DNA of 35,691 nt from an uncultured Eubacteriales bacterium (GTDB lineage: Bacteria > Bacillota > Clostridia > Christensenellales > Aristaeellaceae), in assembly GCA_902799045.1 (NCBI GenBank), contig CADBZH010000013.1, forward strand, positions 1-35,691, written 5' to 3'. Every line of letters starts with the position of its first letter. Position 1 is the stretch's first letter. The translations under genes were made by a program, and so were the position numbers. Below are positions 1-35,691 of this stretch, one piece after another. Under the pieces are notes generated by a model. The model searched no databases. It was not told the DNA's origin and worked only from the letters and a program-made list of their open reading frames with translations.

Positions 1-2593
1 TCACCGCCACGGACACGCCCCCGATGGCCACCGAGCCGAAGACGACGTAGTACAGGATCATCAGCAGCACCACCATCGGCATGCCCTGCACCAGCCACAG
101 GCAGAAGCGCGTCACCAGGTTCGCCGCCGCGTTGCCGTTCCGGCACAGCATGAACACGCCAAAGCCCAGGATCGTGCCGAACAGGATGCTCAAAAGCGTG
201 ATCAGCAGCGTCGTCAGAACGCCCTCCACGAACAGTTTCCACCGGTCCTCGCGGATGAAGGTCTTGCCAAAGCTGGCGACGATGCCCGACTGAGCGTCGG
301 AATCCTCAGTCTCATTTGCAGCTGCGGGCGCCTCGGCCTTCAAAACCGCCATGAGCGTGCCGCCGGAGAAGTTCGGTTCGGAGAACAGCACGTTTTCGGC
401 GCGCTCCTCGGTGATGGTGATTCCGGTGCCTCCGAAGTCGCACTTGCCGGACTGCACTGCCGACAGCACGGCGTCGAAGCTCATGTCCACGATCTCAAGT
501 CCGTAGCCGTAGGCCTCGCAGAAGCGCACGGCGATGTCGATGTCATAGCCCACGATCCCGTTGTTCAGGATGTAGGCGAAGGGCTCGTACAGGGCCTCGG
601 TAGCCATGCGCAGCGTGCCGTTCGTCGCCGGGAGGGACTTGTAGTCCGCGATGGTCTTTTGGCTGTCGTCCTCGCCGAACCACTTTGCCTCGATCTGCGT
701 CATCGTGCCGTCCGCCCGGATGGTCTTCAGGTATTCGTTGAACTGGTCGCACAGGGCCTGCCCGCCGTCGGTCTTGGAGAACACATAGGCAAACTCGAAG
801 CTTTCCATGTATTCCGGGATGTAAGTCAGCCTGTCGTCCTGCTCCATCTCCACCTTGAGCACGGGCTCATCCACGATATAGGCGTCGATCTTGTAGGTCG
901 TCAGGGCACTGATCAGGTCCGCCTTGGTGTTGTAATAGGATATCTCCGCATTCGGCAGCCGCTCGGCCACCGTCTTGTCAAAGGAGGTGCCGGTCTGCAC
1001 GCCGATGCGCTTGCCGTCCAGCTCGGAAATCGTCGTAAAGACGCCCTGGGCCGCAGCCTGGTTGGAGCCGTCCCTGTTCCACACCGCCATGCGGATGCCG
1101 CCGTAATAGTCCGGCGTGCCGAACAGCACGGCCTCGGCGCGCTCCTCGGTGACGGTGATGCTGCTGGCGGCGAAATCGACCTTGCCGCTCTGCACCGCGG
1201 GCAGCATGCCGCCAAAGCTCATGGACACGACCTCGAGCCCGTAGCCGCTGGCCTCACAGAACCGGGCGGCCACGTCCAGGTCGTAGCCCACGGCGCGGCC
1301 ATCCTTCATGTAGGCGAAGGGCGGGTGCATGAGGTCCGCTGCCATGCGCAGCGTGCCGTTGGGGGCGGGCAGGTGCTCGTAGTCCAGCACCGTGCGCGCG
1401 GAATCGTCCGTGCCGAACCATACGGCGTCGATCTCCTTCATCGTGCCGTCGGCCCACAGGCCGTCCACGAACGCGCTGTACTCGTCGCACAGGGCCTGCC
1501 CATCCTCCGTCTTGGCGAACACGGCGGCCAGGTTGCTCTCCGCCAGGCGGCCCTCCAGAAGCTGCAATTCGGGGTTTTCGATCTGCATGAAGCGGATGAC
1601 GGGCTCGTCCGAGGTCCAGGCGTCGACCTTTCCCGCCTTCAGCGCGGCCAGGGAATCGGTCTGGGTTTCAAAATAGTTCACCTGGGCGTCGGGATAGAGC
1701 TTTTCGAGCATCTGTCCGCTGATCGTGCCGGTCTGAACGGCAATGCGCTTGTCGGCCATGTCGTCCAGGGTGAGGGTCGCGACCGGCTCGTCGGCCTGCG
1801 CCGCCGGCTCGTCTCCGGCATCGCGAATGACCAGCGTCGTGCCGCTATGGTAATTGGGGCTGCTGAACAGCACGCTCTCCGCGCGCTCCTCAGTGACGGC
1901 GATGCCGGTGGCCGAAAAATCCACCTTGCCGCTCTGGACCGCGGGCAGTATCCCCGCAAAGTCCATCGGAACGACCTTCAGCCGATAGCCGTTCGCCTCG
2001 CAGAAGCGCGCGGCGATGTCCACGTCGTAGCCCACGATGTCGTTGTCCTTTACATAGGCAAAGGGCAATATGGAGGTATCCACCGCCATGCGCAGCGTGC
2101 CGTTGGTGTCCGGCAGCGCCTCGTAGTCCAGCACCGTGCGCCTGGAATCGTCCGTGCCGAACCATACGGCGTCGATCTCCTTCATGGTGCCGTCTGCCCA
2201 CAGGCTGTCCACGAAAGCGCTGTACTGTTCGCAAAGCGCCCGCCCGGCATCATTCTTCGGGAAAATCGCGGCGAGCTCGCTGCTGTCCAGCTTGGCCGTG
2301 ATCCGCAAGCCCGGGTTCTCGATCAACATGAAGCGGGCGACGGACTCGTCGGTCGCCCAGGTCTCCACCTTCTTCGCCCGAAGGGCGGCCAGGCAGTCCG
2401 TCTGCGTATTGAAGTATTCGATCTGCAGATCGGGCACGACGGACAGCGCCACGTCGCCGCTGATCGTACCCGTCTGGACGGCGACGCTCTTGCCGCGCAT
2501 CGCGGCGATTTCCGGGGAGAGGTCGCCCTCCGCCAGGGCCATACCGGCGAGCGCCATGAGCAGCGCAAGCAGCAGGGTCAGTTGCTTCCTCAT
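1..2593 (-). CDS. Fused ABC transporter: signal peptide, three tandem family-3 substrate-binding units, permease start (C-terminus cut by window)
   Basis: 864 codons are visible and the gene runs off the left edge. ATG at 2593 follows an AGGAGT ribosome site and starts a signal peptide (MRKQLTLLLALLMALAGMA). Three tandem units of about 248, 246 and ~115+ residues follow; the phrase NGTLRMA recurs at residues 164, 412 and 658, each followed by the PFAY and GYD[VIL]D motifs of SBP_bac_3 (polar amino-acid) proteins. From about residue 772 a HisM/GlnP-type permease begins (FVEGVLTTLLITLLSILFG). Fusion of binding domains to a permease is known in GlnPQ-type importers, so uptake of an amino acid is the likely role; the substrate is unknown. 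Oddly, the first unit begins with the second-lobe half (GKSVAVQTGTISGD, about residue 30) and the last ends after the first-lobe half, so the array is circularly permuted. Units 1 and 2 are nearly identical in DNA over about 70 bp, which suggests recent duplication or conversion. Confidence 0.9.
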   Translation of the reverse strand, partial: MRKQLTLLLALLMALAGMALAEGDLSPEIAAMRGKSVAVQTGTISGDVALSVVPDLQIEYFNTQTDCLAALRAKKVETWATDESVARFMLIENPGLRITAKLDSSELAAIFPKNDAGRALCEQYSAFVDSLWADGTMKEIDAVWFGTDDSRRTVLDYEALPDTNGTLRMAVDTSILPFAYVKDNDIVGYDVDIAARFCEANGYRLKVVPMDFAGILPAVQSGKVDFSATGIAVTEERAESVLFSSPNYHSGTTLVIRDAGDEPAAQADEPVATLTLDDMADKRIAVQTGTISGQMLEKLYPDAQVNYFETQTDSLAALKAGKVDAWTSDEPVIRFMQIENPELQLLEGRLAESNLAAVFAKTEDGQALCDEYSAFVDGLWADGTMKEIDAVWFGTDDSARTVLDYEHLPAPNGTLRMAADLMHPPFAYMKDGRAVGYDLDVAARFCEASGYGLEVVSMSFGGMLPAVQSGKVDFAASSITVTEERAEAVLFGTPDYYGGIRMAVWNRDGSNQAAAQGVFTTISELDGKRIGVQTGTSFDKTVAERLPNAEISYYNTKADLISALTTYKIDAYIVDEPVLKVEMEQDDRLTYIPEYMESFEFAYVFSKTDGGQALCDQFNEYLKTIRADGTMTQIEAKWFGEDDSQKTIADYKSLPATNGTLRMATEALYEPFAYILNNGIVGYDIDIAVRFCEAYGYGLEIVDMSFDAVLSAVQSGKCDFGGTGITITEERAENVLFSEPNFSGGTLMAVLKAEAPAAANETEDSDAQSGIVASFGKTFIREDRWKLFVEGVLTTLLITLLSILFGTILGFGVFMLCRNGNAAANLVTRFCLWLVQGMPMVVLLMILYYVVFGSVAIGGVSVAV

Positions 2594-2802
2594 TGCATTC
2601 ACTCCTGTCCCGGCGGTCGCGGCAGGTCGGGTCAGGCAGGCCGACCGCCAGTTCCGCCGAGATTCCATTTATAAATATTTCTACATTTCCCCTCTATTTT
2701 CCTGCCTCACTGGAAAAATTAGACTCATCACGGAAGCTTGGGGGTGGGATGGATGGTTTGGGCGGAATACTGCCCTCAATGCCACAGGACATCGAAACGC
2801 AC

Positions 2803-2869
2803 AGATCCTTCGCTGCGCTCAGGAAGACAGCATTGCGTCGTTTGTCGTCCCGGGCGCAGTGAAGGATCT
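2803..2869. repeat. Imperfect inverted repeat (palindromic intergenic element)
   Basis: The arms AGATCCTTCGCTGCGC and GCGCAGTGAAGGATCT pair over 16 bp with one mismatch, around a 35-nt loop. The element lies in the 340-bp gap between the fused transporter gene and the amino-acid permease; no other gene is seen in that gap. It resembles short dispersed palindromic repeats of clostridial genomes. It could form a hairpin in the transcript of the permease gene, which ends at 2933 on the same strand, but it has no clear U-tract. Confidence 0.6.
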
Positions 2870-2932
2870 GCATGAAACGTCAAGCGGTCATCCCTCCCGC
2901 AGCGTTCCGCAAAGGGCCAAAGCACGACCGCT

Positions 2933-4594
2933 TCATTCTGAAAGGTGCTCCGCGTCGTCCCGGGTCGGTTCGCTGGCAGCGCGCAGCTCCTCATGCTTTT
3001 TGCGCACCAGCCGCTGGATGTACATCATCTCGCCGAGGCCGATGAACACCACCAGCAGCATGATCACGCCCTCCAGCCCCAGCGTGTCGCGCACCGTCTG
3101 CACGCTCTCGGCGGCCATCAGGCGCTTGCCGAGCCACATCAGCGCCGAAAACAGCAGCAGCGCGAACAGCGCCACGCCGGTGGACGACGTGCCGTCCTTG
3201 GAGGCCGCGCCGGAGCGGGACACGATGCGCAGGTAGAACATGAAGCCCAGCAGGCACCACAGCGACAGCAGCAGATAGGCGCTCGAGCCCATCATCTCGA
3301 TGGCGGTGAGTCTCGGAACCAGCTGCGCGACGACAAAAGCCACGGAGATGACGACGCCCGCGATGCCCAGCACGACGAACTTTCGGTTGCCGGTCTGCTT
3401 CGCCAGCCGCCAGGCGGAGGCGGAGGTATAGCCGAAGCCGATGATCGCGCCCAGCGAAGTCAACTCCATGAAGCATTGCAGCGTGCTCCTGCCGAAGATG
3501 GAGATGACGATGGAGACCAGCATGATGAACAGTATGCTGTAGGTGGTGCCCTCGAACTTCTGGGACAGGATGCGATCCTCGGCCATCGTGGAGAGCACGC
3601 GGGTGATGGCGCGATAGGCCGCGATCATGCCCGTCAGTATGGCGGCCAGGGCGGCCACGGCCATGATCAGCATTCCTCCGCTGCCCATGACGGAGCGGGC
3701 GGCGTTGAAGGTGGGCACCGAGGCCACGCCGTCCAGCTGGCCGAGGTCGGCGATATAGGCCTGCCAGGAGGCGTAGCCGTCCGGCACGGAGCTCACGCCC
3801 ACCAGCGCCAGCGCGGCGTAGACGAGGCCGCTGAGCAGGATCGCGGCGAGCAGGATCCAGCGGGAGCGGTGGATCTTGAAGTCAAAGTGGGCCGTCTCCA
3901 GTGAGATGACCTCGAAGCCCACGAAAGCCCACGGCGCAAGCATCACGATCGTGAACACGGCGAAGGGCCGGCTGACGCCCCGGATGCCGAAGCCGTCGCC
4001 GAGGCTCTCCAGGTTGATCCGCGGCAGGCAGAAGGCCGCGACGATCACGACGCCCACCAGCATGACCACCGCCAGGATGGTCTGCACCCGCTGCAGGAAG
4101 GGCTTGGCGTTGATGAACAGCAGCGCGATGACCGCCAGGGCGACGATGGAAGCCCCCACCTCGCCCATGAAGATGTAATTCCCGGCGATGTTGTAGGCGT
4201 AATAGCCGATCTGCAGCCGCCGTCCAAACACCATGCGGATCACCAGGAACAGCGACGTGGCGTTCATGAACAGGATCGTCAGGTAGCTCAGCGAGAGGAA
4301 CCAGGCGCACAGGAAGGCGTGGTCCCTGCCGAAAGCCTCCTTCGTGTAGGCATAGACGCCGCCGGTGCCCGGCCTTCGCCGCATCAGAAAGAAGAAGTTC
4401 GCGCCGATGACCAGCATGGACAGCACCATGAAGGGCACGGCGAGGAGCGTGCCGAGGGGGCCGCCCACGGGCAGGAAAGTGGTCCCCGGCATCATGAACG
4501 CGCCCCAGCCGATGATGCAGCCGAAGGCGATCGCCCAGACGTCCAGGGACGACAGGTATCTGTCGTATTCGCCGCTGATTCTGTTGTCCTGCAT
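2933..4594 (-). CDS. APC-family amino-acid permease
   Basis: A 553-residue multi-spanning protein of the amino acid-polyamine-organocation superfamily, expected to move amino acids across the cytoplasmic membrane by proton symport or exchange. The N-terminal part holds the typical first-helix glycine motif (AIAFGCIIGWGAFMMPG) followed by the GTGGVYAYTKEAFG segment of TM2-3; about 12 hydrophobic segments follow, and the end is a charged cytoplasmic tail. ATG at 4594 is preferred over an in-frame GTG at 4621 because GGAGGG sits 6 nt upstream of it. It appears to be a single-gene unit with its own -10 box at 4665-4670. The substrate cannot be read from the sequence. The adjacent asparaginase relic at 4974-5063 raises, but does not show, a former link to asparagine or glutamine use. 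Confidence 0.88.
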   Translation of the reverse strand: MQDNRISGEYDRYLSSLDVWAIAFGCIIGWGAFMMPGTTFLPVGGPLGTLLAVPFMVLSMLVIGANFFFLMRRRPGTGGVYAYTKEAFGRDHAFLCAWFLSLSYLTILFMNATSLFLVIRMVFGRRLQIGYYAYNIAGNYIFMGEVGASIVALAVIALLFINAKPFLQRVQTILAVVMLVGVVIVAAFCLPRINLESLGDGFGIRGVSRPFAVFTIVMLAPWAFVGFEVISLETAHFDFKIHRSRWILLAAILLSGLVYAALALVGVSSVPDGYASWQAYIADLGQLDGVASVPTFNAARSVMGSGGMLIMAVAALAAILTGMIAAYRAITRVLSTMAEDRILSQKFEGTTYSILFIMLVSIVISIFGRSTLQCFMELTSLGAIIGFGYTSASAWRLAKQTGNRKFVVLGIAGVVISVAFVVAQLVPRLTAIEMMGSSAYLLLSLWCLLGFMFYLRIVSRSGAASKDGTSSTGVALFALLLFSALMWLGKRLMAAESVQTVRDTLGLEGVIMLLVVFIGLGEMMYIQRLVRKKHEELRAASEPTRDDAEHLSE

Positions 4595-4664
4595 AATGAA
4601 TCCCTCCGCCAATCTTTGCACGTCCGGTCAGTGCCGCTTCGCGCGCAAAACCCCGTTTAAGATA

Positions 4665-4693
4665 ATTATAACACAGAAAGTGCCGCTTGAAAA
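4665..4693 (-). promoter_or_regulatory. Candidate promoter of the amino-acid permease, overlapping a perfect palindrome
   Basis: On the minus strand a perfect TATAAT (4670-4665) follows a weak TTTTCA -35 (4693-4688) with a 17-nt spacer. The -35 lies inside the 13-bp palindrome 4682-4711, so a protein bound there, or the hairpin acting as terminator for upstream minus-strand transcription, could affect initiation. The -10 is convincing and the -35 is weak. Confidence 0.5.
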
Positions 4694-4723
4694 GGCTTCT
4701 TTTCAAGCGGCGTTCACCGGCGG
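4682..4723. repeat. Perfect 13-bp palindrome plus 3' extension shared with 7926-7948
   Basis: GCCGCTTGAAAAG (4682-4694) and CTTTTCAAGCGGC (4699-4711) form a perfect hairpin with a 4-nt loop. The right arm and the next bases, 4701-4723, are identical over 23 nt to 7926-7948 at the end of the helicase gene. It could be a terminator for minus-strand transcripts coming from 5106, although the T-tract is poor, or a dispersed palindromic repeat. A looser relative may lie at 25644-25677. Confidence 0.7.
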
Positions 4724-4977
4724 AAGATATTCGATCCTCCGTCCCGGCGGCTTACTTCAGTGAACAGACCCAAAAGAACATGGAGAAGCAGAGGCTGTCC
4801 TGCGGCGCGGATGAGCTGGCGGAAAGGGTGGCCATGTTGGATATTGATGGATCGAATGCGATTCAGTTTATGTCGTGTGTTCGCTATGGCGACAGATGGT
4901 ATAACCGCACCCCCATGAGCATCCTGGCCATGATCGCCGGGACAGAAACCTATTCCGGCGGATTGGTGTGGCAATGA
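4687..4977 (+). pseudogene. Relic of an unidentified gene upstream of the asparaginase fragment
   Basis: This open frame encodes up to 96 residues. The first 12-15 come from the palindromic repeat, so the true gene looks truncated at its 5' end. The remaining ~75 residues (for example VAMLDIDGSNAIQFMSC and TPMSILAMIAGTETYSGG) read like the C-terminal part of a globular protein that I do not recognise. No good ribosome site precedes an internal ATG at 4780. The stop overlaps the asparaginase start (ATGA at 4974), an arrangement typical of an operon, so the two were probably co-transcribed before both were damaged. Confidence 0.5.
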
Positions 4978-5063
4978 AGAGAATCCTTGTCATTTACACC
5001 GGCGGAACGATTGGGATGGTCGGTACACCCAACGGCTACGCGCCGGAGAAGGAACTCTGCTGA
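4974..5063 (+). pseudogene. ansA: Truncated type I L-asparaginase (first 29 codons only)
   Basis: The 29-residue frame starts MKRILVIYTGGTIGMV, carries the TGGTI active-site signature of the asparaginase family (nucleophile Thr in the first beta-strand loop) and the GYAP segment after it, then stops at TGA (5061-5063). Intact AnsA enzymes have about 330 residues, so about 90% is missing; what follows is only about 40 nt before the convergent kinase gene. The sequence directly shows the N-terminus; loss of function is inferred from the length. A 7-bp palindrome (TGAAATC t GATTTCA, 5061-5075) sits exactly at the break. Confidence 0.8.
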
Positions 5064-5105
5064 AATCTGATTTCATGTCATGTTGCAGTTCAAATATCTC
5101 ACGAT

Positions 5106-6317
5106 TCATTTTCCCTCATCCTGTGGTATGAATATTGTTACCCTTGTTCCACCCGCTTCGCGCTCTTCGATTTCCAGCGTCCCGCCGCACATCGTTTTCA
5201 GCCGCTCGCGGATGTTTTTGAGCGCGTAGTTCGGCTCATCGTCGTCCGTCGGCGCGAAGCCGGGGCCGGTGTCCTCCACGGTGATCTTCACGCCCCGAGC
5301 CGTGTCCCGGGTGACAACAGAGACGTACAGCGGCTCCAGATCCGGGTCCATGCCGTGCTTGACGGCATTTTCCACGATGGGCTGAAGCGTCAGGGGCGGT
5401 ATGCGGAAGAAGGTGTCCGGCGTGTCAAACTCCACGAACAGGCGGCCTTCAAAGCACGCTTGCTCCACCGCGAGATACGCCCGGGTGTGCTCCAGCTCCT
5501 TTTCAAAGGGAATCGTGTCCTCCTGTGCGATGGCTGTGAAGTTGTTTTGCAGGTAGCGGGTAAAATCCCGTATGATCCGCTGAGCCCTGGGCGGATCCTT
5601 TGCGCAGAGGTAATAGACGTTCATCAACGTGTTGTAGATGAAATGTGGCCGCATTTGCGCCACAGCGGCGCGCGTCCTCTGCTGCGCCGCTTCATCCCGC
5701 TGCATCAGATAGCGCCTGACCAGCTCCGCCATCAGGTACAGCTCCACGAGGATGATCTGTATGACGTCCACGGCGAAAAAGCAAACCAGAAACATGACGA
5801 ATTGCGCGCCCGTTACCCTCTTGCGTCTCAGAAACAGCGCGATCAGACAGTTGACCGTGAGCGCCGAAATGATGACGACATACACATAAGACCAGCGCCC
5901 GGCGCGCGTCGCATAGTCCGGCGTGATGCTGACCGCGCCGGTGAGATGCGCCAGCCACTGCGCCGCGATCAACGCCGCCGTCAGCGCACACTGGATGCGC
6001 ATGGCCGCGCTTTTGAGGTAGTTTTCGCCGCAGCATTGGAGGAAATAGGCGAACACCAGCAGCGACGGAAGCGGGGTGATCAGCGCCTCGGCACAGAGCA
6101 GCGCCCGAAACAGGGAATGCGAAACCTGATTCTGCGCGGCAGCGCGTTTCAACAGGGCGAGCGCCGCGCTGAGAAGGGCCGAGGACAGTATGGCAATGCA
6201 CAGGCGCGCGGGCCATCGGTCGATGTCGCGGGCAAGGAAGACCAGAATCAACCCGAATATGCCAAACAGAACCGCCGACGCCTCCGCCGCCGCCCAAAAA
6301 TCAAACCCCAACATCAT
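5106..6317 (-). CDS. LytS/YesM-type membrane sensor histidine kinase
   Basis: A 403-residue kinase. About residues 1-190 hold six or seven hydrophobic segments and no large extracytoplasmic domain, so the signal is probably sensed in the membrane or cytoplasm. The His_kinase (PF06580) box MRPHFIYNTLMNVYYL follows, with the phospho-accepting His near residue 225, then a HATPase_c domain with the N-box ENAVKHGM and G-boxes EDTGPGF and GGTRVTIFIP. The start ATG at 6317 overlaps the stop of the upstream regulator (ATGATG), and GAGGGGG lies just before it, so the two genes are translationally coupled and form a kinase-regulator pair. LytS/YesM kinases normally pair with LytTR or AraC regulators; here the partner is an XRE-receiver protein. 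The signal and targets are unknown. Confidence 0.9.
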   Translation of the reverse strand: MMLGFDFWAAAEASAVLFGIFGLILVFLARDIDRWPARLCIAILSSALLSAALALLKRAAAQNQVSHSLFRALLCAEALITPLPSLLVFAYFLQCCGENYLKSAAMRIQCALTAALIAAQWLAHLTGAVSITPDYATRAGRWSYVYVVIISALTVNCLIALFLRRKRVTGAQFVMFLVCFFAVDVIQIILVELYLMAELVRRYLMQRDEAAQQRTRAAVAQMRPHFIYNTLMNVYYLCAKDPPRAQRIIRDFTRYLQNNFTAIAQEDTIPFEKELEHTRAYLAVEQACFEGRLFVEFDTPDTFFRIPPLTLQPIVENAVKHGMDPDLEPLYVSVVTRDTARGVKITVEDTGPGFAPTDDDEPNYALKNIRERLKTMCGGTLEIEEREAGGTRVTIFIPQDEGK

Positions 6318-6904
6318 ATCAGCCCCCTCACGGGATACCGCAGCTTGGGAATCTGCCGAAGGATCTCCTCCGCGTCCAACGGCTTGAGCAGAAAGCCGCA
6401 GGCGCCGGTGTCCCAGGCGTCGAAGGCGTATTCCCGATAGCCGGTCAGATAGATCACGTTGGTGCGCGGGCGGATGCGCAGCAGCTCCCGGCACAGGTCA
6501 AGACCGCTGCTCCTGCCCAGCTCAATGTCCAGGAACGCCAGCGATACCGGGTTCTGCGTAAAATACTCCACGGCCTCCTGCCGCCTTGTAAAGCCGACGA
6601 TATTCGCGCCTGGCAGTGCCTGGCGCAGAATGGGGAGCCCTCCTTCAAGAACGATGGGGCTGTCGTCCACCAGCAGTACGTTGGGCGCTCCGTCAGATTT
6701 CTCCGCAGCCGCCAGCAGCGCCGCGGTATCCACGCCCAGGGTCTCCGCAATCAGGGCAACCGTAGCAACGTCGGGCATGCGGCGGCCCACCTCCCAGTTT
6801 GCGACACTGGGGCGGCCTACATGCAGACGATCCGCCAGCTGCTGCTGGGAAAGCCCGCTTTCAATGCGGAGACGGCGCACCGTATCTCCGAAGGATTTCG
6901 TCAT
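6314..6904 (-). CDS. XRE helix-turn-helix / receiver-domain response regulator
   Basis: A 196-residue protein with reversed domain order. Residues about 5-62 form an XRE/Cro-type HTH (LSQQQLADRLHVGRPSVANW), and residues about 75-190 form a CheY-like receiver. All receiver landmarks are visible: acidic pair D80-D81, phospho-acceptor D126 (LAFLDIELG), T154 (YLTG) and K174 (LLKPL). It is therefore likely phosphorylated by the coupled LytS-type kinase (5106-6317), changing DNA binding of an N-terminal XRE domain. Most response regulators carry the receiver first and a winged-helix, LytTR or AraC output last. There is no other output domain. The MITE at 6926-7089 lies 21 bp upstream of the start, so its promoter may lie in or beyond that element. 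Confidence 0.9.
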   Translation of the reverse strand: MTKSFGDTVRRLRIESGLSQQQLADRLHVGRPSVANWEVGRRMPDVATVALIAETLGVDTAALLAAAEKSDGAPNVLLVDDSPIVLEGGLPILRQALPGANIVGFTRRQEAVEYFTQNPVSLAFLDIELGRSSGLDLCRELLRIRPRTNVIYLTGYREYAFDAWDTGACGFLLKPLDAEEILRQIPKLRYPVRGLI

Positions 6905-6925
6905 GGCGATTCTGCCCCCTTCTCA

Positions 6926-7089
6926 TAGAGTGTGTTTCTAAGTGCCGGGAGATGCAGTTTCGAGTGGATTTGGGCGCATTTCAAGGCGCTTTTCCGCAGG
7001 CTTACTGATTGCAAGTCAAGGAAAAGCAACGCAGAAATGCAGTCAAAGACGCCGAAAATGCGCTTCAGGCATTTTAGAAACACACTCTA
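6926..7089. mobile_element. MITE-like element with perfect 16-bp terminal inverted repeats
   Basis: The ends TAGAGTGTGTTTCTAA (6926-6941) and TTAGAAACACACTCTA (7074-7089) are perfect inverted complements bounding 164 bp. Both ends finish in TA, as expected for a TA-targeting (Tc1/mariner/IS630-like) transposase acting in trans, but no transposase lies in the window. The right half recurs at about 25729-25815. It contains a short open frame on the minus strand beginning MFLKCLKRIFGVF, which I regard as a by-product of the repeat. It separates the XRE-receiver operon from the divergent small membrane protein gene. Confidence 0.82.
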
Positions 7090-7163
7090 ATAATAGCATA
7101 CAGAATATGGATTGAAAATACAAGCGCAAGCGCCTTAATCGTTGTGTCTTTCTGAAACGTCCC

Positions 7164-7192
7164 TTTTCTGACGCTGCTCATTTGGATATAAT
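7164..7192 (+). promoter_or_regulatory. Candidate promoter of the small membrane protein gene
   Basis: A perfect TATAAT at 7187-7192 lies 68 nt upstream of the start at 7261. The best -35 at standard spacing is TTTTCT (7164-7169), a weak match. No other promoter is visible between the MITE and the gene. Confidence 0.4.
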
Positions 7193-7260
7193 GGAAACGG
7201 GTGCACAATGACAAAGGTGTTATTGTGAAAGCACATCCACACAAAGGAGGAACGAACAAA

Positions 7261-7710
7261 ATGAGCCTTGACAACGCAAAGAAGTCGATCACCATCCTCG
7301 GCGTGCTGAACATCATCCTCGGTATCTTCGGAATTGGTCTGGGCGTCGCTTTCCTTTCGGGCGGCAACATGCTCGGCAAGAGCGTCATTGAAACGGCCGC
7401 GCCCGCTGCTGAAGGCGCGGCGGAGGCGCTCACCATGTCGGGAATCATGCTCGTCCTGGGCGTCTTCGTGCTGGTCGCGGCCGTCGTCGACCTGCTGCTG
7501 GGCATCTTTTCGATCATCGGCGGGAAGAACTCGGTCAAGATCATGCCCGCCTATGTGCTCTCTATAATCGCGATTATCCTGTCGGTCGTTACCATGATCC
7601 TCGATTTCGCGAATGGCGTGAATGTCTCCACCATACTTGACGGTATCGTGGGCATCGTCTTCAGCGTGACTTCGTTCGCCTGCGCGAGGACCATCCGCAA
7701 CAGCCTTTGA
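7261..7710 (+). CDS. Small four-helix membrane protein of unknown function
   Basis: A 149-residue hydrophobic protein. ATG at 7261 is chosen because AAAGGAGG lies about 10 nt upstream; an in-frame start at 7201 has no such site. Four predicted membrane segments lie at about residues 9-33, 58-82, 92-112 and 120-140, with an Ala/Glu-rich loop between the first two. There is no signal peptide apart from the first helix. It resembles small clostridial membrane proteins of the general kind annotated as hypothetical, and I recognise no family with confidence. It is a monocistronic unit on the plus strand, followed by GC-rich stem-loops. Confidence 0.75.
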   Translation: MSLDNAKKSITILGVLNIILGIFGIGLGVAFLSGGNMLGKSVIETAAPAAEGAAEALTMSGIMLVLGVFVLVAAVVDLLLGIFSIIGGKNSVKIMPAYVLSIIAIILSVVTMILDFANGVNVSTILDGIVGIVFSVTSFACARTIRNSL

Positions 7711-7912
7711 GTCCGGTGGCAGACATCTGAGATAGCAGTCGCGCCGCTGCACATCCGTGAAGGCGCAACCAGCCCGCGCGAATCCTTCGGATTCCAGCGC
7801 GGCGCTGCCGGCGACCCGCTTGCGCGGACGCCGGTGCGTCAAACCATCTGAACAGTGACAACCTCGCCCGGCCTTACACCGGGCGGTTGTTGTAAAGGAG
7901 GAAGAAATACCC
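7711..7912 (+). other. Intergenic leader with stem-loops; no intact gene
   Basis: Two GC-rich hairpins are visible: 7774-7802 (CCGCGC/GAATCC arms, 3-nt loop, 2-nt bulge) and 7862-7888 (CGCCCGG paired with CCGGGCG, extended by ACAACC with GGTTGT and one bulge). Neither has a strong U-tract. The second lies 5 nt before a strong AAAGGAGG ribosome site (7894-7901), so it looks like the leader of a gene whose body has been lost. Confidence 0.45.
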
Positions 7913-8029
7913 ATGAAGAAAATGATTTCAAGCGGCGTTCACCGGCGGGATCGGCGGCGGGAGCGCTTCGCGGGGCCACCCCGACTCGGAGCGCCGCCCT
8001 GGCGATGGCAGGCGTCGCACAGCGCGTAG
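7913..8029 (+). pseudogene. 5' relic of a lost gene (first 4-5 codons with strong ribosome site)
   Basis: A strong AAAGGAGG and the start MKKMI are followed at once by the repeat 7926-7948 and then by the reverse complement of the helicase C-terminus. The frame ends at TAG (8027-8029) after 38 codons, nearly all antisense to the helicase. Only the first few codons can belong to the original gene. This shows a junction where a plus-strand gene was cut off next to the repeat. Confidence 0.5.
7926..7948. repeat. 23-nt copy of the 4701-4723 repeat
   Basis: The 23 nt are identical to 4701-4723. Here the left arm of the palindrome is missing and replaced by the gene relic at 7913. The repeat supplies the helicase's last two arginine codons in part and its stop codon (TGA at 7941-7939). 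Confidence 0.65.
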
Positions 8030-10353
8030 GGCCAGTTCCAGGGCAGGGCCCGCCCGCAGACGCGGCAGGTCCTCTGCTGCAGCTTCTGGGTGGAGAGGAT
8101 GTGGATGATGCCCTGGGAGATCAGGTACTTGCGCCGCTGGATGGCGTCCAGCAGCGCGTCCGGCTCCTCCAGGAACAGGCGCGTATAATTATAGTAGAGA
8201 TCGCAGCGGCGATAGTCCGCCTCCAGCCCGTCCAGCATGGCCGCCGTGCAATCCTCCGGGTCCAGGTAGGGCGGGATCTCCGACAGCACCTCCACGTGCT
8301 CCGAGGCGCACTCCGCGTGGTACATGGCCTTCCAGCGGGCCAGCAGGTCCGGGTCGGTCTCGTCGAAGGGGATGCACAGGAAGCGGTAGAGCAGCTGCTT
8401 GTCGGTGTGGCGCGTCTCCATCATGGCCGCCAGCGAGGCCATGCGCACGGTGGAGGCCTTGGAGAAGCAGCTCCTGTCCTTCATGGCGAGCCACTGGTCG
8501 ATGATCTGCGTCAGCGGCAGCGGAATGCCCAGCAGCGATTCGGGGAAGCGGATCACCGCCTCCGTCAGCGGCAGCAGCGGCTTGGCCAGGGCGCGCTCCA
8601 CGGTGCTCCTGAAGCCGTGGGCGTTCACGTAGCCCACGTCATACTGCCCGTAGCGGCCCGCGCGACCGGCGATCTGCTTGATCTCCGCGTCGGTCAGCGG
8701 CCGGGTGATGTCCCCGTCGTACTTCTCCGACTCCAGGAACACCACGCGCTCGATGGGCAGGTTCATGCCCATGGCGATGGCGTCGGTGGAGACCACCACG
8801 TCTGAATCGCCCTGCTGGAAGCGGTCCGCCTGGTCGCGGCGCACGTCCGGCGGCAGCGCGCCGTAGATCAGCGACACTCGGTGTCCCAGGCGCTTCAGCT
8901 CCGCCGCCACGGCGTGCACCCGTGCCTTGGAGAACACGATCAGCGCGTCCCCGGGGCGCACCGACTCCGGGAAGCGGAAGCCCTCCTTCTCCACCACCAG
9001 CGGCGTCATGCGCTCGTGGCGCACGATCTCCAGCTCGTCGCCGCACTCGCGGATGATGCGTGTGAGCAGCGTCTCGGCGTCCGGGGAGGCGCAGGCGTGG
9101 ATCTCGTCCGCGCACAGGCCCAGGATCGCCGCCGTCCAGGCGCCGCCCCGGTCCCGGTCGCCGATCATCTGGCACTCGTCGATCACCGCCACGTCGTAGC
9201 GGGTCTTCAGGTCCGCCATCTCCACCGTGGAGGATTGCACCCGGCTGCCGGGCACGCGGATCTGCTCCTCGCCGGTCACCAGCGAGCAGGGCACGTCGTT
9301 CAGGTTCAGCGTCTCAAACTGCTCCGCGGCCAGCAGGCGCAGCGGGCCCAGGTAGATGCCGTTGCGCGCGCCCCGAAGCCGGCCCACGCCCTCGTAGGTC
9401 TTGCCGGAGTTGGTGGGGCCCAGGTGAAGGATGAAGCGCCGCTTCATCTGCCGCGCCAGGGGATAGAGGTCGCGATAGTGCTTCGGCACGGCGTTCAACA
9501 GCGCCGTTTGCAGCCTCTTCTCCCCGGCGAGGGCTACGTCGGTCTGGCGCTGGATCGCCTTCAGCGAGGCGTTCTGGTTCAACAGCGCGCGAATGCGCCC
9601 GGGATGAAAGCGCTTGCGCACCGCCGCGCAGACGCCGCCCTTCGCCTTCTGCACCGCGCGCCGAAGCGCCGAGGAGACCGTGTCGCCGGACGCCAGGGCC
9701 ACCGGGCCGCAGGCCGCCAGCTCCGGAAAGGCGCGGTCCAGCTCGCCGCGCATCGCGCCGGCCAGCGTGTCGGGCTGCCAGGCCGCGTCGATCGTCCCGG
9801 CGGAGACGCCCCGGGCGAAGGCCGCGGTCATCAGCGCGTCGACCACCTTCCCCTTCGCCGGCCTCTTCTCCAGACTCCGGGACAGATCGCCCTTGCGCAG
9901 ATAGCGCGCCACCCTGGCCTCGGTCTCGTCGGCAAAGCGCTTCTTCTGCGCCTCAAGGTGCCTTGCCGCCGCGCCGCGTTCGACCGTCTCGATCGCCGAT
10001 CGCGCCTTCTTCAGTGACACGCGGCACTTGTCCACCGAGCGCAAAAACGTCAGGTCCACCGCGTTGCCCCGCTCCAGCTCCGCGCGGATCATCGGCTCGA
10101 GGCGGGCGAACTCCGCCTGGTGGAAGTCCAGCGTCAGCTCGCCCTTCTGGAGCGACTGATAGGCCCGATCCCCGCGCCGGACGTGATAGAGCGTGCTGGC
10201 AAAGGCCTTGCCCGAGAGGTAGGCGGCCCGCTCGTCCTCCGACATGCCGCGGGTGATCGCACGGACCTTGTTCAGCGCCCGCTGGTAGAGATAGTCCTCG
10301 CGCTCCGGCAGGATCGCCCGGATATAGGCCTCGAGCGCCGCCCGTTCCTCCAT
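7939..10353 (-). CDS. SUV3-like superfamily 2 RNA/DNA helicase with N-terminal extension and zinc ribbon
   Basis: An 804-residue SF2 helicase of the SUV3 type. ATG at 10353 follows AAGGAGG. Residues about 1-300 are an Arg/Lys-rich, mostly helical extension with no recognised domain. Motif I is GPTNSGKT (312-319), the exact form typical of SUV3; motif II is DECQ (392-395); motif V lies around STDAIAMGMNLP (522-533); motif VI is QIAGRAGRYG (560-569). The C-terminus has a four-cysteine ribbon (C763, C766, C779, C782) followed by a very basic tail. SUV3 proteins unwind RNA and in mitochondria work with a 3'-5' exonuclease in RNA decay, so a role in RNA turnover is plausible but inferred. It stands alone; the neighbours give no hint. 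The last codons and stop fall in the repeat 7926-7948, so the extreme tail may be altered. Confidence 0.9.
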   Translation of the reverse strand: MEERAALEAYIRAILPEREDYLYQRALNKVRAITRGMSEDERAAYLSGKAFASTLYHVRRGDRAYQSLQKGELTLDFHQAEFARLEPMIRAELERGNAVDLTFLRSVDKCRVSLKKARSAIETVERGAAARHLEAQKKRFADETEARVARYLRKGDLSRSLEKRPAKGKVVDALMTAAFARGVSAGTIDAAWQPDTLAGAMRGELDRAFPELAACGPVALASGDTVSSALRRAVQKAKGGVCAAVRKRFHPGRIRALLNQNASLKAIQRQTDVALAGEKRLQTALLNAVPKHYRDLYPLARQMKRRFILHLGPTNSGKTYEGVGRLRGARNGIYLGPLRLLAAEQFETLNLNDVPCSLVTGEEQIRVPGSRVQSSTVEMADLKTRYDVAVIDECQMIGDRDRGGAWTAAILGLCADEIHACASPDAETLLTRIIRECGDELEIVRHERMTPLVVEKEGFRFPESVRPGDALIVFSKARVHAVAAELKRLGHRVSLIYGALPPDVRRDQADRFQQGDSDVVVSTDAIAMGMNLPIERVVFLESEKYDGDITRPLTDAEIKQIAGRAGRYGQYDVGYVNAHGFRSTVERALAKPLLPLTEAVIRFPESLLGIPLPLTQIIDQWLAMKDRSCFSKASTVRMASLAAMMETRHTDKQLLYRFLCIPFDETDPDLLARWKAMYHAECASEHVEVLSEIPPYLDPEDCTAAMLDGLEADYRRCDLYYNYTRLFLEEPDALLDAIQRRKYLISQGIIHILSTQKLQQRTCRVCGRALPWNWPYALCDACHRQGGAPSRGGPAKRSRRRSRR

Positions 10354-10471
10354 GCGATCCCCTCCTTTCGCGTGACGCCTTCTATTTTACCACGGAATCG
10401 CCCGTCCGGCAAGCCCGACGCCAGCGCCGACCCCCGCCGCAAGTTTTTTTCACCGTGACGCGCCAAAGGGC

Positions 10472-10501
10472 TGGACAGGAAGCCCATGTAACTGATATAA
10501 T
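10472..10501 (+). promoter_or_regulatory. Promoter of the GGDEF gene
   Basis: TGGACA (10472-10477) and TATAAT (10496-10501) are separated by 18 nt, 49 nt upstream of the chosen start at 10550. This is a near-consensus sigma-A promoter. Confidence 0.65.
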
Positions 10502-10549
10502 AATGCCAGTTATATCTTATAAACCGGTTATATGGGAGCACGGAACGCG

Positions 10550-11611
10550 ATGTACACCAGGGAACAGCTCACAAAATACACCTATTTCGACGAGACGCTC
10601 GGCAGACGGGACGTCTCCTTTGTGCTGGACCCGCTCACCGGGCTCGTCGCCCGGCAGTACATCCTGGGCTTTGTGAAGTCGCTCATCGAGTCGGGCACGC
10701 CCTTCACCTTCGGCATGCTGGACCTGGACAACTTCAAGTTCGTCAACGACGCCTACGGCCACCACGCCGGCGACCAGGTGCTGATGCACGTGGGCAAGAC
10801 CCTGTCCGACAGCCTGGACGGTCTGGGCATCGCGGGGCGCTTCGGCGGCGACGAGCTGCTGTGGGTGAACCTTCGGGACCTGGAATACGCGGACAAGAAG
10901 GCGTTCCTCAACGAGCTGTACACCGAGCGGCGGGTGCTGCGCATCAACATCCCGCTGGACGGTTGCTCGCCCTTCGTCACCGGCACCATCGGCTGCGCCA
11001 CCTTCCCCACCGACGCCGGGGACTATGAGGGCCTGTTCGCCACGATCGACAAGACCCTCTATCGCGGCAAGACCAAGGGCCGAAACTGCTACATCATCTA
11101 CGTCAAGGAAAAGCACGCCGACATCGAGATCCGCCAGATCGCCCGCAAGGGCATCGCCACCTTCATGTGCAACGTGGTGCGCCTGTTTGAGCTCGCGCCG
11201 GGGCTGAAGAACAAGCTCTGCTCCGCCGCACCGGTGCTGATCGACGAGCTGCGCCTGACGGACCTGTACTACGTGGGCGAGAGCCGCGTGATGCGGGCCA
11301 TCCGCGCCCAGGGCGTGGAGGAGCGGGTGGACGACATCGACAACCTGATGAACGACGAGATATTGGCCACCAACGAGCCGGAGCGCATCGAGGCCCGCTG
11401 CCCGGTGTTTTACGGGGTGTTGAAGAAGCGGGAGGTCGAGACGCTGATGGTGGTGCGCATCGGCATGGACAACGCGCCGACGAACGGCTATCTCCTGTGC
11501 GCGGAGCCTCACAGCCGCCGCATCTGGCAGGAGGAGGAGTGCGCCGTGTTGTTCTTCCTGGCGAAGATGATCGCCGCGCGGATCCGAATCGACGGCGAAG
11601 CGCTGGAATAA
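10550..11611 (+). CDS. GGDEF-domain protein (probable diguanylate cyclase) with C-terminal GAF-like domain
   Basis: A 353-residue soluble protein. ATG at 10550 is favoured over ATG at 10532 because GGGAG lies 11 nt before it. About residues 25-180 form a GGDEF domain: DPLTG, the metal-binding segment DLDNFKFVNDAYGHHAGD, and the active-site loop FGGDELL, where the usual final Phe is Leu; the catalytic Asp-Glu are kept, so activity making cyclic di-GMP is likely. No RxxD inhibitory site is seen at the usual spacing. The C-terminal ~160 residues look like a GAF-type sensory fold but match weakly, and their position after GGDEF is less common. There is no membrane segment. It is monocistronic, with a clear promoter and terminator. 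No partner EAL or HD-GYP gene is in the window. Confidence 0.87.
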   Translation: MYTREQLTKYTYFDETLGRRDVSFVLDPLTGLVARQYILGFVKSLIESGTPFTFGMLDLDNFKFVNDAYGHHAGDQVLMHVGKTLSDSLDGLGIAGRFGGDELLWVNLRDLEYADKKAFLNELYTERRVLRINIPLDGCSPFVTGTIGCATFPTDAGDYEGLFATIDKTLYRGKTKGRNCYIIYVKEKHADIEIRQIARKGIATFMCNVVRLFELAPGLKNKLCSAAPVLIDELRLTDLYYVGESRVMRAIRAQGVEERVDDIDNLMNDEILATNEPERIEARCPVFYGVLKKREVETLMVVRIGMDNAPTNGYLLCAEPHSRRIWQEEECAVLFFLAKMIAARIRIDGEALE

Positions 11612-11614
11612 CCC

Positions 11615-11653
11615 AAAACAGACCGAAGTCTAAACAAACTTCGGTCTGTTTTT
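11615..11653 (+). terminator. Rho-independent terminator of the GGDEF gene
   Basis: AAAACAGACCGAAGT and ACTTCGGTCTGTTTT form a 15-bp perfect stem around an 8-nt loop, and the right arm runs into a T-tract. It starts 4 nt after the stop codon. It separates this gene from the promoter of the pectin operon. Confidence 0.92.
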
Positions 11654-11685
11654 ACTTAATTTCCTTTAACCGACTCGACAAAATA

Positions 11686-11719
11686 TTGACACATCATTCA
11701 TAGGATGTTATAATCCTAT
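11686..11719 (+). promoter_or_regulatory. Consensus promoter of the pectin operon with an overlapping palindromic operator
   Basis: TTGACA (11686-11691) and TATAAT (11709-11714) with a 17-nt spacer are a perfect sigma-A promoter, 80 nt before the TTG start at 11794. A perfect inverted repeat, ATAGGAT (11700-11706) and ATCCTAT (11713-11719), straddles the -10 box and is placed where a repressor would block initiation. No regulator gene lies next to the operon, so the binding protein is unknown. I see no clear CcpA cre site here. Confidence 0.85.
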
Positions 11720-11793
11720 TGTCATATTGGACTTATTAATTGCCGTCTTGCGACAATTTTCGTGAATATCTGGTTTCACCTGGAGGTGGGCGC

Positions 11794-12387
11794 TTGAGGG
11801 GACAGCGGACGGTTGGGCAGTACCGGTGGATGGACCTGGCGATGTTCGCCGTCATGCTGGCGATATTCGAGACGCTGGTGGTCGTCGCCGCCCGCAAATG
11901 GTTTCCCAACGAGCCCTACACCGTTTCGGTGACGCCCGCGATCACCGCCATCGTGATGATGCGCTGGGGGCCCTGGGCGGGGCTGCACGCCCTGCTCGGC
12001 GGCGCGGTGTTCTGCCGCGCCAGCGGAGCCGGAATCCCCCACTACGCCATCTATTGCATCGGAAATCTCTTCAGCCTGGCCGCGTGGCCGGTGCTTAAAA
12101 AGCTCACCCCGGAGGGCGTGCGCGAAAGCGTGACGAAATCGCTGGGGCTGGCCCTGGGCGTGACGCTTTTGATGCAGCTGGGGCGGGCGCTGGTCTCGCT
12201 GGCGTTCAAGACGCCCCCGGCCCTGGCGCTGGGCTTTTTCACCACGGACGCGATCACGCTGCTGTTCACGCTTGTGCTGATCTGGATCGTTCGCCGGCTG
12301 GACGGCATGTTTGAGGAACAGAATCACTACCTGCAAAGGCTTCACGCGCAGGAAGAAGAGGAAAGAGGAGGATTTTATGAGAGATAA
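11794..12387 (+). CDS. Small multi-spanning membrane protein, first gene of the pectin operon (ECF S-component-like)
   Basis: A 197-residue protein read from TTG at 11794, which has GGAGG 7 nt upstream; an earlier TTG at 11740 has none. Five or six hydrophobic segments span about residues 13-170, then an acidic, charged cytoplasmic tail. The segment RWGPWAGLHALLGGAVFC looks like the conserved stretch of ECF-transporter S components or related small integral proteins, a resemblance only. Its end overlaps the LplB-type permease gene by 11 nt, which indicates translational coupling. Being promoter-proximal in a sugar-uptake operon suggests a role in transport or membrane sensing of the substrate; the function is not known. 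Confidence 0.75.
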   Translation: MRGQRTVGQYRWMDLAMFAVMLAIFETLVVVAARKWFPNEPYTVSVTPAITAIVMMRWGPWAGLHALLGGAVFCRASGAGIPHYAIYCIGNLFSLAAWPVLKKLTPEGVRESVTKSLGLALGVTLLMQLGRALVSLAFKTPPALALGFFTTDAITLLFTLVLIWIVRRLDGMFEEQNHYLQRLHAQEEEERGGFYER

Positions 12388-13435
12388 GGGAGCGGATTAT
12401 CTGATTTACGATCAGGCCAGCGGCACTTATCGCGAAAGCCCCGAACAAGTGGTGCGCGACGATGTGGAAAAGCACTACTGGCTGCACGTGGGCCGCACGA
12501 TCCTCAAGGACTGGCGTCTGTACGTGATGCTGCTGCCCACGATCCTGGTCTTCCTGTTCTGGCGCTACCTGCCCATGTACGAGTTGCTGGGCGCGTTCAA
12601 GGTGGGCGACCAGGTGAAGAGCGTGTCCGAGCAGTATTTCGCGGGCTTTTCCTATTTCAAGACCCTGCTGGTCGGCGGCGGCACCGGCGGCTTGTCCATG
12701 GAGTTCTGGCGGGCCCTGCGCAACACGTTCCTGCTGAGCTTCTACGGCCTGCTGTTCGGCTTCCCGATGCCGATCATCCTGGCGCTGTTCTTCAATGAAG
12801 TGCGCTCGAACCTCGCGCGCAGCGTCTATCAGGTGCTCACCTACCTGCCCAAGTTCATGTCCACCGTCGTCATGACGTCGCTGGTGATGATGCTGGTGAA
12901 GCAGGGCTCGCTGACCAGCGGCGCGGGCATCGTCTCCCGCTTCCTGGCGCGCATCGGCCTGATCACCGACGAGATGGCCAACGCCGGCCTTCTGAACAAC
13001 CCCAGCTTCTTCCGCGGCATCTATCAGATCAGCGGCATCTGGGAGACGGCGGGCTACGACAGCATCGTTTTCTTCGCGGCGATCATCGCCATCTCCCCCA
13101 CCAGCTACGAGGCGGCGCAGATCGACGGCGCGGGCAAGATGGCCCAGATGCGCTACGTGGTGCTGCCCAGCATCCTCTCCACGATCGTCATCATGCTCAT
13201 CATGCGCATCGGCTCGCTGCTGAACATCGGCTATGAGAAGGTGCTGCTGCTGTACAACAACAATACCTACGTGACCGCCGACGTGGTTTCCACCTTCGCC
13301 CAGCGCTACGGCCTGGCGGGCGCCCAGAAGGGCATCGCCTCCGCGGCGGAGATGATGAACAACGTGGTGGGCATGCTGCTGGTCATCGGCGCGAACACGG
13401 TCGCCCGCAAGGCGAGCAACGTGTCGCTTTATTAA
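12377..13435 (+). CDS. lplB: LplB-type sugar ABC transporter permease
   Basis: A 352-residue CUT1-family inner subunit. ATG at 12377 is preceded by AGAGGAGGA. A cytoplasmic N-terminus of about 50 residues leads into the first helix (YVMLLPTILVFLFWRYLPMYELLGAF, in two parts), followed by a BPD_transp_1 domain with about six helices. The EAA loop that docks on the ATPase is visible as SYEAAQIDGAGKMAQMRYVV. LplB/YtcP proteins import oligosaccharides, and in Bacillus the lpl and yte/ytc systems take up pectin fragments. It pairs with the next gene; both are followed by their binding protein. The EAA loop should contact one of the two ATPases in this operon, and which one cannot be told from sequence. 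Confidence 0.93.
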   Translation: MRDKGADYLIYDQASGTYRESPEQVVRDDVEKHYWLHVGRTILKDWRLYVMLLPTILVFLFWRYLPMYELLGAFKVGDQVKSVSEQYFAGFSYFKTLLVGGGTGGLSMEFWRALRNTFLLSFYGLLFGFPMPIILALFFNEVRSNLARSVYQVLTYLPKFMSTVVMTSLVMMLVKQGSLTSGAGIVSRFLARIGLITDEMANAGLLNNPSFFRGIYQISGIWETAGYDSIVFFAAIIAISPTSYEAAQIDGAGKMAQMRYVVLPSILSTIVIMLIMRIGSLLNIGYEKVLLLYNNNTYVTADVVSTFAQRYGLAGAQKGIASAAEMMNNVVGMLLVIGANTVARKASNVSLY

Positions 13436-13448
13436 GGGGGGTCGATCC

Positions 13449-14339
13449 ATGAAAAGAAAGCTTGAAGCCTCCGAACTGATCTTCAAGATCATCAGCTACA
13501 CGCTTTTGACGGTGTTCGCCCTGGGCTGCCTCTATCCGTTCGTCTACGCCATCTCGGCCTCCATCTCCGGCCGGCACGCGGTGGACTACGGCGAGGTGGT
13601 GCTCTTCCCGAAGGACGTGCAGTTCGACGCCTTCCGAAGGATGTTCAACGACAACATGTTCTGGAATTCCTATTCCAACACGCTGTTTTTAACGGTCTAC
13701 GGCACGGTGTGGGCGCTGGGCGTGGCCATCCTGGGCGCCTACGCCCTCAGCAAGAAGCGCCTGCTGTTCCGCAAGTTCTTCAACTTTTACCTGGTGTTCA
13801 CCATGTGGTTCTCCGCGGGCATCGTGCCCCAGTACCTGAACTACCTGGCCACCAAGAAGGTGTTCAATGGCATCGGCATCATGGACGACAAGTGGCTGGT
13901 CGTCATCGCGATGGGCATGGCCGCCATGAACATCATCCTGCTGCGCAACGCCTTTGAAAACGTGCCCAGCGAGATCGAGGAGGCCGCCATCGTGGACGGC
14001 GCGACGGAGTTCGGCGTGCTGAGCAAGGTGTTCATCCCGATGAGCAAATCCACCATCGCGACGGTGGCGCTGTTCTTCGCCATCTCCCGCTGGAACGGCT
14101 ATTTCTGGGCACGCCAGATGATCTCCAACGCCCACGAGCATCCCCTGCAGGTGTTCATACGATTGACGCTGGAGGATTACACGAACTCGGAGACCATGGC
14201 GGGCTGGAACGAGGTGTATGCCTCGGATTCTGTCATCTACGCGCTGATCGTGTGCTCCATCGTGCCGATCCTGATCATCTACCCGTTTATTCAGAAGTAC
14301 TTCGCCAAAGGCACAAACGCCGGCGGTGTGAAGGAATAA
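13449..14339 (+). CDS. ytcP: YtcP-type sugar ABC transporter permease
   Basis: A 296-residue CUT1 permease of the MalG/YtcP group, expected to form the membrane channel with the preceding LplB-type subunit. ATG at 13449 follows GGGGGG with a short spacer. The first helix (ISYTLLTVFALGCLYPFVYA) is followed by the family's characteristic periplasmic segment with Ser-Ala-Ser-Ile-Ser, then five more helices. The EAA loop reads EIEEAAIVDGATEFGVLSKV. The gene lies 13 nt after lplB and 19 nt before the binding-protein start, as in most CUT1 operons. Confidence 0.93.
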   Translation: MKRKLEASELIFKIISYTLLTVFALGCLYPFVYAISASISGRHAVDYGEVVLFPKDVQFDAFRRMFNDNMFWNSYSNTLFLTVYGTVWALGVAILGAYALSKKRLLFRKFFNFYLVFTMWFSAGIVPQYLNYLATKKVFNGIGIMDDKWLVVIAMGMAAMNIILLRNAFENVPSEIEEAAIVDGATEFGVLSKVFIPMSKSTIATVALFFAISRWNGYFWARQMISNAHEHPLQVFIRLTLEDYTNSETMAGWNEVYASDSVIYALIVCSIVPILIIYPFIQKYFAKGTNAGGVKE

Positions 14340-14358
14340 TATGAAGGAGGAACCCCAC

Positions 14359-16413
14359 ATGAAGAAACTCTTGTCGATCCTGCTGGCCTGCGCGATGCTG
14401 CTGAGCTGCGCCGCGATGGCCGAGGGAACCGTGCTGCGCATGGCCACCGGCTACAACAGCACCAAGACCGGCATCGCCTTTGACGCCGAGACGGCGGGCA
14501 GCGGCGTGACGCTGGCCGACGGCAACACCTACAACACCGGCGACCTGAAGCCCACCTGGGTGGAAATGGAAAACATTCTGGGCGTCAAGTTCGAGGACAA
14601 GTACCAGGGCAACGGCGCCGCGAAGGAGTTCGAGTTCTGGAAGGATCGCCTGAACGAGGTCGACATGATCAGCGGCACCGCCGCCACGCTGTCTGAGTAC
14701 GGCGAGGCCGGCAGCCTGGTCAACCTGGCCGAGTACCTGGACCAGATGCCCAACTTCAAGGCCTATCTGGAAGCCAACCCGATCGTGCGCCTGTCCATCA
14801 CGGGCAACACCTCCACCGGCGCGATCTACTTCAGCCCCTACTTCGACGGCGTCAACGACATCGAGCGCATGCCCCTCATGCGCGCGGACTGGGTCGTGAA
14901 GCTGCTGGACGGCGAGGGTGAGTTCACCGCCGACGCCTGCAACGACCTTGCGCCCGTGGTCTACGAGCCCTACATGCCCGTCGGCGGCTCCATCGATATC
15001 GAGACCGTGACCCTGGACGGCACCGGCACCGAGACCGTCACCAAGAACTACGACGCCTTCGGCAATGTCGTGGCCATCATGAACGACGCGGGCCCGCTGA
15101 CCGGCGTGGACGCCGTGAACCTGCTGCGCGACTACATCGACGCGGCTTACGGCGGCTATTACGGCACCGAGCGCTCCAACCTGTTCATCGGCCAGAACGC
15201 CGCGTGGGACGCCGACGAGATGGTCGCCCTGCTGCGCTGCGTGGTCGCCAACCCGCAGACCCTCAACGGCACCGATTCCGTGCAGGGCCTGTTCACCCGC
15301 GAGGAGAACAACAACCAGCGCCGCGTGGATATGATCCGCCTGGCCGGCCACCTGTTCGGCGTGCGCGGCATGGAGTCCCGCCAGGACTACCTGTATGTCG
15401 GCGCTGACGGCGAGCTGCACGACGCCCGCCAGGATGTCGCCGCCTACGAGGCCATGGGCCGCATGCACGACATGGCCCAGGAGGGCCTGATCTCCAAGGC
15501 GTTCATGGACGCCTCCGAGGAGAACAGCGGCACCTACCTGGAGAACGACATGGGCTTCATGTCCTATGACTACAACCAGACCCAGACCATCATGAACGCC
15601 ACCAAGCTGCAGGACGGCGAGAAGTACATGGCCGTGATGGTGCCCGTGGCGCGCTGGTATGACGGCACCGACGAGAACGGCGTCTACATGCGCTTCACCG
15701 AGTCCTGGCGTTCCGTCAAGACCGACGGCTGGGCCATCTCCAAGGCCGGCGTTGAAGGCGACGAAGCGAAGCTGAACGCCGCCCTGGCGCTGATCGACTA
15801 CGCCTTCTCTGAGAAGGGCCAGATCCTGATGAGCTACGGCCCCGACGCCTTCATCAAGACCAAGGACGACGGCTCCTACGAGACCTTCACCTTCAACGGC
15901 AAGGAGATGCCCGTCATCGCCGACGCCACCTATGAAGAGCTGTGGGAGAAGGCCAGCGGCAACTACACCAACTACGCCCGCATGTACCTGGGCTCCACCC
16001 TGTCCTTCGCCAAGAGCCAGGCCTTCGAGTATCAGTGCACCCACGAGGTCGGCAAGGAAGGCGCGGGCCACATCTCCGTGGCCATCGGCCTGGGCACCAT
16101 CAAGCATCCGGAGCTGGCTCTGGCCGAGAATCCCTGGTACACCTCCGTGCCCACCGTGCTGCCCAACACCAAGGTGGAAAACGACGAGCTGAACAGCTAC
16201 ACCGAGCTGACCGCCAACGGCAAGTTCGGCTTGGCCCGCGATGGCGAAAACGCCTTTGTGAACATCATCGTGAACGGCTTCACCCTGGACGGCATGACCA
16301 GCCCTGAAGAGGCGGCTGAGACCGTGGACGGCGCCTGGTACGGCTTCGACTACCTGCTGCTGAAGGGCGACGCCTGGACCCGCCTGCTGGACTACTACGT
16401 CAGCCTGAGCTGA
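14359..16413 (+). CDS. Large extracellular sugar-binding protein (LplA-like, family 1)
   Basis: A 684-residue exported protein. ATG at 14359 is chosen because AAGGAGG lies just upstream; the frame opens at 14341. The signal peptide MKKLLSILLACAMLLSCA has LLSC, which could be a lipobox, but AMA followed by EG is also a good signal peptidase I site, so lipid anchoring is uncertain. The rest looks like a family-1 solute-binding protein of the LplA/YtcQ kind; at 684 residues it is longer than the usual ~500-550, possibly because it binds a larger oligosaccharide. It follows the two permeases and is the presumed substrate receptor. A very stable stem-loop follows the stop (16428-16460), which may protect the upstream message and lift binding-protein levels over the downstream genes. 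Confidence 0.9.
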   Translation: MKKLLSILLACAMLLSCAAMAEGTVLRMATGYNSTKTGIAFDAETAGSGVTLADGNTYNTGDLKPTWVEMENILGVKFEDKYQGNGAAKEFEFWKDRLNEVDMISGTAATLSEYGEAGSLVNLAEYLDQMPNFKAYLEANPIVRLSITGNTSTGAIYFSPYFDGVNDIERMPLMRADWVVKLLDGEGEFTADACNDLAPVVYEPYMPVGGSIDIETVTLDGTGTETVTKNYDAFGNVVAIMNDAGPLTGVDAVNLLRDYIDAAYGGYYGTERSNLFIGQNAAWDADEMVALLRCVVANPQTLNGTDSVQGLFTREENNNQRRVDMIRLAGHLFGVRGMESRQDYLYVGADGELHDARQDVAAYEAMGRMHDMAQEGLISKAFMDASEENSGTYLENDMGFMSYDYNQTQTIMNATKLQDGEKYMAVMVPVARWYDGTDENGVYMRFTESWRSVKTDGWAISKAGVEGDEAKLNAALALIDYAFSEKGQILMSYGPDAFIKTKDDGSYETFTFNGKEMPVIADATYEELWEKASGNYTNYARMYLGSTLSFAKSQAFEYQCTHEVGKEGAGHISVAIGLGTIKHPELALAENPWYTSVPTVLPNTKVENDELNSYTELTANGKFGLARDGENAFVNIIVNGFTLDGMTSPEEAAETVDGAWYGFDYLLLKGDAWTRLLDYYVSLS

Positions 16414-16427
16414 TCGATTGACCTATT

Positions 16428-16460
16428 CGCTCCCCTCCCGCCGGGAGGCGGGAGGGGGCG
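16428..16460 (+). promoter_or_regulatory. Strong GC stem-loop inside the operon, after the binding-protein gene
   Basis: CGCTCCCCTCCCGCC pairs with GGCGGGAGGGGGCG (one bulge, 4-nt loop). It lies between the binding-protein stop and the next start at 16494 and lacks a T-tract, so it is more likely an mRNA-stability or partial-attenuation hairpin than a full terminator. Similar hairpins after malE-type genes set the excess of binding protein over membrane subunits. Confidence 0.65.
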
Positions 16461-16493
16461 CCTTACCTTAGTTAGGATCGGGGGAAGTTCGAC

Positions 16494-17084
16494 ATGTATA
16501 AGAAACAGATGAAGCTGCAGCGCATCGCGTGCTTTCTGTGCATCGCGGCCGGCGCGCTGGTATTTTTGTACGTGCTGGGCATGATGACGGACCTGTACGA
16601 CATGCTGTATACCATGGTCCCCGTGCCCGACGACCCGTCCTCGGTCAAGGTGGCCGGCGCCATGATCTACTATGACATGCAGGGCTTCAACCGCACGTTC
16701 CTGCGGGTGTCGATCGGGCTGCTGCTGGCGGCCTGCCTGCTGTTCGTCACCAACACCCATACCCGAAGGAAATACTATATCGGCAACTATTGCGCGATCG
16801 GCCTGAACGCCGTCGCCAACGTCGCCGCGGCCGTCTGGGCCCACGGCCAGATCGCGGCCTTCAAGACCCAGTATCTCACCACCGTGGATTTTGAACAGCT
16901 GGAGCGCCGCCTCTCGAGGGCGGGCACCTACACCGATTCAACCTTCTGGTTCGACGCCCACCTGGGCGTGTTCGCCGTATCGCTGCTGGCGGTGGCGCTG
17001 CTCGTGGCCTGCGCGATATGGAAGCAGTCGCTGATGAAGAATGAAAGTAAGCTGATTGAAGCTGGAAAGGCGGCGAAAGCATGA
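16494..17084 (+). CDS. Small four-helix membrane protein A of the transporter operon
   Basis: A 196-residue protein of unknown family. Predicted membrane segments lie at about 11-31, 70-88, 94-118 and 156-176. The loop between TM1 and TM2 (about 32-69) contains many acidic, aromatic and Pro residues, and the TM3-TM4 loop (about 120-155) is also polar. The C-terminus is Lys/Glu-rich. ATG at 16494 has a GGGGGAAG ribosome site. The stop overlaps the next gene's start (ATGA at 17081), so the two products are probably made in step and may form a complex. The setting, between the binding protein and a UgpC-type ATPase, suggests a transport accessory role; I know no function. Confidence 0.8.
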   Translation: MYKKQMKLQRIACFLCIAAGALVFLYVLGMMTDLYDMLYTMVPVPDDPSSVKVAGAMIYYDMQGFNRTFLRVSIGLLLAACLLFVTNTHTRRKYYIGNYCAIGLNAVANVAAAVWAHGQIAAFKTQYLTTVDFEQLERRLSRAGTYTDSTFWFDAHLGVFAVSLLAVALLVACAIWKQSLMKNESKLIEAGKAAKA

Positions 17085-17566
17085 TGAATGAACAATCCGT
17101 CCGGCTCGACCGCATGCGCTTTACAAAGAACACCACGTCCTCGCGCCTTGCGATCCTGGCCATTGTGTTCGACGTGCTCTACTTTGTCAGCCTCTATAAA
17201 ATCAACGTCGATTATTACTACACCCTCATCATGGGCGCCTCGATCCTCTACAACCTGGTGTTCATGCTGGCGGCCTTCCTGTCCAGCGAGGGTGTGAAGA
17301 ACTATAAACAGAGCTACTCCTGGGTGCTCTGCGTCCTCGGAATCATCCAGATCGCGAGGATCTTCATATTGCCCGTGCCCGCCCACGCCACGACGCTGAC
17401 GGTCGGCGGCGCGGAGCTGCTGGCCATGAGCGACGGGCAGTTTGTCCGGGTGATCGTGTATCTCGCCGGGTCGGCGGCGTGCCTGTTCGCGGCGGCGGCG
17501 GTAAACCTGGTCAAGAGCCGCGCCCTGAAGGCGCATATCGCGAGTCTTGAAGGCCAGCAGGCATAA
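17081..17566 (+). CDS. Small four-helix membrane protein B of the transporter operon
   Basis: A 161-residue protein with four predicted helices at about 18-37, 44-66, 78-99 and 125-147 and short loops. The start ATG at 17081 overlaps the stop of protein A. A charged N-terminus (RLDRMRFTKN) suggests a cytoplasmic start. I recognise no domain. It precedes the first ATPase by 12 nt. Together with protein A it forms the first of two small membrane-protein pairs that flank that ATPase. Confidence 0.8.
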   Translation: MMNEQSVRLDRMRFTKNTTSSRLAILAIVFDVLYFVSLYKINVDYYYTLIMGASILYNLVFMLAAFLSSEGVKNYKQSYSWVLCVLGIIQIARIFILPVPAHATTLTVGGAELLAMSDGQFVRVIVYLAGSAACLFAAAAVNLVKSRALKAHIASLEGQQA

Positions 17567-17578
17567 GGAGGGCGCACG

Positions 17579-18652
17579 ATGGCAGAGCTGAGTTTACATC
17601 ACATCGATAAAATATACGACAACAACGTCCAGGCGGTATACGACTTCAATATCGATATCAGGGACGGCGAGCTGATCGTGCTGGTCGGGCCTTCGGGCTG
17701 CGGCAAGTCCACCACGCTGCGCATGGTGGCGGGCCTGGAGGACATCTCAAACGGCCAGCTGCTGCTGGACGGGCGGGACATCACCCGCGTGCCGGCCAAG
17801 GACCGCGACATGGCCATGGTCTTTCAGAACTACGCCCTCTACGGCCACATGACCATCTATGAGAACATGGCGTTTTCGCTGGTGCTGCGCAAGGAGGATC
17901 CGAACGTCATCCACAAGAAGGTGCTGGCCGCGGCGGAGATCCTGGGGCTGACCAGCCAGCTGAACAAGAAGCCCGCGCAGCTCTCCGGCGGCCAGCGCCA
18001 GCGCGTGGCCATGGGGCGCTCGATCGTGCGCAACCCGAAGGTCTTCCTGTTCGACGAGCCGCTTTCCAACCTGGACGCCAAGCTGCGCGGCGCGACGAGG
18101 CGCGAGATCCTGCTGCTGCACAAGCGGCTGAACGCCACGATGATGTACGTCACCCACGACCAGACCGAGGCGCTGACGCTGGCGGACCGCATCGTGTGCA
18201 TGTCCATGGGCCACGTGCAGCAGATCGGCACGCCGCTGGAGCTGTACGATTCCCCGAACAACACGTTCGTGGCCGGCTTCATCGGGCTTCCGCCGATGAA
18301 CTTCTTCGACGTGGTCTTTGAAAACGGCGCGCTGCGGGGCAAGGGCTTTGAGGTCAGCCTGTCCGACGCGGAAAAGGCCGCCCTGGCCGATTACAACCGC
18401 AAGGAGATCATCCTGGGCGTGCGTCCCGAAGACATCGCCGAGGGCGGCGATTTGCCCGTGAAGGTGTTCTCCAATGAAAACCTGGGCATGAACACGCTGG
18501 TGCACGGCCGCATGGGCGACGGCCTGCGGGTCAGCGCAAAGCTGCGCGGCTGGAGCGACTACAAGGCCGGCGACGTCGTGTCGCTGGGCTTCACGCGCAA
18601 GCACTTCTTCGACAAGGAAACCACCAACGCCATCCGGAAAGGGGATCGATGA
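17579..18652 (+). CDS. UgpC/MsmK-type sugar ABC transporter ATPase, first copy
   Basis: A 357-residue CUT1-type ATPase. ATG at 17579 follows AAGGAGGGC. Walker A is GPSGCGKST (37-45), the Q-loop is MVFQNYALYGHMT, the signature is LSGGQRQRVAMG, Walker B is VFLFDEPLSNLDAK, and the switch His lies in VTHDQTEA. The C-terminal third is the OB/TOBE-type regulatory domain (LGVRPEDIA). The Q-loop has GHM where most relatives, including the second copy, have PxM; this segment contacts the EAA loop of the permease. In this family a homodimer powers import and one ATPase often serves several transporters. Finding two distinct copies in one operon is unusual. It lies between two pairs of small membrane proteins. 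Confidence 0.95.
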   Translation: MAELSLHHIDKIYDNNVQAVYDFNIDIRDGELIVLVGPSGCGKSTTLRMVAGLEDISNGQLLLDGRDITRVPAKDRDMAMVFQNYALYGHMTIYENMAFSLVLRKEDPNVIHKKVLAAAEILGLTSQLNKKPAQLSGGQRQRVAMGRSIVRNPKVFLFDEPLSNLDAKLRGATRREILLLHKRLNATMMYVTHDQTEALTLADRIVCMSMGHVQQIGTPLELYDSPNNTFVAGFIGLPPMNFFDVVFENGALRGKGFEVSLSDAEKAALADYNRKEIILGVRPEDIAEGGDLPVKVFSNENLGMNTLVHGRMGDGLRVSAKLRGWSDYKAGDVVSLGFTRKHFFDKETTNAIRKGDR

Positions 18653-18655
18653 GTC

Positions 18656-19219
18656 ATGGCAAGCCAGCCCAAGGGCATTAAGGAATTCCTCCGCAAGCGC
18701 GTGGTGGCGCTGAAGCGCAAGCCCCAGACCATCGCCCTCGTCGCGTTCGCGCTGGCGTTCGTCTATTATTCGCTGAACCTGACGAAGATCTCGGACACCA
18801 CGGCCTACATCAACCTGCCGGGCATGGGCCTGGCGGGCTTCGCCACGATGCTGTTTTCCATACTGCTGATGGTCTGCTTCATGAACGCCTTCCCCCATCG
18901 CAAGAAGGTGAACGTGCCGATGCTGGCGCTGATGTTCGTGCTGGTGGGCATCATCATCTATGCCGGGATCTACTATCAGGGCCGCATCACCGAGGCGCTG
19001 ACCCGCGAGGTGAACCCGATCACCGTCAGTGCCGACAAGAGCTACATCAACGCGGCCATGCGGATGCTGTCCGTCCATCGCATCCTGCTGATCGTCGGCA
19101 CCGCGCTGGTCATCACGCTGCCGGTGTACTCCAGGCTGCTGAAGAAGATCAACACCAACGTGGACGTGGCCGACAACGGCGGCATGGAAGCCATCGACAT
19201 CAGCGGCGAGGACGCCTGA
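18656..19219 (+). CDS. Small four-helix membrane protein C of the transporter operon
   Basis: A 187-residue protein with a basic N-terminus (RKRVVALKRKPQ) and helices at about 25-42, 59-80, 88-108 and 141-162. The TM3-TM4 loop (about 109-140) is polar, and the tail is acidic (NTNVDVADNGGMEAIDISGED). ATG at 18656 lies 3 nt after the ATPase stop and has AAAGGGG 11 nt upstream. No family is recognised. It is the first of the second small membrane-protein pair. Confidence 0.8.
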   Translation: MASQPKGIKEFLRKRVVALKRKPQTIALVAFALAFVYYSLNLTKISDTTAYINLPGMGLAGFATMLFSILLMVCFMNAFPHRKKVNVPMLALMFVLVGIIIYAGIYYQGRITEALTREVNPITVSADKSYINAAMRMLSVHRILLIVGTALVITLPVYSRLLKKINTNVDVADNGGMEAIDISGEDA

Positions 19220-19231
19220 CGCCCGATCATC

Positions 19232-19870
19232 ATGGCTCGCAACAAGAAAACCCCGCCGCGGGAGGCGCCAAAATCCACCGCCGATTATTATAAGCTGAAC
19301 GTCAAGGCCGTGGAGGACCTGGTGAACGCGGACGCCTCCAACTCCCCGAAGGTCAGTGAAGCGGAGCTGCGCCGGTACCGCTCCGGCCCGAAGGTCAGGC
19401 TTTCGGACGCGGTGAAGGCGCTGCTGATCAAGTTCTGGTTCGCCGGGGCGACCTGCTTCTTCTTCCTGTGGGGCCTGGGCACCTATCTGAACCACTGGCT
19501 GGATCAGATGGTGGTGCTGGGGCTGGCGCTGGGCGCGGTGACGGATCTGCTGACCAACAACCTCTTCCGCTTCATGGCCAAGAGCCCCGGCGCGAACGAT
19601 CGCTGGATGATGTTCCCCGGGAAGGGCTTTTACACGCTGCCGCTGAACCTGCTCTACGCGTTTTTGCTGCTGTTCCTGGTGGTGACGACCTACAACGTCG
19701 TCAACGCGGCGATCCTGGGCCTCGGCATGGCCGAAGGCGGCACGCCGCTGGGCGTGGGGCCGATCCTGTTCGGCGTCTTCACCGCGGCGTGGGACACGCT
19801 GCTCATCCAAATCAAGCGCACGGCCCAAAGCGTCCTGTCGGATGCCAGGCGCCGCGCAAAGGGAGCCTGA
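19232..19870 (+). CDS. Small membrane protein D of the transporter operon, with cytoplasmic N-terminal segment
   Basis: A 212-residue protein. About residues 1-65 are polar and charged (YYKLNVKAVEDLV, then SEAELRRYRSG), probably cytoplasmic; three or four helices follow at about 69-87, 94-116, 136-162 and 170-190. The end is basic. The N-terminal segment looks like a conserved interaction motif, which would fit contact with the ATPase or another cytoplasmic partner; this is inference. The ribosome site is weak, consistent with coupling to gene C 12 nt upstream. The function is unknown. Confidence 0.78.
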   Translation: MARNKKTPPREAPKSTADYYKLNVKAVEDLVNADASNSPKVSEAELRRYRSGPKVRLSDAVKALLIKFWFAGATCFFFLWGLGTYLNHWLDQMVVLGLALGAVTDLLTNNLFRFMAKSPGANDRWMMFPGKGFYTLPLNLLYAFLLLFLVVTTYNVVNAAILGLGMAEGGTPLGVGPILFGVFTAAWDTLLIQIKRTAQSVLSDARRRAKGA

Positions 19871-19874
19871 ACCC

Positions 19875-21425
19875 GTGTTTCATTGCATTTACGTCGGCGC
19901 CACCTCCGCCTGCTTTGAGCTGGACAACCGCGCGCCGTTCCACTCCCCCGTTCCCTACGCCGTCAGCCTGGACGGCGAGGCCGTTCTGGAGGGAACGGAC
20001 AACGTGTTCTCGCTGTTCGGCCTGATTCCGGACCGTGAATACGCCATTTTTGTCCGCATGAACGGGGAAGAATCGACTCTCGCCCTCCGCACCCTGCCGG
20101 AGGCCTGCGCCGTCAGCGCAAGGGCTTTCGGCGCGGTCGGCGACGGCGAGACCGACGACACCGCGGCCCTCCAGCGGGCCATCGCGGCGCTGCCGGAAAA
20201 CGGTCGGCTCGTCGTGCCGGAGGGCGTCTACCTCACCGGCCCGCTGCTGCTCAAGAGCCATATGACGCTGGAATTGCGGGCCGGGGCGACGCTGCTGGGC
20301 CGGACGGACAAGGCCGCGTACCCGGTGCTTCCCGCCACGGCGAAGGATTTGGGCGGCGGCCATCCCGTGCACTTCAGCGCGTTCGAGGGCCTCGCGCGGG
20401 ACATGTACGCCTCGCTGATCACCGCCGAATACGCGCGGGACATCGCGATCATCGGCCCCGGCAAGCTGGACGGCAACGCCCTGAACGCCGACTGGTGGCA
20501 GACCTTCCAGAGCGATCCCGTGGCCCGGCCGCGGATGATGTTCCTGAACCGCTGCGAGGGCGTGACGATCCACGGCGTGTCCGTGGCCAACTCCCCCTCC
20601 TGGCACCTGCACCCCTACTACTGCAGGGACGTGGCGTTTTACGACGTGTCGGTCGCCGCGCCGAAGGACAGCCCGAACACCGACGCGCTGGACCCGGAGT
20701 GCTGCGACGGCGTGCAAATCATCGGCTGCCGCTTCTCCGTAGGCGACGATTGCATCGCCATCAAGTCCGGCAAGCTGGAGCTGTACAGAATGTGCCCCGC
20801 CACCGCCACGCGCCACACGATCCGCAACTGCCTGATGTCGTTCGGACACGGCGCGGTGACGCTGGGCAGCGAGATCTCCGGCGGCATTCGGGAGCTGTCC
20901 GTCAGCCAGTGCCTCTTCCGGCAGACGGACCGCGGGCTGCGCATCAAGACCCGCCGGGGCCGCGGGCAGAGCTGCGACATCGACGCGATCGAGTTTGACA
21001 ACATCCGCATGGAGGGCGTCGTGACCCCCATCGTGATGAACATGTGGTATCGCTGCGTGGACCCGGACGGCGATTCCGAGTACGTGCAGAGCCGCGCGCC
21101 GCTGCCGGTGGACGAGCGGACGCCCCGCCTGGGCCGCTTCCGGTTCGCGAACATGGAGTGCTTGGACGCCCAGGCCGCGGCCTGCTATTGCGACGGCCTG
21201 CCGGAACGCCCCATCGACGAGGTGACGTTTGAAAACGTGCGCGTCGCCTTCGCCAAGGACGCCAGGCCCGCGGTGCCCTCGATGTTCACCGGCGCGCCGG
21301 AGCGCTGCCGCCTGGGGCTGTACTTTGAAAACGTGCGCCGCGTGGTGCTGCGGAACGTCACCGTGGAAGGCCAGGCGGGCGAGCGCGTCGTCGCCAACAA
21401 CGTGGATGAGATCGTCTCGGAATGA
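19875..21425 (+). CDS. GH28 polygalacturonase-type hydrolase, cytoplasmic
   Basis: A 516-residue enzyme read from GTG at 19875, which has GGGAG 9 nt upstream; an ATG at 19842 overlaps the preceding gene and lacks a ribosome site. About residues 1-80 look like a small beta-sandwich (fibronectin-III-like) domain, as in exo-acting GH28 enzymes. The right-handed beta-helix follows from FGAVGDGETDDTAALQRAI. All GH28 catalytic groups are visible: N268-T269-D270, D291-D292 (GDD), H325 (GHG) and R356-I-K358. It should hydrolyse alpha-1,4-galacturonosyl (or rhamnogalacturonan) linkages with inversion. No signal peptide is present, so it most likely acts on imported oligosaccharides. It starts 5 nt after membrane protein D and lies 12 nt before the GH105 gene. 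Confidence 0.93.
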   Translation: MFHCIYVGATSACFELDNRAPFHSPVPYAVSLDGEAVLEGTDNVFSLFGLIPDREYAIFVRMNGEESTLALRTLPEACAVSARAFGAVGDGETDDTAALQRAIAALPENGRLVVPEGVYLTGPLLLKSHMTLELRAGATLLGRTDKAAYPVLPATAKDLGGGHPVHFSAFEGLARDMYASLITAEYARDIAIIGPGKLDGNALNADWWQTFQSDPVARPRMMFLNRCEGVTIHGVSVANSPSWHLHPYYCRDVAFYDVSVAAPKDSPNTDALDPECCDGVQIIGCRFSVGDDCIAIKSGKLELYRMCPATATRHTIRNCLMSFGHGAVTLGSEISGGIRELSVSQCLFRQTDRGLRIKTRRGRGQSCDIDAIEFDNIRMEGVVTPIVMNMWYRCVDPDGDSEYVQSRAPLPVDERTPRLGRFRFANMECLDAQAAACYCDGLPERPIDEVTFENVRVAFAKDARPAVPSMFTGAPERCRLGLYFENVRRVVLRNVTVEGQAGERVVANNVDEIVSE

Positions 21426-21437
21426 CGGAGGGAACCT

Positions 21438-22571
21438 ATGTACGAAGCCATCGACCGCTATGTGTTCAGCCTGATCGAGCGCTCCTCCCCCGAGCGCACC
21501 GCCTGGAACATCGAGAAGGCGCGGGAGGGCATCCCCACCAATTGGAATTACATCGACGGCTGCATGATCACGGCGCTGCTGGCCATGGCCGACATCTCTA
21601 AAGACGCGCGCTATTTCGACTTTGCCCGCCGATTCATCGACGCCTTCGTGGGCGGGGACGGCGCGGTGCGCACGTTCAAGCCGGAGAAGCACACGCTGGA
21701 CGACATCAACGAGGGGCGCGTGCTGTTCACGCTGTATGACCGCACGGGCGACGGAAAATACCGCCTCGCGGCGGACGCGCTGAAGCGGGCGCTGGACGCC
21801 CAGCCGCGCACACCGGAGGGCAGCTTCTGGCACAAGCAGATCTATCCCAACCAGGTCTGGCTGGACGGCATCTACATGGCCATGCCCTTCCTGGCCCTTT
21901 ATGAAGGCCACTTCGGAGGCGGCGACTATTCCGACATCCTGCGCCAGGTGCGCGTCGTGCGCGAGCATATGCGCGACGCGGCGACCGGCCTCTACTACCA
22001 CGGCTACGATGCCAGCCGCAAGGCCTTCTGGGCGAACGCGCAAACGGGCCTTTCCCGGAGCTTCTGGCTGCGCAGCATCGGCTGGTTCGCCGTGGCGCTG
22101 GCCGATCTGGTGGAGCTGGTGCCCGTCGACGCGGGCCGGGACGAGCTGACGGCCCTCTTGTCGGACCTGGCGGAAAGCGCCTGGCACTTCCACGATCCCA
22201 AGACGGGCTTGTACTGGCAGGTGCCCGATCGCCCCGGCGAGGCGGGCAACTACCTGGAATCCAGCGGCAGCGCCATGCTGGCCTACGCCATGCTGAAGGG
22301 CGCGCGGCTGGGGGCGCTGGCGCCGATCTGGGCCGAACGCGGCCAGCAGACCTTCGACGGCATCGTGAAGCACCGCCTCGCCATCGACGCGGACGGCCAA
22401 CTGAGCCTGAGCGGCATCTGCCTGGTGGCGGGCCTGGGGCCGGAGGACAATCGGCGCCGCGACGGCAGCTATGAGTATTACATCTCCGAACCCGTGGTGC
22501 AGAACGACGCCAAGGGCGTGGCGCCCTTCGTGCTGTGCTACACGGAAGTCAAGCGCCGCCAGAGCGCATAG
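21438..22571 (+). CDS. yteR: GH105 unsaturated rhamnogalacturonyl/galacturonyl hydrolase
   Basis: A 377-residue (alpha/alpha)6-barrel enzyme of the YteR/RhiN family. ATG at 21438 follows GGAGG. Family landmarks are in place: LDDINEG with Asp at 88-89, FWHKQ with His132, and WLDGIYM with D143, the position of the known catalytic Asp in Bacillus YteR. The enzyme hydrates the double bond of the unsaturated uronic acid left by pectate or rhamnogalacturonan lyases and so releases it. That implies that at least part of the imported substrate comes from lyase action outside the cell, though no lyase is in this window. No signal peptide is seen, in keeping with cytoplasmic action. Confidence 0.93.
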   Translation: MYEAIDRYVFSLIERSSPERTAWNIEKAREGIPTNWNYIDGCMITALLAMADISKDARYFDFARRFIDAFVGGDGAVRTFKPEKHTLDDINEGRVLFTLYDRTGDGKYRLAADALKRALDAQPRTPEGSFWHKQIYPNQVWLDGIYMAMPFLALYEGHFGGGDYSDILRQVRVVREHMRDAATGLYYHGYDASRKAFWANAQTGLSRSFWLRSIGWFAVALADLVELVPVDAGRDELTALLSDLAESAWHFHDPKTGLYWQVPDRPGEAGNYLESSGSAMLAYAMLKGARLGALAPIWAERGQQTFDGIVKHRLAIDADGQLSLSGICLVAGLGPEDNRRRDGSYEYYISEPVVQNDAKGVAPFVLCYTEVKRRQSA

Positions 22572-22616
22572 GAAACCTGGCAAGAACCATTGAGCAACAC
22601 GCAAGGAGGCGGCGGT

Positions 22617-23693
<1,077 letters not shown>

Positions 23694-23716
23694 GGGCTGA
23701 ATAACTGAATGGATTT

Positions 23717-23798
23717 GGATTGCCACGTCGGTCACGGCTTCGCCCTGACCTCCTCGCGATGCGGCGGGGAGAACCCCATGGGTTCGGCGTGGCAATCC
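23717..23798. repeat. Palindromic intergenic repeat inside the operon (family of 25817-25933)
   Basis: Perfect 11-bp arms GGATTGCCACG (23717-23727) and CGTGGCAATCC (23788-23798) enclose a GC-rich centre. It fills most of the gap between the second ATPase and the isomerase gene and would be transcribed as a hairpin. A related element with the same end motif lies after the operon at 25817-25933. Confidence 0.75.
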
Positions 23799-23849
23799 GC
23801 TGCCCTGGAAACGGATATTGGAACACGCGGAAATCGAAAGGATGATCCC

Positions 23850-24686
23850 ATGAACATCGGCATTCGCCTGCACGACACCGCGCCGGGCACCCTCGAGCAG
23901 CGGTTGGACTTCGCCCGGGCCCAGGGCTTCACCTGCGCCCACCTGGCGCTCTCCAAGGTGATGGACGGCTTCTCGATGGCGGACGCGCCGCGCCTGCTGG
24001 ACGACGATCTGGCCGGGCACGTCCGACACGCCTTTGAGGCGCGCGGCATGGGCTGCGCCGTGCTGGGCTGCTATCTGAAGCTGGCCACCCGGGACGAAGA
24101 GGCCCTGGAGCGCACCCGCGACATCTACCGCGCCCACCTGCGCTTCGCGACAAGGATCAGCGCGGGTGTGGTGGGCACCGAGACGCCTGCCGCGCCGGGC
24201 CTCGGCCTCGCGCCGGATTCCGAGGCGGCGTTTGAGTGCTTCCTGGACAGCGTCCGGCCTCTCGTCCGCTGCGCCGAGGAGGAGGGCGCGATCCTCGCCA
24301 TCGAGCCGGTGGCCTGCCACATCGTGAACACCCCCGAGCGGGCCGAGCGGATGCTGGAGGCGCTGGAATCCGAGCATGTGCGCGTCATACTGGACGCCGT
24401 GAACCTGCTGACCCGGGAGAATTGCAGACGCGCCGACGCCATCGTGGACGAGGCCATTCGCCGCCTGGGCGATCGCGTGAGCGTGCTGCACCTGAAGGAC
24501 TACACCGTCGATCCCGACGCCTTCATGACGAAGGCCTGCGCCTGCGGCACGGGGCGGATGCGCTACGACGCGCTGCTGGCCTTCGGCAAGGCCCGGGGGC
24601 TGCCCATGACGCTGGAGAACACAAAGCCGGACAACGCCGAAGCGGCGCGGCGATATCTCGAAAACCTTGCGGGAGGCGAAGCATGA
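23850..24686 (+). CDS. Sugar phosphate isomerase/epimerase (xylose-isomerase-like TIM barrel)
   Basis: A 278-residue AP-endonuclease-2/xylose-isomerase-like protein. ATG at 23850 has AAAGGA upstream. TIM-barrel hallmarks include the N-terminal strand MNIGIRLHD, metal-binding-type Glu in AILAIEPV, Asp in VRVILDAVNLL, His in VSVLHLKDY and a late Glu in PMTLENT. Such enzymes isomerise or epimerise free or phosphorylated sugars with a divalent metal; in a pectin operon galacturonate, rhamnose or their keto products are plausible, but the substrate is not set by sequence. The stop overlaps the pectinesterase start by 4 nt (ATGA at 24683), so the two are translationally coupled. Confidence 0.88.
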   Translation: MNIGIRLHDTAPGTLEQRLDFARAQGFTCAHLALSKVMDGFSMADAPRLLDDDLAGHVRHAFEARGMGCAVLGCYLKLATRDEEALERTRDIYRAHLRFATRISAGVVGTETPAAPGLGLAPDSEAAFECFLDSVRPLVRCAEEEGAILAIEPVACHIVNTPERAERMLEALESEHVRVILDAVNLLTRENCRRADAIVDEAIRRLGDRVSVLHLKDYTVDPDAFMTKACACGTGRMRYDALLAFGKARGLPMTLENTKPDNAEAARRYLENLAGGEA

Positions 24687-25639
24687 AGCATGTGATTGCG
24701 CCCAACGGCGGCGATTTTGCCACCATCCAGGCCGCGGTGGACGCCGCCGCGCCGGGAGACACCCTGCTGATCCGCCCCGGCACCTATGCCGAGCGGGTGG
24801 TGATCCATCGAAGCGGGCTGCGCCTCCTGGCCGAGGACGGCGCGGTGCTGACCGGGTCGGGCTGCGCGAAGGACCTCACCCCCGACGGCCGGGAGAAGGG
24901 CACGTTCCTCTCCGCCACGCTGCTGGTGCTGGGCGACGACGTGACCGTCGAGAACCTCACCGTGCGCAACGATGCCGGCGACGGGCGCGAGGTGGGCCAG
25001 GCCGTGGCCGTCTACGCCGCCGGCGACCGGGACGTCTGGCGAGGCTGCCGGTTTATCGCCCACCAGGACACGCTGTTCTGCGGGCCGGTGATGCTGAAGG
25101 TGCTGGCGGAGATCGCACCGCGGGGCCTGGAGAGCGTGGAATGCGTGCCCTCCGTCGGCGACTGCCCGCCCACCCGCTCCCGCCAGTATTTTGAAGGCTG
25201 CTTCATACAGGGCGATGTGGACTTCATATTCGGCCCCTATCGCTGCTGGTTCGAGGGCTGTACGCTGTTCATGAATGCCCGCGGCGGCTGGTACACCGCG
25301 GCCAACACGCCCGAAGCGCAGCCCTGGGGCCAGGTGTTTCACCGCTGCCGCCTGACCGGCGAGTGCGAGGAGGGCGCGGGCAAGCTGGGCCGGCCCTGGC
25401 GCGCCTTCGCGAGCACGCTGTTCCTCGCCTGCGACATGGACGCCCACGTCAGCCCCGCGGGCTTTGAGGACTGGCACAACTGGGACGGCGTGCGGGAGAT
25501 CACCAGGCGCTGCGGCGAATGGGGCACCACCGGCGCGAGACGCGACCTGTCCGTCCGGCATCCCAGGGCGCGCCGCCTGACCGAAGCCGAGGCCGCGGCG
25601 ATCACGCCCGAGGTTGTGCTGGAGGGATGGCGCCCCTGA
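24683..25639 (+). CDS. CE8 pectinesterase (pectin methylesterase), cytoplasmic, with insertion
   Basis: A 318-residue right-handed beta-helix esterase. It starts at the ATGA overlap (24683) with the isomerase gene. The CE8 active-site set is visible: Q106 (GQAVAV), Q128-D129 (HQDTL), D180 (VDFIFG), and R237 and W239 (GRPWR). It removes methyl groups from galacturonate carboxylates, releasing methanol. No signal peptide is present, which is unusual for this mostly secreted family and implies that methylated oligosaccharides enter the cell before de-esterification. The distance from D129 to D180 is about 51 residues against about 21 in typical members; the extra ~30 residues include several Cys and Pro and may reshape the cleft. 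It is the last gene of the operon. Confidence 0.93.
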   Translation: MKHVIAPNGGDFATIQAAVDAAAPGDTLLIRPGTYAERVVIHRSGLRLLAEDGAVLTGSGCAKDLTPDGREKGTFLSATLLVLGDDVTVENLTVRNDAGDGREVGQAVAVYAAGDRDVWRGCRFIAHQDTLFCGPVMLKVLAEIAPRGLESVECVPSVGDCPPTRSRQYFEGCFIQGDVDFIFGPYRCWFEGCTLFMNARGGWYTAANTPEAQPWGQVFHRCRLTGECEEGAGKLGRPWRAFASTLFLACDMDAHVSPAGFEDWHNWDGVREITRRCGEWGTTGARRDLSVRHPRARRLTEAEAAAITPEVVLEGWRP

Positions 25640-25643
25640 GAGG

Positions 25644-25677
25644 GCCGCTTTGAAGGAGGCTCCTTTTCGAAGGCGGT
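25644..25677 (+). terminator. Possible terminator hairpin of the pectin operon
   Basis: An imperfect stem-loop (GCCGCTTTGAAGGAG with CTCCTTTTCGAAGGCGG) begins 5 nt after the pectinesterase stop. It lacks a clean T-tract. It has partial similarity to the palindrome at 4682-4723, so it may belong to that repeat family. Confidence 0.4.
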
Positions 25678-25728
25678 GAACCGCACACGCAGACGCCGCG
25701 TGCGATGTTCTCGCGGAGGAATGACACG

Positions 25729-25815
25729 TCTTGGTGGCAAATCAAGGAAAAGCAACGCAGAAATGCAGCCAAATCCGCCGAAATTGCGCTTCGGGGATTT
25801 TAGAAACACACTCTA
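25729..25815. mobile_element. Truncated second copy of the 6926-7089 MITE (right half)
   Basis: From about 25729 to 25815 the sequence matches the right half of 6926-7089 with scattered substitutions, and it ends in the identical 16-bp terminal repeat TTAGAAACACACTCTA (25800-25815). The left half and left terminal repeat are missing or too diverged to see. It lies between the converging pectin operon and GH4 gene. Confidence 0.72.
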
Positions 25816-25816
25816 A

Positions 25817-25933
25817 GACCCGGATTGCCACGTCGCCCCAAAGGGGCTCCTCACAATGACGTTGCAGGATGCAGCATGGTTGTGCGTCATTGCGAGGAGG
25901 GGCTTGAAATGCCCCGACGCGGCGATCCGGGTC
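25817..25933. repeat. Long palindromic intergenic repeat between convergent operons
   Basis: The outer arms GACCCGGATTGCC and GGCGATCCGGGTC pair with one mismatch, and the inner arms CCTCACAATGACG and CGTCATTGCGAGG pair with one mismatch. The GGATTGCCACG end motif is shared with 23717-23798. It directly abuts the truncated MITE. It might act as a bidirectional hairpin terminator for the operon and the GH4 gene, but no T-tract is seen. No gene lies in 25640-25977. Confidence 0.72.
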
Positions 25934-25977
25934 CCTGTTTTTCAGGGGTGCCGTTGCGGTTCATGGCACGGTTGAGC

Positions 25978-27375
25978 CTATGCAAACCAGCCCTTCGGCA
26001 GGTACTCCCTCTGGTTCTCCAGCATGTCGTCAAACAGCTTCTGCCCGTCCCCGGCACGGACGCCCGCCAGTTGTGGATCGTTCATGAACGTGGTAAAGCC
26101 CAGCCTCCGATCGCAGGCCAGCGCGGCGGCGAGGGTATTCTCCTGGTTGTGGACGTGACGCGCGACGAGGGGCAGCAGGTTTCCCGGCAGCGGCCCGGCA
26201 AACACCGGCTCGATGCGGTTCAGCCCGAACAGGGCGTTGGTCTCCACCACGCTGCCCAGCGGCAGGTTCGGAATCTGGCCCCGGTTGGGGAGGTTCACGT
26301 TGGACACCAGATCCCCCAGGCCCAGCAGCGCCTTGAGCAGCAGGTGTCCCTCCTCGCCGGAGGGCTTCAGGGTCAGCGTCTCCTCGCCGGAGATCAGCGC
26401 GTCAGAGCGCCGCAGCCTCTCCCCCAGGTCCTTCACGCGCCAATCCACGCTTGTCAGCTGGAATTTCCAGGCGCGCACGGTCTCCGGGTCGCGGGTGTAG
26501 GTCGGCGCGGTGAACTCCGCCAGGTGCCGGTCTCCCGCGGCGGCGATCGCGCCATAGCGGCGGAACAGGTCGAACTTCACCCTATGGGCGCAGGCAAAGT
26601 GATTGTTCATCCAGTTGTCGTCCCCGCCGTCGTCAAAGCCGGTCTCGAAGTACTTGTCCGCGAACCGGGCATACAACGGCATCAGGTCGACGTCCCGATA
26701 GCTGGCGCGGGTCAGCCAGGTGAAGTGGTTGATGCCGGTGACGGTGGTGTAGAGCTGCCGCCGCGTCACACCGGAAATGCCGTATTCCCGCTCCAGCATG
26801 TCGCAAAGCAGCTTCTGCGTGCCAAACACCTCGTGGCAGCAGCCGAAGGCCCGAATCCCCGGAAACACGTGATAGAGCGTGCGCACGCACAGGCTCATCG
26901 GATTGGTGTAGTTGATGACCCATGCCTCGGGCGCGAAATCGCGGATGGCCTCGCCGATCTCCACGAACATCGGGATCGCGCGCATGGCCCGCATGAAGCC
27001 GCCCGCGCCCACCGTGTCGCCCACGGGCTGCCAGACGCCCAGGCCCTCGGGCAGGTGCACGTCCGAGCGCATCTCCTCAAAGGTGCCGGGGAGGATGGAA
27101 ATCACCACGAAATCCGCGCCGGTCAACGCGTCCTTCAACGTGGCGCTCACCTCGTAGCGCCAGCGGGACACGGCGTCCGGATGGGCGCTGATTTTGTTGC
27201 CGATGATCTCGTTGCGCCGCGCCGCGGCTTCGTCGATGTCATACAGCCGCACGGTGCCGCACATATCGCCGTCCATGGCAAGGTCCGTCATCAATCCCCA
27301 GGCCCAGCCGCGCGAACCCCCGCCGATGTACGCAATGGTCAGTTCCCGGGCATGCCGCCCCATTTCAATGCTCAT
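25978..27375 (-). CDS. lplD: GH4 alpha-galacturonidase (LplD-like)
   Basis: A 465-residue NAD- and metal-dependent glycosidase. ATG at 27375 follows AGGAGG. The Rossmann motif GGGSRGW (18-24) is present, and the family-4 signature at 180-183 reads C-H-E-V. In GH4 this tetrapeptide tracks specificity: CHEV marks alpha-galacturonidases such as Bacillus LplD, CHSV alpha-galactosidases, and CN(V/I)P phospho-glycosidases. Other landmarks are NYTNPM (155-160) and the metal/substrate His in GINHFTWL. It should release galacturonate from short pectic oligosaccharides by the GH4 oxidation-elimination mechanism, completing the pathway of the convergent operon. A MITE ends 15 bp upstream of the start codon, so the promoter must lie inside or beyond it. 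Confidence 0.94.
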   Translation of the reverse strand: MSIEMGRHARELTIAYIGGGSRGWAWGLMTDLAMDGDMCGTVRLYDIDEAAARRNEIIGNKISAHPDAVSRWRYEVSATLKDALTGADFVVISILPGTFEEMRSDVHLPEGLGVWQPVGDTVGAGGFMRAMRAIPMFVEIGEAIRDFAPEAWVINYTNPMSLCVRTLYHVFPGIRAFGCCHEVFGTQKLLCDMLEREYGISGVTRRQLYTTVTGINHFTWLTRASYRDVDLMPLYARFADKYFETGFDDGGDDNWMNNHFACAHRVKFDLFRRYGAIAAAGDRHLAEFTAPTYTRDPETVRAWKFQLTSVDWRVKDLGERLRRSDALISGEETLTLKPSGEEGHLLLKALLGLGDLVSNVNLPNRGQIPNLPLGSVVETNALFGLNRIEPVFAGPLPGNLLPLVARHVHNQENTLAAALACDRRLGFTTFMNDPQLAGVRAGDGQKLFDDMLENQREYLPKGWFA

Positions 27376-27390
27376 GAAAACCTCCTTCTG

Positions 27391-27551
27391 ATACTAAACT
27401 CAATCTAAAAGTGAACATATGCGGAGCGGATTTTTCGTTCTGCCTAAGCAGAGCGGAGGGAGGCGATGCAGCGCGTCGTTGACCGCAGCGAGGCGACGGC
27501 AGGGCGGAAAAGACGCCCGCAGATGGTTGCAATTTAGATTGAGTTTAGTAT
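27391..27551. mobile_element. MITE-like element with perfect 19-bp terminal inverted repeats
   Basis: ATACTAAACTCAATCTAAA (27391-27409) and its perfect complement (27533-27551) bound 161 bp. The ends carry TA just inside, consistent with TA-target insertion. The interior is itself partly palindromic (CTGCC/GGCAG around 27450-27505). No transposase is encoded. It sits 4-5 bp upstream of the GH4 ribosome site, in the place where the promoter and leader would be expected, and fills most of the gap to the histone-like gene. It is not related by its ends to the 6926-7089 element. Confidence 0.85.
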
Positions 27552-27570
27552 AAATCCTGAAACATGCAAA

Positions 27571-27597
27571 TCCCCCGGCAGGCGTTCCTGTCGGGGG
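27571..27597 (-). terminator. Terminator hairpin of the histone-like gene
   Basis: The arms CCCCCGGCAGG and CCTGTCGGGGG pair over 11 bp (one G-U type mismatch) around a 4-nt loop, 12 nt after the stop of the gene ending at 27610. On the minus strand it is followed by ATTTGCATGTTT, a modest U-rich tail. Confidence 0.72.
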
Positions 27598-27609
27598 ACA
27601 TATGCGGGC

Positions 27610-28191
27610 TTACCAGATCTCCACCGACCCGGTCTCGCCGTCCTTCCTGACCCACCAGAGCTTGTTCTGGTCGACCCGGACGAACACGCTCTCCGCGTCC
27701 GCAGGCAGCTTCGCAGCGATCTCCTCGGGGGTGATGTTGCCGCCCATCGGGGACTGGATCACGATGTTCAGCTTCGCGGCCTTCAGCTTGCGGGCCGGGG
27801 CCTTCGCCTTGTCAGCGGCGGTCTTCACGGCTTCCTTCGTCTCCGCGGCCTTGCGGGTGCGCTTGGCCTTCGCCTTGCCCGCCTCGATCTGGGCGGTGAC
27901 CTTCGCCTGCTCCGCCGCTTCCTTCACGTCGCCGATGACGGCCTCCACCTTTTCGGCGACGGCGTCCTTGGCCTTGCGGGCCGTAGCGCGCGCCTTGCGC
28001 TGGGTGCCGATGGCGGCGCCCGTCGCGGCCTTCCCGGCCTTGGCCTTGGCGTCGGCGGCGCTCTTTCCGGCGGTCGCCTTCGCCTTGCGGGCCACGGTGC
28101 GGGTCGTCTTCTTCGCTTCAATTTCGGTCGCGATCAGCGCGTCTTCGGCCTTTTCAATCGCGGCCTGTACCTTTTCCTTTGCCTTGGGCAT
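27610..28191 (-). CDS. Histone-H1-like Ala/Lys-rich protein with C-terminal DUF6465-like domain
   Basis: A 193-residue protein. ATG at 28191 is favoured (AAGGAG 9 nt upstream). About residues 1-138 are low-complexity, dominated by Ala, Lys, Glu and Arg and predicted helical, with repeated AKAKAGKAA-like stretches recalling the tails of histone H1 and bacterial Hc1/HctB proteins. The last ~55 residues (LNIVIQSPMGGNITPEEIAAKL, in two parts, ending GSVEIW) form a small folded domain that I believe corresponds to DUF6465 of clostridia. A DNA-binding or compaction role is inferred from composition only. It has its own promoter and terminator. Confidence 0.8.
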   Translation of the reverse strand: MPKAKEKVQAAIEKAEDALIATEIEAKKTTRTVARKAKATAGKSAADAKAKAGKAATGAAIGTQRKARATARKAKDAVAEKVEAVIGDVKEAAEQAKVTAQIEAGKAKAKRTRKAAETKEAVKTAADKAKAPARKLKAAKLNIVIQSPMGGNITPEEIAAKLPADAESVFVRVDQNKLWWVRKDGETGSVEIW

Positions 28192-28215
28192 TTCAAACAA
28201 CTCCTTTTTTTCTTA

Positions 28216-28244
28216 ATCATATCACACGGCGCGCGCCCTGTAAA
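28216..28244 (-). promoter_or_regulatory. Promoter of the histone-like gene
   Basis: On the minus strand TTTACA (28244-28239) and TATGAT (28221-28216) are spaced by 17 nt, 24 nt before the start codon at 28191. It lies just after the stop of the ABC permease gene (28257), so the histone-like gene need not depend on the upstream operon. Confidence 0.68.
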
Positions 28245-28256
28245 GGGCATCTGTGG

Positions 28257-29717
28257 TCACCGCTTGTCCTTGTCGATGAATTCCAGCGTGATCGTCGCCA
28301 GCGCCGCAAAGGCGAATATGAACAGCAGCAGGCTCAGCCAGTAGTCGACCACAACCTCCATCTTGTTCTCGTAATCCTTCACGTAGCTCGCCTCGGCGGC
28401 CTTCTGCTCGAGGAAGGACATCACCTTGTCCTCGCCGACGAGGTCGATCAGGCTGCCAACGGTGGTCTTCAGGGTGATCTCCTGGTCGCGCCGGGCCTGC
28501 ACGTCCTCATTGCCCGCCAGCAGGTCGACGATCTCGCCCACGGAGAAGGTGGCGTCGATCTCCTTGTCCGCGTACTGATCCAGTATGCCGGCCGCGTCGA
28601 CGGCATCCAGCACGTCGCCCACGGTGGTCAGATGGCTGATCTGCGTTTCCAGCAGCGGCTTGGCGCGGGCCGAGGCGGTGATATCCTCAAGCAGCTTGCC
28701 CAGCGAGACGCCCGGCAGGCCGAGATCCTGGTCGCGAAGGTTCGCGAACTCATCCCCCTTGAGGATGATATCGACGATGTCGCCCACGGTGACGTTCTCG
28801 ACGATGTGCTCCTGCTTGAAGGTCTCAAAGGTGGCGGAATGCTCCAGCGCGTTCCGGATCTCGCCCAGCGTCACCACGCCGCCCAGCTCCTTGGCGCGCA
28901 GCTCGGCGATGGTGGGGTTGTCCTCGTTGGTGAGCAGGTCCATCACCTGGCCGAGCGTCACCGTGCCGCCGAGCTCGCTGTCGCGCATCTTGCCGATCAT
29001 GCTGGAGATCGTGGCGTAGGGGCGATGGTTGGTGTCGGCCTGGGCCGCGATGACCTTCAGGCCGGGATTGGAGATGGTGAAGTGGGTCAGCGGCTCGGTC
29101 CAGGCGGGCAGCGTCAGCATGCCGCCGGAGAACACCAGCTGGAAGATCAGCACGAAGGGCATGATCGTCATGGCCGTGGTGGTGGTCTTGGCCAGCGTGG
29201 AAACCCACAGCGACATCATGTCCGACGCGAAGGTGATCAGGAACATGGAGATGCCAAAATCGACATAGAACAGGCCCGTCACCGTTCCCTCCGCGGGATA
29301 CTGCACGCCCACCCCCGTCGTCACGATCAGCGTCACGACCGTCTGCGCCAGGCACAGCAGCGCCTGGTAGAGCATGTGGGAGAATATGTAGGAGGTGATG
29401 TGCATGCCGGAGCGATGCTCGCGCTTGATGACGTCGCGCTCGCGGCAGATGACCTGGATGGAGTTGAAGCAGCCGTTCCAGATGCACACGCAGACCATGG
29501 CGAACGCGCCCATCAGCGTGCCCTCCATGTTGATGAAGAAGCGTCTGCGAATCACCATGCCCACCAGGCCGGCGATCAGCGCCGCCATCGGCAGCACCTT
29601 CCAGTCGCTCTGGTACACGAACATGCGCAGGAGCTTACCAAAGTAGATCCACACCTGGGCGCCGCGTCCGCGGTGGCGAACCCTGATGCTGCGCGTGGGC
29701 TTCACGTTCTCAGTCAT
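28257..29717 (-). CDS. ABC-2 type (ABCG-like) permease with seven ~27-residue repeats in a predicted external loop
   Basis: A 486-residue membrane subunit. ATG at 29717 lies 1 nt after the ATPase stop, with GGAGGTGG upstream, so the two are coupled. After a basic N-terminus come helices at about 41-60, 66-90, 112-135, 147-170 and 180-204 in the order of ABC2_membrane/ABCG proteins (Walker-type ATPase partner upstream), and a last helix at about 458-480. Between them, residues about 245-440 hold seven repeats centred on a [TS][VL]G..[VIL].D.[LIV]-like motif, with the central Gly at 256, 285, 312, 340, 367, 394 and 421, that is every 27-29 residues. This loop is predicted to face outward. ABCG-type systems export lipids or drugs or release macromolecules; the substrate here is unknown. 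Confidence 0.85.
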   Translation of the reverse strand: MTENVKPTRSIRVRHRGRGAQVWIYFGKLLRMFVYQSDWKVLPMAALIAGLVGMVIRRRFFINMEGTLMGAFAMVCVCIWNGCFNSIQVICRERDVIKREHRSGMHITSYIFSHMLYQALLCLAQTVVTLIVTTGVGVQYPAEGTVTGLFYVDFGISMFLITFASDMMSLWVSTLAKTTTTAMTIMPFVLIFQLVFSGGMLTLPAWTEPLTHFTISNPGLKVIAAQADTNHRPYATISSMIGKMRDSELGGTVTLGQVMDLLTNEDNPTIAELRAKELGGVVTLGEIRNALEHSATFETFKQEHIVENVTVGDIVDIILKGDEFANLRDQDLGLPGVSLGKLLEDITASARAKPLLETQISHLTTVGDVLDAVDAAGILDQYADKEIDATFSVGEIVDLLAGNEDVQARRDQEITLKTTVGSLIDLVGEDKVMSFLEQKAAEASYVKDYENKMEVVVDYWLSLLLFIFAFAALATITLEFIDKDKR

Positions 29718-29718
29718 C

Positions 29719-31071
29719 TCAGGCCACCTCCTTCGCGTACTTCATCACAAACTCATCGGCCAGGCCGTCGCCGCCCTCTTCCTTGCGGTTGACGGACTTG
29801 ACGATCTGCTCCATCTTGTCGCGCCCGAAGAACTTCCTCGCGCCCTCGATGCTGCCGTACCATGCCAGGCGGCCGGTGCGGGCGGAATCCTTCGCCAGCA
29901 CGATCACGTCGTCAAACAGGTCGATCACGCGATCCGGCGTGTGGGTGATGACGATGACGATCTTGCCGGTGTCGGCAATCTTGCGCAGCTGTTCAAACAG
30001 CTCGCGGGCCATGACGCCGTCCAGGCCGGAATCCGGCTCGTCCAGTATGAACAGCGAGGGGTTGCTGATAAACTCCATCGAGATGGACAGGCGCTTTTTC
30101 TGGCCGCCGGAGAGCTTTTCGACGAGGTTGTTCTTCACCGGCTTCAGGCCGAAGATGTCCATCACCTCGTTCACGCGCTCGCGGCGCTGCTTCGCGGAAA
30201 CGTCCTTCGGAAGGCGCAGCTTCGCCGCGTCCAGCAGCGTGTTCAGCACGGTGTCCTTGCCGCGCATCATCTCCGACTGCGGCACGAAGCCCACCTCATA
30301 CTGCATCTTTTTGTACTGCCTGTACATGTTGCCGCCGTTCAAAAGCACCTCGGCATGGGCCTTCTCGTAGCCGTTGACAGCGTTCAGGAACGTGGTCTTG
30401 CCCGCGCCGGAGCCGCCCAGCAGCAGCACCATGTGGCCCTGGGGAATGTTCATGTGGATGTCGCGCAGCAACACCTTTTTCTGGAAGAACTCCGTGACGG
30501 TGCGGTCCGTCAGGTTCACGGACAGGCCCTCGTCCATGACGGTGGCGCTGCCGCTGCTGGCCAGGCGCGCCATCTCCGCCTTGATGTCCTCCACCTGCCA
30601 CTCGGGCTGATACTTCCTGTTCCAGCCCCAGATGAGCGCGGGAATCCAGCGGGTGTAGCTGATCATGCAGAGCCAGATCCAGCGCCTGCGAATGCCATAC
30701 ACCTCGATCAGGCCGCTGAAGATGCGAATGGCGTAGACGAAGCGCACGAACATCAGCAAAAACACGAGGAACGCCGCGATGAGCATCAGCGTGACGGCGT
30801 CCTCCGAGAAGGACTCGAACAACGTCACGGCCAGGTTGAGCAGGAGCATCGCCACGCCGGTGAGGCTGTAGACGCGCCCCTCGGACTCGCGCCCGGCGCA
30901 GCGGGCAATCTGATAATCCCTCGCGCCGGGAATCAGCGCCCACCAGCCCTTGAGGCCGGATTTTTCCAGCAGCCTCCACAGCCCGACGATGTACAGGGCC
31001 ATGGCAATGACGCTGACCAGCGACGACGTTTCAAACTCCAGGGTCAGCAGGATATCCAGAAATCTGTTCAC
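29719..31071 (-). CDS. ABCG-like ATPase with N-terminal membrane domain
   Basis: A 450-residue protein read from GTG at 31071 with GGAGG upstream. About residues 1-150 hold four hydrophobic segments, including the motif GWWALIPGARDYQIAR, similar to small DUF5684-type membrane domains. The ATPase follows from about residue 180: Walker A GGSGAGKTT, signature LSGGQKKRLSI, Walker B LFILDEPDSGLDG and switch His in VITHTPDR. The LSGGQ(K/R)KR and GLDG forms resemble ABCG/White-type exporters. Its last codon is next to the start of the ABC-2 permease, so the two form one transporter. The membrane domain in front of the ATPase is an uncommon arrangement and may tether or regulate the complex. Confidence 0.88.
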   Translation of the reverse strand: MNRFLDILLTLEFETSSLVSVIAMALYIVGLWRLLEKSGLKGWWALIPGARDYQIARCAGRESEGRVYSLTGVAMLLLNLAVTLFESFSEDAVTLMLIAAFLVFLLMFVRFVYAIRIFSGLIEVYGIRRRWIWLCMISYTRWIPALIWGWNRKYQPEWQVEDIKAEMARLASSGSATVMDEGLSVNLTDRTVTEFFQKKVLLRDIHMNIPQGHMVLLLGGSGAGKTTFLNAVNGYEKAHAEVLLNGGNMYRQYKKMQYEVGFVPQSEMMRGKDTVLNTLLDAAKLRLPKDVSAKQRRERVNEVMDIFGLKPVKNNLVEKLSGGQKKRLSISMEFISNPSLFILDEPDSGLDGVMARELFEQLRKIADTGKIVIVITHTPDRVIDLFDDVIVLAKDSARTGRLAWYGSIEGARKFFGRDKMEQIVKSVNRKEEGGDGLADEFVMKYAKEVA

Positions 31072-31115
31072 AAGCTTTCCTCCTCCATTCTATGCTCCTC
31101 GGGGTCACGGGCGCG

Positions 31116-31964
31116 TCAATTGTCCTTGTTCCCCGCGAACTGCATCAGCAGGTCCAGGATCTTCAGGTAGATCCAGATGACCGTGAACACCAGGCCGAAG
31201 GCCGCAGCCCACTCGTACTGCTTCGGATAGCCCTCCTGCACGCAGGTGTCGATCAGGGAGAAATCGCTGATCAGGAACAGCGCCGCGATCACCAGGCCGA
31301 TCACGTCCAGCGCGATGCACAACCCCGCGTTCTGCATCATGGCCTGCACATAGGGACGGGTGGCGGGAATCAGCGAGCCCACAAAGCCGAGCAGGCCCAC
31401 GCCAACGGAGCCCAGGATCAGCGCCAGCAGCACGGCGCGAAACTTCTTGCCGCCGCGAACGAGCCCGGAGGTGTAGAGCCAGCTCATCGCCAGCACCACC
31501 GCCACGGTGAGCAGCAGCGCCTCGAGGCCCAGATGCTCATAGCCGTTCAGCACCTTGAACACCAGGAAGGAGATGAGATAGCCCTGGCTGGCGGAATACA
31601 CGGTGCCGGTCACGGGAATCGTCCTGCGGCCGAAGATGGCCGCCAGCTGGCAGATAAAGCCCACCGCGAGCACGGCGAGCAGTATGACGCCCTCCGTCTT
31701 CGAGAGGGACAGGGTGAACCTCTTGTAGATCGTGAAGCTCTGCCAGACGGGCTCGCTGGCCAGGGCCGCCTTCACCAGCAGCTGGCCCAGCATGCCCGCG
31801 AGGGTGACCAGCAGGAAATAGGTGGTCTTGGAGGCGATGCCGCCATAGGTGGCCGCGTCGGTGGTCGCGCGCTCCTCCACCCGGCTCAGGCGGCTGAGCA
31901 CCGGGTTGGAGTGAAGGAGGGTGCGGTTGCTGTTCCTGGGTTGACGGGTAAGCGTCTGGCTCAT
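31116..31964 (-). CDS. Bax inhibitor-1/YccA-family membrane protein
   Basis: A 282-residue protein with seven predicted helices after a polar N-terminus of about 45 residues. ATG at 31964 follows AAAGGAG. The C-terminal part carries the family segment CVQEGYPKQYEWAAAFGLV, then IWIYLKILDLL, and an internal YSASQGYLISF; both are typical of the BI-1 (YetJ/YccA) group. Bacterial YetJ is a pH-sensitive calcium leak channel, so ion homeostasis is a reasonable guess; the helix-7 Asp pair seen in YetJ may correspond to D231 and D240 here, which I have not aligned. It lies between the protease and the ABC exporter genes in one apparent operon. Confidence 0.85.
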   Translation of the reverse strand: MSQTLTRQPRNSNRTLLHSNPVLSRLSRVEERATTDAATYGGIASKTTYFLLVTLAGMLGQLLVKAALASEPVWQSFTIYKRFTLSLSKTEGVILLAVLAVGFICQLAAIFGRRTIPVTGTVYSASQGYLISFLVFKVLNGYEHLGLEALLLTVAVVLAMSWLYTSGLVRGGKKFRAVLLALILGSVGVGLLGFVGSLIPATRPYVQAMMQNAGLCIALDVIGLVIAALFLISDFSLIDTCVQEGYPKQYEWAAAFGLVFTVIWIYLKILDLLMQFAGNKDN

Positions 31965-31988
31965 GTTGATCTCTCCTTTGTATTGTCC

Positions 31989-34493
31989 TCATTCATTCGG
32001 CTCGACCGTCTTCGGTCGGGACTTCCTCGGTTCGGGCACTTCCTCCGTCTCGTCGCTTTCCACGTCGAGTATATCCAGCACCACGGGCTCCATGCTGTCC
32101 AGGCCCTCCGTGGGCAGCTCCACGATCGCGCCGCCCTCGACGCGGAAGAAGAGCACGTCCAGCACGTCGTCGATGCTGGTGAAGTTCACGATGCGGTCCA
32201 CCACGCTTTCGATGACCGCCTTCGCCTCGTCGCTGAGCTCGACGTCGCTACCCTCTTCCGTCGCCTCGCTCTCAAGCAGGATCGCGTTCAGGTCGATCCA
32301 GCGTCCGCCGAGGCAGGCGAGCACGTTGGTCTCTTCGATGTCGTCGGTGGCCGAATTGTAGATGCCGTGGATCAGCACCGGCACGGCGTGGCCCGGCAGG
32401 CTCACCATGCGCATCGTGCGCCCATCCTGACCGGCGTTGGTGCTGGCGGAATAGAACACGCCCTCCAGCTTCTCCTTCGCCCACTCGATCAGCTGCTCCC
32501 GCATCTGCTGGAAGGCGTCCTCGTCCGTCAGGAGGATCTCCTCCCCGTTGGCGTCGGGATTCAGCAGCGCCTGCACAAACCCGGGCAGGCCGTCGAAGTT
32601 CCCGGCGCTCACCTCGCCGATTAGGCCCATCACGGTGTCGATCAGCCGGCCCACATCCACGCTGAACAGGTACAGTATCCACTGTTCGTCGTCAAACGCG
32701 GCGTTTTCCGGCAGGGTGAGGGTCAGAAGCGCCCGGTTGTCGTCGAGCATTTCGGGCAGCGCAGCCCGGCCCAGCCGCGTGGCGTCCAGCGCGCGCTGAA
32801 GCTCCTGCCCGTAGGCCTCGAGTCCCGCGACCCGCAGCGCCCAGGGCAGCAGCTCGCCCAGCTGGGCATAGTCCGTGCCGGGCACCATGGCGCAGTCCAC
32901 GGTGAACCAGAACGACCGGCCCTCCTCCAGCGTCATGCCGCCCTTCTCATAGAGCCGCCAGGCCAGGACGTTCAGCAGCGAGGAGTTGTTGTGCACGCCG
33001 CCCTGGTCGTTCAGCACGGTGGGCGTGCGAACGGCGGGCATGTAGTAGATATCCCAGGTGAACTCCGGCTGCTGGAAGCGATGCGGGTCGCTCATGTCGC
33101 GAACCTGCATGGCGCTCTTGTCGCCCAACACCCAAGAGACGTTCTCCGCGCCCTCCATCATCATCTGGCAGGTCTTGCCCTGGATATCGCTGATGGCTTC
33201 GTTGATGGCGCCATAGTCGTTCATGTAGGCGTTGTAGGTCATCACGGAGCCGGTCACGCAGTGGGTGTACTCGTGGGCCAGGATGTCCAGGCACTGGGAG
33301 AAGTCGTTCCCCTGGCTGGCCAGGAAGATCTGCCAGCCCAGATAGCCGCCGGCATAGGCCGCGTTGTCCACCGGCACATGGTCGATGTCGCAGAAGTTGT
33401 TCAGGATCAGGATCGGCGTGTCCAGGCCGTCGCCGCCCGACCAGCCGATCGCCCTGTAATAGTCATAGGCGCGGCAATAATTGTACAGGCTGAGCAGCCC
33501 GGTCTGATCCCATTCCAGGTTGTCTGGGCTGGATTCCAGCACCACGCGGTTGCCGTTGTAGAGGAACTCCCAGCAATCCGCCACGACGATCCGACGCTCG
33601 AGGTTGGCCAGGTAGTACATGCCGGTGCGCTTGTCCCGCATCACGTCGACGGTGATTTCCATCTCTTCGCCGGAGGAGAGATCCACGAAGCCGGTGTATG
33701 GCACGCTCTCCATGAACTCAAACACATAGCTGGCGTCAAAGCCGCTGGTGCCGGCCTCATCCCCGGGGATGATGGTGGGCAGGCTGTAGAGGTATTCCCC
33801 GGCGAGCGTGACATAGTGCGCCAGGTACGGCAGATCGGAGGACAGGGGCTGTCGGCTGTCGGGGTTGTCGGTGTACACCACCCACACATAGCGGCTGCCC
33901 TCGTCGTCCTCGCTCTCGATGTCCACCTCAAGGGCCAGGGGCAGGATCATGCGGTCGGTGTGCCCCTCCACGAGGGTCAGCGCCTGCTGGCGCGTCCGGC
34001 GGGCGTGCTCCAGCGCGATGCGCTCGGCCTCTTCGGCCCCGATGCTTTCGGAGGCCTCCTGTTCGGGCAGGTCAGAGACGATGCTGCTGGTGAGGCCCAG
34101 CATATGGCCCGACCCGTCCGTAATCACCTTCACGGCGCCGCCCAGCACGGTAGTGCCGTCGAGCATCTGCTGAAAGACGAAATAGCGGTTGCCGCAGGCG
34201 TCCGACAGCGTGCGCCAGGGCTCCAGCCGGGTGCGCTCGTCGCCGCCCAGGCGGTCCAGCGCGCTGTCCACCACCGTTCCGGCTGTGTCAAAGTCCGTCA
34301 CGGGGGTGTCGACCGTCGCGCCGTCGATCAGCGTCACGCGCCCGTCGTGGGTATAAAACCGCGCCGTCGCTTCGTCGGCGGCCTCCGCCGTCCCGACCCC
34401 CGCCGCGCCCGTCAGCAGGCACAGCGCGAGCATCGCGCTCAGCGCCCGCGCCAGGCCGCGCCTCAGCCGGGAAAAGGGTGCCTTGTCCATCAT
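31989..34493 (-). CDS. Secreted M4 (thermolysin-family) metalloprotease with long C-terminal extension
   Basis: An 834-residue preproprotein. Two adjacent ATGs (34493, 34490) precede a signal peptide (RRGLARALSAMLALCLLTG, AEA cleavage). Residues about 40-200 look like the FTP/PepSY propeptide. The zinc site is H407-E408-Y-T-H411 with third ligand E432 in GAINEAISD, and the thermolysin-type His lies in GGVHNNSSLLN. From about residue 560 to the end comes a ~270-residue extension that is not part of thermolysin, acidic near its C-terminus (DESDETEEVPEP-type composition); I recognise no domain in it. The protease is probably exported and matured outside the cell. It is the first gene of the operon that continues into BI-1, the ABCG-type ATPase and the ABC-2 permease. 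Confidence 0.92.
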   Translation of the reverse strand: MMDKAPFSRLRRGLARALSAMLALCLLTGAAGVGTAEAADEATARFYTHDGRVTLIDGATVDTPVTDFDTAGTVVDSALDRLGGDERTRLEPWRTLSDACGNRYFVFQQMLDGTTVLGGAVKVITDGSGHMLGLTSSIVSDLPEQEASESIGAEEAERIALEHARRTRQQALTLVEGHTDRMILPLALEVDIESEDDEGSRYVWVVYTDNPDSRQPLSSDLPYLAHYVTLAGEYLYSLPTIIPGDEAGTSGFDASYVFEFMESVPYTGFVDLSSGEEMEITVDVMRDKRTGMYYLANLERRIVVADCWEFLYNGNRVVLESSPDNLEWDQTGLLSLYNYCRAYDYYRAIGWSGGDGLDTPILILNNFCDIDHVPVDNAAYAGGYLGWQIFLASQGNDFSQCLDILAHEYTHCVTGSVMTYNAYMNDYGAINEAISDIQGKTCQMMMEGAENVSWVLGDKSAMQVRDMSDPHRFQQPEFTWDIYYMPAVRTPTVLNDQGGVHNNSSLLNVLAWRLYEKGGMTLEEGRSFWFTVDCAMVPGTDYAQLGELLPWALRVAGLEAYGQELQRALDATRLGRAALPEMLDDNRALLTLTLPENAAFDDEQWILYLFSVDVGRLIDTVMGLIGEVSAGNFDGLPGFVQALLNPDANGEEILLTDEDAFQQMREQLIEWAKEKLEGVFYSASTNAGQDGRTMRMVSLPGHAVPVLIHGIYNSATDDIEETNVLACLGGRWIDLNAILLESEATEEGSDVELSDEAKAVIESVVDRIVNFTSIDDVLDVLFFRVEGGAIVELPTEGLDSMEPVVLDILDVESDETEEVPEPRKSRPKTVEPNE

Positions 34494-34542
34494 CCCTACA
34501 GGACTCCTTCCGAATTCGCGTTCACAATATTTCTAATACTGT

Positions 34543-34571
34543 ATAATACCATAAATCCGCCGTGCTTTCAA
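34543..34571 (-). promoter_or_regulatory. Promoter of the protease operon
   Basis: On the minus strand TTGAAA (34571-34566) and TATTAT (34548-34543) are spaced by 17 nt, 50 nt upstream of the start codon at 34493. It probably drives the protease, BI-1 and ABC genes, whose gaps are 24, 44 and 1 nt. Confidence 0.7.
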
Positions 34572-34627
34572 TCTTTTTGATCATTAAGTAGACGATAATT
34601 CATTCAAGCGCCGAAGCAGCGAGTGGA

Positions 34628-34727
34628 TTTTTCGGCAGGTGACCTTGCAAATTTCGAAGGTTACCTGGAGGGTAATCGGGAAATCTGCAAGTGACAGACG
34701 CCGGAAAAGGCACCGCAAAATCGGTGC
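34628..34727. other. Structured intergenic element with alternative pairings; candidate repeat or RNA
   Basis: An outer stem TTTTTCGGC (34628-34636) with GCCGGAAAA (34700-34708) encloses a hairpin CAGGTGACCTT (34636-34646) with AAGGTTACCTG (34657-34667). The loop and flank CTTGCAAATTTC (34644-34655) can instead pair with GAAATCTGCAAG (34680-34691). A third hairpin, GCACCG with CGGTGC (34710-34727), follows. It lies just after the HAD phosphatase gene and before the protease promoter. It may be a palindromic repeat, a terminator region or a structured RNA; no promoter of its own is evident. Confidence 0.5.
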
Positions 34728-34793
34728 GGGCATGAATCAGCGGCTGCTGAATCGTTGGTCGCCGGGGCGATCGCGCAGCGCGTCACTCGGGCC

Positions 34794-35444
34794 TCACTCC
34801 GCTTCCACGATCCCCACCAGCTCCCAGGGGGTATCGATGATCGCCCCGGCCCCGGCCTCCAGAAGCTGTCGGCGGGAGCGAAAGCCCCAGGACACGCAGA
34901 CGCAGTCGATGCCGGCGTTGGCGGCGGTGTCGACGTCCACCTCCGAATCCCCCGCGTACAGGCAGCGGCAGAGCGGCACGCCCAGCGCGTCCGCCGCAAG
35001 GCGCAGCATGTCCGGCTCAGGCTTTCGGCGCACGCCCTCCCGTTCCCCGGCAGACAGGTCCACCAGGCCCGAAAAATACGCCCGGGCCAGCGGCTGCACC
35101 GCTGCGTCCGGCTTGTTTGAGAGGATGGCCAGCGCAAGCCCGTCCGCCTTTAGCCGCTCCAGCATGGGCACGACGCCCTCGAACGGGCGGCTCTTGTCCC
35201 CGGCGTGTGCGGCGTAATAGGGCCGGTAAAAATCAAGGATCTCCTCCCGCCGCGCCTCGCCCGCCTCCGGCAGGATGCGCCGCATCAGCGTGCTCACACC
35301 CCAGCCCAGGTGCGGCTTCAGCGCCTCCGCCGTCCACTGCTTCAGGCCGAAGTGGCGCATGGTGTGGTTTACGGCGTCGGCGATGTCCTGCAGGGAATCG
35401 ATCACCGTGCCGTCCAGGTCAAAAAAGATGGCGTCGTATTTCAT
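34794..35444 (-). CDS. HAD-superfamily phosphatase, phosphoglycolate phosphatase-like
   Basis: A 216-residue haloacid-dehalogenase hydrolase of subfamily I. ATG at 35444 is preferred over an upstream in-frame start (35483) because AGAGGA lies just before it and the fold begins directly at MKYDAIFFDLDGT. Motif I is DLDGT (nucleophile D9, D11), motif II SNKPD, motif III Lys in RRKPEPDM, motif IV GDSEVDVD. The helical cap lies between about residues 15 and 85. Relatives act on phosphoglycolate, sugar phosphates or pyrophosphate; which one cannot be told here. It lies downstream of an HPr-like gene on the same strand, with a cruciform repeat between them. Confidence 0.9.
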   Translation of the reverse strand: MKYDAIFFDLDGTVIDSLQDIADAVNHTMRHFGLKQWTAEALKPHLGWGVSTLMRRILPEAGEARREEILDFYRPYYAAHAGDKSRPFEGVVPMLERLKADGLALAILSNKPDAAVQPLARAYFSGLVDLSAGEREGVRRKPEPDMLRLAADALGVPLCRCLYAGDSEVDVDTAANAGIDCVCVSWGFRSRRQLLEAGAGAIIDTPWELVGIVEAE

Positions 35445-35503
35445 AGCTTCCTCTTTTCGCGATGGGTTGGTCTCAAAATCCATTTCCGGGCCAATATGTA
35501 TTT

Positions 35504-35578
35504 GTAGGGGCGCCGTTTCGGCGCCCGCCCAAAAACGAATCGTCCCGTTCAGGGCGGGTGCCGCAACGGCGCCCCTAC
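35504..35578. repeat. Long cruciform intergenic repeat
   Basis: The outer arms GTAGGGGCGCCGT (35504-35516) and ACGGCGCCCCTAC (35566-35578) are perfect over 13 bp. Inner arms GGCGCCCGCCC (35520-35530) and GGGCGGGTGCC (35552-35562) pair with one mismatch. The whole 75 bp can fold back on itself. It separates the HPr-like gene from the HAD gene and may act as a hairpin terminator or processing site, without a T-tract. Confidence 0.78.
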
Positions 35579-35614
35579 GGCTGTGTTATGACCCTTTCCC
35601 GTCACAGGGAGGGA

Positions 35615-35691
35615 TTACAGGTTCTCCTCCATGAACTGCTTCAGGCCCGCGCACGCCTCTTCCTCGTTCGCGCCCTCGCAGGCGATGGTGA
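35615..35691 (-). CDS. HPr-like phosphocarrier protein, C-terminal end only
   Basis: The last 25 codons of a gene entering from the right edge end in TIACEGANEEEACAGLKQF followed by MEENL and TAA (35617-35615). This matches the C-terminal strand and helix of HPr/Crh proteins (the -TI..EG.dEeeA...L..f.e.nl pattern). The active-site His and regulatory Ser46 regions lie outside the window, so whether it is true HPr, Crh or another HPr-fold protein is open. Confidence 0.65.
   Translation of the reverse strand, partial: TIACEGANEEEACAGLKQFMEENL

What the first reader, a model, noticed from the sequence alone, without database searches (positions are those of the whole stretch)
11794..25639. Pectin-uptake operon with five uncharacterised small membrane proteins, four of them paired around an ATPase
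Besides an ordinary LplB/YtcP permease pair and binding protein, the operon encodes one 197-residue and four 161-212-residue membrane proteins. The four (16494-17084, 17081-17566, 18656-19219, 19232-19870) each have about four helices and are arranged as two tightly linked pairs on either side of one UgpC-type ATPase. CUT1 importers normally need none of these. They may be accessory subunits of the importer, or a separate membrane complex powered by the first ATPase. Tight spacing and stop-start overlaps argue that they are real and made in stoichiometric amounts.
Basis: partly seen in the sequence, partly recalled or inferred. Interest (0 to 1): 0.85.

Follow-up and report, generated by a model that had tools for sequence, protein, structure and literature searches.

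The report
Nine-part sugar importer with extra membrane subunits
Gut and rumen Clostridia carry a pectin-sugar importer whose usual parts are encoded together with five extra membrane proteins of unknown family, one of which is predicted to have the fold of vitamin-transporter binding subunits, which suggests a larger version of a well-known transport machine.

Summary
Four 4-helix proteins (A-D) flank a UgpC-type ATPase (N1) in a CUT1 importer operon; a 6-helix protein (E0) precedes the permeases. None of the five matches Pfam or NCBIfam above cut-off. The order E0-LplB-YtcP-SBP-A-B-N1-C-D recurs: of 81 distinct loci with enough upstream sequence, 80 hold nine separate genes and one has A and B in a single frame, down to 26-34% identity in the five proteins. 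Conversely, 36 of 37 family genomes with an LplB orthologue have C, the exception being cut by a contig end; in the class sample, 4 of 4. Core-gene distances agree (r 0.72-0.91); GH105 of the same operon does not (0.39-0.53). A distant block, L183, keeps A-B-ATPase-C-D without E0, beside another enzyme. E0's AlphaFold model (pLDDT 94) ranks with ECF S components in Foldseek (no E below 0.001), but the ECF-docking AxxxA motif is not conserved. Best reading: A-D and E0 are auxiliary membrane subunits of an enlarged CUT1 importer driven by N1. Physical association is inferred, not shown.

The parts
11794..12387 (+). E0, 197-aa membrane protein with predicted ECF S-component fold
   Evidence: AlphaFold pLDDT 94.2, pTM 0.89; Foldseek ranks 1-8 all S components; upstream of LplB in the complete loci
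12377..13435 (+). LplB-type CUT1 permease with an N-terminal extension of roughly 30-45 residues
   Evidence: PF00528; AlgM1-like over residues 44-353 of the query; EAA motif in 83 of 83 homologues
13449..14339 (+). YtcP-type CUT1 permease
   Evidence: PF00528; EAA motif in 81 of 83
14341..16413 (+). Large solute-binding protein, 690 aa
   Evidence: No Pfam hit; AlgQ1-like, E 9e-7
16494..17084 (+). A, 196-aa four-helix membrane protein
17081..17566 (+). B, 161-aa four-helix membrane protein
17579..18652 (+). N1, UgpC/MalK-type ATPase with OB/TOBE domains and Gly89 after the Q-loop
18656..19219 (+). C, 187-aa four-helix membrane protein
19232..19870 (+). D, 212-aa four-helix membrane protein with a cytoplasmic N-terminus of about 60 residues
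19842..21425 (+). GH28 pectinase-type hydrolase (true start may lie after the stop of D)
   Evidence: PF00295
21438..22571 (+). GH88/GH105-type unsaturated-uronyl hydrolase
   Evidence: PF07470
22611..23693 (+). N2, second UgpC-type ATPase; in the neighbourhood, less tied to the core
24683..25639 (+). Pectinesterase (context)
   Evidence: PF01095

Best explanation
The operon encodes an enlarged CUT1 (type I) ABC importer, most likely for pectin-derived uronic oligosaccharides. Supported by sequence: an SBP, an LplB/YtcP pair with EAA coupling loops, ATPase N1, and five further membrane proteins inherited with them as one unit. Inferred: A-D are four-helix subunits with both ends inside that pack beside LplB/YtcP and touch N1 or the permease through conserved cytoplasmic loops, bracing a complex that works with an unusually large binding protein. 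E0 has the predicted S-component fold but no conserved ECF-docking motif, so it is more likely a membrane scaffold or substrate-sensing subunit beside LplB than a vitamin carrier using the shared ECF module. N1 drives LplB/YtcP; N2 is a second, less tightly linked ATPase.
For: Fixed block: 80 of 81 distinct C-containing loci with at least 8.8 kb upstream hold all nine as separate genes; the remaining one (L122) holds A and B as one 354-aa frame. All 23 f4 blocks read in full (L117, L148-L167, L169, L170) have the nine genes in order, L149 with a second SBP. Converse: LplB orthologues (71-100% identity, next best 47%) in 37 of 150 family genomes, 36 with C; in G036 LplB is cut by the contig end. 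In the class sample the four LplB orthologues (60% or more, next 45%) are the four credible C carriers. Distances over 54 distinct loci: core genes r 0.72-0.91, GH105 to core 0.39-0.53, N2 to core 0.60-0.77. EAA motif LplB 83/83, YtcP 81/83, none in A-D or E0. N1 has Gly89 after the Q-loop in 103 of 104, N2 Pro in 75 of 75, and the ATPase of the divergent block L183 again Gly. Cytoplasmic TM2-TM3 loops are the best conserved loops of A, B and C (0.70-0.80 against 0.43-0.66 for outside loops). SBPs are larger with the block (68 of 73 outside f4 are 677-783 aa, f4 707-964, L183 679) than the 12 scored, untruncated ones of block-less relatives (513-593).
Against: No physical or functional data. 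All loci came in through C, so completeness given C is tested better than necessity. Five C-carrying family genomes (G104, G111, G138, G141, G142) showed no LplB orthologue; the search scored at most 13 candidates per genome and the assemblies are fragmented, but this was not resolved. For D the TM2-TM3 loop is not outstanding (0.59). E0 is absent from the L183 block as read, so not every A-D block needs it. Passages on B. subtilis YtcQP-YteP (PMC5730181) and Sphingomonas AlgQ2/AlgM1M2/AlgSS (PMC5717064) describe import of related substrates with no such proteins. Foldseek gives no E of 0.001 or less for E0. N2 correlates with N1, D and E0 (0.75-0.77) as well as some core pairs do, so the N1/N2 contrast is not sharp; congruent trees also follow from tight linkage, though GH105 in the same operon departs.
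Confidence: 0.62

Rival explanations
1. A-D with N1 form a separate ABC-type or mechanotransmission membrane complex, while N2 powers LplB/YtcP.
For: N1 always lies between B and C; N2, a second UgpC-type ATPase, is near most blocks of the window's family and others; conserved cytoplasmic loops in A-C; N1 and N2 differ near the Q-loop.
Against: A-D lack EAA motifs and the window's A-D match no ABC membrane family over cut-off. L183 has only one ATPase in its block (the rest of that genome was not searched for N2). In f4, N2 was seen in the fetched stretch of 4 of 23 blocks and about 15 kb from the block in G341. N2 follows the permeases less (LplB 0.61, YtcP 0.68) than N1 does (0.80, 0.83).
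Confidence: 0.16
2. A-D and E0 are assembly factors, or a membrane sensor that reports importer activity, not permanent subunits.
For: The S-component fold also occurs in sensor kinases and MreD, which lack the AxxxA motif, as E0 largely does (PMC11109136: abstract, passages, section 10).
Against: Five separate proteins kept in every complete locus is much for a chaperone or sensor; no signalling domain was found in the window's five proteins.
Confidence: 0.13
3. A-D serve another step of pectin use at the membrane (for example anchoring enzymes or exporting something) and only share the operon.
For: They lie between importer genes and pectinase genes.
Against: GH28/GH105 are not constant partners (47 of 84 blocks have both, 25 GH105 only, 4 GH28 only, 8 neither by the rule used, 4 of these 8 with under 1 kb downstream and one, L123, with GH105 by tblastn), and L183 has another enzyme, while the permease genes are constant.
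Confidence: 0.06
4. E0 is an ordinary ECF S component for an unrelated nutrient that uses the genome's shared ECF module.
For: S-component fold; a CbiQ/EcfT gene over cut-off lies elsewhere in 12 of 12 genomes tested.
Against: At the window's AxxxA positions the second alanine is present in only 20 of 84, and any AxxxA in helix 1 in 26 of 84; E0 sits upstream of LplB in the complete loci, and its tree follows the core genes at r 0.72-0.84.
Confidence: 0.1

Closest known systems
AlgM1-AlgM2/AlgS-AlgS with AlgQ (alginate importer, Sphingomonas sp. A1)
   Same: LplB aligns with AlgM1 over query residues 44-353 (E 4e-67), SBP weakly with AlgQ1 (E 9e-7); uronic-acid oligosaccharide substrate class
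   Different: The alginate importer is described as two permeases, two ATPases and a binding protein (PMC5717064, passages); here five more membrane proteins are encoded and LplB has an N-terminal extension
B. subtilis YtcQP-YteP with MsmX (polygalacturonan/rhamnogalacturonan uptake)
   Same: CUT1 permease pair, SBP, MalK-type ATPase, pectin substrate (PMC5730181, passages)
   Different: The passages name only SBP, two membrane proteins and the shared ATPase MsmX; B. subtilis was not searched here for A-E0
ECF transporter S components (ThiT, RibU, FolT) and other S-component-fold proteins (MreD, 5TMR kinases)
   Same: Predicted six-helix fold of E0: Foldseek ranks 1-8, probability 0.95-1.00, TM (by query length) 0.46-0.59
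   Different: No S-component family among Pfam matches of 44 members, and MreD only once at E 0.085; AxxxA not conserved; encoded with a CUT1 permease
YesL/DUF624 small membrane proteins near CUT1 genes (recalled, not from a call)
   Same: Small membrane proteins next to LplB/YtcP-type genes
   Different: DUF624 is not among the Pfam matches of the window's five proteins at E up to 1

Membership tests
CUT1 / type I ABC importer | Two BPD_transp_1 permeases with EAA coupling motif | tested here: met
   PF00528 in both; EAA 83/83 and 81/83
CUT1 / type I ABC importer | MalK-type ATPase with OB/TOBE regulatory domain | tested here: met
   ABC_tran, OB_MalK, TOBE_2 in N1 and N2
CUT1 / type I ABC importer | Extracytoplasmic solute-binding protein | tested here: met
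   AlgQ1-like, E 9e-7, no Pfam hit
CUT1 / type I ABC importer | Only permeases, ATPases and SBP as subunits | tested here: inconclusive
   Five extra membrane genes present in the complete loci; whether they are subunits is not shown
ECF S component (E0) | S-component fold | tested here: met
   By prediction: Foldseek ranks 1-8, but none with E <= 0.001
ECF S component (E0) | Conserved AxxxA in helix 1 | tested here: not met
   Second Ala in 20 of 84, any AxxxA in helix 1 in 26 of 84
ECF S component (E0) | Match to an S-component sequence family | tested here: not met
   No S-component family among the 16 Pfam families matched by 44 members; NCBIfam none for the window protein
ECF S component (E0) | Binds a small nutrient and works with an ECF module | not testable with these tools
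   EcfT exists elsewhere in 12 of 12 genomes tested
ABC transporter membrane domain (A-D) | EAA motif or match to an ABC membrane family | tested here: not met
   0 EAA in 94 A, 97 B, 106 C, 107 D; no Pfam model over cut-off for the window's A-D; among D homologues single weak FecCD and BPD_transp_2 matches, E 0.009 and 0.015
DUF624/YesL | Pfam match | tested here: not met
   Window's five proteins, E0 and D homologues; for A homologues only 25 of 72 families were shown; B and C homologues not scanned
MsmX-type multitask ATPase (N1) | Contact-region residues K74, D77, N84, K154 (PMC7658222, passages) | tested here: met
   K74 103/104, N84 101/104, K154 103/104; D77 read in the window protein
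MsmX-type multitask ATPase (N1) | Serves several importers | not tested
   No call bears on it

The most novel reading that the evidence does not exclude
A previously undescribed class of composite importer, in which CUT1 machinery has gained a four-protein membrane collar (A-D) and an S-component-fold subunit that takes part in substrate handling, so that one ATPase moves two kinds of membrane carrier: a hybrid of CUT1 and ECF-type principles for large pectin fragments.
Probability: 0.14. Interest if true: 0.9.

Novelty: new variant of a known kind. Interest (0 to 1): 0.72.

Why it matters
CUT1 importers are taken to be machines of two permeases, two ATPases and a binding protein, and models from MalFGK2 to AlgM1M2SS rest on that. 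A conserved nine-gene version would add new subunit families, put the S-component fold in a sugar importer (for the first time that I know of; from recall), and give a testable reason for how gut and rumen Clostridia take up large pectin fragments. It also names five protein families that can be knocked out and co-purified at once.

Tried and rejected
A, B, C and D as diverged copies of one protein: hhalign with shallow and deeper alignments gives at most 3.9% probability between any two of A, B, C, D, E0, while LplB against YtcP as a positive control gives 93.1%. B-C and A-C align near the diagonal, so a shared fold stays possible but unproven.

Weak family matches: C to EI24/CysZ (E 4e-4) and SecD/F (E 1.4e-4), A to SpoIIIAC (15 of 46 members, best E 0.0011), under curated cut-offs: taken as membrane composition. 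The E0 profile against PDB gave EMC4 at E 0.002, not supported by the model. PDB profile searches: A and B no match, C and D only E 0.37 and worse. A search for C in plasmids found nothing.

Foldseek of the C-D model gave helical bundles and receptors of no clear relation. pTM 0.71 was not taken as proof of an interface: 19 of 75 rows are paired, the rest are single C or D rows.

G118 (C hit E 8e-4) and G334 (E 2e-5 within a 588-aa frame) were judged spurious: L124 and L035 show no block. Block statistics leave out loci L001-L036, which are short. The ATPase control at position 89 printed 13 of 14 fetched loci: 12 have Pro and L223, of the YALF type, has Gly; L231 gave no match. An earlier count said 11 of 13; 12 is right.

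The A-B frame of L122 may be a real fusion or a sequencing indel; not used as main evidence.

Literature: ten searches, seen as listings. Of five papers opened I saw passages (PMC11466899, PMC5730181, PMC7658222, PMC5717064) or abstract, passages and one section (PMC11109136). No listing's title or abstract start named such a block; subscription papers and preprints are not held.
Full report
Observation. E0, A, B, C and D have no Pfam or NCBIfam match over cut-off. Scanning 44 E0, 49 D and 46 A homologues against Pfam does not help; B and C homologues were not scanned. The neighbours are as read: CUT1 permeases, two UgpC-type ATPases, GH28, GH88/105, pectinesterase and, on the other strand, GH4. 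The SBP has no Pfam hit and is distantly AlgQ1-like; LplB is AlgM1-like.

Spread. C is found in 42 of 150 genomes of the family (one, G118, judged spurious), 5 of 391 of the class (own, G465, G414, G341, and G334 judged spurious), 21 of 151 of the second family f4 (2 of 18 genera), and 1 of 398 of the phylum sample, the own genome. A scan of genome contigs found 276 relatives, of which the best 80 loci were kept; their titles are MAGs called Clostridia, Clostridiales, Oscillospiraceae, Ruminococcaceae or Lachnospiraceae, many of them naming ruminant gut sites.

The block. 112 C-containing blocks (106 distinct C proteins) were read; 111 are in order, and the flagged one, L149, has a second SBP gene. 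With at least 8.8 kb upstream there are 84 blocks, 81 distinct; 80 of 81 hold all nine genes, and in the last (L122) A and B are one 354-aa frame. The 25 other incomplete blocks all have under 6.3 kb upstream. In G341 the block is kept at 26% (A), 34% (B), 33% (C), 31% (D) and 30% (E0) identity, while N1 keeps 72%, LplB 57% and YtcP 55%. One genome, G567, has a second divergent copy, L148.

Converse test. LplB orthologues form a clear group: 71-100% identity in the family sample, then a gap to 47%. They occur in 37 of 150 genomes, 36 of which have C; in G036 the contig ends inside LplB. Five C carriers gave no LplB orthologue (G104, G111, G138, G141, G142); the search scores at most 13 candidates per genome and the assemblies are fragmented, so this is open. 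In the class sample the four orthologues (60% or more, next 45%) are the four credible C carriers. Of 20 loci with next-nearest LplB proteins none shows A-D or E0 by profile in the stretch printed, some being cut by contig ends.

A second kind of block. L183, with LplB at 47%, has A-, B-, C- and D-like genes around one ATPase, no E0 seen, and a 655-aa protein with a DUF4962 match next to D. hhalign supports A (97.5%), B (95.8%) and D (98.4%); C is only suggestive (18.4%), placed mainly by position and four hydrophobic segments. A search with its D finds matches in 27 of 150 genomes, itself included, among them the D of the window. So A-B-ATPase-C-D is not bound to GH28/GH105; this rests on one locus.

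One inherited unit. Distances on trees of 54 distinct loci (those with all eleven genes) correlate at 0.72-0.91 among the nine core genes. GH105, although in the operon, stands at 0.39-0.53 against the core; N2 at 0.60-0.77, which overlaps the low end of the core. LplB-YtcP itself is 0.87; YtcP-B is 0.91 and YtcP-D 0.89. Linkage explains part of this, but GH105 shows that linkage alone does not force it.

Which ATPase. EAA motifs are in LplB (83 of 83) and YtcP (81 of 83) and in none of A, B, C, D, E0. N1 and N2 differ at many fixed positions; just after the Q-loop N1 has Gly89 (103 of 104, Ala once) and N2 Pro (75 of 75). L183's ATPase has Gly there and Ser100 as N1 does, although overall it is equally far from both (48% to each). 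Of 13 other ATPases read from three genomes, 12 have Pro and one Gly. The F81-Y87 stretch of MalK that houses the coupling helix (PMC7658222, passages) ends next to this site. This points to a specialised membrane contact of N1, without saying with whom. N2 lies near most blocks, but in f4 it was seen in the fetched stretch of 4 of 23 blocks, and in G341 about 15 kb from the block.

Topology. A-D have four hydrophobic regions and, by charge, both ends inside. The cytoplasmic TM2-TM3 loops of A, B and C are their best conserved loops (0.75, 0.70, 0.80); for D the loop is 0.59, not outstanding. The C-stop-D reading folded as one chain gave pLDDT 87.8 and pTM 0.71 with a disordered linker: both folds are confident, a C-D contact is only suggested.

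E0. AlphaFold with 72 sequences gave pLDDT 94.2 and pTM 0.89. Foldseek ranks 1-8 are all ECF S components (ThiT, an S component 5edl, RibU, the folate transporter chain), probability 0.95-1.00, TM 0.46-0.59, E 0.04-0.7; rank 9 falls to 0.21; no match has E of 0.001 or less. Partipilo and Slotboom (PMC11109136; abstract, passages and section 10 seen) report this fold in S components, MreD and 5TMR kinases, and tie ECF docking to AxxxA in helix 1; their main text has no occurrence of 'carbohydrate', 'CUT1' or 'oligosaccharide'. In E0, at the window's own AxxxA, the first Ala is present in 64 of 84 and the second in 20 of 84. All 12 genomes tested have a CbiQ/EcfT gene elsewhere.

Mechanism. Shown: nine genes kept together, coupling motifs only in LplB/YtcP, fold of E0 by prediction. 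Inferred: A-D form a collar or docking platform beside LplB/YtcP, possibly needed because the binding proteins are large (68 of 73 outside f4 are 677-783 aa, the other five shorter; 707-964 in f4; 679 in L183; against 513-593 in the 12 scored, untruncated block-less relatives), and E0 is a scaffold or sensing subunit. Pectin-derived oligosaccharides as substrate are inferred from the enzymes.

Verdict. A real, unnamed, conserved extension of CUT1 importers; a new variant of a known kind. No printed description turned up in the listings of ten searches of an open-access library, which is not proof of absence.

Noticed in passing
L122, A and B region (reverse strand, about 11074-12135): A and B form one uninterrupted 354-aa frame: natural fusion or a sequencing indel.
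   Followed up: partly
L121 3091-4614 and 7416-8324: YtcP and B each match in two pieces separated by about 0.6 and 0.45 kb, as if interrupted by insertions.
   Followed up: no
L169 and L170 (G644 contig C1): Two copies of the block with the same scores about 20 kb apart on one contig; duplication or assembly artefact.
   Followed up: no
L148 and L149 (G567): One genome with two divergent nine-gene blocks; the L149 block has a second SBP gene after D and no GH28/GH105 by the rule used.
   Followed up: partly
L150 (G591) and L121 (G099): Blocks without GH28/GH105 in about 9.7 kb downstream, possibly for another substrate.
   Followed up: no
window 10532-11611: GGDEF-domain protein directly upstream of the operon on the same strand.
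   Followed up: no
window 5109-6494, reverse strand: Histidine kinase with His_kinase and HATPase_c domains, of a type often near CUT1 operons (that association is recalled).
   Followed up: no
window N1, positions 74, 77, 84, 154: N1 carries the contact residues reported for the multitask ATPase MsmX (K74, D77, N84, K154) while N2 differs at 74, 84 and 154 (PMC7658222 passages).
   Followed up: partly
window LplB, first ~30-45 residues: N-terminal extension: matches of other CUT1 permeases mostly begin at query residue 30-52, a few earlier.
   Followed up: no
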